A model generated the notes under the pieces. That model ran no database searches. It worked only from the letters and a program-made list of their open reading frames with translations, and was not told the origin of the DNA. Source: Nitrospirota bacterium (lineage in GTDB: Bacteria > JACPQY01). From it: DNA of 64,000 nt. Below, one piece after another: positions 1-64,000 of this stretch. Every line of letters begins with the position of its first letter. Position 1 is the stretch's first letter. The stretch is from positions 1 to 64,000 of the forward strand of contig JACPAV010000005.1 of assembly GCA_016180645.1 (NCBI GenBank), written 5' to 3'. The position numbers and the translations under genes were made by a program.

Positions 1-1
1 C

Positions 2-2824
2 GCCCCTCCCCTCACGCTCACCAGCGTCGAGGGCGATACGGCCTCAACGTACTACGACACGGTAAACGACTCCAACACGGACATCGTCCTCACCTCCACG
101 GATGCCGTGTCCGGAACATCGGTCTGCCGCTGGTACACAACCGACTCGGGCTACGACGCGGGTACCGGCAACGCCTGCGGAGCCGGCACCAGCTGCTCTT
201 TCACCGGGGCGAATAACGCGGATACCGTCTACACCCGATACATCGCCTGCGTCGATGCAGCCGGGAACGGGAACTCAACGGCGAACAACCTGGACATCAC
301 GTGGACGAACGACTGGACCGCGCCGACGTTCGCCGGCCTCACGAGCGCCACGGCCACTTCCGAAAGCAACGTCAACCTTGCATGGTCGGCCGCTACGGAC
401 ACGCTGACCGCGCAGGGCGCCATCGTCTACCAAATCTGCCGCGAGCCGCCTCAATCGAATTGCCAGGGAAGTTTTAACGCGACGTTTACGACCTCCGCCG
501 GGGCCGTCATCTACGGCGACGGCTCGCTCACGACCGGCAGCGCGGTCTACTACGTTGTCCGCGCCCGCGACGAAGCGGGCAATGTGGACACCAATACCGT
601 CGAAAAGTACGCAGTGACGTGGTCGACCAAGATCGCCCAGGCCATCGCCAACTACTTCAGCTACCAAACCTGCGCCATTCTTGCCGGCGGGACGGTAAAC
701 TGCTGGGGCCGCAATGACTACGGTCAGCTCGGGGACGGGACGACCGTGCAAAAAACGACCCCTGTCGCCGCTACCGGCCTGGCGGGCGTCGTGGCCGTCG
801 CAGGGGGCTTCTATCACACCTGTTCCCTTCTTTCCGATGGGACTGTGAAATGCACGGGCCGCAATAACAGCGGTCAACTTGGGGACGGGACGACGGTCGA
901 CAAGTCAACACCCGTCGCCGTTTCCTCGCTATCCGGGGTACTGGCGATCGCGGGGGGATCTGAACACTCTTGCTCCCTTCATTCCGACGGCACGGTGAAG
1001 TGCTGGGGGTGGAATAGCCAGGGTCAGTTTGGGGATGGGACAGCGGTGAACAAATCGACCCCGGTGGCCGTGTCCAGCCTATCGGGCGCGGTGAACATTG
1101 CAGCGGGCTACGAGCACACCTGTTCGCTCCTTTCCGACGGCACGGTGAAATGCTGGGGGCGCAATGACCGTGGTCAGCTTGGGGACGGCACGACGGGGAA
1201 CATCTCGACCCCCGTGGATGTGAGCAGCCTATCGAGCGTTGTCGCCGTCTCGGGGGGAGACACGTTTACTTGTTCCCTGCTTGCCGATGGTACGGTGAAG
1301 TGCTGGGGGTACAATCTTGACGGTGAGCTTGGGGACGGGACGACGGCGAACAAATCGACCCCCGTGGCCGTGAGCAGCCTCACGAACGTCGTGGACGTCA
1401 ATGGAGGCTACGAGTCCGCCTGCGCCCTTCTTGCGGATGGGACGGTGAAATGCTGGGGCAGAAATCAGAACGGTCAGATTGGGGACGGCACGACCACGAG
1501 CCGAACGACCCCCGTGGCCGTCAGCAGCCTGTCGGGTGCCGTGTCCATCGCGGTGGGCGTCAATACCACCTGTTCCCTCCTTTCCGACGGCACGGTGAAA
1601 TGCTGGGGACTCAATGGCAACGGTCAGCTTGGGGACGGGACGACAACGAACAGAACGACCCCCGTAACCGTCTCCATGCCCGCCGGCCCGATGGGCGCAA
1701 AACTCCCGCGCCTCCACGAATCCACCGCCTCCGGCGCCCCCGCCCGCCCGTGGCGGCTCGGGCTGGCAACCGGCGGCAATCACACTTGTGCGCTCCTCTC
1801 GGACGGACGCGCCAAGTGCTGGGGGCGCAATCATGCCGGGCAAGTCGGGGACGGCTCGGGAAGCAGCCGCACGTCCCCTGTGTTCGTTACGTCTCTCTCA
1901 GCCGCTGTGGCCCTGGCCACGGGAGATTGGCATAGTTGCGCTCTCCTCGCCGATGGGACGGTGAAATGCTGGGGCCAAAATGACGTCGGACAAGTCGGCG
2001 ACGGCAGCACGGCCAACAAGGCCACCCCCGTGGCGGTCTCCAGTTTGTCCGCCGTGGTGTCTGCGACCGGCGGCTCGTATTTCACCTGCGCGCTCCTCTC
2101 AGACGGCACGGTGAAATGCTGGGGACACAACGTGTACGGCCAACTCGGCGACGGCACCACCGCCAACAAGTCCACCCCCATCCAAGTGTCAAGCCTGTCG
2201 AGCGGGGTCGCCATAGAAGGCGGTGGGACCCAGGCCTGCGTGCTTCTGTCGGACGGCACGGTGAAATGCTGGGGACGCAACTTCTACGGCCAACTCGGCG
2301 ATGGAACCACCACGGACAAGAACACCCCCGTCGCCGTTTCTTCCCTCAGCGGCGTGGTCGCCCTCTCGGCAGGCAGTGGAGACTTCGCCGAACGCACGTG
2401 TGCTCTCCTGTCCGACGGCGCCGTCAAGTGCTGGGGCAACAACTCCTACGGCCAGCTTGGAGATGGGTCAGTCGTCACCAAGTCGACGCCGACAGCGGTC
2501 TCCACCCTCACGGGCGCGGTCGCGATCGCAGGAGGTGGGGGCCATTCCTGCGCCCTGCTCGTAGACGGTTCCGCCCATTGCTGGGGCCGGAACGACTACG
2601 GCCAGGTAGGCGACGGTACCACTGCGGGCCGCACGACACCCGTTCCCGTTACAAGCCTGACCAACGTCGTGGCCATCTCCGGTGGCGGCGGCTCCTACGC
2701 CCACACCTGTGCGCTTCTTTCGGACGGCACTCTGAAGTGCTGGGGTGGGAACGATTACGGCCAAGTGGGCGACGGCACCACCGCCAACAAATCCACCCCC
2801 GTTCCGGTCCAAAACCTCCCCTGA
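2..2824 (+). CDS. Secreted protein with two RCC1 seven-bladed propellers (5' end outside window)
   Basis: The frame is open from the first bases, so the N-terminus lies upstream. About 70-200 residues in there is a fibronectin-III-like stretch (DEAGN motif, alternating beta pattern). Then come 14 copies of an RCC1-type repeat of about 50 residues with core CxLLSDGTVKCWGxNxxGQLGDG. Copies 1-7 and 8-14 are separated by a linker of about 25 residues (around 1675-1765), which fits two separate seven-bladed beta-propellers. Each repeat carries two cysteines that could form a disulfide in an exported protein. Family knowledge: RCC1 repeats are binding scaffolds; ligand unknown here. It ends without a visible anchor. 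DNA of the two propellers differs in synonymous usage (see findings). Repeat identity is secure; function is not. Confidence 0.9.
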   Translation, partial: APPLTLTSVEGDTASTYYDTVNDSNTDIVLTSTDAVSGTSVCRWYTTDSGYDAGTGNACGAGTSCSFTGANNADTVYTRYIACVDAAGNGNSTANNLDITWTNDWTAPTFAGLTSATATSESNVNLAWSAATDTLTAQGAIVYQICREPPQSNCQGSFNATFTTSAGAVIYGDGSLTTGSAVYYVVRARDEAGNVDTNTVEKYAVTWSTKIAQAIANYFSYQTCAILAGGTVNCWGRNDYGQLGDGTTVQKTTPVAATGLAGVVAVAGGFYHTCSLLSDGTVKCTGRNNSGQLGDGTTVDKSTPVAVSSLSGVLAIAGGSEHSCSLHSDGTVKCWGWNSQGQFGDGTAVNKSTPVAVSSLSGAVNIAAGYEHTCSLLSDGTVKCWGRNDRGQLGDGTTGNISTPVDVSSLSSVVAVSGGDTFTCSLLADGTVKCWGYNLDGELGDGTTANKSTPVAVSSLTNVVDVNGGYESACALLADGTVKCWGRNQNGQIGDGTTTSRTTPVAVSSLSGAVSIAVGVNTTCSLLSDGTVKCWGLNGNGQLGDGTTTNRTTPVTVSMPAGPMGAKLPRLHESTASGAPARPWRLGLATGGNHTCALLSDGRAKCWGRNHAGQVGDGSGSSRTSPVFVTSLSAAVALATGDWHSCALLADGTVKCWGQNDVGQVGDGSTANKATPVAVSSLSAVVSATGGSYFTCALLSDGTVKCWGHNVYGQLGDGTTANKSTPIQVSSLSSGVAIEGGGTQACVLLSDGTVKCWGRNFYGQLGDGTTTDKNTPVAVSSLSGVVALSAGSGDFAERTCALLSDGAVKCWGNNSYGQLGDGSVVTKSTPTAVSTLTGAVAIAGGGGHSCALLVDGSAHCWGRNDYGQVGDGTTAGRTTPVPVTSLTNVVAISGGGGSYAHTCALLSDGTLKCWGGNDYGQVGDGTTANKSTPVPVQNLP

Positions 2825-2835
2825 TTCTCCTCTTG

Positions 2836-2890
2836 GTAGGCGCACCCTTTACGGGTGCGTCCTCGGACGCAGGCTGAAGCCTGCGGCTAC
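2836..2890. repeat. REP pair (GTAG ... CTAC, two hairpins)
   Basis: Just after the RCC1 stop: GTAG, a hairpin with stem GCGCACCC/GGGTGCG, a spacer, a second hairpin with stem CGCAGGCT/AGCCTGCG, then CTAC. The same architecture is repeated near the RAYT gene at 35 kb with other stem sequences. It may also act as a terminator for the RCC1 gene; no T-tract is present. Confidence 0.7.
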
Positions 2891-2905
2891 CGGTCCAGTG
2901 TATAC

Positions 2906-2961
2906 ATAATGGGTGACAGTATACTCTATTTCAAACAATAGAGTATACTGTCACCGATTAT
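2906..2961. repeat. Long palindrome, copy 1 of a dispersed element
   Basis: Perfect 19-bp arms (GGTGACAGTATACTCTATT and its complement, 2912-2930 and 2937-2955) with a 6-nt loop; outer ATAAT/ATTAT extends the match with one mismatch. It begins directly at the stop codon of the minus-strand YchF-like gene. A second copy lies at 61153-61209. It could be a terminator or a small mobile hairpin element. Confidence 0.8.
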
Positions 2962-4013
2962 CACACGTGGAAGAGGATGTTCAGGACGTCCCCGTCCTTC
3001 ACAACGTATTCCTTGCCCTCCTGCCGGAGTTTTCCCTGTCTCCTGGCCTCGGCCAAGGTCTTGAGCGCAAGAAGGTCGGAACACGTCACCACCTCCGCAC
3101 GGATAAATCCCTTCTCAAGATCCGAATGAATACGCCCCGCGGCCTTCTGGGCGTTCGCTCCTTGCTGGACGCTCCACGCGCGAACTTCATCCTCCCCCAC
3201 CGTCAAGAATGAAATGAAGTTGAGCGTTTTGTAGATATGCCGGACGAACCGGTTCAGAGCCGGCTCCTTCATGCCCAAATCCGTTAGAAACTCCTTCTGG
3301 TCATCCGGACCCAATTGCGCGATCTCCATCTCCATGGCGCCCTGGAGCGTGAAGAGATCGATCTTCAACTCCCCGAGGGTCCGTTCGGCTGAGGAAAGGT
3401 CCACTTTCTTGTCACCGGTATTGGCCACCGCCAGGATCGGCTTCGTGGTCACAAAAGTAAGCCCGGATAGAACCTTCAGGTCCGCCTCCGGAACGAAATC
3501 CGGCCCGATCGGAAGATTCCCCAACAGGCGCTGTCCCATCCTCTCCAGGATCTCGTATTCCCGGCTGCCCTTCTTCCCCTCCTTTTCCAATCGCTGCATG
3601 CGCTTCTCCACCACTTCGTAGTCGCTGAAGACCAGCGACTCCACCATCTTCTTCAGATCCGCGGCGGCATCCACTTTTCCCGAGGGATGAGGAACGGAAT
3701 CGGACTCGAAGGCGCGGACGACAATCACCAGCATGTCGAGGTTTCGGATTTGGGCGAGCGCATCGGAGGCAAGGCCGCCCGTTTCATCGAACCCCACTTG
3801 CAAGTCTTTCAGGACGATCTTGGCGTACACGGTTTTCTTTGGGCGAAACAACGCCAGGAGGTCATCCACGCGCGGATCCGGAACGTTAATGTCCGCGATG
3901 TTCACATCCTTCTTCCCGCCCGCATAGGCAGAAGTGGCGGCGTTCCGGCCGGTCACCGCATTATAGATGGTGGTCTTGCCCGACAAGGGCAGTCCGATGA
4001 GTCCTGTCTCCAT
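2961..4013 (-). CDS. Divergent YchF-type P-loop NTPase
   Basis: 350 residues. P-loop GLPLSGKTT at residues 6-14; central helical insertion at about 125-165; C-terminal TGS-like domain ending KEYVVKDGDVLNILFHV, as in the YchF/Obg-related family (usual length about 363). YchF proteins are cytosolic, ribosome-associated ATPases/GTPases. Odd points: canonical YchF reads GLPNVGKST and has a DIAGL switch motif and NxxE; here the region corresponding to the switch reads LKDLQVGFD and the fourth motif reads ANTGD. It may therefore be a paralogue with altered nucleotide use rather than the housekeeping copy. The hydrolase gene upstream on the same strand ends 6 bases before this start, so they are probably co-transcribed. 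Confidence 0.85.
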   Translation of the reverse strand: METGLIGLPLSGKTTIYNAVTGRNAATSAYAGGKKDVNIADINVPDPRVDDLLALFRPKKTVYAKIVLKDLQVGFDETGGLASDALAQIRNLDMLVIVVRAFESDSVPHPSGKVDAAADLKKMVESLVFSDYEVVEKRMQRLEKEGKKGSREYEILERMGQRLLGNLPIGPDFVPEADLKVLSGLTFVTTKPILAVANTGDKKVDLSSAERTLGELKIDLFTLQGAMEMEIAQLGPDDQKEFLTDLGMKEPALNRFVRHIYKTLNFISFLTVGEDEVRAWSVQQGANAQKAAGRIHSDLEKGFIRAEVVTCSDLLALKTLAEARRQGKLRQEGKEYVVKDGDVLNILFHV

Positions 4014-4019
4014 GGGGCT

Positions 4020-5183
4020 CTATCGCGAACGGACTTCGACGAGGGCTTCGGGGCGCGGCGCAGATAGAAAGTCCAGGCCGGCTGGCTCCCCCTTCAAATG
4101 GGCGCTGAAGAAGGCCGTAACGTAGGCCTGGCCGATGGATCGCGCGATGGCGGGGTCAAGATAGGTGAACTTTTCGCCCGGCTTCGTTTGGCGCTCCCCT
4201 TCGCCGCAGCCGGCGGGGTATCGATCCGTGACCTTGCATATATCCGAGAAGGACATGTGGCCGGCGTCGGCCACCTCCACCTTCCACGCGGGCTGATTCG
4301 CGGTATCGAAGTTCTTCCGGATGTAGGTGTTGCCGATTTCGTAAACCATGTTGTCCTCCTTCGCCAGGAGAAACAGGACCGGAACACGAATCACGGCCAT
4401 CGTGGGTCCGGGGAGCAGCGGATTTTCCATTGGCACGGCGATGGCCAGGCCGGCTTTGAACCGCGAATCCTGATTCAGGACGAGACCCGCGGTGGCCCCC
4501 CCGAAGCTGTGTCCAAAGATGCCCACGCGACTTGAATCGAATCGGCCTCGCAGCGCCGCAGGCACCTCGGCAGAGTCCGCGTCCACTAAAACATCCAGCA
4601 GAAACTCCATATCCCGTGCCCGTGTTTCGAGAAAGTCCGGCGTCAGGAACGCGGCCGATCCCTTGAGACTGTCGAAGAGCGTTCCACCCGTGTGATCCGG
4701 AGCCGCCACGGCAATCCCGTGGCTCGCCAAGCGCTCGGCCAACGAGAAGGACGAAAAGCGCGTACAGCTCATGCAGTGGGAAAAGAGCACAAGGGGCCAC
4801 GGAGCCGTCGATGTATCCGCTTCGGCATCGGTAGCCGAATGTTTCACCAGGGTCGGTCCAGGCTGAGGCGCGGCGCGAAGCAGGCCCGCGTATGTGTCGT
4901 GGTCGGCCCCAGGGACCAGGAATTGCTCCGCCGGCTCCCCCACGCTCGCCCCAGCTCTGGCAGACCCGACGGCCGGATACCACACCTCCACCCAGAAGGT
5001 GCGGGACCGAGCCGCGTCGGTCACCTCGAAGTGCGCATTCCCGACCGGATACGGTCCGGGCGACTCGTACTTCAACGGGGACGGGGAATCTATGGAGCAG
5101 CCCACGAGCAATGCCGCCGCCGTAATGGTCTTTCCGATGGCTTCCAGCAGAATAGGTTTCCGGCGAACATCATCCGCGGGCAT
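4020..5183 (-). CDS. Lipoprotein alpha/beta hydrolase, PAF-acetylhydrolase/dienelactone-hydrolase type
   Basis: About 387 residues from ATG at 5183. An N-terminal hydrophobic stretch followed by LLVGCS looks like a lipobox, so the protein is probably anchored in the envelope. Nucleophile elbow GHSFGG, an oxyanion-like stretch LVLFSHCMSC, a candidate acid in LLAKEDN and catalytic His in DAGHMSF fit the platelet-activating-factor acetylhydrolase-like group. The reading frame stays open further upstream to 5357, but that DNA is REP-like repeat, so I prefer the ATG at 5183. Substrate unknown; an ester or lactone is likely. It precedes the YchF-like gene by 6 bases. Confidence 0.8.
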   Translation of the reverse strand: MPADDVRRKPILLEAIGKTITAAALLVGCSIDSPSPLKYESPGPYPVGNAHFEVTDAARSRTFWVEVWYPAVGSARAGASVGEPAEQFLVPGADHDTYAGLLRAAPQPGPTLVKHSATDAEADTSTAPWPLVLFSHCMSCTRFSSFSLAERLASHGIAVAAPDHTGGTLFDSLKGSAAFLTPDFLETRARDMEFLLDVLVDADSAEVPAALRGRFDSSRVGIFGHSFGGATAGLVLNQDSRFKAGLAIAVPMENPLLPGPTMAVIRVPVLFLLAKEDNMVYEIGNTYIRKNFDTANQPAWKVEVADAGHMSFSDICKVTDRYPAGCGEGERQTKPGEKFTYLDPAIARSIGQAYVTAFFSAHLKGEPAGLDFLSAPRPEALVEVRSR

Positions 5184-5330
5184 AAAGCCTGCGCCTGCCA
5201 CGGATACAGATTCCTGGTAGCCGCGGGCCATGTTACATGCCGCACCATCCGTGGTGCGGCGACATATCATGGTCCCATACCATCCGTGGCATGGGGCTTC
5301 AGCCCGCGTCATTGCGCCGCAGGTCTTCCA
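5184..5330. repeat. Degenerate REP/hairpin region
   Basis: Contains a GTAGCCGCGGGC start (5217), a perfect 9-bp stem GCCGCACCA/TGGTGCGGC (5239-5260), a diverged copy of the same stem and GGGGCTTCAGCCCGCG (about 5302-5317). The latter matches the stem type at 18397. It sits between the divergent hydrolase and TetR genes. Confidence 0.55.
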
Positions 5331-5406
5331 TTGTCCGATCATGGCGCCATTGTTCACAACGCCACCCCAAAATCCAGCCCTGAGCCCCCACCTCTTGACA
5401 AATTAC

Positions 5407-5437
5407 GGTGACTCTGATTCACTGACGTTATGTCACC
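5407..5437. promoter_or_regulatory. Possible operator overlapping the tetR start
   Basis: GGTGAC and GTCACC are inverted around 19 bases, overlapping the ATG of the TetR-family gene. TetR proteins usually bind such inverted repeats at their own promoter. Weak evidence: the arms are only 6 bp and far apart. Confidence 0.2.
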
Positions 5438-6086
5438 CACTGAAGCCGTCCGTACACCCTCCGAATCCCGCGCCCCACGGAGCCGGAAGGCCCGAAAAGC
5501 CGCGACCCGGGATTCACTCAAACGCGCCGCCCTGAGTTGCTTCGCGGAAAAGGGCTACGCCCAGACCCAGATCGCCGATATTGCCGACCGTTGCGCCGTA
5601 GCGCACGGCACGTTCTACGTGCACTTTTCGAGCAAGGAGCAACTCATCGAGGAGCTGCTCCAGCAATTCAACGCGGGCCTAGTCGAACGCCTCCGGCCGA
5701 TCTGGAGCCCAGGCCGTCCGCTCGACCTCCGCCGCACCGTCCGGCAGACCGCCAGGGCATTCCTGGATTACTGGGCCGACCACCGCGACCTCGTCCATGC
5801 CTATGCCCAGCGGGCGGCCGCCGGCCTCAGCGTGGAGTCGCTGCGGGATGGCATCAACCCTCCCGTCGCACAGTTTCTCATCGGGGCACTCAAGTCCGTC
5901 GCTCCGGACTCGAAAGCCGACCATCCCAGCCTCGAACTCACCGCGCATGCTCTCCTGTCCATGTGGCTCCGCATCGGGATGCAGGCGCTGTTCAATCCCT
6001 CCGTAACTCGACGGGAAGCGGAGGACACACTCGTCCGACTCACCTTGGGCTCTCTCCAATCCTGGATGAATCCCAAAAATCGATAG
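5430..6086 (+). CDS. TetR/AcrR-family transcriptional regulator
   Basis: 218 residues. After a basic, disordered leader of about 27 residues comes a typical TetR helix-turn-helix: RDSLKRAALSCFAEKGYAQT, then IADIADRCAVAHGTFYVHFSSKEQL. The C-terminal ligand domain is helical and unassigned. It ends 12 bases before the radical SAM gene, so it likely controls the downstream cassette (radical SAM enzyme, small peptide, membrane protein) and itself. No good ribosome binding site precedes the ATG; a start further inside the leader is possible. Confidence 0.9.
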   Translation: MSPTEAVRTPSESRAPRSRKARKAATRDSLKRAALSCFAEKGYAQTQIADIADRCAVAHGTFYVHFSSKEQLIEELLQQFNAGLVERLRPIWSPGRPLDLRRTVRQTARAFLDYWADHRDLVHAYAQRAAAGLSVESLRDGINPPVAQFLIGALKSVAPDSKADHPSLELTAHALLSMWLRIGMQALFNPSVTRREAEDTLVRLTLGSLQSWMNPKNR

Positions 6087-6098
6087 GGGGAAGTCACC

Positions 6099-7481
6099 AT
6101 GAACCAACTCGATCACCCGCCGGCCGGTTCCACCGGACCGTTTCCGCCGCCTCCAGTAACGTCCAGGTCGCGTGAGATTCCGGTTCAGAGGGAGCCGTCG
6201 AGTCCGCAGCCCCCTCGGGCGAGTGCTCTGACCCAATCCTATGCCGCGATGCAGCCACGCCCGCTGGCGGAATTCAATCTTTACCGCCCCAAGCCCGGCC
6301 ATCCCGATTGGCCGAGGCTCGCCGCCGAGGCGAAACAGCTCGCAGACGAGATTCTGCCCACGCTCGAACGTCCGCGCACCGGTCGCCACGACCTCGGGCG
6401 AAAATTGGGAAGCTACCGCACGGTCGTCCGGAATTACCTGGACAATCGCCGACGTGCCAAAGCGGGTCGGGAGGATCTGCGTCCCCTCTACTTCATCTGG
6501 ACCACCCTCCGCTCCTGCAATTTCAGTTGCACGTATTGCGACGATCATCAGGGCCACAAATACCCGGACCTACCGAATGACGGCGTTCTCAACACGGAAC
6601 AAGGCATCCGCCTCCTGGAGATCATGCGCACGCGCACCCCGTCGGTCTACTTCGCCGGCGGCGAACCCACCATGCGGCAGGACCTGCCCACGCTTACCCG
6701 CGCGGCCCGTAATCTGAACTACTACCCCATCATCATCAACACCAACGCCAGCCTCATCCACCGATGGCTGAAAAAGGAATCCTGGAAAACCTGGCTGGCC
6801 GATACGGACTTCATCGTGGTAAGTCTCGATGCGCTCGATCTTTCTCTCCTCAACGACATGTGGATTTATGGACGATCCCAGGACGTTCTCCGCAATCTGC
6901 TCCTCCTCCGCGAACTGGCCGAACCGATGAACTTCAAGCTCATGGTCAACACAGTCATCCAGCCCGGCCATCTCCAGGAAGCGGGGGCGGTTCTGGATTT
7001 CGCGAACGATCTGGGCATCACGTTCTGTCCCGTTCCTATGAATATCGGGCCGACCATCAATGCGGCGCTCAAGGGCGACGGCGAATACCTCGCGCTGGCC
7101 GACCGGATCCTGGAGCGAAAACAGCAGGGCTATCCGATTACCGGCTCCCTGCGCATGAACCGGCGGTTGCTCCACTCGGAACCCCTCAACTGCCGGAACA
7201 CGGTCAAGCCCCACATCGATTTCGACGGCCGCCTGGTCTGGCCCTGCAAGGCCACGGTGAACGTGAAACCGGAATACATCAACGTGCTCGATTTCAAGGA
7301 TGTGGACACGCTGTACGACTATGCCGCTTCGAAGGTGAACCCGACGAAATTCCACGGTCCCGCCTGCAACCAGTGCGGCGCGAACTGCAACTGGGCCCAG
7401 AACTATACGACGGATACCTATTTCAACGGCCTCGTCCACCCTTTGAGCATGGTCCGGGATGCCTTCGAGTTCCTGAGCTGA
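6099..7481 (+). CDS. Radical SAM protein with C-terminal SPASM-like cysteines
   Basis: 460 residues, preceded by a good ribosome binding site (AGGGGGAAG). The radical SAM cluster motif CNFSCTYC lies at about residue 138, and the SAM-binding GGE-type motif FAGGEPTMRQD follows. C-terminal cysteines (NCRN, WPCK, then CNQCGANC) look like an auxiliary iron-sulfur site of SPASM/twitch type. The first 110 residues are proline-rich and then helical, without a known domain. Substrate unknown: SPASM proteins modify peptides, proteins or small molecules. A 28-codon ORF follows directly and is a conceivable peptide partner, though that is speculation. Confidence 0.85.
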   Translation: MNQLDHPPAGSTGPFPPPPVTSRSREIPVQREPSSPQPPRASALTQSYAAMQPRPLAEFNLYRPKPGHPDWPRLAAEAKQLADEILPTLERPRTGRHDLGRKLGSYRTVVRNYLDNRRRAKAGREDLRPLYFIWTTLRSCNFSCTYCDDHQGHKYPDLPNDGVLNTEQGIRLLEIMRTRTPSVYFAGGEPTMRQDLPTLTRAARNLNYYPIIINTNASLIHRWLKKESWKTWLADTDFIVVSLDALDLSLLNDMWIYGRSQDVLRNLLLLRELAEPMNFKLMVNTVIQPGHLQEAGAVLDFANDLGITFCPVPMNIGPTINAALKGDGEYLALADRILERKQQGYPITGSLRMNRRLLHSEPLNCRNTVKPHIDFDGRLVWPCKATVNVKPEYINVLDFKDVDTLYDYAASKVNPTKFHGPACNQCGANCNWAQNYTTDTYFNGLVHPLSMVRDAFEFLS

Positions 7482-7495
7482 TTCCAGGACGACCC

Positions 7496-7582
7496 ATGCT
7501 CACTTTCTTGACGATTGCGGTGGGACTACTCCTGCGGTCCATGGCGCGCCGCAGAAAGGCGCGCAACCGCCCCTCTGCATGA
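7496..7582 (+). CDS. Possible 28-residue membrane peptide
   Basis: Starts MLTFLTIAVGLLLRSM and ends in a basic RRRKARNR tail, which is a one-helix membrane peptide pattern. Its TGA overlaps the ATG of the next gene (ATGA at 7579-7582), suggesting translational coupling. It lies 14 bases after the radical SAM gene. It may be only a leader ORF for the next gene. Confidence 0.35.
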   Translation: MLTFLTIAVGLLLRSMARRRKARNRPSA

Positions 7583-8355
7583 CTCTCGGCCTGGACGCCC
7601 TCACAATCGCGACCGTCAGCCTGCTGATTTGCGCAGCCGCCGATCGCCTCCGTTGGATGCAAATGTTGGTCCCGGCCATCATCGCCTTCCGCATGCTGGC
7701 CGTCTGGGGAATGATTCGCCGCCGTCCATCACACTCCCTCACAGCCGAGATCGTGTTCTTTTCTGTCTGCCTCATCCTGGGGGCGTTCAACGACTGGAAC
7801 ACGGTTGTGCGCCATCGCGTATACGACTACCTCGTGCCGAGCGATCTGGTTCCCTGGTCGTCGATCCCTTCGTGGATGCTGCTCTATTGGGGAATGATTC
7901 TTCGATTCATGCACACCCTCTCCGTGCAACCCTTTTTCCAATCCCCGCGTACAGGGAAGCCCGCCGCACCCCGGTTCATCGACCGGTGGCGTGTCCCCAT
8001 CGAGATCGCACTCGTGCTCGTCACGCGACAGGCCATCTATCGCTTCCCCCTCGACCCCGTGCTCTCCTGGCTGCCGTTTGCCGCCGCGCTGATCCTCTTT
8101 CTCCTCTTGTTCCCACTCGGTCGGGGCGAACGGCGGCTCTTCGCGTTTCTCGCGATCGGCGGCCCCCTCGTGGAGATCCTCTACATCCGAGTGGGCGCTC
8201 TTCATCAATACCCTCTGGGGGGGTTGGGAGGCGTACCCCTTTGGATCGCCCTTTGGTGGATTCTGGCCGGGTTGATCTGGAAGGATCTCTCCCCGCCCAT
8301 CTTCGGTTTCATCGCGAGAGCGTTTCCCGTGGCAAACACCCGCGCCCCAGCCTAA
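7579..8355 (+). CDS. Polytopic membrane protein of unknown function
   Basis: 258 residues with about seven hydrophobic segments spread over the full length; a conserved-looking C-terminal stretch YPLGGLGGVPLWIALWW. No motif I can assign. It overlaps the small upstream ORF by four bases and ends the TetR-radical SAM cassette, so it may transport or anchor the product of that cassette. Confidence 0.7.
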   Translation: MTLGLDALTIATVSLLICAAADRLRWMQMLVPAIIAFRMLAVWGMIRRRPSHSLTAEIVFFSVCLILGAFNDWNTVVRHRVYDYLVPSDLVPWSSIPSWMLLYWGMILRFMHTLSVQPFFQSPRTGKPAAPRFIDRWRVPIEIALVLVTRQAIYRFPLDPVLSWLPFAAALILFLLLFPLGRGERRLFAFLAIGGPLVEILYIRVGALHQYPLGGLGGVPLWIALWWILAGLIWKDLSPPIFGFIARAFPVANTRAPA

Positions 8356-8369
8356 GATAGGCTACTCTG

Positions 8370-8381
8370 CGAAGCGCTTCG
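8370..8381. other. Perfect 12-bp palindrome
   Basis: CGAAGCGCTTCG between the membrane protein and the C45-like gene. No T-tract follows, so it is at best a weak terminator or a binding site. Confidence 0.2.
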
Positions 8382-8421
8382 TAGCACGAGCGCACTCGCG
8401 GATCCGATCACTCGATACATC

Positions 8422-10266
8422 ATGCGTCGAACGGTTTTCCTGTCCATCTCGATCCTGATGGCCTCTTGCCAGGCATCGCACAAGCCCGCCCCGTATGAGA
8501 TCCTCGTCCTCGAAGGCTCACCCTATGAGCGCGGTCTCCGGCACGGGCGCCTCCTATCCAGCAAGATTCGCTCGATCTACACGCAGATGTTTACCGCCTC
8601 GATCCTCCCGTACCTCAATCGCCTTCAACCCGACATTGCGGAGTTCCTCTTCGAGTACAAGAAACCCCTCTACCTCGATGGGAATTTCTCCTACCAGGTT
8701 CTGCTCCAGAGCGCGCGCAAGCTTGCCGAGTCCATCCCTGCTCCCTACCTTGAGGAGATGCAAGGCATCGCCGACGGCTCCGGTTTTGACTTCGACAAGG
8801 TATTGCTGCTCAACACGTTTGTGGATTCGATGCAGGATCTTCGATCGATCGCGCTCTACCTCGACCGAGTTCAGGCACCCGATCTCCTCAGCGTAGAGGT
8901 CCAGCCGGGCGCCGAATCGGATTCCCTGGACAACAACGGCAACGGCGCCGTGGACGAACCCGGAGATAACCGCCTTGACCCCTACGAACCCTCGCCCTAC
9001 GCCGGCCTGGTGGAGATACCCTCGGGGTCTCGCTTTCAATTCCGTCTGAGGGACCCGCAAGGCGTCGATCCGTCCACGGTCAGAATTCAGCTCGGGACAG
9101 CCGTCTATGAGAGCGACAACCCGGCTCTGTCCTATGTCACCGCCGGAACCGACCTGGACGTGTTCTTCGCACCGCCCACTCCACTCCCCGAGGCCTCCAT
9201 GGTGCCGATCATCCTTCAAGCCGGCGACCGCTCCAGATCGGAAGAGCCGCCCCCCGCTCATGCCAGGTTCATGCGGGACGAGCGCCTCGTCTTCACGACG
9301 CGCGGCTTCGGAAAGCTCCCCCACGAGGTGGAGAACCGCGGCGAAAGGGATGGGCGAACCCAGCCGACCTCGATCGCTTTCGGTCTGAGAGGCACGGCTA
9401 CCGCGGATTCCCGAGTGCTGGCCGCCCAGCATTTCGCCCTGCTCGACAACAACGCCATGCATCGCCACGCGGTCCTCTTCATCCACAAACCGGACGTCGG
9501 TCGACCTTTCGCCGTGCTCGGATGGTCCGGAGGCATCGGCGCCTTCTCCGGCATGAATGCCGCCGGTCTCGTCTTCATGGTGAATCCCTCGGACACGCTC
9601 AACAACCCCGTCACCCGACAGTTCCAGGAGCTTCTGTTCGCCGCCAACCTCCTCGCCCGGGGTGTTCCCATGTTCGTCACGGCCCGCGAGGTCCTGAGCC
9701 GCTTCGGGTCCGCCCAGCAGGCCGCGCTACATCTCGAAGAAACGGAGCACGCGTACGGCTGGAACATCCTCTTGGCCGATGCCGGAGGCGACCTGGTCGC
9801 CGTTGAACTCGACTCCGCCATCGGCGGAGATGTGGACCCACGAGGCGTCCGCTATTCCCCGGACCAAACGGAGCCGGCGAACCTCGACCCGTGGGGCCGC
9901 CGATGGGCGAGCGTCGGCCCGGACGATCTTCGAATCGCGACACACTATCGCAGGAACACCGAAGACATCCGCCTGGAGCTTCTCGGGCTGCAGGTCAAGC
10001 CCCAACGATACTGGAGTTCATTCTACTTTCGCTCGCTGCGCGCCTACTATGTCCTCGGCGAACGAATCGCGGCCTCCTACGGAACGCTCGACGTGCCTGC
10101 CTTGGAGGCGCTCCTGCGCGAAAAAGATCTCATCGACCAGCGCGACAGCATGAACGCGGCGATCTACGAGCCGGAATCGCTCAGGATGCATTTCGCCGTC
10201 GGCCAGGTCCCGGCCACCGCGGGACCGTTCACGTCCATTCCCCTCGGCCCCCTGTTCACGCCGTGA
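8422..10266 (+). CDS. Lipoprotein, C45-type (acyl-CoA:6-APA acyltransferase-like) Ntn hydrolase
   Basis: 614 residues. Signal and lipobox ISILMASC at the N-terminus. Residues about 30-140 resemble the propeptide part of C45 proteins (GSPYERGLRHG, LEEMQGIADGSGFD). Residues about 160-300 are an insertion with a calcium-loop-like segment (DNNGNGAVDEPGD) and an Ig-like beta pattern. The catalytic chain begins near residue 315 (FGLRGTATADSRVLAAQHF) and continues through GWSGGIGAFSGMNAAGL and the GWNILLADAGG stretch. Family members self-cleave before an N-terminal Cys; here no Cys is found, and Thr or Ser stands near that position. It could be an inactive homologue or use another nucleophile. Substrate unknown. 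Confidence 0.7.
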   Translation: MRRTVFLSISILMASCQASHKPAPYEILVLEGSPYERGLRHGRLLSSKIRSIYTQMFTASILPYLNRLQPDIAEFLFEYKKPLYLDGNFSYQVLLQSARKLAESIPAPYLEEMQGIADGSGFDFDKVLLLNTFVDSMQDLRSIALYLDRVQAPDLLSVEVQPGAESDSLDNNGNGAVDEPGDNRLDPYEPSPYAGLVEIPSGSRFQFRLRDPQGVDPSTVRIQLGTAVYESDNPALSYVTAGTDLDVFFAPPTPLPEASMVPIILQAGDRSRSEEPPPAHARFMRDERLVFTTRGFGKLPHEVENRGERDGRTQPTSIAFGLRGTATADSRVLAAQHFALLDNNAMHRHAVLFIHKPDVGRPFAVLGWSGGIGAFSGMNAAGLVFMVNPSDTLNNPVTRQFQELLFAANLLARGVPMFVTAREVLSRFGSAQQAALHLEETEHAYGWNILLADAGGDLVAVELDSAIGGDVDPRGVRYSPDQTEPANLDPWGRRWASVGPDDLRIATHYRRNTEDIRLELLGLQVKPQRYWSSFYFRSLRAYYVLGERIAASYGTLDVPALEALLREKDLIDQRDSMNAAIYEPESLRMHFAVGQVPATAGPFTSIPLGPLFTP

Positions 10267-10319
10267 CACGATTTCCCCTTTCGCGCCTTCTCGCGACTGG
10301 GGTAGAATCCAAGCGCGTC

Positions 10320-11813
10320 ATGAGCCTTCTCCGTCCATTGCTGAAACTCGCCATCCTCTCGACATGGGTCTTCCTCCTCTACACTCTCTACCAACGCACA
10401 CGCACGCCTTCCCTGGCTTCCGCCGAGATTCCCGTTTCGGAAGCCGAATGGAAGGAACCGGCGCGCGAATACTGGATGGGCGTCTACTACAAGGACCAGA
10501 AAATCGGCTACACCACCACCACGTGGACGCCGAATGAGAACGGTTACGACGTGATCGAGCGCGCCTTCCTCTCACCGAAGATCATGGGTGAGAAAAAAGA
10601 GATCCGCACCGCCACCCGCGCCGCGCTCGGAAAAGACTACGCGCTTCAAACGGTGGACTTCAAGATGGAATCCGGGCCCGCCGCGTTCTTCCTCACGGCC
10701 AAAGTGGAAGGAAAGCAGATTCATGTCACCCTACATTCCGGCGCCGACAAAACCGAGCAGGACATCGCCCTCACCGATTCCCCCCGCCTCCCCCTCACGG
10801 TGCGGGCCATGATGGGCCAGCGGAAGATCCGGCCCGGCGACAAGTACCGTGTCTCCGTCTTCGACCCTTCAATCGTCGGCCAGGCCGACCTGGTGGTTGA
10901 GGTCCTGGCGCCGGAGCCCGTTCTCGTCGGCGGACAGACGATCAGCGCCTTCAAGGTTCATGAAACCATCGGAACGGTCGAGACGTGGAGCTGGGTGACG
11001 GAGGAAGGCGAAACCCTGAAAGAGGAGAGTCCGATGGGGTTCACCACCCTTCGCGAGTCGCGCGAGGAAGCGTTGTACCGGCGTTGGCCCACGGGGGAGG
11101 ACGTGGACCTGATCGTGTCCACGTCGATTCCCGTCTCCACTTATATCGCCAAGCCAAGAGCACTTGCCCTGCTGAAGCTGAAACTCCGCACCCCCCATCT
11201 CGATCGATTGGGAAACTTGAGCGAACGTCAGACGCTATCCGGAGATGTATTGACGATAGTGAGAGAAAAAGAGGTCGGCACGCTCACGGGCCGAATCCCG
11301 ATCAAAGGCCGCGGCCTCGGCCCGTCTCTGGCGCCGGAGGTCCTGATTCCAAGTGATGACCAGGAAATCAAGCTGTACTCCCAAGGGGCACTTGGGGCGG
11401 AGCGGGCCGGAAATCGCGCCGCCCGGAAACTGGCCGAGTTCGTGTATGATCACCTCGAGAAAACGCCCCTCATCAGCATCCCCGATGCCAAACAGGTGCT
11501 CCATCTCCGAAAGGGAGACTGCAATGAACACGCCGTTCTCTTCGCCGCCCTCGCCCGCGCCGCCGGCATCCCCACCAAGGTCGCCGTGGGCATCGTCTAC
11601 ACGGAGGGGTCGTTCTTCTACCACGCCTGGAACGAGGTGTACCTGACCGATGCGCGGAATCGCGGCCGCTGGGTGACCGTCGATTCCACCTTCAACCAAA
11701 TCCCGGCGGATGTCACCCACGTCAAGATGGCTGAGGGCGGACTCGACAAGCAGCTTCATGTCATGAACTTCGTCGGCAATCTTTCAATAGAAGTGCTGGA
11801 GACCGCTCCATGA
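10320..11813 (+). CDS. Membrane-anchored transglutaminase-like protein
   Basis: 497 residues from ATG at 10320. One N-terminal membrane helix (LAILSTWVFLLYTLY), then a beta-rich periplasmic region, then a transglutaminase core: catalytic Cys in GDCNEHA, His in YHAWNEV, Asp in VDSTFNQ. In bacteria such domains act as proteases or amidases/transferases in the envelope. The frame stays open upstream into the C45-like gene, but the ATG and membrane helix mark the likely start. An ABC ATPase and permease follow after 67 bases, suggesting a joint unit. Confidence 0.85.
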   Translation: MSLLRPLLKLAILSTWVFLLYTLYQRTRTPSLASAEIPVSEAEWKEPAREYWMGVYYKDQKIGYTTTTWTPNENGYDVIERAFLSPKIMGEKKEIRTATRAALGKDYALQTVDFKMESGPAAFFLTAKVEGKQIHVTLHSGADKTEQDIALTDSPRLPLTVRAMMGQRKIRPGDKYRVSVFDPSIVGQADLVVEVLAPEPVLVGGQTISAFKVHETIGTVETWSWVTEEGETLKEESPMGFTTLRESREEALYRRWPTGEDVDLIVSTSIPVSTYIAKPRALALLKLKLRTPHLDRLGNLSERQTLSGDVLTIVREKEVGTLTGRIPIKGRGLGPSLAPEVLIPSDDQEIKLYSQGALGAERAGNRAARKLAEFVYDHLEKTPLISIPDAKQVLHLRKGDCNEHAVLFAALARAAGIPTKVAVGIVYTEGSFFYHAWNEVYLTDARNRGRWVTVDSTFNQIPADVTHVKMAEGGLDKQLHVMNFVGNLSIEVLETAP

Positions 11814-11839
11814 CCTCTCTTCGACTACTCCAGTTGCGC

Positions 11840-11867
11840 AATCTGAAATCTCAAATCTCAAATCCCC
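11840..11867. repeat. Heptanucleotide tandem repeat, four units
   Basis: AATCTGA, AATCTCA, AATCTCA, AATCCCC in tandem, in the gap before the ABC ATPase gene. Same unit length and copy number as tracts at 36145, 36792, 36831 and 54811. Confidence 0.75.
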
Positions 11868-11880
11868 CGGCGGTCATGTC

Positions 11881-12623
<743 letters not shown>

Positions 12624-12627
<4 letters not shown>

Positions 12628-14318
12628 CGCTCCTTCGCCTCCATCTCCCGGGCTGGTACGCATTCTGGAATGCAGCTCGCCGTCCCACCCGCGACTCCAA
12701 GATCAAGGCTGTGGCCCTCCTCCTCGGAGCAAGCGGCTTTTGGGCCGCGATCTTCTTCTCCTTTCTGCGGCTCCTTCGCCATTTCCAGTCGACCGAACTG
12801 GTGGGAGACATTCTCATCTCAAAACTTCTCATGATGATGACGCTCCTCTTCCTCGCCCTGCTCCTGTACAGCAGCGTCGTCGTCGCCGTCTCCACGCTCC
12901 TGCTCTCCAAAGACCTCGAACTGCTCCAAGCCCTTCCCGTGCCGTCCGAGGCCCTGTTCCAGAAAAAGTTCCTGGAGACACTCCTTCACAGCTCGTGGAT
13001 GTTCCTCCTCTTCGCTCTCCCCATTTTCTACGCATACGCCTTCCTCTACCGGGCCGGACCGGCCTTCTACCCCGCGCTCGGCGCCGGGCTTCTGGCCTTC
13101 CTCGTGATCCCCGCGGCCGTGGCGGTGGCCATCATCCTTCTTCTGGGCCTGGCGTTTCCCGCTCGACGAACGCGCGATGCCGCCTTCGTCGGAAGCATCA
13201 GCCTCTTCGCGGCCCTCTATCTTGTCATTCGTTTCATGCGGCCCGAAAAACTGGTCGACCCCTCTTCTTTCAAAAGCATGATGGGCTACATCGCCTCCCT
13301 CAGAGCGCCAAGCTCACCCTGGCTGCCGAGCACCTGGCTGGCTCATTCGATCTTGGACAGCCTGGCCGGCCGGTGGGACGAGGTCGCCTTCTACCTCGGC
13401 CTGCTCGTAACGACCGCCGCTTCACTTTTCATCCTGATCTCCGCGGTGATGCGTCGAGCCTACCCCACACTCCTCTCGAAAGCGCAGGAGACCCGGCGCA
13501 GCACTCCCACGAACACCCGAAAAGGACAGGCCATCCTCGGTCGACTTCTCCGTCCCCTCCCGCGCCCCCTCGGATCCGTCGTCTACAAAGAGATTCGCAC
13601 CTTCTTCCGCGATCCCTCCCAGTGGTCGCAAATCATCCTGATCGGAGCCCTGATCGTTGCGTACCTCTACAATTTCCATGCGCTCCCTCGTGAGCGGTTC
13701 CCCATCTCGCAGTTCGCCCTCGAAACGATCGTCTCTTTTCTCAATCTCGGGCTCTGCGGCTTCGTCATGGCGGCGATGGCGGCCCGGTTCGTCTTTCCCC
13801 TGATCAGTCTGGAAGGACGCGCCTTCTGGCTTCTTCGCACGGCGCCGGTCTCCGCTCGGCACCTCTTTGCGGCCAAGTTCTTCGTCGGGTTCGTACCCCT
13901 CACGGCACTGGGCCTGGTGCTGACCGTGGCCTCCAACGTGATCCTCGGCTCGAGCCGATTCATGCACTTGCTGTCCGCCACGACCACTTTCCTGTCGGGC
14001 ATTGCCATTGTGGCCCTCGCGTTGTGCTTCGGAACACTCTACCCGCGGTTTCACGTCGAGAATCCCGCCCGCATCTCCACGGGGTTCGGCGGCCTGATGT
14101 ACATGATCGCGTCGATGCTCCTGCTGGCGCTTGTGGCCGCGCTGGAGGCCTGGCCCGTTTATCTCTACTACCTTTCGCAGTTCAAGGGATGGACGATTCA
14201 GACCCACCAGTGGCTGGGCATGGGCGCCTCTTTCGCGGCGGCCCTCGCCCTTCTTGTGGCCACCACCACCCTGTCCCTCCGGCTCGGGATTCGGCGATTG
14301 GGCACACTTGAGCCCTGA
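12624..14318 (+). CDS. ABC-2-like transporter permease
   Basis: 564 residues with many hydrophobic segments in two blocks (about residues 25-240 and 345-560) around a hydrophilic middle (Lys/Arg-rich, about 255-300). The length and pattern fit large ABC-2-type exporter permeases. Coupled to the ATPase by ATGA. Substrate unknown; the adjacent transglutaminase-like and C45-like envelope hydrolases suggest something exported to the envelope. Confidence 0.85.
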
Positions 14319-14347
14319 CACCAGGAGTCCCTCGGCGGCGAGTTGGC

Positions 14348-14377
14348 TTGCGAAGAGCGCTCTTCTGCCGATATAAT
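14348..14377 (+). promoter_or_regulatory. Candidate sigma70 promoter with a palindrome in the spacer
   Basis: TTGCGA (14348-14353), 18-bp spacer, TATAAT (14372-14377). The perfect palindrome GAAGAGCGCTCTTC (14352-14365) overlaps the end of the -35 box and the spacer, where a repressor dimer could act. It lies about 140 bp before the TPR gene. The palindrome could instead belong to a terminator of the permease gene. Confidence 0.45.
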
Positions 14378-14517
14378 ATACAAAGTGCATCAGCCTCGCG
14401 CGCAGGCTCGGGCCGGCCCCGCACATCCCGGAAAACAGGTGACGGAAAAACAGCACATGGAACGACCCCCATCATCCGGCAGGAGGAACCTCAGCTCGGC
14501 ACGAGGCCCGGTGCGGA

Positions 14518-16584
14518 TTGGATAAGGCATCTCTCTTCTCTCAAGGTCAAAAGTACCTCCAGAAGGGCCAGCACGAAAAGGCCCTCAAGGAATTCGAGAA
14601 GATCCTCGAAATCGATCCGGAAGACGCCAAGATCCACATCCAGATCGGCGACATTTACAACCGCCTCGGACGGCGCGAAGAGTCCCTCGAAGCGTATTTC
14701 AAGGCGGCGGATCTTTTCGTCCAGGCCGGATTCGGGCAAAAAGCCATCGCCGTCTTCAAACAGGCGCTCAACCTCGATCCCGGGTCCTCGGAAATCCATC
14801 TCAAGCTCGCCGATCTCTATCTCAAGGCCAACCTGATCCCCGAGGCCGTCAAGCATTTCGAGTTGGTCGCCCAAACCTGCGAATCCGACGGGCTCCTCGA
14901 CGATGCCCTGGACATCTACTCCCAGCTCTTCGCCCTCGACCCCCAGCGAAAACATTTCCTGCTCAAGCAAGGGGAGATTCTCTTCAAGAAGGGCGAAACG
15001 CAACAGGCCGTACGCCTTCTTGAGCCGTTGGAGAAGGGCTATGCGGCCGAGAAGAACACCGAGTTGCTCGTTTCTCTCTTCGAACTCACTCTCACCTATG
15101 ATCCGGCAAACCTCCACGCCCTGGGAGAACTCACGCGCCAGTTGGCATCCGACAAGCAACACGCGCGGATTGTTGAACTCCTCCAGAAGCCCGTGGAGAA
15201 CGGCGTCATCCAGAATACGGCCGTGCATCTTCGCCTGTGTGACGCGCTGGACCAAACAGGAAACAAGCCGGGATCTCTGCGTCAGTACCTTGCCTTGTAC
15301 AATCGGTGCCAGCTTCACGATCCCGAACCGGAGCTTCTAAAAAAGATTCTCACTCAAATCGTGCGGCTGGACCCGGAGAATCAGCAGGCGAAGATCGATC
15401 TCCGCGATCTCTCCACCAAGGCGCAGATGTCCGAGGAGACGGTCCCGGTGGCGGAGGCGGCGCTCATGGGCCGGCCGCCGTATGATGGAAACGTTCCTTG
15501 GCGCGCGGCCGAAGCCTCCCCGGCACCCACGGCACAACAGTGGGCCGACAAGATCGATCTCCTCCTGAAATACAAGATTCGCGATCTGGCTGAGAACTGT
15601 TTGCGGGAGGCACAACAACGCTTCCCCGCCGATGCCCTTCTTCAAGCGAAAGCCGCTGAAATGGGATCAGCTCCGACGCCCCCGGCACCGGCGGAGCCGC
15701 TCGATGAGATCGAGATCCTCGAGGAATCCCCGATGGAAATCACGGCTCAACAAGTCGCCGCCACGACCGGCGTCCCTGCCGAACCCGCTGCTCTCCCTTT
15801 CCAGGAACCGTTGGAAGAGCCGATTCTGTTGGAAGAAGAGCCGCCGTCTCCCTCGTCGCTGGGCGTGGATGCAGGCTTGTCGCCTTCTCCACCTCCTGAT
15901 TTTTCTTCCGGCGCGGTCGACTGGGGGGGTGGATCCAGCGCAGCGCCATCGGAACTGGACCTCTCCCCCATGTCCGAGATTTCCACCGAGTTCGGTGCCG
16001 AACCCCCGCCGGCGGCAGGGCCCGCCACGCCATCCGAGCATGTTCACCCGCCCACCGCCGGGTCGGCAGGGCTGAGCCAAGCGGAGGATGCCTACCAGCA
16101 GGCGCTTGCGTTCTATTTCCTCGGCCGCCATCGAGAGGCCATCGAGGTCCTCTCCGCGGGCGGCGATGGATCTGATACCCGCGATGTGCGCAGCCTGGTT
16201 CTCAAGCTTTCGTGCCGTCGGGAAGCCTCGGAGTGGGTGGAACTGGTCGAGGATGCAGCCCAAGCGCTGTCCATTCACGGGCACGACGAGGAGCGGAAAT
16301 TGTACTTGCTTTGCGAGGCGGCCATGGCCTATGAACGATTGGGACAAATCCAAGATGCCATCGGCTGCTACCAAGAGATCCTCCGCCTCCGGCCCGACGA
16401 ACCTGACGCCTCGGAGGCGCTCGGCCGTCTCGGGCCTGCTCCGGAGGATGGCGCACCCGTCTTCGAGGAATCGCCGGCACCCACCCCGGAAACGGTTGTC
16501 TCTCCGCTGGAGGACCTCCCCCCGGCCGCTCGGCCGGACCCATCGACTGCTGTTCTCCCGCGCTTCAATATCGCGTATATCTGA
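14518..16584 (+). CDS. Large TPR protein
   Basis: 688 residues, TTG start (no early in-frame ATG; an AGGAGG lies about 30 bases upstream, too far for a standard site). Residues 1-300 are tandem tetratricopeptide repeats (for example ALKEFEKILEIDPEDAKIHI). Residues about 320-530 are acidic and proline-rich, probably disordered. Residues 525-650 carry more TPRs (LGQIQDAIGCYQEILRLRPD). No signal peptide, so cytoplasmic. It precedes the ExeA-like ATPase by 3 bases and may serve as its scaffold. Partner unknown. Confidence 0.85.
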   Translation: MDKASLFSQGQKYLQKGQHEKALKEFEKILEIDPEDAKIHIQIGDIYNRLGRREESLEAYFKAADLFVQAGFGQKAIAVFKQALNLDPGSSEIHLKLADLYLKANLIPEAVKHFELVAQTCESDGLLDDALDIYSQLFALDPQRKHFLLKQGEILFKKGETQQAVRLLEPLEKGYAAEKNTELLVSLFELTLTYDPANLHALGELTRQLASDKQHARIVELLQKPVENGVIQNTAVHLRLCDALDQTGNKPGSLRQYLALYNRCQLHDPEPELLKKILTQIVRLDPENQQAKIDLRDLSTKAQMSEETVPVAEAALMGRPPYDGNVPWRAAEASPAPTAQQWADKIDLLLKYKIRDLAENCLREAQQRFPADALLQAKAAEMGSAPTPPAPAEPLDEIEILEESPMEITAQQVAATTGVPAEPAALPFQEPLEEPILLEEEPPSPSSLGVDAGLSPSPPPDFSSGAVDWGGGSSAAPSELDLSPMSEISTEFGAEPPPAAGPATPSEHVHPPTAGSAGLSQAEDAYQQALAFYFLGRHREAIEVLSAGGDGSDTRDVRSLVLKLSCRREASEWVELVEDAAQALSIHGHDEERKLYLLCEAAMAYERLGQIQDAIGCYQEILRLRPDEPDASEALGRLGPAPEDGAPVFEESPAPTPETVVSPLEDLPPAARPDPSTAVLPRFNIAYI

Positions 16585-16587
16585 GCT

Positions 16588-17592
16588 GTGGCTTATCTGA
16601 GTTTCTACCACCTCAAGGAGGAGCCTTTCTCGAATGCTCCGCTGAAACATTTCTTTTTTGAGAACGAGGAGCACAACCGCGCGTTGACCCGTCTCCTTCA
16701 CGCCGCGGCCGCGATGAAGGGGCTCGCCATTCTCGTCGGCGAGGTCGGCTCGGGGAAAACCACACTGGCCCGCCGGATTCTCGATGAACTCTCAGAGGCC
16801 GAATACATCGCCAGCCTCCTGGTCATCGTCCACCCGAATGTCACGCGCGACTGGCTTCTCCGAAAAGTCGCCATCCAACTTGGCGTCGAGCATCCCTACG
16901 AGGACAAGGTCCCCCTCATGGGTCAGCTGTTTGAACGACTCGTCCACATTCAGCAGGAAAAGAAGAAAGCGGTCGTGATCATCGATGAGGCCCAGATGCT
17001 CCGCGACAAGGAGATCTTCGAGGAGATCCGCGGGATGCTCAACCTCGAAACCGGCGAAGGCAAACTCATCACCTTCATCATGTTCGGCCTTCCCGAACTG
17101 GAGTCGGCCGTTTACGCGGACCAGCCCCTCGCCCAGCGCGTGTCGATGCGCCTGACCCTGCGCCCTTTCGACGATGTGACCACCCGCAGCTACATCGTCT
17201 ATCGCATGACGGTGGCCGGATCCGCCCAGCACCCTTTTACCGAGGAGGCCTTGGACGCGATCTACCACTACACGAAGGGCATTCCGCGTCTCATCAACAA
17301 CATCTGCGACAACGCCCTCCTCGAGGGCTACCTTCGGAAAATGTCGAACATCGATCTCGATCTGATCCGGGAGATCGCGTTGGACCTGCGCCTGACGGAG
17401 AGTGAGCAAGCCCAGATCACTCAGGCCGCCCCGTCCTTCACTCCTGCCGTCGTGCGCCCCTCGCCCGCATCCACACCCGCGATTGCCGCCGCCCCCTATC
17501 GACTGGATTTTTCCGTTCTGGCCGAGGATGAGCCGTCGAAGGAGCGCGCCGACCTCGACCAGATCATCCACAGCCTCGAAAGCAAGCGATAG
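16588..17592 (+). CDS. ExeA/MshM-like AAA+ ATPase
   Basis: 334 residues, GTG start. N-terminal FYHLKEEPFSNAPLKHFFF is typical of general-secretion-pathway protein A-type ATPases; Walker A GEVGSGKTTL, Walker B VVIIDEAQ, arginine-finger region LAQRVSMRLTLRPF. Such ATPases help assemble type II secretion, pilus or exopolysaccharide machinery at the inner membrane. The C-terminal 60 residues are low-complexity (Pro/Ala) instead of a peptidoglycan-binding domain. The outer-membrane candidate follows after 19 bases. Confidence 0.88.
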   Translation: MAYLSFYHLKEEPFSNAPLKHFFFENEEHNRALTRLLHAAAAMKGLAILVGEVGSGKTTLARRILDELSEAEYIASLLVIVHPNVTRDWLLRKVAIQLGVEHPYEDKVPLMGQLFERLVHIQQEKKKAVVIIDEAQMLRDKEIFEEIRGMLNLETGEGKLITFIMFGLPELESAVYADQPLAQRVSMRLTLRPFDDVTTRSYIVYRMTVAGSAQHPFTEEALDAIYHYTKGIPRLINNICDNALLEGYLRKMSNIDLDLIREIALDLRLTESEQAQITQAAPSFTPAVVRPSPASTPAIAAAPYRLDFSVLAEDEPSKERADLDQIIHSLESKR

Positions 17593-17611
17593 CGAGGCGC
17601 GGGTGCGCGGG

Positions 17612-18376
17612 ATGCGAGTCGCCGTGCTTTCCCTCGCCGTCGCGTGGACCGCCTCGGCGCGCGTCGCACAAAGTCAGTCCTTCGATCCGGGAAAGATTGC
17701 CGAGCACCGCGACTTCGAGAGACTCACCCTCGACGTGGCTGAAGCCTTGGCCCTGCCCCACGCCGCCGAGCCGGAGAACCTGGGACGTCGATGGCTGGGA
17801 GAACTGCTCCTGACCGTTCGCCGTGTCGACCCGGATTCGTCCGCCTGGTTCCAGGCCGCCCCGAACAACGATCCTTCCTCGTACCTCATCTCGCCCAGAA
17901 TCATGGCCACCGTGGGCATTCCCTATCGGTTCGATGTCTCACTCGCAACGGGCTTGGTCGGTCGATACCCCTCCAGTGGTTTTGGCCTGAAGCATCTCCT
18001 GGTCGAGGGGACCCCCCGCGCTCCCGGAATCGCCGTCGGCGCCACGGCGGCCGCGTTGTGGGGCGAGTCAAGCTACTTTCCCGCGGTCGCCTCGATCTAT
18101 TCGCATTTCGCCTGGCGAACGGCCATCGGCCATTGGGCGCTCGGCGCCCGTCAGCTCCTGATTACCGCCCGTGGAAAGCGGGGATCGTCGGGCGGGGAGG
18201 AAGTCAATACCCCACTCTTCCAACTGTATCTCGCTTACCAGTGGGGAATGGAATTCGGGCGGCGTAGCGATATCGGCCTGCGCGCCGATGCGACCCTCAC
18301 CCGCCTGCCCCTGCCCTTCTCCAAAGGACCGACGCAGGTCGGGCAGTGGACCGGCGGCGTCTACCTGCGACGCTAG
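17612..18376 (+). CDS. Putative outer-membrane beta-barrel protein
   Basis: 254 residues from ATG at 17612. N-terminal signal peptide (VAVLSLAVAWTASARVAQ), then alternating hydrophobic/glycine-rich strands and a C-terminus ending VGQWTGGVYLRR, consistent with a small barrel. No family recognised. The reading frame is open upstream within the ATPase gene, but the signal peptide sets the start. Confidence 0.6.
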   Translation: MRVAVLSLAVAWTASARVAQSQSFDPGKIAEHRDFERLTLDVAEALALPHAAEPENLGRRWLGELLLTVRRVDPDSSAWFQAAPNNDPSSYLISPRIMATVGIPYRFDVSLATGLVGRYPSSGFGLKHLLVEGTPRAPGIAVGATAAALWGESSYFPAVASIYSHFAWRTAIGHWALGARQLLITARGKRGSSGGEEVNTPLFQLYLAYQWGMEFGRRSDIGLRADATLTRLPLPFSKGPTQVGQWTGGVYLRR

Positions 18377-18396
18377 GATCACGACTCTACTTCCGG

Positions 18397-18420
18397 GTAG
18401 CCGCGGGCTTCAGCCCGCGT
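18397..18420. repeat. Single REP hairpin (GTAG type)
   Basis: GTAG followed by stem CGCGGGCT/(A)GCCCGCG with a TTCA-type loop, in the convergent gap after the outer-membrane candidate. Same design as at 2836 and near the RAYT. Confidence 0.65.
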
Positions 18421-18437
18421 CATCGCGCGGGTGGCGA

Positions 18438-19016
18438 CTATCGGACCGACGGGCGCTGACTTTCAGCCGCTCGTTTCACGTCCTTTAGAATTACCGTCAC
18501 GATAGCAGAGAGGACGCCGCCGTCCGCCCCGGGAAGGCGCTCGATCAGCTTGCCCACGAACCAGCCGAGCGCCGTCACATCGGCGCCCATCGCATGGGTA
18601 AGGAGACAGGACTTGTTGTGGTCCAGCGGGTGAACGGCCCAGTAGCCCTCAAACCGTGAGGTGTTTCCCCGGACGAGTGAAAACTCAATCCTTCGGGATG
18701 GCTCCTCACGCATTTCCACCTCCATGTCGATCCCGAGTTTGACGGCCAGGATCGACAGGCCGCATTTCATTCTCACCAGAGTCTTCCGGCCCGTCTGCTT
18801 TCGGATCTCCTCGGCCAGAATCACGCGAATGAACTCGGGGTGTCGCTCGTAGCTCCGGATCAGATCCCACACCGTATCCGACCCCACTCCCACCTCGATG
18901 GCGCCCGTCACATAGGGGCCCGCCCCATCCTCGTGCACCCACAGCACCGGCCCGTGGCCGTTCGTGCCCTCCAACGCCCTCCGTCCTAGATCTTTCGACA
19001 CGTCGAACAAGCTCAC
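18438..19016 (-). CDS. SRPBCC/START-like lipid-binding-fold protein
   Basis: 192 residues. Central stretch VEVGVGSDTVWDLIRSYERHPEFI-like (ligand-binding fold start) then alternating strands and a long C-terminal helix, as in the polyketide-cyclase/COQ10 type. It probably binds a hydrophobic ligand; which one is unknown. Its start overlaps the stop of ybeY by four bases (ATGA). Confidence 0.75.
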   Translation of the reverse strand: MSLFDVSKDLGRRALEGTNGHGPVLWVHEDGAGPYVTGAIEVGVGSDTVWDLIRSYERHPEFIRVILAEEIRKQTGRKTLVRMKCGLSILAVKLGIDMEVEMREEPSRRIEFSLVRGNTSRFEGYWAVHPLDHNKSCLLTHAMGADVTALGWFVGKLIERLPGADGGVLSAIVTVILKDVKRAAESQRPSVR

Positions 19017-19519
19017 GCATTGCCTCCGTTCGGGTTGCGAACACCTGGGCGACCCCCATGCACCGCCTCAAACAGCCGGGATTCCGCCTTTCGCATGGCG
19101 CTGGCTTTGGGACCGCCCCGTTCGTGCTCGTGGCCCAGTATGTGAAGTAGTCCGTGGATGACGAGCTGCGTCAGGCGACTATCCAGCGCTATTCCCGCGG
19201 CTTCCGCCTCCGCCCTCGCGCGATCCACGGAGATCGCGATATCGCCCAAGGGGATCGGCACTCCACGCAATCGGCCCGCTGCGAGCGACCGAATTTCTGA
19301 AAAACCACCCTTCCATTGCCCGAAAGAAATGACATTGGTCCGCGTGTTCAGGCCGAAGTGTTTTCGATGAAGCGACTTGAGCGCGTCGTCGGAAAGGAGA
19401 AGGACATTCAATTCCGAATGGGGAGGCAATTTCAGAAGCTCCAACAAGCGCAGGGCGCGGGCCTGGAGCCGCCCGGCGTCAACTTCTCGGCGGCTCTTCC
19501 GCAGGACCGTTACGACCAT
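19013..19519 (-). CDS. ybeY: Endoribonuclease YbeY
   Basis: 168 residues from ATG at 19519 (MVVTVLRKSRREVDAGRLQ). The metal site HGLLHILGHEHE matches the family HGxLHLxGxDH motif, with the final Asp replaced by Glu. Acts in 16S rRNA maturation and ribosome quality control. It overlaps the end of phoH by about 40 bases, the usual phoH-ybeY pair. Confidence 0.92.
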   Translation of the reverse strand: MVVTVLRKSRREVDAGRLQARALRLLELLKLPPHSELNVLLLSDDALKSLHRKHFGLNTRTNVISFGQWKGGFSEIRSLAAGRLRGVPIPLGDIAISVDRARAEAEAAGIALDSRLTQLVIHGLLHILGHEHERGGPKASAMRKAESRLFEAVHGGRPGVRNPNGGNA

Positions 19520-20489
19520 TCTTCCGCCGCGGCCCCCCGGTCCTCGTTTCGTACCGCTCATAGGCCCGAATGACTTCCTGCACGAGCGGATGGCGAACGA
19601 CGTCCCGGTCGCTGAACCGGATGACGCCGATCCCCGGAACTTCATGCAGCACCTCCTCGGCTTGGACAAGTCCCGAGGTCATGTCCAGGGGCAGATCGAT
19701 CTGCGTGATGTCTCCCGTAATGACGGCCTTGGAATTGTATCCGAGACGCGTGAGGAACATTTTCATCTGCTCGGGAGTTGTGTTCTGCGCTTCGTCCAGG
19801 ATGACGAAGGTGTCGTTCAGCGTCCGGCCGCGCATGAACGCCAGCGGCGCCACCTCGATCACGCCCTTTTCGACCATCCGGCGCGCCCGCTCGAACTCGA
19901 CCATGTCGTGAAGCGCGTCGTACAGCGGCCGGAGATAGGGATTCACTTTCTCCAGAATATCGCCGGGAAGGAACCCGAGCTTCTCGCCCGCCTCGATGGC
20001 CGGCCGCGTGAGCGCGATGCGATGCACTTTTCCGTTCTTCAAGAACCCCAGGGCCATCGCCATGGCGAGGTAGGTCTTCCCGGTTCCCGCGGGGCCGATG
20101 CCGATGACGATGTCGAACTGGCGGATCGCCTCCACATAGGCCTTTTGCGTGAGGCTGCGCGGCGTGATCTTGAGGCTCTGGCCGGTAAAGTACACTTCGT
20201 CCGCAAAGACTCTCTCCACCGCCTCCTGCCCGCGATCGCGATAGATGTCCACCACGCGCTCCAGATCGCCGTCCATCAGCGAGTACCCCTTGTGGAGAAG
20301 TTTCGACATTACCGCGAGCAGATCGCGCACCTCCTGAACCACCTTTTCATCGCCGGTGACGGCCAGATGGTGCCCGCGGCTGGTGACTTTGATCCCGAAG
20401 ATTTTTTCGAGGAGACGCAGGTTCTCGCTCCCCCGCCCCAGAATCATCCGGGCGGTGGCGTTGTCCGTGAGTTCGATCTCAGTCATCAT
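19479..20489 (-). CDS. ybeZ: PhoH-like ATPase (PhoH/YbeZ)
   Basis: About 336 residues from ATG at 20489. N-terminal KH-like part (ARMILGRGSENLRLLEKIFG), then the PhoH NTPase: Walker A GPAGTGKTYLA, Walker B FVILDEAQ. Partner of YbeY in RNA metabolism. The frame stays open to 20531, but that extension is translated hairpin repeat, so the later ATG is preferred. Confidence 0.92.
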   Translation of the reverse strand: MMTEIELTDNATARMILGRGSENLRLLEKIFGIKVTSRGHHLAVTGDEKVVQEVRDLLAVMSKLLHKGYSLMDGDLERVVDIYRDRGQEAVERVFADEVYFTGQSLKITPRSLTQKAYVEAIRQFDIVIGIGPAGTGKTYLAMAMALGFLKNGKVHRIALTRPAIEAGEKLGFLPGDILEKVNPYLRPLYDALHDMVEFERARRMVEKGVIEVAPLAFMRGRTLNDTFVILDEAQNTTPEQMKMFLTRLGYNSKAVITGDITQIDLPLDMTSGLVQAEEVLHEVPGIGVIRFSDRDVVRHPLVQEVIRAYERYETRTGGPRRKNGRNGPAEEPPRS

Positions 20490-20493
20490 CGCT

Positions 20494-20567
20494 CGTGGTT
20501 CGACAAGCTCACCACGACGAACGGACTTCATGAAATCCTTGCGTCGTCCTGAGCCTGTCGAAGGACG
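20494..20567. repeat. Inverted pair of TTCGACARGCTC hairpins
   Basis: Two head-to-head hairpins share the core TCGACA(A/G)GCTC but have different stems: CGTGGT/ACCACG in the first, CGTCCT/AGGACG in the second, each self-complementary. Related sequence lies inside the element at 52881-53023. Confidence 0.7.
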
Positions 20568-20588
20568 TGTGCCTGATGGCTCCCACCG

Positions 20589-20966
20589 TCATCGCATCGG
20601 CTCGAACACGAAGAAACCTTCTTCAACGCCGCTGGCGTAGGTTTCGTAGAGATACGGCTCGCCCCAAGGAAACGTCATGTCGCCGGGTTTCACGATTCCG
20701 TCCTGGATCAACTCGTTCAGCTCCCCCGGCAGCCGGCCCTTCTCCCAATAGAAGGTGTCCACGGCATCCCTGACGTTCAGCTTCTGGAGCCCGCTCATCC
20801 ACCTCTGGATCACGTCGAAGGGTGGGGCCGAATGGCGCGGGCCGCCGGACGCCCCCACGAGCCCTCGGAGGGCAAGAAACACCACCGCCACGGCTGCGGC
20901 CCCAAGCACCAGGTGCTTCAGGACCTCAACCGAGTGCTGTGCGACCCGTCCTAATCGTTCCCGCAA
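20589..20966 (-). CDS. Small pseudopilin-like/GspG-like protein
   Basis: About 125 residues with a TTG start at 20966 (start uncertain; no clear ribosome binding site). One membrane helix (LVLGAAAVAVVFLALRGLV) and a C-terminal segment RLPGELNELIQDGIVKP...PWGEPYLYE, which resembles the PDPWGNPY end of type II secretion major pseudopilins. It lacks a canonical prepilin cleavage site. It overlaps the upstream membrane TPR gene by 41 bases. Confidence 0.55.
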   Translation of the reverse strand: MRERLGRVAQHSVEVLKHLVLGAAAVAVVFLALRGLVGASGGPRHSAPPFDVIQRWMSGLQKLNVRDAVDTFYWEKGRLPGELNELIQDGIVKPGDMTFPWGEPYLYETYASGVEEGFFVFEPMR

Positions 20967-22785
20967 GGTAAAATACCCAGAGAATGAATCCGATCCCGGT
21001 GAATCCCCATACGCCGTCCCACACCCAGGCCTGAAGGATCGGGGCAAAGAGCCGGTTCGGCGCAAGCCAGGCTCCCAGGATCAATGACCACATGAAAAGA
21101 CCGATCAACCCTTTGACCCATTTCCCATTCAAGAATTGTCCTCCGCCGAGGAGCAAAACGGAAGCCGCCAGCCGGACCCGTGCCGTCCGCGCCCCGTAGC
21201 GCCGGATCTCGGCGTCCTTCTCTTCCCGGCTCCGGCCTTCCACCTCCACCCGCTTTCCGTACAGAAGGTGACATTCAGGACACAGCGCGGCGCCTTCCTG
21301 CGACTCCTTGCACCACCGGCACGCCTCGCATCCGCAGCGCTTACAGGAGAACGAGAGGGACCATCCACCCAGAAACACCGCGGCCAGCAGCGAGATCGCC
21401 GCCGCTCCCGCGAAAGCGATCATGCCCTGAATCGGCGCCAGTCTCGGCGCGAACGACTCCCAAAGCGTCTGGAACCCGGCCACGCCCTGCTGAGATCCCT
21501 CCTCCCAGCCCACACGGAGAATCGTTCGCAAGGGTATCGGCTCATCGACCACGAATCGATTGGGGTTATCCGACGACTTCGCGATCAACCCCTGAACGAA
21601 CTCCCGGTCCAGCCCTCCCGCCGTGGCGATCTCCTGCTCCCCCTCCGCCGGCAGCAGGAGTTTTCGGACGAGTACTTGGGATAGGTTGTAGTGGTAGAGA
21701 GCCGCGGCGGGACTCTCTCCGATGGCGGCGCGATAGTCCGTGACGGCCGCTTTGAAATCGGAGAGGGCCACCCTGGCGCCCGCCAAGTTGTTGAGAACCA
21801 CGGCCTTCAATTCCGGATCGGCGCGATGGGGTTTCAGCACATCCGCCGCCGCCTTGAAATCCCCGCGCCGCTTGAACTCGGCCCCCAGGAGGAGAGCTTC
21901 GGTGGGAGAAAGATTTCCGCTCTTCGAAGTCCACCGCTCCTCGACCCCCCGCACGAAGGCGTGAGATCCGGTTGTGTCCCGCCACGAAGACATTTCGACG
22001 AACCGGGGCGATCCGAGTCCTGCACAGAGGACGGCCGCTCTTTCCCCGGCCCACGGGACTGCCGCCAACAGCACGGCCAAGGCCCCTGCGGCGTATCGCT
22101 CCCGCCGTTGCCCGAGAATTCCGACCAGCAAAAGCGCCGCGAGAACGGCGAATCCAGGACCCCATTGCACGAGGAAGAGAAATCCGCCCCAAAGCAGCAG
22201 CCGTATCGGAAAAGCCGGCAGGGGCACAGGCACGGCCTGGGCGATGAGATGGGCCACCGATTGAATCGGCCGGCGAAGCAGGAGTGTCAAGACGGTGAGG
22301 ATGAACAGCCCGATGGCGGTAGCCGCGAGCATTACCCCATACAGGATCCAACGCGCCACGAAGGTAGCGCTGTTGGAGGCTTGAACCAGGCCCTTGACGA
22401 CCATGAGGAGCGCCGTGACCACGTCGAACGGCTGGTGCCTCAGATGAATCGTGGCGCGGACCAACTCCACGTCCAGAAGCTGAGGAGACATCTTTCCGGC
22501 GTAGTCCAGGTACAACTGAGTCCGTTGCTGGTCGCGCTCCCTCTCCGCCTTCAGTCCCGCCCGGAGAAGGCTCTGGCTGACGGTAAAAAGATTGCGGATC
22601 CCCGAATCCGACTGCCATTGATAGATCTTGTCCAACCCCGCCTGGACTTGCTGGAGGTCCCCCAACTGCATCGCCTCCCGCCCGGCCGCCCAGGCTTCCG
22701 CGACGCGCGTATCGGGCCGGCTGTAGTCCTCCGTGCCCACGGTGCCGACCCACAGGGCCAATCCCAAGAGGTGCGCAAAACTCAT
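20926..22785 (-). CDS. Membrane protein with TPR-like region and zinc ribbon
   Basis: 619 residues. Signal-like N-terminus, several membrane segments (about 140-260), a TPR-like part (about 290-390), another membrane helix near 450, then a cysteine-rich cluster CKRCGCEACRWC...CPECHLLYG that could bind two metal ions, and three more membrane segments to the end. No known family. It sits four bases into the end of the phosphodiesterase gene and overlaps the pilin-like gene, so these are translationally linked. The motif suggests an assembly or quality-control factor, which is inference only. Confidence 0.7.
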   Translation of the reverse strand: MSFAHLLGLALWVGTVGTEDYSRPDTRVAEAWAAGREAMQLGDLQQVQAGLDKIYQWQSDSGIRNLFTVSQSLLRAGLKAERERDQQRTQLYLDYAGKMSPQLLDVELVRATIHLRHQPFDVVTALLMVVKGLVQASNSATFVARWILYGVMLAATAIGLFILTVLTLLLRRPIQSVAHLIAQAVPVPLPAFPIRLLLWGGFLFLVQWGPGFAVLAALLLVGILGQRRERYAAGALAVLLAAVPWAGERAAVLCAGLGSPRFVEMSSWRDTTGSHAFVRGVEERWTSKSGNLSPTEALLLGAEFKRRGDFKAAADVLKPHRADPELKAVVLNNLAGARVALSDFKAAVTDYRAAIGESPAAALYHYNLSQVLVRKLLLPAEGEQEIATAGGLDREFVQGLIAKSSDNPNRFVVDEPIPLRTILRVGWEEGSQQGVAGFQTLWESFAPRLAPIQGMIAFAGAAAISLLAAVFLGGWSLSFSCKRCGCEACRWCKESQEGAALCPECHLLYGKRVEVEGRSREEKDAEIRRYGARTARVRLAASVLLLGGGQFLNGKWVKGLIGLFMWSLILGAWLAPNRLFAPILQAWVWDGVWGFTGIGFILWVFYLAGTIRTGRTALG

Positions 22786-24206
22786 TTGGAAGCTGTTTGC
22801 AGCCGGCTTACGCCGTCCAACTGCTTCTCCACCGGCTCACCGAGCGCCTCCAGAAGAGTCGGGTAGAGATCGGCCGTGCGCATCGGTTCCGGTCTAACCT
22901 TAATGTTAAGAATGAGAGGAGTCATCATATGCTCCCGAATGAACGAGCCATGTGAGGAATGGTGCTCGGGCCATTCATAGCGGTATCGCAGGTCAGATCC
23001 CCTTCGAGCGGAAACGATCACATCACCCGTTCGCGCGGAGGAAAAAATCTGCTCCATTTGCACCAGGCCATCAGGATAGTCGGAATCGACGGTCGCGTGA
23101 AGCGCCTCTTCGTCGTCCCCAAACGCAACCTTTCCGAATTTCAGAGGATCGGCATCGACCGGCGCATACGAGATTCCCGACTTGCTCCTTCGGATTTTCG
23201 CATGGCCATCCCGGTTCAGCACTCGAACTCCCCCGCCCGCTTCTCGCAAGGCCAGAAAGTCCACCTCGTCCCGTCCGCACAGGGCGTTCAGAAATTTCCT
23301 CTGCGCCGGGGTCAGATCGTCGTAGGCGTGCGCCGGACCCCACGAATCACCTCGCCGCAGATAGAGATGGGCCATCGCATTCCCGGAAACCATCACGGCG
23401 CATTCGGCGTTCCGCCAGTGGCGGTAGATCCGGGGATAGGAAAACGTTTTCAGCCCGTGTTCCTCACAAAACGTGGTCAATTCCAAATGCCGGTTCACCG
23501 GCGTCATTCCGTGATCGCTGATGACCCCCAGGATCGACCGATCCAGTCGGCCTGATCGGTTCAATCCTTCGCAGATTCGCCCGATGAACGCATCGAATTG
23601 CCTGTAGACTCGGAGAACGCGTTCATCGACCGAATCGATATGATGGGACAGCTCGTCCACGGCCATGAAGGCCCCGAACACAAACCGTTCCCCCGCGTCC
23701 ACCGCCCGCGCGAATCGCGCCCGGGCCACGGAATCCACCGCCTCCCAGTGCTCCGTGTAGTGCGCATAGGTGAAGAGCAGCGCTTTGGAGAGCCGCCCGC
23801 GCTCATGCCCCACGCCCTTCCGGGACGAGATGGGTGAGAAGACGTTGACGCCGCCGCGCAGACGGTCGAACAGGGTTGTGGTTCCCTCCAGCAGATCCGT
23901 GTTCATGAGAAAACTCTCCCAACCGACATAGCTTCTCACCCTCCGAGAGGACCACGAACGTTCTTCGTACTCCTTCCGGTCCATCCATCGGATCCCCGGA
24001 AGATTGCAGTGACCGGGAAATCTCCCCGTGAGAAACGGCAGATAGGCCGGGCCGGTGGTGGAAGGGAAACAGGTCACCGCCTCGGTAAACGTCCCCGGCT
24101 CCACCAACCATTTCCGGATCTGCGGAAGTTGACCCTCGCTGAGAAGGCGCCGCATGACGTCCGGCCTGGCGCCATCCAGAAGGAAAAGGAAAACGCGCTC
24201 TTTCAG
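22782..24206 (-). CDS. Alkaline-phosphatase-superfamily phosphodiesterase (NPP type), non-ATG start
   Basis: About 475 residues if started at CTG 24206. The first ATG (24155) would cut off VFLFLLDGARPDV, the conserved N-terminal strand carrying the first metal-ligand Asp, so the start must lie upstream; only CTG (24206) or ATT (24215) fit between the stop of apgM and that strand. Further motifs: nucleophile Thr in FPSTTGPAYLPFLTG, metal ligands in ISDHGM and in HHSSHGSF. Such enzymes hydrolyse phosphodiesters or nucleotide pyrophosphates. No signal peptide is seen. Four-base overlap with the next gene. Confidence 0.85.
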   Translation of the reverse strand: MKERVFLFLLDGARPDVMRRLLSEGQLPQIRKWLVEPGTFTEAVTCFPSTTGPAYLPFLTGRFPGHCNLPGIRWMDRKEYEERSWSSRRVRSYVGWESFLMNTDLLEGTTTLFDRLRGGVNVFSPISSRKGVGHERGRLSKALLFTYAHYTEHWEAVDSVARARFARAVDAGERFVFGAFMAVDELSHHIDSVDERVLRVYRQFDAFIGRICEGLNRSGRLDRSILGVISDHGMTPVNRHLELTTFCEEHGLKTFSYPRIYRHWRNAECAVMVSGNAMAHLYLRRGDSWGPAHAYDDLTPAQRKFLNALCGRDEVDFLALREAGGGVRVLNRDGHAKIRRSKSGISYAPVDADPLKFGKVAFGDDEEALHATVDSDYPDGLVQMEQIFSSARTGDVIVSARRGSDLRYRYEWPEHHSSHGSFIREHMMTPLILNIKVRPEPMRTADLYPTLLEALGEPVEKQLDGVSRLQTASK

Positions 24207-24219
24207 AGGGTTAATAGAG

Positions 24220-25455
24220 TTATGCCCCGTACTTCTTGAGCTTCATGGCATGCGCGAGCAGAAGCGGCATGAGACACTTCATCGGGATGATGCCCAGCGA
24301 GCCGCCATTGCAGGAAGTCTCCGAGAACCGGTCCAACCCGTCGCCCCCCCCCCATTTGTTCCAAACCAGGACCGGCACCGGATGCCAACTGTGGCCCTTC
24401 ATGGGGACCGGCGAGGAGTGGTCGCCGGAAATCGCCAACGCATCGAATCCGGCCCCCAGGAGGACCGGCAGCGCCTTGTCCACCTGTTCGATGGCGGCCA
24501 CCTTCTGTTCGAAGTTTCCATCCTCGCCCGCCTGGTCCGTGGCCTTCCAGTGAAAGTAGACGAACGTCTGCCGCCGATCCATCGCCAGAAGGCATTTCTG
24601 CTCTCCCTCCATGCTGGGCGGATCGACTTTCGCGACCGCCATGCCGACCAGCCGCGCCAGACCGCGGTACATGGGATAGGTGGCGATGCAGGTGGGCTCC
24701 AAGCCGAACTTCTCCTTCATCGATGGAATCTCCGGCTTCTTTGAAAATCCCCGCAGGAGCGCTCCGTTGGCTTTGGGCTCTTTCCGCAGAAGTTTCCCCA
24801 CCTCCTCGACGAATCGATTGACCGCCTTCGCAGCCTTCGCCGCCGACTTGGATCGCGCCTGAACCGCCGGGATCGGCTTTCCTTCCTTCTGCGGGTCGGC
24901 ATCCGAGAGATCCGCCGAAAGCCCCTTTCCACGGAACACCACACAAAATCGGTGCGACATCCCCGGCTCGATGATGACGCGGCAGCCGTCGATCTCCGAA
25001 ACGGCCTTCCGGATACGCGCGCACAATTCCTGCGTTTTCTCCGTGGGAATCCGACCCGCCCGGCGATCCGACACTTTGCCCGAGGGATCCACCGTGCAGA
25101 AGTTCCCGCGCGCGGCGACATCCCCCTCCGCCAGCGGCACGTCGAGTCCCACCGCCTCCAACACGCCCCGGCCAATCTGAAACTCGATGGGATCATATCC
25201 GAACAGCGCAAGATGGCCCGGACCGCTCCCGGGCGTGATCCCCGGAAGGACCGGCACGAGACGGCCCAGCGCGCTTTCTTTGGCCAACCGATCCAGCTCC
25301 GGCGTCCGGGCCGCTTCGAGCGGCGTGCGCGGAAGCTCACGGCTCCGCATGTCGCCCAGCCCATCCATCACGATGAGAAGAATTCGGCTCTCCGTTACTT
25401 GGACGAGATCGCCCAGGATGGCGGAGTAGTCCGCGGAGAACGGGTCGGCCATCAC
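24220..25455 (-). CDS. apgM: Cofactor-independent phosphoglycerate mutase, ApgM type
   Basis: 411 residues. Metal-binding start LLIVMDGLGDM, nucleophile region GITPGSGPGHLALFGYDP, C-terminal metal ligands in ISGDHSSPVPMKGHSWHPVP. This is the archaeal-type iPGM that interconverts 3- and 2-phosphoglycerate in glycolysis. The real start may be about 20 codons inside (near SRILLIVMDG). It lies in the proA-nadD-rsfS-lapB neighbourhood. Confidence 0.93.
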   Translation of the reverse strand: MMADPFSADYSAILGDLVQVTESRILLIVMDGLGDMRSRELPRTPLEAARTPELDRLAKESALGRLVPVLPGITPGSGPGHLALFGYDPIEFQIGRGVLEAVGLDVPLAEGDVAARGNFCTVDPSGKVSDRRAGRIPTEKTQELCARIRKAVSEIDGCRVIIEPGMSHRFCVVFRGKGLSADLSDADPQKEGKPIPAVQARSKSAAKAAKAVNRFVEEVGKLLRKEPKANGALLRGFSKKPEIPSMKEKFGLEPTCIATYPMYRGLARLVGMAVAKVDPPSMEGEQKCLLAMDRRQTFVYFHWKATDQAGEDGNFEQKVAAIEQVDKALPVLLGAGFDALAISGDHSSPVPMKGHSWHPVPVLVWNKWGGGDGLDRFSETSCNGGSLGIIPMKCLMPLLLAHAMKLKKYGA

Positions 25456-25458
25456 GTT

Positions 25459-25473
25459 GGACGTGACACGTCC
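25459..25473. other. Short hairpin in the lapB-apgM gap
   Basis: GGACGT-GAC-ACGTCC, a perfect 6-bp stem with a three-base loop and no T-tract. Possible attenuator or processing site. Confidence 0.2.
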
Positions 25474-25512
25474 GCGGTCAGCATTCAGCGCCGCATGCCC
25501 CGGTGGCGCCGC

Positions 25513-26811
25513 CTACGCCAGGCTCAGGCGCAGGCCGTTGATGGTGCCGCACGAAGGACAGGCGTCTTGATACCCGGCGGGCGCCGGGCGCTTGCAGGTC
25601 TCGCAGGTGTAGGAAAGAACAAGCTGGTTTTCGGGTCCCAGGCTCTTGCGATACTCCACGCACGCCTTCTCGAAATTCTGCCGGCGATAGTGGGCTTCGC
25701 CGGAGAGCAGGTGTGCATCCAACGGCGTGTTCTGTCCGCTCTCCTCCAGTTCATGAAGCTGGTCGAGCGATTCGTCGATCAACCCAAGACGCAGGAGCAG
25801 GTTCGAGTAGAGCATCCGCACCGTCAGGGAGTCCGCGTGCTCAGCCACGGCTTTCCGGTACAGGCGGATCATCCGATTCGGTTCATGCCGCCCGATCCAA
25901 AGGTCTTCGATCGCGGGCAGGTAGAGCGGAGCGCCGGAGCGCGCGTAGCATTTTTCCAGATGCTCGGCGGCATCCTCCCCACGGTCCTGCTTTTGAAGGA
26001 TGGTCGACCACAGAAGGTGAGCCGGAACAAAATCCGAGTGGTCCGAGAACTCGCTCTTGAGGACGCGCAAGGCGCCGTCCGAGTCCCCCGCGGAATCGAG
26101 CGATTTGGCGCGCAGGAACGCCGTCTCCTTTTGCAGGGTATCCAATTCCGCCGGATTGCCCCCCATCTTGATGGCCTTCTCCACCGTTTCCAGCGCGTCC
26201 TCCCACCGTTCGGAGTTTCGATAGCACCGGGCGAGAAGCGTCCACCATTCGTGCCGGCGACCGTCCTGGCTGATGATCCGCCTTAACTCCTCCGCGGCGC
26301 TTAGATGTTCCCCGTTCTGCATCAGCACCTGGGCCAGCTTGAAGGCATAGTCGAGATTTTTCGGCTCGCGCGCCACCAGCGCCGCTATTCTCTTCTTCGC
26401 GCCGGCCGTGTCTCCGAGTTTGAGAAAGGCCTCCACCTCCGCCACCCGCGCGGGGGCATAGTCGGGAAAAACGTCCAGCGACTGCGCAAACTGCTCCCGG
26501 GCCACGGCCACGTCGCCCATGAGGAGACGCATCATGCCCTTCCGGTAGAACTCGTCGGCCACGGCCTTCTTCCGATCCGTCTTGCGGGCCGACCATCGCC
26601 GCATCGCCCTTCGACCGCGGTTGATCGAAGAGGTGACGCCGGCCAGGATCGCTCCTCCCAAGGCCGCCAGAAAAACCAGAACGCCCAGCGGCATGGCCGT
26701 TCCCTCCACGCCCTGCCGCAAAACGACGACGATCTCGTCCTTAAACCAGTCGTTCAGCCAGTAGAGATAGGCGGAGCCTCCGAGCAGGAGAACGAGAAAG
26801 ACAAACCACAT
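25513..26811 (-). CDS. lapB: LapB/YciM-like TPR protein with C-terminal rubredoxin-type metal site
   Basis: 432 residues. Two N-terminal hydrophobic segments (residues 1-17 and 37-60), a TPR array (about 90-390) and a C-terminal CETC...CPSCG knuckle. In E. coli LapB has this layout and controls LPS synthesis through LpxC proteolysis. The domain order supports the assignment, but two membrane segments differ from E. coli LapB with one, so the exact role is inferred. Confidence 0.8.
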   Translation of the reverse strand: MWFVFLVLLLGGSAYLYWLNDWFKDEIVVVLRQGVEGTAMPLGVLVFLAALGGAILAGVTSSINRGRRAMRRWSARKTDRKKAVADEFYRKGMMRLLMGDVAVAREQFAQSLDVFPDYAPARVAEVEAFLKLGDTAGAKKRIAALVAREPKNLDYAFKLAQVLMQNGEHLSAAEELRRIISQDGRRHEWWTLLARCYRNSERWEDALETVEKAIKMGGNPAELDTLQKETAFLRAKSLDSAGDSDGALRVLKSEFSDHSDFVPAHLLWSTILQKQDRGEDAAEHLEKCYARSGAPLYLPAIEDLWIGRHEPNRMIRLYRKAVAEHADSLTVRMLYSNLLLRLGLIDESLDQLHELEESGQNTPLDAHLLSGEAHYRRQNFEKACVEYRKSLGPENQLVLSYTCETCKRPAPAGYQDACPSCGTINGLRLSLA

Positions 26812-26839
26812 GGCCGATGAAAAGAAAGGGGCTCGCTCG

Positions 26840-27307
26840 CTAGGATCGGGAGTCTAACGGAGCGACCGGGATGGGGCCCGACGATTGTTGTTTCATGGTC
26901 AATCGCGGCGCATTATACCACAGCCCTTCAATATCATAGTACTCTCGCACCGATCCGTGAAAGAGGTGAACCACCACGTCCGACCAATCGATCAGCGCCC
27001 ACTGCGTCGATCGAAGGCCCTCGCATCCGAGCGGGCGGACGCCTTCCTCCCGAAGTCGCTGCAACAGCCCCTCGGCCATGGCGGAAATGTGCCGGTCGGA
27101 AGACCCGCTCGCCACCACAATGTAGTCCGTATAGGAGCAGAGGGCACGCACGTCCAGGACGACGATATTCTGGGCCTGTTTCTCCTCCAGGCAATCCACG
27201 CAGCGCCGGAGAAGGGCATCCGGAGTGAGGTGGCCGTTTCGGATCCCGGTCTTGGGAGATCCAAGATGGGAAGCGGCCTCGGCCGTGCCCGCGTGCGGGT
27301 GGGTCAA
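26840..27307 (-). CDS. rsfS: Ribosome silencing factor RsfS
   Basis: About 155 residues with TTG at 27307, eight bases past the end of nadD. Core motifs YTDYIVVASGSSDRH and WALIDWSDVVVHLFH...REYYDIEGLW are typical. Binds ribosomal protein L14 and blocks subunit joining in starvation. The open frame extends back into nadD, but the TTG is well placed after GGGG. Confidence 0.92.
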   Translation of the reverse strand: MTHPHAGTAEAASHLGSPKTGIRNGHLTPDALLRRCVDCLEEKQAQNIVVLDVRALCSYTDYIVVASGSSDRHISAMAEGLLQRLREEGVRPLGCEGLRSTQWALIDWSDVVVHLFHGSVREYYDIEGLWYNAPRLTMKQQSSGPIPVAPLDSRS

Positions 27308-27314
27308 CCCCGAA

Positions 27315-27965
27315 CTAGCGATAAAGACGATGCTCCTGAATGTAGCGTTCGACGGCGGGGGGAGTGAGAAACCGGATCGATCGGCCTTCCTTGACCGCTT
27401 GACGCACCGCGCTGGCCGAAACATCGAAAGGCGTCACTCTGACCAGCGCAAGCGTCTTGTTCGCCTTGTTCCTGTACACGCCTTTCGCAGCATCATACCC
27501 GTAGAGGCGCCGAACTTCAAGCGGGATCCACGATGCCCCCTTCCGCTCTTTCCGGCCGGGACGCTCCATGACCACGATATCGCAGTCGTCGAGGACCTCG
27601 CGGAATCTTTTCCACGTCCCGATTTCAGCGAAGCTGTCCACTCCGAGAATGAGGAACAGCCGTGCGCCGACACGCGAGGCCTGGAGCTGCCTCAACGTCT
27701 CGACGGTGAACGAAGGGCCTCCGCGCCTTCCTTCGATGTCCGACACCTGGATAACGGCGTTTCGACCCAAAGCCAGCCGAAGCATGGACAGCCTGTGATT
27801 GAATGGAGCCGGGTGGCGATCCGACTTGTGGGGAGGCCGGCGATTGGGAATGATGAACACCTTGTCGAACCGCATCCGGTCCTGGACCTCCTGGATCGAG
27901 CGGAGGTGGCCGAAGTGAACGGGATCGAAGGTGCCGCCGAAGACGGCGATCCGAAGGGGCTTCAA
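27315..27965 (-). CDS. nadD: Nicotinate-nucleotide adenylyltransferase
   Basis: About 216 residues from TTG at 27965, overlap-free 7 bases after proA. Motifs GGTFDPVHFGHL, PNRRPPHK and the SASAVR substrate loop are those of NadD, which makes deamido-NAD from nicotinate mononucleotide. No ATG exists near the conserved N-terminus. Confidence 0.94.
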   Translation of the reverse strand: MKPLRIAVFGGTFDPVHFGHLRSIQEVQDRMRFDKVFIIPNRRPPHKSDRHPAPFNHRLSMLRLALGRNAVIQVSDIEGRRGGPSFTVETLRQLQASRVGARLFLILGVDSFAEIGTWKRFREVLDDCDIVVMERPGRKERKGASWIPLEVRRLYGYDAAKGVYRNKANKTLALVRVTPFDVSASAVRQAVKEGRSIRFLTPPAVERYIQEHRLYR

Positions 27966-27972
27966 GCTTCGC

Positions 27973-29235
27973 CTACGTGCGGATCTGGCCGTTCCCGTAG
28001 ACCACGAACTTCTGCGTGGTGAGACCCTGGAGCCCCATGGGGCCGTAGGCATGGATCTTGGACGTGCTGATCCCCACCTCCGCCCCCAGGCCGAGTTCGT
28101 ACCCGTCGCTGAATCGCGTGGAAGCGTTCACCACCACGGTGGAGGACTCCACCTCCCGGACGAACCGTTCGGCGCGCGCGTAGTCTCTCGTCACGATGCT
28201 CTCCGTGTGGAGCGATCCGTACTTCCGGATGTGCGCCATCGCTTCGTCCAGTCCGTCCACCACCCGCACGGCGAGAATCAGGCCGAGGTATTCCTCATAC
28301 CAGTCGGCCTCCACGGCGGCCTTCGCCGCCGGCAGGATCGCCTGCGTCCTCGGGCATCCTCGAATCTCCACGCCCTGCGCCGCCAGTGCCGCACCCGCAT
28401 CTCTCAGAAAGGGCACAGCGACTTCCTCATGCACCAACAGCGTTTCCATTGCATTGCATACGGCGGGGCGCTGGACTTTGGCATTCAGGCAGATCTCACG
28501 CGCCATCGCGAGATCTGCGAATTCATCCACGTAGACATGGCAAACGCCCTTGTAGTGCTTCACCACCGGAATCCGCGACTTCTCCGCCACGCTCCGGATG
28601 AGCGCCTCGCCGCCGCGCGGTACAATCAAATCGATGTACTGCTCGAGCTTCAGCAATTCGTCCACGAACGCGTGGTCCGTCTCCCCCACCAGCTGAATTC
28701 CATTCTCAGGAAGATCCACTCGCCGAAGTTCCTCCCTCATCAACTCCGCGATGAAACGGTTTGAACGGAGGGCCTCCGAGCCGCCCCGCAGCACGACGGC
28801 GTTTCCGGACTTCACGCACAGCCCGGCGGCATCCGACGTTACGTTCGGCCGTGCCTCGTAAATAATCCCGACCACCCCCAGGGGGATGCGCATCCGTCCC
28901 ACGCGCAGACCGTTCGGCCTCACCCACATGCCGGAAATCTCGCCGACCGGATCCGGGAGGGCCGCAATCTCACGAAGACTGGCCGCCATCCCCATGACCC
29001 GTCTGGGGTCCAGCGTCAGCCGGTCCACCAGGGCCGCTGCCGTCCCCGCGCGGCGGGCCGCGGAAACGTCGTCGCCATTGGCTTGCAAGAGCGCATCCTG
29101 GGAGCCGCCCAAACGATCGGCAACCGCCGTCAAGAAACGATTCTTCACGCTCACCCCCGCACGGGCCATGCCCGCGGCCGCCTCCCGCGCCTTCGAACCG
29201 ATTTCCCTCGCCAATATGGAAAAATCCCGCGCCAT
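27973..29235 (-). CDS. proA: Gamma-glutamyl phosphate reductase
   Basis: 420 residues from ATG at 29235 (MARDFSILAREIGSKAREAA), the usual length. Aldehyde-dehydrogenase fold; catalytic Cys in VQRPAVCNAMETLLVHE. Second step of proline synthesis. First gene of a long minus-strand block (proA to the SRPBCC gene) and divergent from the DUF4175 gene. Confidence 0.96.
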   Translation of the reverse strand: MARDFSILAREIGSKAREAAAGMARAGVSVKNRFLTAVADRLGGSQDALLQANGDDVSAARRAGTAAALVDRLTLDPRRVMGMAASLREIAALPDPVGEISGMWVRPNGLRVGRMRIPLGVVGIIYEARPNVTSDAAGLCVKSGNAVVLRGGSEALRSNRFIAELMREELRRVDLPENGIQLVGETDHAFVDELLKLEQYIDLIVPRGGEALIRSVAEKSRIPVVKHYKGVCHVYVDEFADLAMAREICLNAKVQRPAVCNAMETLLVHEEVAVPFLRDAGAALAAQGVEIRGCPRTQAILPAAKAAVEADWYEEYLGLILAVRVVDGLDEAMAHIRKYGSLHTESIVTRDYARAERFVREVESSTVVVNASTRFSDGYELGLGAEVGISTSKIHAYGPMGLQGLTTQKFVVYGNGQIRT

Positions 29236-29251
29236 CCGGCGATGGTAACAG

Positions 29252-32200
29252 ATGCCCGGATTGAAGAAAACCGGACCCCGGAGTAAAGTCATTTCCGTGG
29301 GTGATCGATCGGGATTGTTGGACCGAGTTCTTCGCCGAGCTTTGGTCAAACTTGTGTCGCTTGGATTGCGACAGGGAGCGGCAGCACTCCCGCTCGCGCT
29401 GATCCTCCCCTTTTACCTTTGCGCCGTTCTTTCCGAATTCGACGTTGCCCTTCTCCCCCCACCGCCCCTACCGGGGGTCGCCATCCTCGGGGCGGCCTTA
29501 ATGGTATTCCTCCTCGCCGGAATGCCGCGTGTCCTGCCGCGTCTCCCCCGTCTCCGCAGGCTCGCATGGCTGGAGAACGCCTCGGGGCTGCCCTACCAGC
29601 CGCTACGCACCCTGGCACACCTGCGTGTCCCCACAAAGGGAGCCGACGGCGACCCCTTCCGCCACGCCGCCGTTCAGTTCGCCGAGGCTCAGACCTCCAG
29701 GATGGATCTGTCTCGCGTTGTCGAAACGGATCGCCGTGTTTCCCGCCGCCTTTTCCAGGCGTCCCTCGCCGCCACGCTTCTGGCATCCGCCGCCGCCGTT
29801 CTCTCGCCGGAGCGCCACGTGGAGTGGCTGGCGCTCATGCTGCCCGCACGGATCGCCCAGATGCTGCCCTATGCCTCGGTGAAACACTTGGCCCTGCAAC
29901 GCGTCGCCGTCCGGGTCCATCCCCCGGCGTACGCCGCCTGGCCTCCCGAAGAGAAGGTCCTCGGCGTCCCGGAACTCCAAGTGCTGAAAGGGAGCAGGGT
30001 CGAATTGACCGCTTCCACCCGGGAGCATCTGCGCACCGCCTCTCTTTCCTCCAGCGCAGGGACCAACCTGCCGGCACAGGTTTCCGGTTCGGATGTCTTC
30101 GCCTCCTTCGATGTCCTGGCCGAACAAAGTCTTCGCATCGAGGGCCTGGGACTCAAGGGTGAAAAATGGGTCAGCCCCTCCGCCGCAAATCTCAAGCTGA
30201 TTGAGGACCGGCGCCCGCACGTCGCCTTGCTTCAACCGCCGGCTGACATGACGGCGGAGGAGACCGGAAGGATCCCCATCCAGTACTCGGCGGATGACGA
30301 TTTCGGTCTGCGGCGTTTCGAGCTGGTGCTCTTCCGCGGGAAGGAGGAATCGCCCATGCCTCTCGAACGGTTGGAAGGCGAACCCTCAAGCGCGTCCGGC
30401 ACCTACATCCTCGAACTCATACAGCTCCAGCCGAAGCCGGGAGAGCTGATCGGCATCGGCGTGCGCGCGTGGGACAACGACACGGTCTCCGGCCCCAAGT
30501 TCGGGACGTCCGACATTCGCTTCCTTGAGATTCTCAGCGGCGATCACGAGCACCGGGCGAAACTGGAGAAGCTGAAGGCCGTCTGGGAAAGCCTGATCCA
30601 GACCTTGGGACTCGAACTGCCCACCACCGTGGCCGGAATGGACGGCCCCGGCCGGCTCACCGCCCACCAAACCATCGATGCGAGACTCCGCGAGACGTCG
30701 CAGTACCTCGGCGACGTCCTGGGCGGGATCGCGGACGACGAACGCATGTCCGCCGATTGGATCCAGATCCTGGCGGTCATGAAACAGGACATCGAGACGG
30801 TCAATCGCGAGAAGGCGCTCTTCCTGGCCCAAAATCCGGAGATTCTGGGTGTTCCGTCTTCCCCCCGCCGCTCCGCCGAGGATGAAATGAAACCCGGTGA
30901 GGGCGAAACGCCCGACCTCTCGCCCCCGCCGCTGTTCGTCCAGAAAGTTCAGCCCGAAGTACAGGAGTTGGAGGAAGATGTCCTCTTGCTCGACCGGTTC
31001 TTCGACATGCAGGCCCTCACCGACGCCTACACCGGTTTCAACGACGCCCTCCACCAGCAGGAAACGCTGACCGATCTTTTGAAGCAAGCCAACCTGCGGG
31101 ATCCGAAGGCCTCGGCCGCCTTGGAGCGCAAGCTTCAGGAGCTGGAACGGACGCTGGCGTCGCTGTACGAGAAGCTCATGAAAACCGCCAGGCAGATTCC
31201 CGACGAACTGCTGAATCCGGAGGCGATGCAGTCGCTAAAAACCGCGCAACTGGGGGATCTGATGGCCCAGATTCGCGAAGCTCTTCGAAGCGGCGACTCC
31301 GAAAAAGCCCAAAAACTGCTGGCTCAACTGCGGGACGAATTGCAGAAACTGATGACGACGGTGGATTCCGCCCAGAAGGGCGCGCAGCGAATGGATGAGG
31401 CGCAGTACGAAAAAGCCAAATCCATGTACCAGTCCCTTGAGCAGCTTGAGAAAGACCAGTCCCAGTTGCGCCAGGAAACGTTCGAGCAGTCCAAGGCAGG
31501 TCAATCGGGCGACGCGCGGGATGCCAAGGTCTGGATTCGACAGGCCCTCGAACAGATCCAGCGGCATCTCCAGAGCGCGGAGCAGTCTCTCTCCGGCATG
31601 GAATCGGCCCACGGCGCAACGGATTGGACCGGTCGGATGCGAATGAGTCTCGAAAACGCCCTCGCCCTCCGGGCCCAACTCGCCGAGCAGCTCGATCGGG
31701 TTGCCCCGCGCGAACTCCTCCCTCCCGCGCGAAGCCTCGAGATGGCCCTCCAGGGCGCGGATCAGCTCACGCGTTGGCCGCCGGCCGAAATTCAGAAGGC
31801 GGATCCGCCCCGGAAACTGGCGTCCGACGTCCGCGACGCGGAGCATGTTGCCAAGGAGCTGGTTCAATTCCTTCAGGCGCCGCCCGAAACCGCCCCGTCG
31901 CCAAGGGTTTCATCCGGACGCGAGCCACAGGGCGAACAAGGGGCGCCCAGCGGGCGATCGAACGGGCCGGGGTTGACCGAGCGTCAAGGACGCCTGGCCC
32001 AGAGCACCGGCGATCTCTCCAAGAAGCTTGAGGAGCTCTCCGGCTCCGTCCCCTTCGTGGGCAAGAATCCTTCCTCGAAGCTGGGACAGGCCGCGGAGGA
32101 TATGAAGTCCGCCCAACAGGCTCTTGGACGAAACGGCTATTCGGACGCGCTGACGCCGCAGGACCAAGCCATCCAGAAAATTCGCGAAGCCAAGGGGAAC

Positions 32201-32461
32201 CTTCAGCAAGCCCTCAACGGGATGAGCTCGGGCGCGCCCGGCATGTCCATGCCGTTCCCCTCGGCATGGCCGTGGGGTTCCCGACCTTCACATCAGGAAG
32301 GCAAGTACGGCGCTCCCACCCAGAAGGTTCAGATCCCCACCTCCGACCAGCACAAGGTCCCCAAGGAATTCCGCGAGGATCTCCTGGAGGCGATGAAGGA
32401 AAAATATCCCGACAAGTACGAAAAACCCGTCAAGAAATACTACGAAGAACTCCTGAAATAG
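29252..32461 (+). CDS. Large DUF4175-type membrane-anchored coiled-coil protein
   Basis: 1069 residues from ATG 29252; a GTG at 29297 with a nearby GGAG is an alternative that would leave space for a promoter between the divergent genes. Two or three membrane segments in the first 190 residues, a beta-rich region (about 200-430), long charged coiled coils (about 440-900) and a Gly/Pro-rich tail. DUF4175 proteins in Bacteroidetes and Deltaproteobacteria often sit near MoxR/Bat genes; none are adjacent here. Function unknown; probably an inner-membrane scaffold. Confidence 0.75.
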   Translation: MPGLKKTGPRSKVISVGDRSGLLDRVLRRALVKLVSLGLRQGAAALPLALILPFYLCAVLSEFDVALLPPPPLPGVAILGAALMVFLLAGMPRVLPRLPRLRRLAWLENASGLPYQPLRTLAHLRVPTKGADGDPFRHAAVQFAEAQTSRMDLSRVVETDRRVSRRLFQASLAATLLASAAAVLSPERHVEWLALMLPARIAQMLPYASVKHLALQRVAVRVHPPAYAAWPPEEKVLGVPELQVLKGSRVELTASTREHLRTASLSSSAGTNLPAQVSGSDVFASFDVLAEQSLRIEGLGLKGEKWVSPSAANLKLIEDRRPHVALLQPPADMTAEETGRIPIQYSADDDFGLRRFELVLFRGKEESPMPLERLEGEPSSASGTYILELIQLQPKPGELIGIGVRAWDNDTVSGPKFGTSDIRFLEILSGDHEHRAKLEKLKAVWESLIQTLGLELPTTVAGMDGPGRLTAHQTIDARLRETSQYLGDVLGGIADDERMSADWIQILAVMKQDIETVNREKALFLAQNPEILGVPSSPRRSAEDEMKPGEGETPDLSPPPLFVQKVQPEVQELEEDVLLLDRFFDMQALTDAYTGFNDALHQQETLTDLLKQANLRDPKASAALERKLQELERTLASLYEKLMKTARQIPDELLNPEAMQSLKTAQLGDLMAQIREALRSGDSEKAQKLLAQLRDELQKLMTTVDSAQKGAQRMDEAQYEKAKSMYQSLEQLEKDQSQLRQETFEQSKAGQSGDARDAKVWIRQALEQIQRHLQSAEQSLSGMESAHGATDWTGRMRMSLENALALRAQLAEQLDRVAPRELLPPARSLEMALQGADQLTRWPPAEIQKADPPRKLASDVRDAEHVAKELVQFLQAPPETAPSPRVSSGREPQGEQGAPSGRSNGPGLTERQGRLAQSTGDLSKKLEELSGSVPFVGKNPSSKLGQAAEDMKSAQQALGRNGYSDALTPQDQAIQKIREAKGNLQQALNGMSSGAPGMSMPFPSAWPWGSRPSHQEGKYGAPTQKVQIPTSDQHKVPKEFREDLLEAMKEKYPDKYEKPVKKYYEELLK

Positions 32462-32678
32462 CCCCTGCGTGTCAGCGCGAAATCCCAGTTCCCGGAAGCC
32501 GCAGCATCGCGGAGTAGGAATGGGGTCGGTCGTCATGGCCAAATGGCCACCTGCGAACGATGAAAATGCCTCCCTCTGTAGCCGAGGTGACCGAATCGGT
32601 CCTTCCGGCCCCGTACCCGGAGCGCCATGGATGGCTGCGCAGGCGTGACCGCTGAACGCTTATTTCTACTTAGAGCCT
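32462..32678. other. Intergenic, no gene seen
   Basis: No convincing ORF. It holds a possible diverged heptamer pair (GACCGCTGAACGCT near 32648) and leads into the composite repeat at 32679. Confidence 0.5.
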
Positions 32679-32767
32679 CTAACAGAATGCCGATTCGTAG
32701 GGGAGCATCTTCAGATGCTCCCTCTTGTCGGGAGGGTCTGAAGACCCTCCCCTACGCATTCTGTTAG
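32679..32767. mobile_element. Composite MITE-like element: terminal inverted repeats around a REP pair
   Basis: Terminal CTAACAGAATGC and its complement GCATTCTGTTAG (12 of 12) enclose a REP pair running from GTAG (32697) to CTAC (32755). REP stems are GGGAGCATCT/AGATGCTCCC and GGGAGGGTCT/AGACCCTCCC. The flanks show CCT on both sides, a possible 3-bp target duplication. The stop codon of the Kelch gene (TAA, minus strand) lies inside the right terminal repeat. Confidence 0.6.
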
Positions 32768-34896
32768 CCTTGCCCCTGCCCTTCTCCTTGATCGTGCGGA
32801 ACCGTGACCGTGGCCGTGGCGGTAGTGGAGTTTCCGGAGCTGTCCGTCGCTTGATACGTCAGCGTGTAGATTCTCCCCGTGCCGGTTCCGGAGCGTTCGG
32901 CGCGAAGCTGGAGGCCGCCCGCTGTCTGGATGTCGTTCTCCGTGTCGCCGTCGCCCAGACCGTTGTCCGGCTCATTACTCGTCGCAGAGCCGAGGACCAC
33001 GGCGGGGCTTGCGTCGCAAACGTCGGACACGCTGAAGGCGGCCGTAATCGGAACCATCTTGTGATTCGGCGGCCAGAGCGAACTGGGCGAGACCGAAACT
33101 GAGAGCGTCGGCGCCGTCGTATCCGAGACCGTCACCAGCACGTCATCCGTATCCGAGAGCCCGTCGCTGTCTGTGACTTTCAGCGTAATCGCATGGCTTC
33201 CGAGCGACATCGTTGCGCTCGCCGTTTCGCCCGTCGCGACAAGCGTCGTCCCCTCGAACCATTCGAACGTCACAATATCGTCGTTCGTGCCGGGCGAGGA
33301 ATCGGGATCACTCGAAGCCGAACCATCGAGAGCGATCAACGCCCCGCCGGACGACACACACTCGGCTAAGATGTCTGCCCCTGCACTCGCTGTGGGCGGC
33401 TGATTTGAAGGAGGGACGAAACCTTCGTCAAACAGTTCAGCGCTTGCGAGGAGAGGGTACGAACTTCCGTAATAGCCGCCGGCGACAAGAACTTTCCCCG
33501 TCAAGAGCAAAACCGCGGGGTGACTGAATCGTCTGAATGTCATCGATCCGGCCATAGTCCACGCGCCCGCGGCCGGGTCATAGATCTCCGAAGAAGCCAG
33601 AATGCTCCCTCCCTCCGATCGACCACCAGCGACAAGGACCCTACCTGAGGTCAGCAGCGTAGCACTGAGCCATTGCCGGCCAAAACTCATCGATCCAGTG
33701 CTCGTCCAAACACCGGTCGAGGGGTCATAAACCTCGGCAGATCGCTCAACATAAGGACTAAGACCGCCCGCCGCCAACACCCTTCCCGATGGCAGGAGAG
33801 TCAATGTAAAGTCGACCCTGGGGTTTAGCATAGCGCCTGTGGGCAGCCATGACATTGTAGTGGGGTCCAGCAGTTCGGAGGATGAGTCGTACCACGCGGT
33901 GACGCCGCCGGCAATCAGAACCTGCCCCGATGCCAGCAGCACGGCTGAGTGCGACCGCCGAGGTTTGGTCAGGTGAGCCACTTGAGTCCAAGTTCCGGTG
34001 GAACGCTCATACACTTCCACTGAGTCTGTCGTGCCAAAAGGATTCAGTCCCCCAGCCACCACGACCTTACCCGATGCGAGCAGAGTTGCGGAATGATCCT
34101 GTCTGGCCACTTGCAAATTCCCCGTTCGAGACCACACGCTCGTAACAGGATCATACAGCTCCGTAGCCATCAGGGGATAGTGGCCCCCGGCCATGACAAG
34201 CACCTCACCTGTAGGTAGCAGCACAGCGCCATGCAAATACCTCCCGAACGACATACTTGCGGTTGAAGACCAGCTTTCAGATGGTGGATCATACAATTCA
34301 GCCGACCTAAACGCCGCGTTCACCCCGTCGTGACCACCCGCCACCAGGACTTTGCCGCTTGGCAGCAATGTGGCGGAATGAAGGATGCGTGGCACAGCCA
34401 TCGAGCCCGTGGACGACCAGCCGGGGTCGATGACGATGGGGGGCGTGAGGCCGCCCAAATCCACGTGGGTCGCGATCCTCAGCGAGTCACCCAGAATCAG
34501 ACGCCGGCCTTTTTCGTCCGCTTCGCCCACGCCCTTCAATGCCACCTTGCCGTTCCTCGCCTCTCCCAGCGAGTCCATGGCCACGGAATAATGGAAACGA
34601 ACCACCGGAACGCCACGGACATCGAAGAATTCCAGGTAACTCCCCGCATCATGCACGGTCACGATTCCGGCAGGCAACGTCACCGCGTACTCTGAAGACG
34701 CCTCCGTGTCAGCAGTCGGAACGATCTCGAACTCTTCGAGACGGCTCGTATCGGCCTTCAAGTTCTTCATGCGTAGGGGAGCATCTTCAGATGCTCCCAG
34801 TTCGGGAGGGTCTAAAGACCCTCCCCTACGATTTGGTACTTCAGATGCTCCCAAGACGGGCTTCATGCGTAGGGGAGCATCTTTAGATGCTCCCAA
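32764..34896 (-). CDS. Kelch-repeat protein with PKD/HYR-like C-terminus; 5' end formed by REP DNA
   Basis: Up to 710 residues. Seven Kelch repeats (LHSATLLPSGKVLVAGG pattern, about residues 165-470) should form one propeller, followed by a PKD-like domain (about 485-575) and another Ig/HYR-like domain to the end. The first 42 residues (for example GASEDAPLRM) are translation of REP repeats; the ATG at 34770 (MKNLKADTS) is an alternative. No signal peptide is present although such proteins are normally exported, so the gene is probably truncated at its 5' end. Likely a degraded surface protein. Confidence 0.75.
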   Translation of the reverse strand: MGASKDAPLRMKPVLGASEVPNRRGGSLDPPELGASEDAPLRMKNLKADTSRLEEFEIVPTADTEASSEYAVTLPAGIVTVHDAGSYLEFFDVRGVPVVRFHYSVAMDSLGEARNGKVALKGVGEADEKGRRLILGDSLRIATHVDLGGLTPPIVIDPGWSSTGSMAVPRILHSATLLPSGKVLVAGGHDGVNAAFRSAELYDPPSESWSSTASMSFGRYLHGAVLLPTGEVLVMAGGHYPLMATELYDPVTSVWSRTGNLQVARQDHSATLLASGKVVVAGGLNPFGTTDSVEVYERSTGTWTQVAHLTKPRRSHSAVLLASGQVLIAGGVTAWYDSSSELLDPTTMSWLPTGAMLNPRVDFTLTLLPSGRVLAAGGLSPYVERSAEVYDPSTGVWTSTGSMSFGRQWLSATLLTSGRVLVAGGRSEGGSILASSEIYDPAAGAWTMAGSMTFRRFSHPAVLLLTGKVLVAGGYYGSSYPLLASAELFDEGFVPPSNQPPTASAGADILAECVSSGGALIALDGSASSDPDSSPGTNDDIVTFEWFEGTTLVATGETASATMSLGSHAITLKVTDSDGLSDTDDVLVTVSDTTAPTLSVSVSPSSLWPPNHKMVPITAAFSVSDVCDASPAVVLGSATSNEPDNGLGDGDTENDIQTAGGLQLRAERSGTGTGRIYTLTYQATDSSGNSTTATATVTVPHDQGEGQGQG

Positions 34897-35023
34897 GACG
34901 GGCGGATCTGAAGATCCGCCCCTACGAATTGCTCCCTCTTTCGGGAGGGTCTAAAGACCCTCCCCTACGATTCGGCGCCAAGAATCGGCGCCAATCCGGG
35001 AGGGTTTGAACACCGTCCCCTAC
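34773..35023. repeat. REP cluster downstream of the RAYT gene
   Basis: Two complete pairs (34773-34829, 34869-34925), one half element (34839-34868), one single hairpin (34943-34968) and one decayed copy (about 34997-35023). Pairs read GTAGGGG-hairpin-spacer-hairpin-CCCCTAC. Stems vary (GGGAGCATCT, GGGCGGATCT, GGGAGGGTCT) but each pairs with its own complement. GGCGCC-containing spacers recur. Confidence 0.9.
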
Positions 35024-35490
35024 ATGGTCTTCCAATCGGCCCAAACGAACGAACCGGAATGTGGGAACCGGCGGTAGTCGGATACGAGACCGCGACGGAC
35101 CGGGTTCTCCCAAATGTACCTCGCAACTTTCTCAATGCTCTCTTCCAATCGAAGCGCATGGTCGTAGAACGACCGCTGCCAGAGCGGTGCAGGCACGCCG
35201 ACTTTCCGGCCCTCATGAGTCGTCAGGATCTTGAACATGCGGACAAACTCGACCACGTCGCCACCTGCCGGACATCGCAGCAGGAGATGCAAATGGTCCG
35301 GCATGAAACAATAGGCAAACACCTCGGCGCACAGCGAATCAGCCGCGCGCCGGAGCAAGGGCACAAACACATCCACCAACTCCGCTCGCTCAAGATGCTT
35401 GGCGCGATCCGCGGTGCACAGCGTCAAAGAAAACGCGTGACCTTGGCGGTAAGCCGCCCGATCAAGCCGTATCCGTCTGCGCTCCCCCAT
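35020..35490 (-). CDS. REP-associated tyrosine transposase (RAYT, IS200-like Y1 HUH)
   Basis: 156 residues, apparently complete. HUH motif in FMPDHLHLLL (metal-binding His pair), then WQRSFYDHALR and the C-terminal ARYIWENPVRRGLV with the catalytic tyrosine candidate, all typical of the TnpA_REP group. RAYTs are single-copy domesticated IS200 relatives that cut and join single-stranded REP hairpins with a GTAG foot. The gene is flanked on both sides by such hairpins, whose feet match that rule. No intact IS boundary is seen. Confidence 0.9.
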   Translation of the reverse strand: MGERRRIRLDRAAYRQGHAFSLTLCTADRAKHLERAELVDVFVPLLRRAADSLCAEVFAYCFMPDHLHLLLRCPAGGDVVEFVRMFKILTTHEGRKVGVPAPLWQRSFYDHALRLEESIEKVARYIWENPVRRGLVSDYRRFPHSGSFVWADWKTM

Positions 35491-35517
35491 GGAGTCAGTC
35501 TACCGCAGATTGATCTC

Positions 35518-35902
35518 GTAGGGGAGCATCTTTAGATGCTCCCAAGACGGGCGGATCTAAAGATCCGCCCCTACGAATTGCTCCCTCTTTCGGGAGGGTC
35601 TAAAGATCCGCCCCTACGATTCGGCGCCGAGAATCGGCGCTGATCCGGGAGGATGTAAACACCCTCCCCTACAAATAAACCAACATCGCCAACGCTCCTC
35701 GTAGGGGAGCATCTTTAGATGCTCCCAAGAGGGGCGGATCTAAAGATCCGCCCCTACGATTTGCTACCCTCCCGTGTTCGGGCTCCTCGTAGGGGAGCAT
35801 CTTCAGATGCTCCCTCTTGCATGCTCCCTCTTTCGGGAGGGTCTAAAGACCCTCCCCTACGATTCGGCGCCAAGAGGGGCGGATTTGAAGATCCGCCCCT
35901 AC
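35518..35902. repeat. REP cluster upstream of the RAYT gene
   Basis: Two complete pairs (35518-35574, 35701-35757), a pair with an internal partial duplication (35789-35860), a chimera whose two arms come from different stem types (35592-35617), a decayed copy (35647-35672) and a single hairpin (35876-35902). Together with 34773-35023 it brackets the RAYT gene. Confidence 0.9.
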
Positions 35903-36099
35903 GGACTGATAGCAAGGCCAAATGGGAAACCGGTTACACGCTGTGAACCCAAGGTTACAGTCGCCGTCCTCCCCTCTTGCTTGACACTCCATGTACTATT
36001 AACCACTTGCCACTTACCGTCCTGTGGTACGGGGCTTGCTCTTTGCTCCACCAGATGAAACTTTCAGCACGAGCAACATACCACGAAGGAGGTGCGCCT
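35903..36099. other. Intergenic upstream of the prepilin genes
   Basis: No gene. Contains a weak heptamer-like stretch (CACTTGC, CACTTAC near 36004-36017). The ribosome binding site GGAGG at about 36088 serves the first prepilin. No clear promoter found. Confidence 0.4.
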
Positions 36100-36759
36100 A
36101 TGAGCCGCACAACCCCCAACAGAACTTTCATTTCATCCGATCCTGCGTCACGCGTCACGCGTCAAGCGTCACGGGCGCGAAGCCGCGCCGGTTTCACTCT
36201 GATCGAGCTGATCATGATCATTATCTTGATCGCGATTCTCGCTTCGATCGCGGTGCCCCGCTTCGTGAACCTCTCGCGGCAGGCCGACATCGCCGCCACG
36301 CGCGGCGCCTTGGGCGCCATCCGAGCCGCCATGGTGATGGACTATGCCAGCCGAACCTTGGTGTCCAGGGGCATCCCCAGATTCGCCAACGTGGTCTATC
36401 ACAGTTGGTTCATGGAGCTGCACGTACCGACGAATGAACTCACCAATACCAGCCTGCTTGCCAACGCCGGCTGGGGCGCTGAAGACGCCGCCATCACTGG
36501 TCAAACCGACCAGATCTCCATCGTCGAAAACATGGACTCCACCAACGCGCCCAGCGTCGCCAATCTCAATGCCCGAGGCACCGCCTCCGCCGCTTCCGTT
36601 CTCTGCTGCTCGGCGACCTGGACCTGCCCCGCCACCAACAACCCAGGCACCATCGCCTGGGTCTACGAAAGCTACGGGGAGTTCGAGGGCGTCGTGAAGG
36701 CGTGCGGCGACAATTCGGCCGCCACCGGATACACCGACGACCAAACGGATGCGTGGTAA
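36100..36759 (+). CDS. Type IV prepilin-like protein, paralogue 1
   Basis: 219 residues from ATG 36100, with AAGGAGG at good distance. Long basic leader (about 30 residues), then cleavage/methylation motif AGFTLIELIMIIILIAILA and PRFVNLSRQADIAATRGALG, the usual prepilin helix. The globular part has a CC...C cysteine group (VLCCSATWTC) and ends TDDQTDAW. Nearly identical in length and sequence to the next gene, so a tandem duplication. A heptamer repeat tract (36145-36172) lies inside the leader. No pilus assembly genes are nearby. Confidence 0.9.
   Translation: MSRTTPNRTFISSDPASRVTRQASRARSRAGFTLIELIMIIILIAILASIAVPRFVNLSRQADIAATRGALGAIRAAMVMDYASRTLVSRGIPRFANVVYHSWFMELHVPTNELTNTSLLANAGWGAEDAAITGQTDQISIVENMDSTNAPSVANLNARGTASAASVLCCSATWTCPATNNPGTIAWVYESYGEFEGVVKACGDNSAATGYTDDQTDAW
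36145..36172 (+). repeat. Heptanucleotide tract inside prepilin 1 leader
   Basis: GCGTCAC, GCGTCAC, GCGTCAA, GCGTCAC in tandem within the coding sequence, between the start codon and the GFTLIEL motif. One unit more or less shifts the frame. Confidence 0.85.
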
Positions 36760-36785
36760 ACCAGGCGGAAACGGGAGGAATGCCC

Positions 36786-37445
36786 ATGAAACACTCAGCA
36801 CCCAGCACTCAGCACTCCGCGCTCATGAGCGGGTCACGAGTCACGAGTCACGAGTCACGGCGGCGAAGCCGCTCGGGTTTTACACTCGTTGAACTGGTGC
36901 TCGTGGTCATCCTGATCGCGATTCTCGCCTCGATTGCCGTTCCCCGATTCGTGAACCTGGCGCGGCAGGCCGACATCGCCGCCACCCGCGGCGCCCTCGG
37001 CGCCGTCCGAGGCGCGATCGTAATGGACTATGCCAGCCGCACGCTGGTCAGCCGGGGCGTCCCCAGATTCGCCAACGTGGTCTACCACAGTTGGTTCATG
37101 GAGTTGCACGTGCCCGTGAACGAGCTCACCAATACCAGCTTGCTTGCCAATGCCGGCTGGGGCGCCGAAGACGCGGCCATCACAGGCCAAGTCGATCAGA
37201 TCTCCATCGCCGAAAACATGGACTCCACCAACGCGCCCACCGTCGCCAATCTCAATGCCAGGGCCACCGCCTCCGCCGCCTCCGTCCTCTGCTGCTCGGT
37301 GGCTTGGACGTGCCCCGCCACCAACAACCCGGGCACCATTGCCTGGGTCTACGAAAGCTACGGCGACTTCGAGGGCATCGTGAAGGCATGTGGGGACAAC
37401 AACGGAAGCACCGGATTCACCGACGACCTGACGGACGCGTGGTAG
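36786..37445 (+). CDS. Type IV prepilin-like protein, paralogue 2
   Basis: 219 residues from ATG 36786, seven bases after GGAGG; the nearer ATG at 36780 is too close to it. Motif SGFTLVELVLVVILIAILA, then the same body as paralogue 1 with scattered changes. The leader is again long and basic, and is built from two different heptamer tracts. Probably co-transcribed with paralogue 1 (26 bases apart). Both may be minor or alternative pilins or pseudopilins. Confidence 0.9.
   Translation: MKHSAPSTQHSALMSGSRVTSHESRRRSRSGFTLVELVLVVILIAILASIAVPRFVNLARQADIAATRGALGAVRGAIVMDYASRTLVSRGVPRFANVVYHSWFMELHVPVNELTNTSLLANAGWGAEDAAITGQVDQISIAENMDSTNAPTVANLNARATASAASVLCCSVAWTCPATNNPGTIAWVYESYGDFEGIVKACGDNNGSTGFTDDLTDAW
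36792..36858 (+). repeat. Two heptanucleotide tracts inside prepilin 2 leader
   Basis: Tract one, 36792-36819: CACTCAG, CACCCAG, CACTCAG, CACTCCG. Tract two, 36831-36858: GGGTCAC, GAGTCAC three times. Both are translated in the leader before GFTLVEL. Confidence 0.85.
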
Positions 37446-37494
37446 GCACGAGGACGTGAGGCGCGAGACGCAAGACGAAAGGCGCAGGGAGAAG
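37446..37494. repeat. Degenerate heptamer tract
   Basis: Seven consecutive 7-mers of pattern G(A/G)CGnnA (GACGTGA, GGCGCGA, GACGCAA, GACGAAA and relatives) begin right after the prepilin 2 stop and end at the ATG of the next small ORF, supplying its purine-rich ribosome binding site. Confidence 0.5.
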
Positions 37495-37496
37495 GG

Positions 37497-37715
37497 ATGA
37501 ACATCAACACGGGGAGTGTGGCTGCGATGAGCATGGAGTTTGAAGCCGTCACACTCCCCCTGTACCCCAGGCTCGCAATTGCACCCTCCCGGCCCAAGCC
37601 TTTCTCCACGAAGGATCTCATGGCCCTCAAGCGCGAAACCCCGCCCGCGCCCGAAGGAATCCTCGACAAGGTTTTCTCTTCCCTCGACCGCCTCTTCGCT
37701 CCCAGCCCGCTGTAG
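37497..37715 (+). CDS. Small hypothetical protein
   Basis: 72 residues, starts after GGGAGAAGGG. Sequence is proline-rich with an amphipathic end (ILDKVFSSLDRLFAPSPL). No family recognised and no membrane segment. It may belong to the prepilin unit. Base composition fits coding, but evidence is only an ORF with a plausible ribosome binding site. Confidence 0.4.
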   Translation: MNINTGSVAAMSMEFEAVTLPLYPRLAIAPSRPKPFSTKDLMALKRETPPAPEGILDKVFSSLDRLFAPSPL

Positions 37716-37730
37716 AGCGCACATCCCTGA

Positions 37731-37750
37731 GGAGCATCCTCACATGCTCC
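37731..37750. repeat. Decayed REP-like hairpin
   Basis: GGAGCAT-CCTCAC-ATGCTCC, a remnant of the GGGAGCATCT stem type, without the GTAG foot. Confidence 0.45.
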
Positions 37751-37831
37751 CATCAGGAACGCGGAGGTCCGATCCGCGACGAAATGTTTATGTTGTGACT
37801 CCCCGTGCGTCAGGAGGTAGAATCAGCTTTC

Positions 37832-38800
37832 ATGACAGCCTTGAGCGGCAAGACGATCTTCCTGACCGGAGGGGCCGGGTTCATCGGGGCCGAACTGGCC
37901 GGCCGTCTGCTCGACCATAACCGCCTCATCGTCTACGACACGCTCGGACGCAACTCAATCCGGACCAAAACCTTTTTCCCCCATGCGAATCTGAAACTCA
38001 TCGAGGGTACCGTCCTGGATGCCGCCTCTCTGCACCGTAGCATGGAGGGAGCCGATATTGTCGTTCACCTCGCGGCCGTCGCCGGCATCGACACAGTCCT
38101 CAAGAGCCCCACGCAGACCATGCGCGTCAACCTCCTGGGGACGTCCTTCGTTTTGGATGCGGCCCGCGAACTCGGCGTGCGCGATCGCGTGGTGATCTTC
38201 TCCACCAGCGAAGTGTTCGGTACCTACGCTTACCGCGTAAGCGAGTCCGATACCACCACTTCGGGCGCGGTCGGCGAAGCGCGATGGATCTACGCGGTGA
38301 GCAAGCTGGCCGGGGAACACATGGCCTTTGCCGCATTCAAAGAATTCGCTCTTCCCGTCGTCATCGTGCGTCCCTTCAACGTCTACGGTCCCGGCCAAAT
38401 CGGCGAAGGCGCCGTCCACGTCTTCGTAAAACGCGCCATCGCGGGCGAGGACCTTGAAATCCACGGGGACGGCGACCAGATCCGATCCTGGGTCTACATC
38501 GACGACATGGTGGACGCGCTTCTTCTGCTCTTGCAGCACCCCTCGGCCGTGGGAGAATCTTTCAACATCGGCAATCCGAGGGGAACGGTGACGATCAATA
38601 CGCTCGCGGAGATGGTCGTATCGCTGGCGGAATCCCGCTCACGGATCGTCCACGCGCCCCGCCGCCATGCGGACGTCGAACTCCGGATCCCCAGCATCGA
38701 GAAGGCCAGGCAGATGCTCGGCTTCCAGCCGAAAGTCGACTTGAAGGACGGCCTGTTGAAAACCATCCGATGGTATCGCGAACAGCGGGATGGAAATTGA
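37832..38800 (+). CDS. NAD-dependent sugar epimerase/dehydratase (extended SDR)
   Basis: 322 residues from ATG 37832 (AGGAGG upstream). NAD motif TGGAGFIG at the N-terminus, active-site YAVSK, and RPFNVYGPGQ typical of UDP-sugar epimerases. Probably makes or interconverts a nucleotide sugar for the glycan locus. First gene of a ten-gene overlapping operon that runs to 51105. Exact substrate cannot be told. Confidence 0.9.
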   Translation: MTALSGKTIFLTGGAGFIGAELAGRLLDHNRLIVYDTLGRNSIRTKTFFPHANLKLIEGTVLDAASLHRSMEGADIVVHLAAVAGIDTVLKSPTQTMRVNLLGTSFVLDAARELGVRDRVVIFSTSEVFGTYAYRVSESDTTTSGAVGEARWIYAVSKLAGEHMAFAAFKEFALPVVIVRPFNVYGPGQIGEGAVHVFVKRAIAGEDLEIHGDGDQIRSWVYIDDMVDALLLLLQHPSAVGESFNIGNPRGTVTINTLAEMVVSLAESRSRIVHAPRRHADVELRIPSIEKARQMLGFQPKVDLKDGLLKTIRWYREQRDGN

Positions 38801-39809
38801 ACGAATGCAGGCCGCCATCCGCCGGCTCCAGCTCGATCTCTCCGGGCTGACCGTGCTCACCGAAGCCGCCTCCGGCCCGTACCGGCCTACACCCGTTCTC
38901 GCCGCCCTGGCCGGCGCCCGGAAGACCTACGCCGTCACCCGCGATTCAGGATTTGGCAAGGGCACAGAAATCGTCGAGTCCACTTTGGCTCTGGCGCGCG
39001 CCTGCTCCGTGGCCGGCGCCGTCGAGTTCCTCTTCGGCGACCTCGAAGCCGGCCTGCGCGAGGCCGACATCGTGACCAACCTTGGGTTCGTCCGTCCCAT
39101 CGACCGCGCGATGGTCGCCCGAATGAAACCGACCGGCGTCGTCCCCTACATGGCCGAAGCCTGGGAATTCCGTCCAGGCGACGTCGATCTCGATGCGTGC
39201 CGGGAGCGCGGAATTCCCGTGATGGGGACAAACGAGAGCCATCCGGGGGTCAATACCCTGCGGGCCTGCGGTCCACTCTGCGAATCCATGATGACTCGGG
39301 CCGGTGTCGCCGCCAAAGATGCCCGCGTGGTCGTCATCAGCAACGATCCCTTCGGCCCCGTTCTCGTCGATCATCTCACCTCCGCCGGCTCGATCGTCAC
39401 CCTCCTCCCCCGCCCCTCCCCACACGCGATTCAGAAGGCCGACGCCCTCGTCATGGCCTGCTATCGCTCCGACCGCTTCATCCTGGGATCGCGCGGCGAC
39501 ATGACACCGGAGCAACTGAAATCCCTCGCTCCGGCGATCCGCGTAATCCAATTCACCGGCGGGGCGGACGCCGAGGCCCTGAACCGCATGGACATCGCGT
39601 GCTTTCCCCCCGAGCAGGTGCCATTCCGAAGGATGGGCCGGACGCTGGCCGAGCTCGATCCCGGATTGGTCATCGACCTCCATGCCGCGGGGCTCAAGGT
39701 GGGGGAAGCCATGGCCCAGGCACGACGCCTGGGATTGTCCGGTCAGGATTTCGTACGTTACGTGACCGAGCATTCCCCCGCGCAACCCATGGACGGAGGC
39801 ACGCCTTGA
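38790..39809 (+). CDS. Rossmann-fold protein resembling 2-hydroxyacid dehydrogenases
   Basis: 339 residues, overlapping the epimerase by 11 bases. The order is like D-isomer-specific dehydrogenases: DIVTNLGFVRPID, GIPVMGTNESHPGVNTL, then a second half DARVVVISNDPFGPVLVDHL and DALVMACYRSDRF. The usual GxGxxG is replaced by a weaker ISNDPFGPV stretch, so cofactor binding is uncertain. In this context it may act on a sugar or acyl building block. Family assignment is tentative. Confidence 0.55.
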   Translation: MEIERMQAAIRRLQLDLSGLTVLTEAASGPYRPTPVLAALAGARKTYAVTRDSGFGKGTEIVESTLALARACSVAGAVEFLFGDLEAGLREADIVTNLGFVRPIDRAMVARMKPTGVVPYMAEAWEFRPGDVDLDACRERGIPVMGTNESHPGVNTLRACGPLCESMMTRAGVAAKDARVVVISNDPFGPVLVDHLTSAGSIVTLLPRPSPHAIQKADALVMACYRSDRFILGSRGDMTPEQLKSLAPAIRVIQFTGGADAEALNRMDIACFPPEQVPFRRMGRTLAELDPGLVIDLHAAGLKVGEAMAQARRLGLSGQDFVRYVTEHSPAQPMDGGTP

Positions 39810-40783
39810 GCGCCGTGATGGAACGTCCCCGGATCATGGCTGAGGAAGCCGGGCCGGGGACCGAGGCCGAATGGGACCGGCTCATCGACGAATGCGCCAA
39901 CGGCGTTCTCTACCAGAAGTCGGCCTTCCTCGCGCACTACGCCCACAAGGCCGAGAGGGTGGTGCGCCTGCTTTTCAGGAGTGGCGGGCGCTCCTTGGGA
40001 TTGCTGGCCGGGGGAATCGTCCCATCCGCCGGGCGCCGCGAACTGGCTGCGCCGTTCTCGGCCTCCTTCGGCGGCATCAGCCACACACCCGGACTCAGTC
40101 TAGGCGAGGCCGTCGCCTTGGTGGATGAACTGATCCGAGCCGCCGGCCGATATGGCGTTCAGTCCATCCGGCTGGCGCAGCCGCCGTCGATCTATTCCAC
40201 TGAGACCGACGACCGGCTGGACTTCGCCCTCCTGCACGCGGGATTCACGCCGGCAACGGCCGATCTTACCCTCTACCTCTCGGGCGGCAATCGCACCACG
40301 CGGTCCTCCGTCGTCCGAAATGTGAAGCGGGCTGAAAACAACGGCCTTGAGTTCCGTGAAACGGACGACGCCGCCGCCGTGTGGGACTTGCTTCACCGAT
40401 GGAAAGAATCCCGGAAACTTCCCTTGAGCGTGTCACGGGGCGACCTCGCCGCTCTGAAGGCTGCGTTCCCCGATCACATTCGTGCCTTTCTCACCCTTTC
40501 CGGAAACCGGCCCATCGGGGCCATGGTGCTCTACCAACTGAACCGCAGAACGGCGCTGGCCTTCGCGTGGGACGAGGACGAGGACTACCGGTCATCAAGA
40601 CCGAACGATTTCATGCTCACGCGAGTGATCAATGTCGCTCTCACCGGGGGAACGGCCTGTCTCGACCTCGGCACGGTGACCCTCCAGGGAGAACCCGTCT
40701 GGGGCGTCACTCGATTCAAAGAAAACTTTGGCCCGCGCGGCGCGCTCCGCAAGACCTACGTGCTGGTCCTTCCCAAGGCATGA
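39806..40783 (+). CDS. FemAB/GNAT-like acyl or aminoacyl transferase
   Basis: 325 residues. The TTG at 39806 is chosen because GGAGG sits six bases ahead; ATG at 39818 is the alternative. The layout (VLYQKSAFLAHYAHKAERVV, then a GNAT half with VVRNVKRAENNGLEF, GAMVLYQLNRRTALAFAWDED and RFKENFGPRGALRKTYVLVL) is that of FemAB-like GNAT proteins found in polysaccharide clusters. Likely acylates an amino sugar. Overlaps both neighbours by four bases. Confidence 0.7.
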   Translation: MSAVMERPRIMAEEAGPGTEAEWDRLIDECANGVLYQKSAFLAHYAHKAERVVRLLFRSGGRSLGLLAGGIVPSAGRRELAAPFSASFGGISHTPGLSLGEAVALVDELIRAAGRYGVQSIRLAQPPSIYSTETDDRLDFALLHAGFTPATADLTLYLSGGNRTTRSSVVRNVKRAENNGLEFRETDDAAAVWDLLHRWKESRKLPLSVSRGDLAALKAAFPDHIRAFLTLSGNRPIGAMVLYQLNRRTALAFAWDEDEDYRSSRPNDFMLTRVINVALTGGTACLDLGTVTLQGEPVWGVTRFKENFGPRGALRKTYVLVLPKA

Positions 40784-42480
40784 AGACCTTCCTCGGTATC
40801 AACATGTCGGGGCGCGATTCATCCGCCGCCCTCGTTTCAGAAGGCAAGGTCCATTTCGCCGTGAGGGAGGAACGCCTGAACCGTGAGAAGAAGACGCGGA
40901 AGTTTCCCCTCCTGGCCATCCGCGAGTGCCTTCGCGCCGGCGGCATCGGCTTGGCCGATGTCGACCGCGTCGCCGTTTCGTGGAATCCCGCCATCAACCT
41001 CGAGCGGTTCAACAGCGCGCAATCCGGGACCGCACGATACAAGCCGGAGCACCTTTATGCCGTCCCCAACCACCTCTTTACATTCCTCGATCCCGACGAA
41101 GGACTTCGCACCGACGAGATCTTCCACTTCGCGAGCGGGAGGCAGCTTGCCGTTCAGTATGTGAACCACCACCTCGCCCATGCCGCCGACGTCTTCCTCC
41201 TTTCTCCCTATGATGAGTCGGCCATCCTCATCATGGATGCCTACGGGGAAAAGCATTCGGTCACCTTTGCCCTCGGGCGCGGTTCGAGCTTCCAGGTGCT
41301 CCAGACGGTGCTCTTTCCGCACAGCCTGGGTTCGTTCTACGGCGCCATGACCCAGTATCTAGGCTTCACGCCGGATTTGGACGAATGGAAGGTCATGGGC
41401 GCCGGCGCCTACGGCGACCCGCAACGATTCATCGAGTTCTTCCGGGGGCTCTTCCGCCGCCTGGATAACGGCGCCTTCGAATTGGATCTTTCCTACTTCG
41501 ATTTTCCCCTCTTCACGCGGCCGACGCTGTACTCGGACAAACTCGTGGCCGCCCTCGGCGCGGTACGACATCGCGAGCATGACCTCGAACAACGACACTT
41601 CGACGTCGCCGCGGCCGTGCAGCAGGTCACCGAAGAAATCGCCTTCCACATGCTTGCCCACCTGCATCGGCTGACCGGCCTGAAGGCCGTATGCATCAGC
41701 GGGGGGGTGGCGATGAACTGCCTGCTCAACGGGAAGGTCACCTCGCGGACGCCATTCGAAAAGGTGTGGATCGGCTCCTCTCCGGACGACGGCGGCACAA
41801 GCGTCGGTGCGGCTCTCTACAGCGCTTCCCTCTCTTCGACATTCCCAAGGCATCCGGCCGAACACAACTATTGGGGCACCGAATACGACGCCTCGGAAAT
41901 CCGCTCGGAACTGGCGAAATACGGCCTCCGGTATTCCGAAGTGAAAGACCCCCATCTTGAGGCCGCCCGGCGTGTGGCGCGTGGAGAGATTGTGGCCTGG
42001 TTTCAAGGCCGGATGGAGTTTGGGGAGAGAGCCCTGGGCAATCGCAGCATTCTTGCGGACCCTCGCGACCCCGCCATGAAAGACAAGATCAACCGGGCGA
42101 TCAAGTATCGCGAAGCCTTCCGTCCTTTTGCCCCTTCCGTTCCGGAGGAGCAAGCCCATGAATTCTTCGAGCACGCCGACTACGTTCCTTTCATGGAGAA
42201 GGCTCTCGTCGTGCGGCCGTCCAAGCGCTCCGTCCTGCCGGCCGTCACCCATCAGGATGGAACAGCACGACTCCAAACCGTGCGGAAATCCGCGAATCCC
42301 TCGTTCTGGAGCCTGATCGACGCGTTCGGTAAGATGACCGGCGTACCTGTCCTCCTGAATACCAGCTTCAATCTTCAAGGCGAACCCATCGTCGGTACGC
42401 CGAAAGACGCCATCCGGACCTTCTATTCGTCCGGCCTGGACGCGCTGTTCCTGGGCAACACCCTCCTCGTGAAGTCATAG
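40780..42480 (+). CDS. NodU/CmcH-family carbamoyltransferase
   Basis: 566 residues from ATG 40780. N-terminal TsaD-like fold (LGINMSGRDSSAALVSEG, NHHLAHAADVFLLSPYDES, CISGGVAMNCLLNGKV) and C-terminal domain GEIVAWFQGRMEFGERALGNRSIL...NTSFNLQGEPIVGTP. These enzymes transfer carbamoyl from carbamoyl phosphate via carbamoyl-AMP to a hydroxyl of a sugar or antibiotic. Here the acceptor is probably a sugar of the surface glycan. Length and motifs are complete. Confidence 0.93.
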   Translation: MKTFLGINMSGRDSSAALVSEGKVHFAVREERLNREKKTRKFPLLAIRECLRAGGIGLADVDRVAVSWNPAINLERFNSAQSGTARYKPEHLYAVPNHLFTFLDPDEGLRTDEIFHFASGRQLAVQYVNHHLAHAADVFLLSPYDESAILIMDAYGEKHSVTFALGRGSSFQVLQTVLFPHSLGSFYGAMTQYLGFTPDLDEWKVMGAGAYGDPQRFIEFFRGLFRRLDNGAFELDLSYFDFPLFTRPTLYSDKLVAALGAVRHREHDLEQRHFDVAAAVQQVTEEIAFHMLAHLHRLTGLKAVCISGGVAMNCLLNGKVTSRTPFEKVWIGSSPDDGGTSVGAALYSASLSSTFPRHPAEHNYWGTEYDASEIRSELAKYGLRYSEVKDPHLEAARRVARGEIVAWFQGRMEFGERALGNRSILADPRDPAMKDKINRAIKYREAFRPFAPSVPEEQAHEFFEHADYVPFMEKALVVRPSKRSVLPAVTHQDGTARLQTVRKSANPSFWSLIDAFGKMTGVPVLLNTSFNLQGEPIVGTPKDAIRTFYSSGLDALFLGNTLLVKS

Positions 42481-42497
42481 GATACCACGCGCATCCA

Positions 42498-43376
42498 TTG
42501 AATCGATCCGCCTCTTCAGAAAGCCAGCGAGACATCTACGACTCACGCAATCTCGCCACGCCTCGGGGCGCGTGGGAAGAAATATTCGCCTGCCAACTGA
42601 TCTATCGACGAGACCTCCTTCTCGAAACACTGAAAACTCTGAGCATTACTCCTCCCTCCGGGGAGTCCGTCTGGGTATACGTGGGCGGCGGTGAAGGAAC
42701 TCAATGCATGGTCCTGAGCGCCATCGGGGGCACACACCTCAGCCTGGACATCTCGCCCACCCAGCTCCTGCTGGGCCGCTGGCTCATGACCCGTGTAGCC
42801 GATCGCTACATCCCCGGCCTGCGCTCCGATCGGGTGTTTTTCGCGTGCGCGGACGCCCTCAAGCCGCTCCCCGTCCACCGTCTCCAGGCGGATGTTGCCT
42901 ACGGTCTGGGCGTGATGAATCACCTTCCCCCCCAGGCTTGGGCCGATCACCTGCGCGAGTTGAGGGGAATCCTGAAGCCCGGCGGTACGATCTTTCACGT
43001 CCTTCCCAATCTCGACTGCGAAGTCTATTCCCGGCCGATTTTCACGCGCCAGTTTGCCGACTCGGGCAGCATGCAGTATTGGACGCAATTCGTGAGCGAA
43101 GACAACGCGGTGGCCGCCTTTCGGGAGGCCGGACTTTCCGACATCAGAACCGCGAAGCTTTGGAGATACGATCACGATGCCGGTTTGCGATACCTGCGAA
43201 TCCCGGAAGTCGTCTGCCGGCGCATCGTTCAACGATTCGGATCCAGGATCTCCTTTCGAATCGTCCCCGCCCTCCAGCGATGGGCCAGACGGAGCGCCGA
43301 GGCAGGCCGCTGGACAGGGAGGCCGTGGACTCTGCGGCAGCCTCGTCATCTTGCCGTCGCGGGAACATGCCGATGA
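42498..43376 (+). CDS. Class I SAM-dependent methyltransferase
   Basis: 292 residues, TTG start. SAM site VWVYVGGGEGTQCMVLS followed by LSLDISPTQL, and the ADVAYGLGVMNHLPPQAWADHLRE stretch typical of Methyltransf_11/25. The glycine motif deviates from ExGxGxG. Probably O- or N-methylates a glycan residue. Its TGA overlaps the flippase start region. Confidence 0.8.
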   Translation: MNRSASSESQRDIYDSRNLATPRGAWEEIFACQLIYRRDLLLETLKTLSITPPSGESVWVYVGGGEGTQCMVLSAIGGTHLSLDISPTQLLLGRWLMTRVADRYIPGLRSDRVFFACADALKPLPVHRLQADVAYGLGVMNHLPPQAWADHLRELRGILKPGGTIFHVLPNLDCEVYSRPIFTRQFADSGSMQYWTQFVSEDNAVAAFREAGLSDIRTAKLWRYDHDAGLRYLRIPEVVCRRIVQRFGSRISFRIVPALQRWARRSAEAGRWTGRPWTLRQPRHLAVAGTCR

Positions 43377-44842
43377 AGGGCCGCCCTCCGCTGCACACCC
43401 CTCCGAGCGACAAGCCGGACGACCCGCCATCCGTGGATCGCCAGGGGGGCAATCTGATCGCTGAATCGGCGATCTATGCGGTCGGTATCGTCTTGTCCAG
43501 AGGTCTTGGCCTTCTCCTCACACCCATACTCACGCGAGCCCTTCCTGCGGATGAGTTCGGCAGGATGGATTTGTACCAGATCGGGGCGATTCTGGTTTCG
43601 CTCGCTTTGTCGCTCCAAATGGAATCCGCGCTGTTGCGGTACTACACCTCACGCGATGTCGATGCGCGGGTCCTCTTCTCGACCGCCGTGCTCCTCCAGC
43701 TTGGTTTCGGAATTGGGCTCACCGTCATGGTGGTGTGTTCGAATGCGTGGATAGGACGCCTCTACCCTCCCGTCCTCACTCCGCCGAACCTGCTGGCCGC
43801 CGCCGTTTCCGTGCCGGCCGGAACGCTCTACACGTTGGGCCTCACCCTGGTTCGAGCGCGGCGCGAGCCGCTACCCGCCTCGCTGATCATCGGACTGAAC
43901 ACGGGTCTCAACGTGGCCGGCGTCGTCGGGTTCGTGCTCTACCTGCGCCTCGGCATCACGGGGGTGTTTCTCGCGAAGATCGCCGCGGACGCGATCTCCT
44001 TCCTTGTCATTTGGCGCCGCCATCGCGACCATTTTCTTCCCGTGGTCTCGACCGCCCTCTGTGGGCGGTTGATACGATTCGGCCTGCCCCTTGTGCCCGA
44101 CGGCTTTCTGACCCTTCTCAAGCTCCATGCAAGCAAAGTCTTCCTGGCCACCCTCGTCTCGATGGAAGACGTCGGGCTCCTTGCCGTCGCGGGAAGGATC
44201 GCCACCGCCGTCCAGATCGCCGTTCTGGCCTTCCGTCAGGCCTGGCTTCCCTACGCCCTCTCCATAGCAGAACGGCCGGGCGCGGCCGAGCGGTACTCCG
44301 TCGCGGCCTCCCTCTACCTTCGCCTCTCCTTCGCCCTCGTACTGTTGCTTGCCCTCCTGGCACCTGAACTCATACGCGTGCTTGCCGGGGGGAAGTACGC
44401 CGCGGCGGTTTCCCTCGTGGCTCCTTTGGGCGCCGCCGCCGCCATCGGGGGTTTGCCCTATCTGTACAACATCGGCCTCCTTCTCGCCGAGAAAACCATC
44501 TACTATACCTACTCCGCCGTATGGTCGGCCGTCACCGTCATTCTCGCCGCATGGTTCCTTATCTCCCGGTGGGGACTCCCGGGTGCACCGGTGGCCAACA
44601 TTCTTGGAAGTCTGAGCCTCACCCTGGCCGTGCTCCACTACGCCCAACGCGTGCATCCCCTACCCTATGGGATGAAGTCGCTGATCGGGTTTATGATAGG
44701 CGTATGCGGTATCGCGGCTCTGGGCATGTCCGGTGTGGCTGCTTCCCTACCCCTTGGAATTCGGATTCCGGCGGCGGTGGCGACTATCGTGTACTCGGCA
44801 GGGTTGGCCATCACAGCCTACAAAGGAACTAAGTCGTCATGA
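43367..44842 (+). CDS. Wzx-like polysaccharide flippase (MOP superfamily)
   Basis: 491 residues from ATG 43367 (43373 is equally possible, forming ATGA with the previous stop). About 12-14 membrane segments; N-terminal AIYAVGIVLSRGLGLLLTPI and the later VAGRIATAVQIAVLAFRQAW are typical of the RfbX/Wzx type. Moves a lipid-linked glycan across the inner membrane, which suits the two following GT-C enzymes that work on the outer face. Overlaps the next gene by four bases. Confidence 0.88.
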   Translation: MPMKGRPPLHTPPSDKPDDPPSVDRQGGNLIAESAIYAVGIVLSRGLGLLLTPILTRALPADEFGRMDLYQIGAILVSLALSLQMESALLRYYTSRDVDARVLFSTAVLLQLGFGIGLTVMVVCSNAWIGRLYPPVLTPPNLLAAAVSVPAGTLYTLGLTLVRARREPLPASLIIGLNTGLNVAGVVGFVLYLRLGITGVFLAKIAADAISFLVIWRRHRDHFLPVVSTALCGRLIRFGLPLVPDGFLTLLKLHASKVFLATLVSMEDVGLLAVAGRIATAVQIAVLAFRQAWLPYALSIAERPGAAERYSVAASLYLRLSFALVLLLALLAPELIRVLAGGKYAAAVSLVAPLGAAAAIGGLPYLYNIGLLLAEKTIYYTYSAVWSAVTVILAAWFLISRWGLPGAPVANILGSLSLTLAVLHYAQRVHPLPYGMKSLIGFMIGVCGIAALGMSGVAASLPLGIRIPAAVATIVYSAGLAITAYKGTKSS

Positions 44843-46350
44843 AAATCCTGCTCCTGATTCCGCCGTCTTACATCCGACCCGATCTGGGGACACCCGTCTG
44901 GGCAACGCGTGAGTACAAAGACGGCTTCTTCAACGAGCCCCACAATCCCTACCTGGCCGCCAGCATCCTCGGCGTCCTTCGCGCCCATCTTCCGGAAGCC
45001 GAACTTCACGTATTGGACGCCCAACTCGACAATCTGGACTTTGAAACCGTACGGTCCCGAATCATGGCTCTCACGCCCGATCTCATCCTCACGCTTCTCA
45101 ATTTCGCCTGCCTCGATCAGGACAGACGGTACACCGACCTCCCTTTTACCACCCTCGCCATCAACCAAGCCTATCTCGATCATGCGGAGGCGGTGGAGCT
45201 CTACGATCTGCGCGCGTCCTGCTACACGAAGACGGAAATCGAATACACCGTGCTGGAAGCGGCGAGGGAACTCGCCTCCACGGGACGCATCGATCGAACC
45301 GCCGGGCTGCTCATCAGGCAGACCGACGGCGCCGGAGCCACACTGCGGGACACCGGAGATCGGCCCCTCAAGGACTTATCCGAATTTCCCTTCCCGGCGT
45401 TTGATCTGCTCCCAACCCAGCGCTACATGCAACGGCAATTCGACTACGAGGGCACGCGCTACGTCTTCCTCTACACCACTCGCGGATGCCCCTTCGGTTG
45501 CACCTTCTGCCAGGCCGGAACCAAAGCCTACCGAACCGTCCGGAAGAAGACGCCCGAGCAGGTCCTGGCCGAAATCGAGTATTTCCTCAAGCTGGGCCTC
45601 GATCATTTCTACTTCTACGATGACGAGTTCGCCATCGACATGAACCGCGCGAAAGAGATCTGCCGCCTCATCCTGAGCCGGGAGCTTAACATTCGTTTTG
45701 CATGCTACAACACCACGAACCTGGTGGATGAAGAACTCGTTCAACTCCTATCCCAGGCCGGCTGCCGCCTCATCCGATACGGATTGGAAACGGGCGACAT
45801 GGACATCCAGCAGGCCATGAAAACCTACGTCAACGAGGAGGAACTTGTCCGTGCATTCGACCTGACCCATCGGTACGGTCTTTTCGTGGACGCTTTCGTC
45901 ATGGTCGGGCTGCCTGGAGAAACCCCACACTCCCTCAAGAAAACCCTCTCCCTGCTCAAGCGTGTACGGCCGGATCGGATCACCACGTCCATCCTGCTCC
46001 CCAAGCCATACAGCGTCATGTATCGCGAACTGAAACATTCGGGCAGGCTCCTGGAACCCTACTGGCACCGTCATCTCTTTTCCGAAGGATTGACCTATGT
46101 CCATGACAGCTATCGGTCTCGCCTTGAACTGAGGAGGGCGGAGAAATGGATTCGGACGCAATACTCCCGCTTTGCCGCGTGGGATGACCTCGTCAGGAAC
46201 CGCACCGGAAAAAACCTGTATACGCGCCTCGTCCGGTACGCCGGAACATTCCCGCCGGCGAGGGCGGCGATCGACCAAATCAAGGATTACCCCGCTCTGG
46301 TCCGCCCCCTGAAGCTGTTCTATCAGCCGACCAGCAAGTTTGAGGTCTGA
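44839..46350 (+). CDS. B12-binding radical SAM protein A
   Basis: 503 residues. N-terminal cobalamin-binding-like Rossmann part (MKILLLIPPSYIRPD, ALTPDLILTLLNFACLD), then the radical SAM motif CPFGCTFC at about residue 216, with DHFYFYDDEFAI and YGLETGDMDIQQAMKT typical of this class. The classic DxHxxG of B12 binding is not obvious. Such enzymes methylate or rearrange unreactive carbons. Neighbouring paralogue B (46353) has the same layout. Confidence 0.9.
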   Translation: MKILLLIPPSYIRPDLGTPVWATREYKDGFFNEPHNPYLAASILGVLRAHLPEAELHVLDAQLDNLDFETVRSRIMALTPDLILTLLNFACLDQDRRYTDLPFTTLAINQAYLDHAEAVELYDLRASCYTKTEIEYTVLEAARELASTGRIDRTAGLLIRQTDGAGATLRDTGDRPLKDLSEFPFPAFDLLPTQRYMQRQFDYEGTRYVFLYTTRGCPFGCTFCQAGTKAYRTVRKKTPEQVLAEIEYFLKLGLDHFYFYDDEFAIDMNRAKEICRLILSRELNIRFACYNTTNLVDEELVQLLSQAGCRLIRYGLETGDMDIQQAMKTYVNEEELVRAFDLTHRYGLFVDAFVMVGLPGETPHSLKKTLSLLKRVRPDRITTSILLPKPYSVMYRELKHSGRLLEPYWHRHLFSEGLTYVHDSYRSRLELRRAEKWIRTQYSRFAAWDDLVRNRTGKNLYTRLVRYAGTFPPARAAIDQIKDYPALVRPLKLFYQPTSKFEV

Positions 46351-46352
46351 TC

Positions 46353-47891
46353 ATGCGTCTCCTCACGCTCATTCCGCCGCAGCCGCGCTCGCTGCCGGCC
46401 TCCTGGTTCCTGCGAGAAGAGAGGCACGCGGCCAAGGACAACACACCCATGCCCCCCTACATGGCGCCCTCGATCCTCGGCATGGTCCGCAGCCGCTTTC
46501 CAGAGATCGAACTCCCCGTCATGGACTGCATGGTGGGCGACCCTGCGCCGGGCGAGATCCGACAACAAGTCCATGCTCTCAAGCCCGACCTCGTCCTCGC
46601 CATCCTCGCCGCGAATCACCTCTCCGAAGCCGAAGAAAGGCAATGCGCGGAGCTTCCATACCCCACCATCACGATCGTCACTCCGGCCGGCGCGGATCCC
46701 CGCGAGTATGTCCCGCTGTACGGCCTGAACTCCCGCTACTTTGTCCACACGGACGAGGTGGAAACGGCGGTCGCCGAGGGGCTCCGCGAATGGCTCCAGT
46801 CCGGCGATATTCGCCGGACGCCCGGGTTCGTCGTCCGTGAGAACGGCGGACTCCACTTCACCGGCCCCATGCCGCACACAGACATGAGCGCCTACCCCCT
46901 CCCGGCGTTCGATCTCTTTCCGCAGGAGCGATACCGCGCCCTCCAGGATCAAGTCACCTTCCATCGTCCGCAGTACGCCGCCAGTGCCCTGATCAACACC
47001 ATGAAGGGCTGCCCTTTCACGTGCGCTTTTTGCGTCGTCGGGGCGCCGGAAAGCAAGCCACGCGTGAAAAACGCCGATCAGATCGTCGGCGAAATCCGTG
47101 TTCTTCACGACCGGTTCGGCTGGAGGCGTTTTGTGTTCATGGACTCCGAGTTTGCCGCGAAAACGCGCGTGGCGAAGGACGTCTGTCGCGGGATCATCGC
47201 CTCCGACCTGCGCGTATCGTTCGACATCAAGAACCGCATCGAAATGTGGGACGACGAATACCTGGCCCTTCTGAAGCAGGCCGGCTGCGAGGCCATCCAC
47301 TACGGGATCGAGACGGCTGATCCAAAACTTCAGAAGGTCATCACCAAGCACCTGGATCTGGATCGCGCGCGCAAGGCCATCGCCGCCACGAAGGCCCACG
47401 GGATTAAAGTCCACCTCTACATGATGATGGGGATACCCGGTGAAGACCGTGAGTCACTGGCGCTAAACGCCCAGTTCGTTGCGGACACAAAGCCGGACGG
47501 CATCGCCTGGGGTTTCCTGTTTCCGGAAGTCGGAAGCCCTCTCCATGCGCGGCTCCGGGACGAGAAGAAACTGACCGTGGCCGATTGGGCGGAGTACCGC
47601 CGATTCGACCGACTGACCTTCAAGCACGACACCTACCGCAACATCGACGATCTCCGAAAGGCAGAGCTGTGGATGATGTGCCGGTACCGGAAGGCCCTTT
47701 CGTATGATCCGGCACTCCCTGCTCGATCGCGCCTGGCCTATTTTCTCTACTCCCTTCTGGGCAGCATGTACTACGTTTGTTGGGACACCATCAACAGATA
47801 TCCATCGCTCGCCGGATTCAAGGACCGACTCAAACACCGGTTTCTCAGGGGAGTCCGCAGAGCCCTGCCGGGACATGCCGAGCCGCTGTGA
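46353..47891 (+). CDS. B12-binding radical SAM protein B
   Basis: 512 residues, two bases after protein A. Same order of domains: MRLLTLIPPQPRSLPASWFL, HALKPDLVLAILAANHLSEA, then CPFTCAFC and YGIETADPKLQKVITKHLD. Sequence is clearly different from protein A, so the two probably act on different steps. The stop overlaps the GTG of the next gene. Confidence 0.9.
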   Translation: MRLLTLIPPQPRSLPASWFLREERHAAKDNTPMPPYMAPSILGMVRSRFPEIELPVMDCMVGDPAPGEIRQQVHALKPDLVLAILAANHLSEAEERQCAELPYPTITIVTPAGADPREYVPLYGLNSRYFVHTDEVETAVAEGLREWLQSGDIRRTPGFVVRENGGLHFTGPMPHTDMSAYPLPAFDLFPQERYRALQDQVTFHRPQYAASALINTMKGCPFTCAFCVVGAPESKPRVKNADQIVGEIRVLHDRFGWRRFVFMDSEFAAKTRVAKDVCRGIIASDLRVSFDIKNRIEMWDDEYLALLKQAGCEAIHYGIETADPKLQKVITKHLDLDRARKAIAATKAHGIKVHLYMMMGIPGEDRESLALNAQFVADTKPDGIAWGFLFPEVGSPLHARLRDEKKLTVADWAEYRRFDRLTFKHDTYRNIDDLRKAELWMMCRYRKALSYDPALPARSRLAYFLYSLLGSMYYVCWDTINRYPSLAGFKDRLKHRFLRGVRRALPGHAEPL

Positions 47892-49432
47892 ATTTGGCCG
47901 TCGCCCTGGTCATTCTTGCGGCGTTCGTTCTCCGAATCGTTCCGAGGATGGTCCGCCCCTACGCCGTACCATCGGACACGTACTACCATCTGTCCGCTGC
48001 GGAGGGGATCCGCCGGAATCGCTTCAGAATTCCGCGGTTCCTGCCCGGATACGGACTGCGCACGCCCTTCGACTATCCCCCGCTTTTCCACTATCTCCTG
48101 GCCTGCCTGCCCAAATCGCTCCGGGAAAAAAGCGAACGGTACTGGGGTCCGTGCATCGACACCTTTCGCATACCGCTCCTCTATTTCGGAACGGAATGGG
48201 CAGCGCCCGGCTGGCTTTCTCCGCGTGATCGCTTCTGGCTGGCCATTCTCATCGCGACGAGCCCCGCCCTCCTTCAAGTAGGGACCGGACCCCGCGCCTA
48301 CCAAGCCACGCCGCGCACGCTCGCCGAATTGCTGTTCGACGCCACACTCCTGACCGCACTGTGGTCGCTGCACCAGACCTCACCCTTCGCCGCGATCCTC
48401 CCCGCGATCTCGGGTGGCCTTCTTCTCCTCACCTCGAAGTTTTCCCTCCAGATTCTTCTCCCGGTATCCGTGGCCGCAGGCCTGGCAGGTCATTCGCCCG
48501 GACTGGCGGCGCTCCCTCTCACGGCGGCGATGGCCGCCACATTACTCTCACGAGGCTACTACCTCAGAGTCCTCCGGGGTCAGGTGGGACACCTCTATTT
48601 CTTCAAGACGGTCACCTCCAGAAAGTATCCGGGTGTCTTCGAAAAGAATCGTCTACAGGACCTGCTGCATCTCCCGACTCTTTTCAGAAACAGCCCCGGT
48701 AAGGCCGCCCGGGTGGTTTTTCAAACCAATTCCTACTTGATCGCAGCAATCCGGCACCCCGCCCTCTGGATGCTCCCGATCCTTCTCCTCGGGGGAACAT
48801 CCCTCCAATCGGCCCCTTCCGCCCAACTGTTCGTCGCCGTCACCCTCGGCGCTCTGGCGGCTTTTCTCCTGACGTCGCTCCGTCCGTTCCTATTCCTCGG
48901 CGAGCCGGAACGGTATCTCGATCACGCGGCGCTGGGGCCGCTGGCCCTGGTTGTCTCTCTAACCCCTTCAACCCGCATCGTAGGTCTCATCCTGGGGTAC
49001 CAGCTCCTAATCTACGCGGCCTACTTCTTCCTCTTCTTGAAGTTGTTTCCCGACCAGCCCGAACAGCGTCAGGCCAGAGCGGAAGCGGCCGCCTTTCTCC
49101 GAAACCACCGGGAGCCCCTTCGAATCCTTTCCATCGGACCCACCTACGAACTCGCCTATACATGCGGTCATGAGATCCTTTTCCCAAGCGGCAACTACTC
49201 CGCCGCCTATATGACGAAAACGGAATTCGACTCTCTCTACGTTCTCTACGGTTACCCCCCGCAGGACTGGCGGTCACTCATGAGACGGTACAAGCTGAAT
49301 GCCGTCTATGCCTCCAAGTCCACCCTGCAACATGCCGGGAGCATCGGTATCCGGTACGATTTTGTCGGCGTTCGACCCGCGTATGAGAACGACCAGGCGC
49401 TCATCTTTCTGAATCCCGGGAACGGCGCCTGA
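47888..49432 (+). CDS. GT-C-fold membrane glycosyltransferase-like protein 1
   Basis: 514 residues with a GTG start. About ten membrane segments. After the first helix comes PSDTYYHLSAAEGI, resembling the acidic loop of STT3/GT-C enzymes, and later DYPPLFHYL. C-terminal part is a soluble domain (RAEAAAFLRNHREP). Likely uses a polyprenyl-phosphate sugar donor on the periplasmic side, which is inferred from the fold. Confidence 0.7.
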   Translation: MNLAVALVILAAFVLRIVPRMVRPYAVPSDTYYHLSAAEGIRRNRFRIPRFLPGYGLRTPFDYPPLFHYLLACLPKSLREKSERYWGPCIDTFRIPLLYFGTEWAAPGWLSPRDRFWLAILIATSPALLQVGTGPRAYQATPRTLAELLFDATLLTALWSLHQTSPFAAILPAISGGLLLLTSKFSLQILLPVSVAAGLAGHSPGLAALPLTAAMAATLLSRGYYLRVLRGQVGHLYFFKTVTSRKYPGVFEKNRLQDLLHLPTLFRNSPGKAARVVFQTNSYLIAAIRHPALWMLPILLLGGTSLQSAPSAQLFVAVTLGALAAFLLTSLRPFLFLGEPERYLDHAALGPLALVVSLTPSTRIVGLILGYQLLIYAAYFFLFLKLFPDQPEQRQARAEAAAFLRNHREPLRILSIGPTYELAYTCGHEILFPSGNYSAAYMTKTEFDSLYVLYGYPPQDWRSLMRRYKLNAVYASKSTLQHAGSIGIRYDFVGVRPAYENDQALIFLNPGNGA

Positions 49433-51105
49433 TGAACCGCAATTCACTGGCCGCCCTCGGCACGGCTTTCCTGTTTTTGCTCCCCCGGTGGTTGGGTCTG
49501 GGCCAATCCTACTACCAGGACGACGCAAAGATCCCCTTGATTGTTGATCCCGCCTTCGGGCGACAGGGGGCGAATCCCCATCCGCCGCTCGGCGAGGCGC
49601 TTCAGGCCGGATTCGGAGCCATCGCCGGCTACGATCATCTCCGTTGGCTCCCGTTCCTGTTCAGCGCGGGCAACCTTCTTCTGGTGTACCGACTCGCGCG
49701 AACGTGGGCCGGTCCAGCCGCGGCAGGATGGGCGGCGTTTGTTCTCGCGGCGACCTTCTATTCGATCCTCGGGTCCACCATGCTCGACGTGGACGGCGCC
49801 ATCATGCCGTTTTTCGGCCTTCTTGCCATGCTGTCTTACTCCAAGGGCCGCGATACATCGGCTCGCACACTCTGGCGATCCCAGATTCCCACGGCGCTGG
49901 CCTGCGCCGCCGGACTGCTCCTTAAGTTTATCTTTCTCCTCGTTCCCGCGGCCCTGGTCCTTGACGCCTTCTTGAGCCGGCCTAAGCTGAACCGGGATCG
50001 GCTCCAATCGTTTCTTCTGCCGGTTGTCGTGGGCACCGTGGCGTTCGGCGCCGGGCTGGCCCTCCTGAGGCTGCTCTATGGAGGCTCGGACGTCACACAC
50101 GCCATCGAGTTCGCAAGTGGGTTCGAATTCTTCAGGTTCGACCGGATCTCGGTCGCTCACAAGGCCTTCGAGTTCATCAAGTGTCTCCTCTATGCCTCAC
50201 CTTGGGTTTTGATCTGTCTCCCGGCGCTTCGACCACTCTGGAGAACCGCGCGTCCGGCGTTCCTCTTCATTTTGCTCTACGTCCTGGTCCATGCGGTTGT
50301 GCTGAGGCTTGAGGGAAGAGCGATCGATCGATACTTCGGAATGACCGTGCCTTTCGCCGCTGTCCTGACGGGCATCGCCGCATCGAACCTCCTGCCCGCA
50401 CCGCGTTCATGGACGCGAAAGACGGCCGCCGGGCTCTTAGTCCCCGCGGCACTGGCCATTCTGCCGCTGATCTTCCTGATCCCTGCCGGTCGGATCATCC
50501 CACTCTACCCGAAGACCGGATTCGTATCGGCCCTTGCCCGAGGCGACTGGACGACACTGATCCCATTCCGCGGTGGAAACGGCCCCGCGGGATTCTACAT
50601 TCCGATGGGATTCGCCGTCATTTCCTGGCTCCTGGCGTCACTGTCGCTTGCGGTTTTGGTCCTCAGCCGTGGTAGCCGAATCAGAATCACATGCCTTCTG
50701 ATCCTCGTTTTCCTCGGGTTCTCATACAATGCCGTATTTGCCGAAGAGTTTGCGCTGGGTCTCCGCTATGGCAATCCTAGCCGGCTCGCGAATCGCGTTC
50801 TGGGAGAGGTCACATCGATGCGGAATGTTCCCCGCGTTATCACCTACGATGACATTGGCCTGTACGAACTGTCGGTGTCCCGCCAATATGCCGGGCGCTT
50901 CTATGGCGTTCCTGAATACTGGGAATCCAATCGAAAAAAGCTGGCGGCGGCACGGGACGCTCGCATCCTCGTCGTCCACTTTCCCATCCTCGATCCCCAT
51001 GGCCCATACTGGCGATACTTGTCCGGATGCCTGCGACTTCGAGAATGGCGCCACCGGCGGATGGAAGCGTTTCTCGCCGACTGCTCCGGCGCCGCCCTAC
51101 CGTAG
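49432..51105 (+). CDS. GT39/ArnT-like membrane glycosyltransferase 2
   Basis: 557 residues, its ATG sharing one base with the previous stop. YYQDDAKIPLI near residue 25 carries the acidic motif expected in the first periplasmic loop, followed by NPHPPLGEAL and MLDVDGAIMPFFGLLAM, as in dolichyl/undecaprenyl-phosphate-dependent GT39 proteins. About 11-12 membrane segments. Last gene of the operon; its end overlaps the convergent GT4 gene by nine bases. Confidence 0.85.
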   Translation: MNRNSLAALGTAFLFLLPRWLGLGQSYYQDDAKIPLIVDPAFGRQGANPHPPLGEALQAGFGAIAGYDHLRWLPFLFSAGNLLLVYRLARTWAGPAAAGWAAFVLAATFYSILGSTMLDVDGAIMPFFGLLAMLSYSKGRDTSARTLWRSQIPTALACAAGLLLKFIFLLVPAALVLDAFLSRPKLNRDRLQSFLLPVVVGTVAFGAGLALLRLLYGGSDVTHAIEFASGFEFFRFDRISVAHKAFEFIKCLLYASPWVLICLPALRPLWRTARPAFLFILLYVLVHAVVLRLEGRAIDRYFGMTVPFAAVLTGIAASNLLPAPRSWTRKTAAGLLVPAALAILPLIFLIPAGRIIPLYPKTGFVSALARGDWTTLIPFRGGNGPAGFYIPMGFAVISWLLASLSLAVLVLSRGSRIRITCLLILVFLGFSYNAVFAEEFALGLRYGNPSRLANRVLGEVTSMRNVPRVITYDDIGLYELSVSRQYAGRFYGVPEYWESNRKKLAAARDARILVVHFPILDPHGPYWRYLSGCLRLREWRHRRMEAFLADCSGAALP

Positions 51106-52215
51106 ACCCTCGACCAGCGAAAGAAGACTCCCTGCCACGGCGCGGACATGGTGGGGTCGGGCGGCCGCCCTCGCGAGGCGCGCAAATCTTCGGACCTCAT
51201 GGTCGTCCGTCAGCAGCCTGACGACCCCATCCGCAAAACGCCCCACGTCACCCGGGGGCACGCAGAACGGAGCCAACGGACCTTCAAACAGATCCCCCGT
51301 GCCCCCCGCGCTCGTAGCGACAACGGGCAGGCCCATGGCAAAAGCTTCCAGGACGTTCCGGGGAACCCCCGCCCTGAGCGAGGGGACGACGAGCACATCG
51401 GACGCCGCAAACCAATTCTTCATCTCCGAATGCGCAACCCATCCCCGGAAGTCCATGACATTCCTCACGCCCAGCCTCGTCGCCTCAGATTCCACGGGCT
51501 TCCGCGCGGGACCATCTCCGGCCACGATCCAGCGGACCCCGGCAACGCGCCGCCCCACCCGCCGAACCAATTCGGGAAGGAGCATGCACCCCCGATCGAC
51601 AGACAATCGATGAGCAAACAGGACCCATCTCCTCCTCACCGGCAGCCGCAGTTTGCTCTGGAGCTCCGACTTCGGGCCTTTCACGGCACCCCAGGGATCC
51701 ACCCATGAGGGCAACACGGTCACCCGCTCCTCCTTCAGTCCGAACCGGGCTACGTACTCCCTGCGCAACGTTGCCGTGCCCGTGAGAACCAGGTCCGCGG
51801 ATCGGAGCGCGCCGCGGAGGATCCACCCGCTCCCCCACGGGTCCTCTCTGGCGTAGAGCCAGGGTTCCCCACAATGCCAATACAGTGCTTTCCCCCCCCA
51901 GCGCCGCGTCACCCATCGCGCCGCAAACAGTCCCAAGTAAGAGTAATGCACGAAGAAGGTTTCACAGCCCTCCTTCCGGGCCCGCCGGAGCTGGGCCACC
52001 GCGCGCATCCAACCCCCCGGCGCGCTCAAGGTCCTCCCCCATCGGCCGGATGCGGCTTCCGGGGCCGCAGACAGGCTGATCAGAACAGCGCCTCCCCTCT
52101 GCCGCCGATTCAATTCGCGCACAAGAGCACCCACGTGATCGAAGTGATCGTGGCCCCGAGGATTCTTGTGAGGCAGCACGAAACATATCCTGGGGAGGTC
52201 GGTTTTGGATTTCAC
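51097..52215 (-). CDS. Glycosyltransferase family 4
   Basis: 372 residues. GT-B fold: N-terminal ICFVLPHKNPRGHDHFDHV, C-terminal nucleotide-sugar site PRNVLEAFAMGLPVVATSAGG and WIVAGDGPARK. The first Glu of the usual E-x7-E motif seems replaced. Cytoplasmic sugar transfer onto a lipid carrier is likely. Divergent from the methyltransferase at 52243. Confidence 0.88.
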   Translation of the reverse strand: MKSKTDLPRICFVLPHKNPRGHDHFDHVGALVRELNRRQRGGAVLISLSAAPEAASGRWGRTLSAPGGWMRAVAQLRRARKEGCETFFVHYSYLGLFAARWVTRRWGGKALYWHCGEPWLYAREDPWGSGWILRGALRSADLVLTGTATLRREYVARFGLKEERVTVLPSWVDPWGAVKGPKSELQSKLRLPVRRRWVLFAHRLSVDRGCMLLPELVRRVGRRVAGVRWIVAGDGPARKPVESEATRLGVRNVMDFRGWVAHSEMKNWFAASDVLVVPSLRAGVPRNVLEAFAMGLPVVATSAGGTGDLFEGPLAPFCVPPGDVGRFADGVVRLLTDDHEVRRFARLARAAARPHHVRAVAGSLLSLVEGLR

Positions 52216-52242
52216 GGCCCGGCAGTGCTACAGTGTATCAGA

Positions 52243-52884
52243 GTGACAGCGGGCCACCAGCTCCATATCCTCAACCCGCGCCAGCGCGAGTTGCTCGAAC
52301 ACTTCCAACCCTACCTGCGGGGTCGTATCCTCGATATCGGTTGTCGTGACTTGAATCTTGCACGACACCTTCCATCCGGCTGCGTCTACGTGGGCATGGA
52401 TACCGGTTCGGGAGGGACCGTCCGGGCCACGGGGGAAGGCCCTTTCCTTCCCTTCAAGGATCGCGCCGTGGACGTCACACTGGCCATCGCCGTTCTTGAA
52501 CACGTGGATGACCCCTATCGACTCTTCGGCGAACTCGCTCGCATCACACGGCGCACCATCCTCATCAATCTACCCAATCTCTACGAACTGTCGTATCGTA
52601 TTCGATACCTCCTCGGACTATCGCCCAACGGCAAATACGGCCTACCACCCGACCCCCCCGCTGACCGCCACAAGTGGTTGCTCAGTCACACCGAGGCCGC
52701 TCGGTTTGTGCAGGCCGCCGCCGACCGACACGCCCTGACGATCACCCGGTCGTTCCCCTCGTTCCGCCGATATTTTCGTCTCTTTGAACGCCTCTCCCTC
52801 CGGTGGCCGAACGCCACGGTCTGGGAATCCTGGTGGGTTCTGGAGCGGTCCTCAGCCAAGCCTAAACCGATCCCGATCCGCTAG
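52243..52884 (+). CDS. SAM-dependent methyltransferase (Methyltransf_11 type)
   Basis: 213 residues from GTG 52243. SAM motif RILDIGCRDLNLARHL, acidic loop VGMDTGSGG, then VDVTLAIAVLEHVDDPYRLF. The usual DxGxG reads DIGCRDL, a mild deviation. A longer frame upstream is antisense to the GT4 gene and lacks homology-like features. Its stop codon lies within the terminal repeat of the element at 52881-53023. Confidence 0.82.
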   Translation: MTAGHQLHILNPRQRELLEHFQPYLRGRILDIGCRDLNLARHLPSGCVYVGMDTGSGGTVRATGEGPFLPFKDRAVDVTLAIAVLEHVDDPYRLFGELARITRRTILINLPNLYELSYRIRYLLGLSPNGKYGLPPDPPADRHKWLLSHTEAARFVQAAADRHALTITRSFPSFRRYFRLFERLSLRWPNATVWESWWVLERSSAKPKPIPIR

Positions 52885-53023
52885 GAGCGTGTTGGGATAG
52901 CTCAAATACCCTGAGTCAATCGAAGGGCTCACCACGAACGGTACTTTGAATCGAATCAATATATGCCGCTCGCCCTGAGCGCCGTCGAAGGGTGGAAACG
53001 GAACTATCCCAACACACTCCTAG
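52881..53023. mobile_element. 143-bp MITE-like element with CTAG ends
   Basis: GAGCGTGTTGGGATAG and the inverted copy CTATCCCAACACACTC (15 of 16 match) are flanked by CTAG on each side, which fits a YTAR 4-bp target duplication as known for the IS5 group. No transposase inside. The interior holds two hairpin units of the TTCGAC...GCTCA type, also seen at 20494-20567. The left CTAG supplies the TAG stop of the methyltransferase. Confidence 0.75.
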
Positions 53024-53248
53024 GTGATATCCCGCACATAGCGGGCCACAATCGCCGGGATCCATCCCGATGATCCTCGGCACGACTACCCAACATGTCA
53101 CCCAAGATTCTCGGTCTCCCGTTGTCAATCGAAGCGCACGGTCTGAGATGGAGTCCTATTGTTATGTCAACATGTTAACGCGCCCGCCTAGCACCATGGC
53201 ACAGGGTTTGCGCAAAACGCGTCCAGAGGTCAATGCTTCTCTGACTGT
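53024..53248. other. Intergenic before the CapD-like gene
   Basis: No convincing gene. GTCAACATGTTAAC (53166-53179) is a near-palindrome and could be an operator or promoter element. No clear ribosome binding site precedes the next ATG. Confidence 0.35.
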
Positions 53249-54244
53249 ATGACGGGAAACACGACTCTGAATTGGAATGGCTCCACGATCCTCATCACAG
53301 GAGGGTCCGGATCTCTCGGCAGCTTCCTGGTCGACTATCTGCTCGAGCATCGCCGGCCCAAGCAAATTCGCATTCTCTCCAACGATCCCGCGGAACAGTC
53401 GGCCCTCAGACGGAGGCTGGAAGACGATCGAGTGGCCTTCTACATTGCCGACATCCGCGAGCCCGGTTCTTTGGCGGACGCTTTGTCCGGCGTCGATTTA
53501 CTTGTCCACGCCGCGGCCCTGAAAGACGTATCGGCTTGTGAAGCCAGGCCCTTCGACGCTTCTGAAATCAACATAGCGGGATCCCAAAACGTTGCCCGCG
53601 CGTGCATCGAGGCGGACGTGAAGAGCGCCCTCCTGATTTCGACCGACAAGGCGGTCAACCCCACCACCGTCTACGGAGCAACCAAGCTCTGCGCCGAGCG
53701 GGTCTTCGTCGCCGCCAATTTCGACCGCGACCACTATCGCGCCACGCACCTTTCCGTCGTCCGTTTCGGGAACCTGGCCGGGACGAAGGGGAGCGCCATC
53801 CCCGTCCTCCTCGCCCAGCGGCGAAAAGGCACCCTCCGGCTCACCGATCCGAAAATGACGCGCTTCTGGATCTCTCTTGAACTCGCCTCTGCCTTCATCG
53901 TTCAATGTCTTGAATCCATGGAGGGCGGCGAAGTGTTCGTCCCACGCACTCAGAGTGTGCGCCTCACGGATCTGGCGGATACCATCGCTCCGGACGGCGA
54001 TGTGGCCTGGGTCGGCGCCCGGCCCGGCGAGAAGATTCATGAAGTCCTCCTCGCCGCGCAGGAGAGCACGCACGCGCTGGACCTCGGAAGCTTTTACGTC
54101 ATTCAGCCGCACAACCCTGCCTGGACGTGCGCGAACTGGAAGAAGGGACGCCCGCTCCCCAGCGGATTTTCATTCCGCTCGGACCTGAATGATCGCTGGG
54201 TGGCGGCGGAACAGATTCAGGCGGTGGTCAGCACCGTCCGCTGA
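53249..54244 (+). CDS. CapD/FlaA1-like NDP-sugar 4,6-dehydratase/epimerase
   Basis: 331 residues. NAD site LITGGSGSLGSFL, the family signature STDKAVNPTTVYGATK and the C-terminal ARPGEKIHEVLL identify the polysaccharide-biosynthesis CapD-type (PseB/FlaA1) group, which makes 4-keto-6-deoxy amino sugars. The acetyltransferase on the other strand, sharing its 3' end, is a plausible pathway partner. Confidence 0.9.
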   Translation: MTGNTTLNWNGSTILITGGSGSLGSFLVDYLLEHRRPKQIRILSNDPAEQSALRRRLEDDRVAFYIADIREPGSLADALSGVDLLVHAAALKDVSACEARPFDASEINIAGSQNVARACIEADVKSALLISTDKAVNPTTVYGATKLCAERVFVAANFDRDHYRATHLSVVRFGNLAGTKGSAIPVLLAQRRKGTLRLTDPKMTRFWISLELASAFIVQCLESMEGGEVFVPRTQSVRLTDLADTIAPDGDVAWVGARPGEKIHEVLLAAQESTHALDLGSFYVIQPHNPAWTCANWKKGRPLPSGFSFRSDLNDRWVAAEQIQAVVSTVR

Positions 54245-54782
54245 CGGGGTTCCGAACGATCCGGATGGCCCCGCTCCTCCGAGCGTAGCGCGCACCGCAC
54301 GCACACGGCTTCCCCGGTGTCATGCGCCGATTGCACCGGCACACGTAGCCCTTCCGGGTCGCTGGATTTCCAGCCACCAGCGCGTACGGCTCCACGTCCC
54401 GATGGACCACGGCGCCGGCCGCGACGAACGACCATTCACCGATCTTCACACCGCACACAATCGTGGCGTTGGCGCCGATGGTGGCCCCACGCGAAACGTG
54501 AGTCGGCAGAAACTCTTCCCGCGGAGTCTTGAATCCAGGCATGGAGCGGGGTCGTCGATCGTTCGTGAACACGGCAAAAGGCCCAAGGAACGCGCCATCC
54601 TCCACGGTCACGCCCTCCCACAGGGCGACGCCGTTCTTGACCGTGACATGATCCCCCACCACCACGCCCGACTCCACATAGCAGTGCTCTCCGATATTGC
54701 AGTCTTTCCCGATCCGGGCGCCCTTCATGACGTGGGCGAAGGCCCAGACGCGGCTTCCCGCTCCAATAGAACGGCTCTCCAC
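54228..54782 (-). CDS. Left-handed beta-helix N-acetyltransferase (WlbB/WbpD-like), short Cys cluster at the end
   Basis: 184 residues from GTG 54782; homologues begin with an IHPKAFVES-type strand, which is encoded just upstream with no ATG, so ATT at 54800 is another candidate. Hexapeptide repeats (IGKDCNIGEHCYVESGVVVG and on), LALVAGNPA-type end YALVAGNPATRKGYVC. Like UDP-2,3-diamino-glucuronate N-acetyltransferases. After the fold comes CRC...CACGARY, a possible metal knuckle. Convergent overlap of 17 bases with the CapD-like gene. Confidence 0.85.
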   Translation of the reverse strand: MESRSIGAGSRVWAFAHVMKGARIGKDCNIGEHCYVESGVVVGDHVTVKNGVALWEGVTVEDGAFLGPFAVFTNDRRPRSMPGFKTPREEFLPTHVSRGATIGANATIVCGVKIGEWSFVAAGAVVHRDVEPYALVAGNPATRKGYVCRCNRRMTPGKPCACGARYARRSGAIRIVRNPVSGRC

Positions 54783-54810
54783 GAAGGCTTTGGGATGAAT
54801 GAAAACTCGG

Positions 54811-54838
54811 GCTGACCGCTGACCGCTGATCGCTGATC
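54811..54838. repeat. Heptanucleotide tandem repeat, four units
   Basis: GCTGACC twice, GCTGATC twice, in the gap between the acetyltransferase start and the end of the peptidyl-prolyl isomerase gene. Confidence 0.8.
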
Positions 54839-54839
54839 C

Positions 54840-55421
54840 CTACTTCAGTCGGATGTCCTTGATCTTGTCCCCGCGCTGGATCGCCCTTACGATGTCCATG
54901 CCGTCCGTCACCTGCCCAAGTACGGTGTACTGGCCGTCCAAGTGGGGCTGGGGGCTGAGACAGATGTAGAATTGACTTCCGTTGGATTCCTTCTTGGGAT
55001 TCACCATGTCCGGTTGCCGGGCCATTCCCACCGTTCCCTCCACGTGCTTGTGCTGCGTTATTTCCGCGGGGATGGTGTAGAACTCCGGTTTCGCGTCGCT
55101 CTCTTTGACCGTGTTGGCGGCCTCGATCCCGTACTTCCCAGCCAGATCATAGCCCGGGCCGCCCGTACCGTCCCCACGCGGGTCCCCGCCTTGGACCACG
55201 AAACCCGGCTCCACCCGGTGGAACGTCAATCCGTCAAAGAAATCCTTCTTGACCAGGGTCCGGAAGTTGTCCGCGGTCTTCGGCGCCTCCTTGTCCGCGA
55301 GTTCAATGGTGAAGGATCCTCTTTCCAATTGGACCACGGCCTTCCTCTTCTTCGCGCACCCCGAAGCGCCCACGGCCAACAGGCCCAGCATCAATCCCGC
55401 CACCCATGTCCGATTCAGCAT
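54840..55421 (-). CDS. Lipoprotein cyclophilin-type peptidyl-prolyl isomerase
   Basis: 193 residues from ATG 55421; the ATG at 55427 directly abuts GGAGG and is less likely. Lipobox VGASGC, then FDGLTFHRVEPGFVVQGGDPRGDGTGGPGYD and GSQFYICL, the cyclophilin active site. It folds proteins in the envelope. Downstream of the sppA-ihf-like pair in the rpsA block. Confidence 0.92.
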   Translation of the reverse strand: MLNRTWVAGLMLGLLAVGASGCAKKRKAVVQLERGSFTIELADKEAPKTADNFRTLVKKDFFDGLTFHRVEPGFVVQGGDPRGDGTGGPGYDLAGKYGIEAANTVKESDAKPEFYTIPAEITQHKHVEGTVGMARQPDMVNPKKESNGSQFYICLSPQPHLDGQYTVLGQVTDGMDIVRAIQRGDKIKDIRLK

Positions 55422-55432
55422 GTTCATCCTCC

Positions 55433-55720
55433 TTACCTTGATCCGTGATTCAACCGCTTGAGCAGGAGCGAACTCGCCTTGAAAGTGAGCATCCGCCGGG
55501 GCGGAATCTTGAACGCGACGGGCCGATTCGGGATTTTCACACTGCGGGAATCCCGGCTCTTGACCTGGAAAATGCCGAACCCCCGGATCTCCACCCGCTT
55601 TCCCTTCTTGAGAGACCCGACCAGCTCCTCGAAAGTCCGGTCGACCACCATCCGAACCGCCTCTTTTTCCAGATTGGGATACTCGCGTGCCAGTAGGTCC
55701 ACCAGATCGCTCTTGCGCAA
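55433..55720 (-). CDS. HU/IHF-family DNA-binding protein
   Basis: 95 residues, TTG start with GGAG eight bases upstream. LVDLLAREYPNLEKEAVRMVV, VEIRGFGIFQVK and the DNA arm region RDSRSVKIPNRPVAFKIPP match the HU/IHF fold; the arm lacks the usual NPxTGE. Gene order rpsA...ihfB is common in proteobacteria, so an IHF beta-like role is plausible. It starts 4 bases after the sppA stop. Confidence 0.88.
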   Translation of the reverse strand: MRKSDLVDLLAREYPNLEKEAVRMVVDRTFEELVGSLKKGKRVEIRGFGIFQVKSRDSRSVKIPNRPVAFKIPPRRMLTFKASSLLLKRLNHGSR

Positions 55721-55723
55721 GAC

Positions 55724-56611
55724 TCACTCCAGATTGAGGACGGAACCGAAAAAGAAGAAATTCTTGAACGCCCGGGCGGCGAAACGGTCTTCAGGCTCGC
55801 CGGTGAGCCAGTCCAGGAGGCTCGGACGGGGCATGGGCGGCCGAACGACTTCCGGCTCACCCTCGATCGAAAGCCGCTTTTGGAGCCACTCGACCGCATC
55901 ATCATACGATCCCAATTCATCCACGAGACCGAGATCGAGCGCCTGGGCGCCGGAGACCGGCCGTCCATCGGCGATCACCGCCAGGGCCTCGGGTGTCAGC
56001 CGCCGCTCGGCCACCACGTCGGACAGGAACTGTTTGTGAACGTCATCCACCAGCTTCTGAAGGACGTCCAAATCCTCCTCCGACGGGGCGCGCAGGGGCG
56101 AGGCGAGGTCCTTTCGGGCCCCGCTCTTGATGACCACCGGATCGACATGGGCCTTGGCGAGAAGGCGCTCCACATGGGTGTATCCGAGAATAACCCCCAC
56201 GTTTCCGGTCAGCGTTCCGGGATTCGAGAAAATTCGAGTCGAAGCGCTCGCCACATAGTATCCACCCGACGTGGCCATGTTGCCGAGCGACGCCACGACC
56301 GGCTTCTCAGCCTTGATCCGGCGGATGAGGGAGTAGATTTCCTGCGAGGGCCCAACGGCTCCCCCTTGTGAATCGATCCGGAGAATGATTCCCTTGACGT
56401 CTTCCCGGCGGCCGAATTTCTTCAGCCACTTCGTCACGTAATCCGAATCCACGATCAGGCCGTCGAGATCGACGCGCGCCAATTTCTTCCCGCCCCCCAT
56501 GCTCAACATCGCTCCTCCGTGGCCCCGGTAGGCCAGCCACAAACCGGCGATGAACAGCGCTGCGAGAGCCGACGCAAGAACCAGTCCCCCGATCCTCGCG
56601 CCTTTCTTCAC
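55724..56611 (-). CDS. sppA: Signal peptide peptidase SppA
   Basis: 295 residues with a GTG start overlapping the rpsA stop. N-terminal membrane helix, catalytic Ser in NMATSGGYYVAS, general-base Lys in IKSGARKDLASPLR. Short-type SppA (one domain). Degrades cleaved signal peptides in the inner membrane. Confidence 0.93.
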   Translation of the reverse strand: MKKGARIGGLVLASALAALFIAGLWLAYRGHGGAMLSMGGGKKLARVDLDGLIVDSDYVTKWLKKFGRREDVKGIILRIDSQGGAVGPSQEIYSLIRRIKAEKPVVASLGNMATSGGYYVASASTRIFSNPGTLTGNVGVILGYTHVERLLAKAHVDPVVIKSGARKDLASPLRAPSEEDLDVLQKLVDDVHKQFLSDVVAERRLTPEALAVIADGRPVSGAQALDLGLVDELGSYDDAVEWLQKRLSIEGEPEVVRPPMPRPSLLDWLTGEPEDRFAARAFKNFFFFGSVLNLE

Positions 56612-58278
56612 GCCGGAGTGCCTCCCTCCTCCGTGGCGGGAGTGGTTTCCGTGGGGGTTGGCTCTGCATCTCCCCCGGCCGGCGCCGGCTCGCCCCCGCG
56701 ATCCTCATACGACTTGACGCTGAGCTCCATCCGACGCTTCTTGACATCCACATGGATGACATCGGCCATGACTTCGGCACCCAGATCGAGCCCCTTCCGG
56801 CCTTCCCCCTCCGCGCCCCGCCCCATTTGAGACGTCCGGACCAAGCCCTCCACGCCGTCTTCCAGTTCGACAAAGACGCCTTCCGGCGAAACTTCGCTCA
56901 CGATTCCCTTCACGCCCGTGCCGGGCTTGTACTTGTCGGCCACATTGTTCCACGGATCACCCTGAATCTGCTTCAACCCGAAGGTCATCCGCTTCTTTTG
57001 GCCCTCGATGCGCAGGATCCGCACCGTGATCTCCTCGCCCTTCCGGAAATTCGCGGCAGGCTTAAGGTCTCGACGGTTCCACGTGATATCCGAATTGTGA
57101 ACGAGGCCGGTGAGACCGTCCTCCAATTCAACAAACAATCCAAAATCCTTCACGGCACGGACCACACCCTTCACATCCATCTTCACCGCGTAGTGTTCAT
57201 CCACCGTGTCCCACGGGCTGGATTCCAATTGTTTCAAGGTCAGAATGATCCGGCGCTTCTCCACGTCCATGAACAGGACCATAAAGTCCTTTTCGTCGTC
57301 CTGGTTCAGCACCTCGGAGGGATGTTTGATCTTTTTGTCCCAGCTGATTTCCGCCTTCGGAAGAAGGGCTTCCACATCGGGTTCGATTTCGACGATCGCG
57401 CCGAAGTTCGACACCTTCGTCACCTTGCCGTGGACCACGGAACCCTTGTTGATCCGCTCGATGACGTTCATCCACGGATCCGGCAGGAGCTGCTTGCGGC
57501 CCAAGGTAACCTTCCCGGTATCCGCATCCACCTTGAGGACGACCACCTCCACGTCCTCCCCCGGCTTCAGCACGTCGCCCGGATGGCGAATGCGACTCCA
57601 GGAGATGTCCCGGGTGTACATGAGCCCGTCGATCCCGCCCAGATCCACAAACACGCCGTAGGGCATGATGTTCTTCACCTTCCCGGTCAGTTTCTTCCCC
57701 GGATGGATCTTGACGATGATCTCCTGCTTCATCTTCTCTTTTTCTTTTTGCAATTGGGCCTTGCGCGAGAGGATGATGTTCCGCTTGTCCGGATTGAAGG
57801 CGAGGATCTTGAATTTGAACGATTTACCGACGTACGCGTCGTAATCTTTGACGGGATAAATATCCACCTGGGAGCCCGGGAGGAAGGCCGGCCCTCCGAT
57901 GTCCACGAAGAAGCCGCCCTTTACGCGCTGGGTGATGACCCCCTCGACATCTCCATCCCGTTCGTACGCCTCTTGCAGATCGGCGATCATCCGGGCTCGC
58001 TCGGCTTTGACGTGCGAAAGTTCGATGCCCCCCTCGTCCTGCAAATTCTCCACGAGCACGTCCACTTCATCGCCCAGCTTCACTTTCAGGACCTTATTCA
58101 TGTCCATGCACTCGGAGATGGGGACGAAGCCTTCGGACTTGTATCCGACGTCGACCAGCACGCGGTCGTGCCCGATCTGGACGACTTTTCCCTTGACGAT
58201 CTGGCCGGGGCGGATCGACGGCACGCTCTTCTCGAGGAGTGCCTCGTACTGCGGATCGACTTCGAAATGTACGCTCAT
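56608..58278 (-). CDS. rpsA: 30S ribosomal protein S1
   Basis: 556 residues with six S1/OB domains, beginning at GQIVKGKVVQIGHDRVLVDV and each with a G(V)F(V)D(L)-type core (for example MPYGVFVDLGGIDGLMY). C-terminal tail Pro/Thr/Glu-rich. Binds mRNA for translation initiation. Starts four bases inside the cmk stop. The antisense strand is open over most of its length, an effect of GC-rich codon use. Confidence 0.97.
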   Translation of the reverse strand: MSVHFEVDPQYEALLEKSVPSIRPGQIVKGKVVQIGHDRVLVDVGYKSEGFVPISECMDMNKVLKVKLGDEVDVLVENLQDEGGIELSHVKAERARMIADLQEAYERDGDVEGVITQRVKGGFFVDIGGPAFLPGSQVDIYPVKDYDAYVGKSFKFKILAFNPDKRNIILSRKAQLQKEKEKMKQEIIVKIHPGKKLTGKVKNIMPYGVFVDLGGIDGLMYTRDISWSRIRHPGDVLKPGEDVEVVVLKVDADTGKVTLGRKQLLPDPWMNVIERINKGSVVHGKVTKVSNFGAIVEIEPDVEALLPKAEISWDKKIKHPSEVLNQDDEKDFMVLFMDVEKRRIILTLKQLESSPWDTVDEHYAVKMDVKGVVRAVKDFGLFVELEDGLTGLVHNSDITWNRRDLKPAANFRKGEEITVRILRIEGQKKRMTFGLKQIQGDPWNNVADKYKPGTGVKGIVSEVSPEGVFVELEDGVEGLVRTSQMGRGAEGEGRKGLDLGAEVMADVIHVDVKKRRMELSVKSYEDRGGEPAPAGGDAEPTPTETTPATEEGGTPA

Positions 58279-59003
58279 GGTGTCTTCGAGGGGGCGTATG
58301 GTAGCAGAAAATCCGCCGCATTCAACCCCAAACGTTGGCGAACGCGCCGTTCAAGCCGATCGATGACTTCCTGCTTGCTGAGGCGGGTCGTCCGGATGAA
58401 GAGGCTCCCAGGGGTTTTTCGGAGCGGGGCCAGCGCGCGGGATCGATCCCGGCGGTCGCGCGAGCGAATGTCCGATTCGATCACGCGCAACAAAACCCTT
58501 CGGCCGCCCGCGCGCAGTTCCTTCGCCCGCCTGCGCGCGCGCTCGGTGACGCCCGCCGTCAGATAGATTTTCACCTCGGCATCGGGGAAAACCACGCTGG
58601 CAATGTCTCTTCCTTCCATTACGACGCCGGGATGATAGGCCATGCCCTTCTGCAATGCAACAAGGGTTCTCCGCACCTCCGGAAAGGATGACACCCGAGA
58701 GGCCAGGCTCCCCGCGGCCGAGGATCCCAGCGACGCGGTCACATCCCTGCCGTTCAGGACCACCTTCCCCGCCCCTCCCCCCACGCCTGGAACGAGCCGA
58801 ATGCGACAACCCCTCAGCGCGGTCGTAAGCGCGGACCCATCGTTGAGCAGAGCGAGTCGATCCCTGAAATACAATCCGACAGCCCGATACATCACGCCCG
58901 TGTTCACGTATTTCAGGCCGAGCCTTCCCGCCAAGGCCCTGGCCACGGAGCTTTTTCCCGAGCCGGCCGGGCCGTCGATGGCGATGACGATTCCGCGCCT
59001 CAT
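58275..59003 (-). CDS. cmk: Cytidylate kinase
   Basis: 242 residues. P-loop GPAGSGKSSVA, NTGVMYRAVGLY and MEGRDIASVVFPDAE are the Cmk signatures. Phosphorylates CMP/dCMP. C-terminal region longer and more basic than usual (LLPYAPSKTP end). Overlaps aroA and rpsA by four bases each. Confidence 0.95.
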   Translation of the reverse strand: MRRGIVIAIDGPAGSGKSSVARALAGRLGLKYVNTGVMYRAVGLYFRDRLALLNDGSALTTALRGCRIRLVPGVGGGAGKVVLNGRDVTASLGSSAAGSLASRVSSFPEVRRTLVALQKGMAYHPGVVMEGRDIASVVFPDAEVKIYLTAGVTERARRRAKELRAGGRRVLLRVIESDIRSRDRRDRSRALAPLRKTPGSLFIRTTRLSKQEVIDRLERRVRQRLGLNAADFLLPYAPSKTP

Positions 59004-60304
59004 CGCGACACCAGACCGTTCAAGACCCGGGGAAATGAAGGAAAGGACTTCTCGATGCCGGGATGTCGTATGAGCGTGTCACCCACCGCGCGAAGGCCCA
59101 CCACCGCCAGCGCCATGGCCGTGCGATGATCGCCGCATCCATCCAATTCCGCGCCCCGGAGGGTTCGGCCCCCGATCACGCTCCACCCGTCGCTCCGCTC
59201 CTTCGCCTCCGCTCCCATCGCCGACAGCCCGCCAACCAGGGAACGGATACGATCCGTTTCTTTTACTCTGAGCTCGGCCGCGCCTTTCAGGATCGAGCGG
59301 CCCGGTGCAAAGGCCTGCACGGCGCCCACAAGAGGCAACTCATCGATGAGCGGAGCCACGTCCTCGGGTCTGATCTGGACCGGCCTCATCACTCCACTGC
59401 GAACCCCGATCGTTCCCCAAGGTTCCCCACACGATTCGCCCTCCGGAACGATCTCCGTCGCCGCCCCGGCCCTTTCCAGAAATCTGACAAAGGCGAGTCT
59501 TCCGGGATTCAGCAGGCAGCGGCGTATTCGTACGGCCGAGCCCGGCACCAATGCGGCGGCGGCCAGGATAAAGGACGCTGAAGAGAGATCGCCTGGAATC
59601 TCCATTTCGCCCCCCTGGATGTTGGTACCCCCGGACAAGGTGATGGCCTTCCCCTTCCGGCCAATCCGCACACCCTTGCCGACCAGCATCCGCTCGGTGT
59701 GATCACGAGTCGGTTGCGGCTCCACAACCGTGGTCCTTCCTTTGGCTCTGAGACCGGCCAGCAGCACGGCCGACTTCACCTGGGCCGAAGCCACGGGCAT
59801 GCGATATCGAATGCCGCGAAGAGGGCCACCGGAGATGACCACCGGGGGGTAATGTCCCCCCTGGTTGGCCCATACCTTCGCTCCCATCTTGCGGAGTGGA
59901 ATCGCAACGCGGTCCACGGGTCGTTTCCGAAGTCCTTCGCCGGTCTCGATAATGGCCGGAAACGGACAGGCCGCGAGAATTCCCATCAGGAGCCGGAGCG
60001 TGGTCCCCGAATTCCCCGCCTCCAGCGGAACCGAAGGCGGCTTCAAACCTTCCCAACCTTCTCCATACACGCGCACTTCGTTTCCTTCGCCCTCCACACG
60101 GACTCCAAGGGCACGGAGCGCGCTCTTCGTTCGGGCCACATCATCTCCCGGCGGGAGGTTGCGAATAACGCTGGGACCGCGTCCGATGGCGGCTAGGAGC
60201 AACGCACGATGAGCAATCGACTTGTCCCCTTCAAGCTCGACATCCCCGCGGAGGGGCCCCGATCGGCTCACACGAAGGGAGCCGTCCGGTTCAATCCCAA
60301 TCAT
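59000..60304 (-). CDS. aroA: 3-phosphoshikimate 1-carboxyvinyltransferase (EPSP synthase)
   Basis: 434 residues. EGDKSIAHRALLLAA and GNSGTTLRLLMGIL near the N-terminus, RDHTERML and ELRVKETDRIRSLV later are diagnostic. Makes EPSP in the shikimate pathway. The 14-base overlap with tyrA couples them. Confidence 0.96.
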   Translation of the reverse strand: MIGIEPDGSLRVSRSGPLRGDVELEGDKSIAHRALLLAAIGRGPSVIRNLPPGDDVARTKSALRALGVRVEGEGNEVRVYGEGWEGLKPPSVPLEAGNSGTTLRLLMGILAACPFPAIIETGEGLRKRPVDRVAIPLRKMGAKVWANQGGHYPPVVISGGPLRGIRYRMPVASAQVKSAVLLAGLRAKGRTTVVEPQPTRDHTERMLVGKGVRIGRKGKAITLSGGTNIQGGEMEIPGDLSSASFILAAAALVPGSAVRIRRCLLNPGRLAFVRFLERAGAATEIVPEGESCGEPWGTIGVRSGVMRPVQIRPEDVAPLIDELPLVGAVQAFAPGRSILKGAAELRVKETDRIRSLVGGLSAMGAEAKERSDGWSVIGGRTLRGAELDGCGDHRTAMALAVVGLRAVGDTLIRHPGIEKSFPSFPRVLNGLVSR

Positions 60305-61154
60305 TCCGTGATCTCGCGGCTCGCTTGAGGAATTTCTCGATCTCCTCCACGGGTCGGTCCAATAGCTCGGCCAATTGCCCCAGATTTCTAATCACACTCT
60401 CGATCCGCGGGCGCAGAGCCCCGGCGTTCATCTTGAGGAGCGAGGCCCACATGGCCGGAGGGCCGGCCGACACCCGCGTCATGTCCTTGAAACTCCCGCC
60501 GGCCAGTTTCCGAATGGCATCCTGCCTCAACTCGCCGGCCGCGACCTCGGAGAACGAGAAGGAGAGCGCATGCGGTAGGTGGCTGATGAGAGCGACCAGA
60601 TCGTCATGCTCGGTCGGAGACATTTGGATCACCCTCGAACCGACCTCCTCCCACATCCCGACCACGGCCTTGAGCGCATCGGGGCTTGTGGAATCGACCG
60701 GGGTGACGACGCATGCGGCTCCATCAAACAGGCCGCCCTCGGCCTGTTCAACCCCTGACCGCTCCTTGCCGGCCATCGGGTGTGCCCCCACAAATCGGCG
60801 TCCCTCCGCGTGGGTGGCGAACCGCTGTACGATGCTTCCCTTCACGCCTGCCACATCTGTAACCACGGCAGCTGGGGGAAGGACCGACGGCTCCAGAAGC
60901 AAAGCCGCCGTTTCGAGAATCCGGTCGGGTGGAGTACAGAGAATGACGGCGGATGCATCCCGGCACGCCCTCCGAAGGTCGGTGTCCATCGCGTCGATCA
61001 TCTTGTGGTCCACGGCCCACTGAAGCCGGTCGCGATGGCGCCCGACGCCCACGATCGTTCCGGCCAGACCCCGAGCGCGGAGGGCCAGCCCGAGCGATCC
61101 CCCGACCAGCCCCACGCCATGGATCACGACCCGCTCGAACAACCTTGATTCCAT
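60291..61154 (-). CDS. tyrA: Prephenate (or arogenate) dehydrogenase
   Basis: 287 residues. NAD site VIHGVGLVGGSLGLAL, catalytic His region VGAHPMAGKERSG, and the helical C-terminal dimer domain. The start ATG abuts the hairpin element 61153-61209, and no ribosome binding site is visible; translation may be coupled to the upstream fusion gene. Substrate preference cannot be read. Confidence 0.93.
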   Translation of the reverse strand: MESRLFERVVIHGVGLVGGSLGLALRARGLAGTIVGVGRHRDRLQWAVDHKMIDAMDTDLRRACRDASAVILCTPPDRILETAALLLEPSVLPPAAVVTDVAGVKGSIVQRFATHAEGRRFVGAHPMAGKERSGVEQAEGGLFDGAACVVTPVDSTSPDALKAVVGMWEEVGSRVIQMSPTEHDDLVALISHLPHALSFSFSEVAAGELRQDAIRKLAGGSFKDMTRVSAGPPAMWASLLKMNAGALRPRIESVIRNLGQLAELLDRPVEEIEKFLKRAARSRNDWD

Positions 61155-61209
61155 AATAGGTGACAGTATACTGTTATTGCATCAAATAGAGTATACTGTC
61201 ACCTATTAT
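61153..61209. repeat. Long palindrome, copy 2 of the dispersed element
   Basis: ATAATAGGTGACAGTATACT and its complement as arms, with an imperfect inner part. It fills the whole gap between the fusion gene stop and the tyrA start; the TAA stop and the first base pairs of the ATG both come from its ends. Copy 1 is at 2906-2961. Confidence 0.8.
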
Positions 61210-62585
61210 TCAAGAATTGAGGCCAGGGCATTCACCAGCCGCTTGCTTTCAGCCCTCTTTCCCACCGTCACACGAAAGCCGCCTGAAATTCCGAACGACG
61301 CGGTATCTCTCACCCAAATGTTTTGCTGCGCCAGGCGTTCCACCAGCCGCGATGCGCGCCGCGGTGGAATCACCAGAAGAAAGTTTGCCTGGGAAGGAAC
61401 CACCCGCAGCCCCAAGCGCCGGAGCTCCGATTCCAGAAACAGTTTTTCCGATTGATTGCGCTTCCACATCGTGGCCTGCCAACGCCGGTCTCTGATCGCC
61501 GCCGCCGCTGCCGCCTGCGCCACCCGATTGACGTTGAACGGTTGGCGAAGTTTATTCAGGACCCCCGCCATCGCCTTCTCGCACACCGCGAACGCGCAAC
61601 GCAAACCGGCCATCCCGTGACTCTTGGAAAACGTCCGCATCACGATCAGGTTGGGATGTCGCCTCCGCAGTTGCATTCCATCCGGGAAGTCGCCGGCCTC
61701 CGGATACCCCCAGTAGGCCTCATCGAGCAGTACGATAACGTGGGTGGGAAGCGACTTGAGCAGATCTGAAAGCTCACGCCGGGGGATGTAGGTACCGGTC
61801 GGATTGTTCGGATTCGCCAGCACCACAAGGGCGGTTCGCTCACAGACCTTGGCCCGGACGCGGGATATATCGTATTGATAGTCCACCAGGGGGAAGAACA
61901 CCGCTCTCGCTCCACAGGCTCGGGCGGCGATCTCGTAGTACGTGAAGCTGGGGTGCGGCAGAAGCGCTTCTTTGCCGGCGCGCAAGTACATCCGAAAAAT
62001 GAGGTCCATCAATTCATCCGATCCGTTTCCCAGCACGACCTCCTCGGCTTGGACTCGGAGCACTCGGGCGATGGCTCGCCGTGGGTCGGTCGCCCACTTG
62101 TCGGGGTAAAGATGGAGCGATCGTAAGGCGCCGGCCGCCGCCCTGTGCACGGCCGGTGACGCCCCGTAGTTGTTCTCGTTACCCGAGAGCCGCACGAGGT
62201 CCCCTCGCGGTTTGCCGCGCCGCTGGCCCGGCTGGTACTCCGGCAGCCCCCGTATCGCGTCGGCGACCCCGGACAGCCCACCGTTGTTTTCCATCGTCCT
62301 GCCGGTGCCCACGCTCCGCTTCTGAAGATTCAGACAGGCCGTGATAATTTCGTGAAACACGTTTTGAAGACCCTCCGCCGGAAAACTTCCATCGCCCGCG
62401 GAAAGCAGCCGCCGGAAGATTTCCTCCTCTCTCGATCCGGAATAGAGAGGACGCCCCTTGTGTTTCTTGACCTTGGCGACGGCCGCCGCCCAACGCGCCC
62501 GCTCCTCCAGGAGGCGCAGGATTCGAAGGTCCACCTCGTCGATCCTGGATCGGAGGGCCTTCAGCGATCGGACCGTTCCGGGCAT
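61206..62585 (-). CDS. Chorismate mutase (AroQ)-HisC-type aminotransferase fusion
   Basis: 459 residues from ATG 62585. Residues 1-95 are an AroQ chorismate mutase (LRSRIDEVDLRILRLLEER, KVKKHKGRPLYSGSREEEI, FHEIITACLNLQ). After a linker come fold-type I aminotransferase motifs: GNGSDELMDLIFRMY, ANPNNPTGTYIP, and PLP Lys in RTFSKSHGMAGLR. The aminotransferase resembles HisC/aromatic aminotransferase. Next to tyrA and aroA it probably makes tyrosine or phenylalanine (or arogenate), rather than histidine. CheB precedes it by 11 bases. Confidence 0.92.
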   Translation of the reverse strand: MPGTVRSLKALRSRIDEVDLRILRLLEERARWAAAVAKVKKHKGRPLYSGSREEEIFRRLLSAGDGSFPAEGLQNVFHEIITACLNLQKRSVGTGRTMENNGGLSGVADAIRGLPEYQPGQRRGKPRGDLVRLSGNENNYGASPAVHRAAAGALRSLHLYPDKWATDPRRAIARVLRVQAEEVVLGNGSDELMDLIFRMYLRAGKEALLPHPSFTYYEIAARACGARAVFFPLVDYQYDISRVRAKVCERTALVVLANPNNPTGTYIPRRELSDLLKSLPTHVIVLLDEAYWGYPEAGDFPDGMQLRRRHPNLIVMRTFSKSHGMAGLRCAFAVCEKAMAGVLNKLRQPFNVNRVAQAAAAAAIRDRRWQATMWKRNQSEKLFLESELRRLGLRVVPSQANFLLVIPPRRASRLVERLAQQNIWVRDTASFGISGGFRVTVGKRAESKRLVNALASILE

Positions 62586-62596
62586 GACAGCCCCGC

Positions 62597-63790
62597 TCAC
62601 GAGCCGGAAGCCCGCCGTTCGGCGCCAGGCACCGTCGACGACTCCCCCGCTCGTCTGCAACGAACGACGATCTCCCCTGCCAGGCGCTCGACCGGAGCCT
62701 GCGCGTCGATGGCTCCGCTCTGGATCGCCTCCCTGGGCATTCCGAAGATGACGGCCGTTTCCTCGGACTCCGCAAGCGTCTGCCCGCCCAGCCGTCGAAT
62801 TTCCATCACCCCATGTCGACCGTCATCCCCCATCCCCGTGAGAACCACCCCCACGGCTTCGGCTCCAAAGACCTCGGCCGCGGATTGGAAGAGGCGATCC
62901 ACGGAGGGCACGTAGCGGTCCCCCGGCCCCGTCCGCTCCAGTTTCACGAAGGGCCGCTCTCTCGTTCCCGATACCCGCGCGTGGAAACCGCCGGGCGTGA
63001 TCAGCACCTGCCCCGCGCGGGGCAATACCAAATTCTCGGTCTCTCTCACTTCCAAGGTGCAGACCTTGTTCACGCGCTCCGCGAACGCCTTCGTGAACCC
63101 GGCCGGCATGTGCTGCGCCACGAGGACGGGTGCCGGAAGATCCCCCGGCAATCGGGACAGCACCGTTTGGAGGGCGGTGGGTCCGCCCGTGGAGGCGCCT
63201 ACCACCACGATTCGCCCTTCGCGGCGCGCGCCGGTGGACAACGGCGCGACCGCCTCGGCCGACCGCGGAACTTCCCTCCGAGTCAGTCGGCACACCTTGT
63301 CCATCGAGACCATCCTCGCACCGAGAATTTTCTTCACCAATTCGCTGTGTATGCCGTACAGATCGGGCGAAATCTGGTTCTGCGGCTTGGCTACGAAATC
63401 GATCGCGCCGAGTTCCATCGCCAGGAAGGTCGTCTGGCTGTCCGCCTTTCCGCTGACGACGATGACCGGCGTCGGTCGTCGATTCATGAGAATCCGCAGG
63501 AAGGTGAATCCATCCATCTTCGGCATCTCCAGATCCAGCGTTACCACGTCCGGCGATAAGTCGAGGGCCTTCTTGAGCCCCTCCTCCCCATCCCGCGCCG
63601 ACTCCACGACTTCGATCGACGGCTCGGATTCCAGCATTCTTCGCAGCACCCGGCGGTTGTAGGCGGAATCATCGATGATCAGGACTTTGACGCGAGCGCC
63701 GTCCATCAACCCAGTGCCCGTGGTCGGCCCGGAGGGTCGCCGGTCCAGCGGATCCTCCGATGGGTGTGGGGCCTCGGGGGACGGCATCAC
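62597..63790 (-). CDS. cheB: Protein-glutamate methylesterase/deamidase CheB
   Basis: 397 residues. Receiver domain (VLIIDDSAYNRR, phospho-Asp in DLEMPKMDG) and methylesterase domain with Ser in GASTGGPT, His in AQHMPAGFT and Asp in MGDDGRHG. Removes methyl groups from chemoreceptors. A start some 28 codons inside (MDGARVKVLIIDDS) is possible. ATGA overlap with cheR. Other che genes are not in the window. Confidence 0.95.
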   Translation of the reverse strand: MMPSPEAPHPSEDPLDRRPSGPTTGTGLMDGARVKVLIIDDSAYNRRVLRRMLESEPSIEVVESARDGEEGLKKALDLSPDVVTLDLEMPKMDGFTFLRILMNRRPTPVIVVSGKADSQTTFLAMELGAIDFVAKPQNQISPDLYGIHSELVKKILGARMVSMDKVCRLTRREVPRSAEAVAPLSTGARREGRIVVVGASTGGPTALQTVLSRLPGDLPAPVLVAQHMPAGFTKAFAERVNKVCTLEVRETENLVLPRAGQVLITPGGFHARVSGTRERPFVKLERTGPGDRYVPSVDRLFQSAAEVFGAEAVGVVLTGMGDDGRHGVMEIRRLGGQTLAESEETAVIFGMPREAIQSGAIDAQAPVERLAGEIVVRCRRAGESSTVPGAERRASGS

Positions 63791-64000
63791 AGCGGCTTCC
63801 GGTAGACCAGATCGTTCGTCAGCTGCACGAATTCGAATCCCGTGGACAGGTTCATCAAGGACTCCGCATGGCCCAACAAGAGGTAGCCTCCGGGAACGAG
63901 CTTGTCGAAGAACGTGTTGACGACTTTGCGCCGGGGCTCCAGATGAAAATACATGATCACATTCCGGCAGAAGATGACGTCCATTTGAGGAAGGAGCGAG
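63787..64000 (-). CDS. cheR: Chemoreceptor methyltransferase CheR, C-terminal part
   Basis: The frame is open to the window edge, so the N-terminus is missing. MDVIFCRNVIMYF, then GYLLLGHAESL are the signatures of the CheR catalytic domain, which methylates receptor glutamates with SAM. Overlaps cheB by four bases. Confidence 0.92.
   Translation of the reverse strand, partial: SLLPQMDVIFCRNVIMYFHLEPRRKVVNTFFDKLVPGGYLLLGHAESLMNLSTGFEFVQLTNDLVYRKPL

Follow-up and report, generated by a model that had tools for sequence, protein, structure and literature searches.

The locus at 34773-35902 is, in our assessment, a likely REPtron, in which a gene for an HUH/Y1 single-strand REP-associated tyrosine transposase (RAYT) is accompanied by its cognate GTAG-tagged REPs, and whose organisation would be explained by REP folding, recognition and cutting by the RAYT, and a constraint that inverted neighbours carry unlike stems. 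The window, the whole stretch of 64,000 nucleotides that was analysed, comprises bases 1-64000 of contig C5 (JACPAV010000005.1), which belongs to a 4.7-Mb draft genome of 65 contigs and 97% completeness. The source lineage consists of uncultured, sparsely sampled bacteria, as reflected in the comparison set of 116 genomes, where one genome (G001) is of the same family and those others that were listed are related at the domain level. Detailed hairpin analysis covers 2.37 Mb, half of the genome, and relies on a simple script for which the GTAG is obligatory.

The RAYT gene and its flanking hairpins

The RAYT gene (35020..35490, minus strand) encodes 156 amino acids. Its open reading frame matches the Pfam family PF01797 (Y1_Tnp) above cut-off, with an E-value of 5e-10, and the NCBIfam model NF047646, 'REP-associated tyrosine transposase', with 100.5 bits (cut-off 80), while its best PDB match is 4er8, TnpA_REP. 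These matches bear out the sequence-only reading, which had proposed a complete RAYT gene at this position. The HUH motif PDHLHLL and the region carrying the tyrosine, YIWENPVRRGLV, are both kept in an alignment of eight homologs. The gene does not qualify as an IS200/IS605 transposase, the family model NF033573 reaching 26.8 bits, under its cut-off of 55.

REPs flank the gene on both sides and in opposite orientations. The earlier reading had placed hairpin clusters on either side, as we find, and had counted about ten; there are 15 GTAG-tagged hairpins, comprising 12 with zero or one deviation, two degenerate copies and one chimera. Their stems come in three versions, each with its exact complement and exactly as that reading had claimed: A (GGGAGCATCT), B (GGGAGGGTCT) and C (GGGCGGATCT). 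These stems are perfect palindromes of 10 bp that lack the conserved bulge of group 2. Each hairpin carries its GTAG on one side as an unpaired tag, and the apparent GTAG/CTAC foot arises from the head-to-head arrangement of the hairpins. At this cluster, every A-type hairpin lies on the plus strand and every B- or C-type hairpin on the minus strand. The A-type copies are located at 34773..34798 and 35789..35814, with TC loops, and at 34869..34894, 35518..35543 (upstream of the RAYT) and 35701..35726, with TT loops. The B-type copies at 34804..34829, 34943..34968 and 35835..35860 all have TT loops. C-type copies occupy 34900..34925 (loop TC), 35549..35574 and 35732..35757 (both loop TT), and 35877..35902, where one deviation is seen (GGGCGGATCT / AAATCCGCCC). 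The chimera (35592..35617), with a 5' arm of type C and a 3' arm of type B that leave two of ten positions unpaired, and the degenerate copies at 34998..35023 (8/10 pairs) and 35647..35672 (9/10 pairs) are likewise on the minus strand.

Part of this arrangement is duplicated. A 157-nt module on the plus strand, composed of A, C, B and degenerate REPs, occurs at 34868..35024, where it ends on the RAYT stop codon, and again at 35517..35673, just upstream of the gene, where it contains the chimera; the two copies are 94% identical. As the module stands on both sides of the gene, the RAYT lies within a small BIME, one module of which ends on its stop codon.

The TAG stop codon (35020-35022) is at the same time the TAG of the GTAG in the degenerate REP at 34998-35023. 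Such sharing of the stop codon with a downstream GTAG was found in 8 of 24 REP-bearing RAYTs, including that of the window and a second RAYT of the same genome, and was not seen in any of the 14 RAYTs that lack GTAG hairpins nearby. Five of the eight were scored by script; the other three (the window RAYT, L036 and L238) have imperfect adjoining hairpins and were read by eye. REPs directly 3' of RAYT stop codons were already noted by Nunvar 2010 (PMC2817692). According to a passage in PMC12306157 that cites the work, REPs at most 15 nt from a stop codon reduce translation in E. coli, from which self-limitation of the RAYT by the REP over its stop codon may be drawn as a testable idea.

The second RAYT, at C5:105746-106186, is 38% identical to the window RAYT and 57% identical to the RAYT of G001, and is flanked by hairpins with CGCAGGC/CGCGGGC stems, which constitute a second REP family (F3). 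The five longer Y1 genes of the source genome have no convincing neighbouring REPs of the window pattern. Searches beyond the genome found no similar DNA in plasmids, and the exact A-type REP was absent from viral contigs.

A dispersed and covarying REP family

The exact REP pattern (GTAGGGGN4TCTNNAGAN4CCC) occurs 263 times across the genome and its reversed control not once, which identifies a dispersed REP family and answers the objection that such hairpins might exist only at this locus. In the 2.37 Mb analysed in detail, a hairpin follows 313 of 10184 GTAGs, compared with 15-32 per 15503-32701 occurrences for five control tetranucleotides and 108 of 31658 for GAGG, the highest control tried. 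Most REPs sit in head-to-head pairs, and the commonest dispersed unit, found in 105 copies at up to three mismatches, consists of A, a 7-nt spacer (mostly TCTTGTC) and B. When ORFs are called by a crude rule, their interiors cover 76% of the sequence and hold 4 of 31 REP pairs. In copy number (263) and placement (4/31 in ORF interiors), the set qualifies as a GTAG REP family, which is expected to consist of short tagged palindromes numbering over roughly 100 and lying mainly between genes. Further stem versions were designated D (GGGCGGGTCT), A2 (GGGAGCAGCT) and B2 (GGGAGGACCT). The copies beside the RAYT, with their TT loops, C stem and 5-nt spacer, are unlike the dispersed A/B pairs; this difference counts against the REPtron explanation, as does the enclosure of many dispersed pairs by outer arms.

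The pattern with a TTY core was detected in 3 of the 116 genomes, with 261 copies in the source genome, 12 in G001 and one in G010. In G001, which is 84% complete, the closest RAYT found is 37% identical to the window RAYT and is flanked by the other REP family. Hairpins of this form are therefore not equally common in a relative without a closer RAYT, the other outcome that had been named as fatal to the earlier reading. The presence of 12 such REPs in G001, where no close RAYT was found, nevertheless weighs against the REPtron explanation. The single REP of G010 is half of an unlike pair and lies directly 3' of that genome's own RAYT (43% identical); together with the RAYT matches, the 263 hairpins and the covariation, it counts in favour, as do the stem difference between inverted and direct neighbours, the predicted folding and the published requirements of group 3 RAYTs. 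In other lineages, RAYTs of 31-49% identity, among them those of a Desulfobacterales MAG and a Stahlbacteria MAG, are accompanied by GTAG hairpins with other stems, which likewise counts in favour. Each of these RAYTs thus has a REP family of its own, as does the second RAYT of the source genome.

The two arms of the hairpins change together, with very strong covariation. Across 38 distinct hairpins, 97.9% of cells are paired and two-sided changes are found in 7 of 10 pairs; the covariation score is 0.481, whereas shuffles score 0.160 (sd 0.019) and slid partners no more than 0.084. Of the 154 copies typed in half of the genome, 153 have a left and a right arm of the same type. The earlier proposal that compensatory change keeps the fold is thereby upheld. 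The REP copies are kin, and p values throughout overstate their independence.

The sole exception among the typed copies is the chimera at 35592-35617, whose one C arm and one B arm join two versions and break pairing as described previously: 8 of 10 pairs remain, and the folding energy is -2.9 kcal/mol, compared with about -10 kcal/mol for normal hairpins. Its site in the second module copy is the position of the B hairpin in the first, and a C hairpin adjoins it; a short conversion or two substitutions would therefore suffice. We rejected the chimera as a sign of ongoing recombination, which the earlier reading had suggested, since it is a single case in 154 that fits one local conversion or two substitutions.

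Many dispersed A/B pairs are enclosed by outer arms, reading CTNAGAGCCTCTRACAGAATGC-CGATTC on the A side and GCATTCTGTTAGACGCNCTNAG or the longer GCATNATGACCAACATAAACCTTTCAAAAAATGGCAAAAGTCGAGCTNAG on the B side. One such cassette lies in the window at 32678..32768 (plus strand) and comprises an outer arm, an A REP (32697-32722, plus), a B REP (32730-32755, minus) and a second outer arm. Terminal inverted repeats of this kind are a hallmark of DDE-type MITEs. Hence the dispersed REP pairs might be MITE cargo moved by a DDE transposase acting on the arms (CTNAGAGCCTCTRACAGAATGC / GCATTCTGTTAGACGCNCTNAG), with the RAYT explaining the local cluster only. The arms are indeed conserved in 33 of 46 copies on the left and 24 of 46 on the right, are complementary over at least 13 nt, and are missing from the RAYT-side copies. 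We nonetheless regard this reading as unlikely. In about half of the A/B pairs, at least one of the two arms is missing. No target-site duplication is detectable for the cassettes, whose ends match in 3 of 21 cases (permutation mean 2.1, p 0.34) and, in a second set, in 2 of 5 (p 0.33). At up to one mismatch, 83 arms were listed across the draft genome; the further arms that were read out stand around groups of two to four REPs with no gene between them, and no autonomous element bearing these arms was seen among the arm matches examined. Cassette L263 contains an A/C pair and the linker CCTCCCGTGTTCGGGCTCCTC, which is also present at 35768-35788 and ties the cassettes to the RAYT cluster. For the other REP families, general inverted complementarity of the flanks does not exceed that of the control.

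Stem identity of inverted and direct neighbours

Stem sharing differs between inverted and direct neighbours. Within 60 nt, none of 102 inverted neighbours in half of the genome (84 head-to-head and 18 tail-to-tail) have the same stem, compared with 17 of 24 direct neighbours (Fisher 7e-16). The effect fades with distance, and inverted pairs more than 2 kb apart share a stem as often as any others. Exact searches of the whole genome, which returned 97 A-B inverted matches, agree: the 5 A-A and 11 B-B sites listed are incomplete hairpins, or direct neighbours matched over their junctions, and none is a short head-to-head pair of two complete REPs.

It might be argued that the missing identical pairs are an artefact, either of one unlike founder pair that was copied or of the loss of identical pairs during short-read assembly. 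The dimers have clearly spread as units, the genome is a draft of 65 contigs, and several contigs start or end at REP pairs. When each stem combination is counted once, which lessens the effect of copied dimers and does not remove it, the difference persists, with 0 of 28 inverted and 5 of 11 direct combinations sharing a stem (p 8e-4); all 28 distinct inverted combinations are thus unlike. The loci of other genomes, which were chosen by likeness to RAYTs, follow the same pattern (0/29 inverted, 4/13 direct), including one in a single-contig genome (L101, from G102). Palindromes shorter than 60 nt are also normally assembled. We therefore consider an artefact improbable as the source of the pattern.

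Predicted DNA folding offers a partial rationale. For hypothetical identical pairs, a joint hairpin is favoured over two separate ones by about 13 kcal/mol, with the GTAG unpaired in 5%. The A/C pair beside the RAYT is predicted to form two hairpins with the GTAG open in 83%, and the A2/B2 pair to leave it open in 92%. The outcome is borderline for the common A/B pair (-21.1 vs -19.2 kcal/mol), whose GTAG is open in 13%. According to these predictions, unlike stems would always abolish a perfect long palindrome, and the GTAG would be clearly freed only in some pairs. As A/B, the most numerous pair, is predicted to keep the tag buried for most of the time, access to the GTAG would not be the whole reason for unlike stems.

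The preference of REP dimers for unlike partners was reported by Di Nocera 2013 (PMC3733652), who saw 'no obvious explanation' for it and proposed that it might protect against SbcCD. A profile search at E 0.001, with a model that matches 13 of 14 control genomes, gave no match in the source genome (a 97% complete draft) to SbcD, the nuclease that usually attacks palindromes. The SbcCD explanation for unlike partners is weakened by this result. It is possible, if rather doubtful, that stem diversity instead constitutes a folding code, in which inverted REPs differ so that each folds alone and leaves its GTAG free for the RAYT; this, and not SbcCD clearance, would keep several covarying stems, and the RAYT would read the GTAG and the TTYA loop while being nearly blind to the mid-stem.

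Proposed mechanism and relation to known REP systems

The direct results concern the gene and its family, the hairpins, their covariation and copy number, the orientation-specific stem difference and the predicted folding; from these we infer binding, cleavage and mobilisation by the RAYT, as well as the reason for the missing identical inverted pairs. We postulate that each REP folds on exposed single-stranded DNA and that the RAYT would recognise the unpaired GTAG together with a hairpin bearing a TTYA loop, reading the mid-stem loosely. It would then cut beside the hairpin and relocate REP pairs, mainly to sites between genes. The stem could drift provided that both arms match, which would give rise to covarying versions. 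As a second constraint, inverted neighbours would have to differ because identical facing stems would form one long hairpin, hiding the GTAG and itself an unstable palindrome, and at least two stem versions would consequently be kept together. That the hairpins are instead kept for a host RNA or DNA role, as terminators, mRNA 3'-end stabilisers or translation brakes, with covariation reflecting host function, not RAYT recognition, is very improbable: their placement mostly outside ORF interiors, the REP over the RAYT stop codon and the translational effect cited in PMC12306157 would suit it, but no Rfam family matched at 32600-36000, a terminator would have no need of the conserved unpaired GTAG and TTYA loop, and high copy number in 1 of 116 genomes is unlike a general host function.

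By its perfect palindromes and T-rich loop, the system of the window resembles and probably represents a group-3-like REPtron with TTYA loops. It shares with the group 3 REPtrons of Stenotrophomonas (Sm) and Marinomonas (Mb) (Corneloup 2021, PMC8266576) a RAYT and perfect-palindrome REPs right after the GTAG, and with Mb also a loop of the TTNA type. For group 3 RAYTs, the GTAG matters and cleavage occurs at CT; the Marinomonas system requires T12, T13 and A15 of its TTTA loop and leaves position 14 free, needs that the TTYA loops of the window REPs fit. The window system differs in its 10-bp stems, compared with 8 bp in Sm and 5 bp in Mb, and in unlike partners that stand 5-7 nt apart.

The sequence-only reading had considered several stem versions beside one RAYT to be unusual. 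They are in fact on record: E. coli REPs y, z1 and z2 are listed in PMC8266576 (Corneloup 2021), modified REPs with complementary changes were described in Stenotrophomonas BIMEs (Nunvar 2010, PMC2817692), and stem heterodimers are common (Di Nocera 2013, PMC3733652). In the E. coli BIMEs, as here, one RAYT (TnpA_REP, group 2) serves several REP versions and unlike REPs are joined, although the E. coli stem is bulged whereas those of the window are perfect. The GTAG REPs of Di Nocera 2013 and Nunvar 2010 likewise include inverted REPs with different stems, complementary changes and REPs at the RAYT stop; there, many families prefer unlike partners but homodimers do occur, whereas no identical inverted pair was found in the window genome, with direct neighbours as an internal control. 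The REPINs of Pseudomonas fluorescens (Bertels and Rainey 2011, PMC3116915; PMC8049555) are similar in being dispersed inverted REP doublets tied to a RAYT, and different in that the window REPs differ within the pair, have a usual spacer of 5-7 nt and in many copies carry conserved outer arms.

A REP transposase among its own hairpins, several stems per RAYT and unlike partners are thus already known. The new detail is an orientation-specific rule, by which neighbouring inverted hairpins never share a stem and direct ones often do. With no identical inverted pair found and SbcD undetected in this genome, the question of unlike partners raised by Di Nocera 2013 becomes testable. The rule helps to explain why REPs keep several stem versions, and gives a simple reason for one RAYT carrying more than one of them.

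RAYT genes and their REPs

The stop codon of the RAYT (REP transposase) gene lies within the GTAG tag of the downstream REP hairpin, which supplies its TAG (window 35018-35023). This overlap recurs across several lineages (loci L036, L100, L103, L104, L238, L244 and L245). L036 holds a second RAYT of the same genome (G000:C5:105746-106186; L036 1432-1905), accompanied by a separate REP family with CGCAGGC/CGCGGGC stems, likewise arranged as unlike pairs.

Genomic surroundings of the REPs

Next to the REP cluster in the window, the open frame of a Kelch-repeat protein gene (32764-34896, minus strand) extends into the cluster, and the REPs may have altered its 5' end. Adjacent near-duplicate genes at 35977-36759 and 36702-37445 (both plus strand), each with an N-terminal methylation (pilin-like) motif, probably constitute a tandem duplication. 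Several contigs of the draft genome (C3, C4, C9, C11, C13, C15, C17, C19 and C46) start at or near REP pairs; REP copy number is therefore probably undercounted. SbcD, part of the usual palindrome nuclease SbcCD, had no match at E 0.001 across the whole genome, with the same model matching 13 of 14 control genomes.

Outer arms of dispersed REP pairs

Conserved inverted outer arms, TCTRACAGAATGC / GCATTCTGTTAGA, with CTNAG at the arm boundaries, enclose the A/B pair of REP stem versions within the dispersed cassette at window 32678-32768 and many of the 46 A/B copies examined (2.37 Mb of genome). Within this sample, neither target duplications nor genes lying between the arms were found. Unlike many dispersed A/B pairs, the REP copies beside the RAYT lack outer arms. 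In the same-family genome G001, an A/D pair is flanked by different arms, CCTATCCGA / TCGGATAGG (G001:C63:107241-107299; L097/L098), so that the REP pair may persist while its outer arms change from genome to genome.
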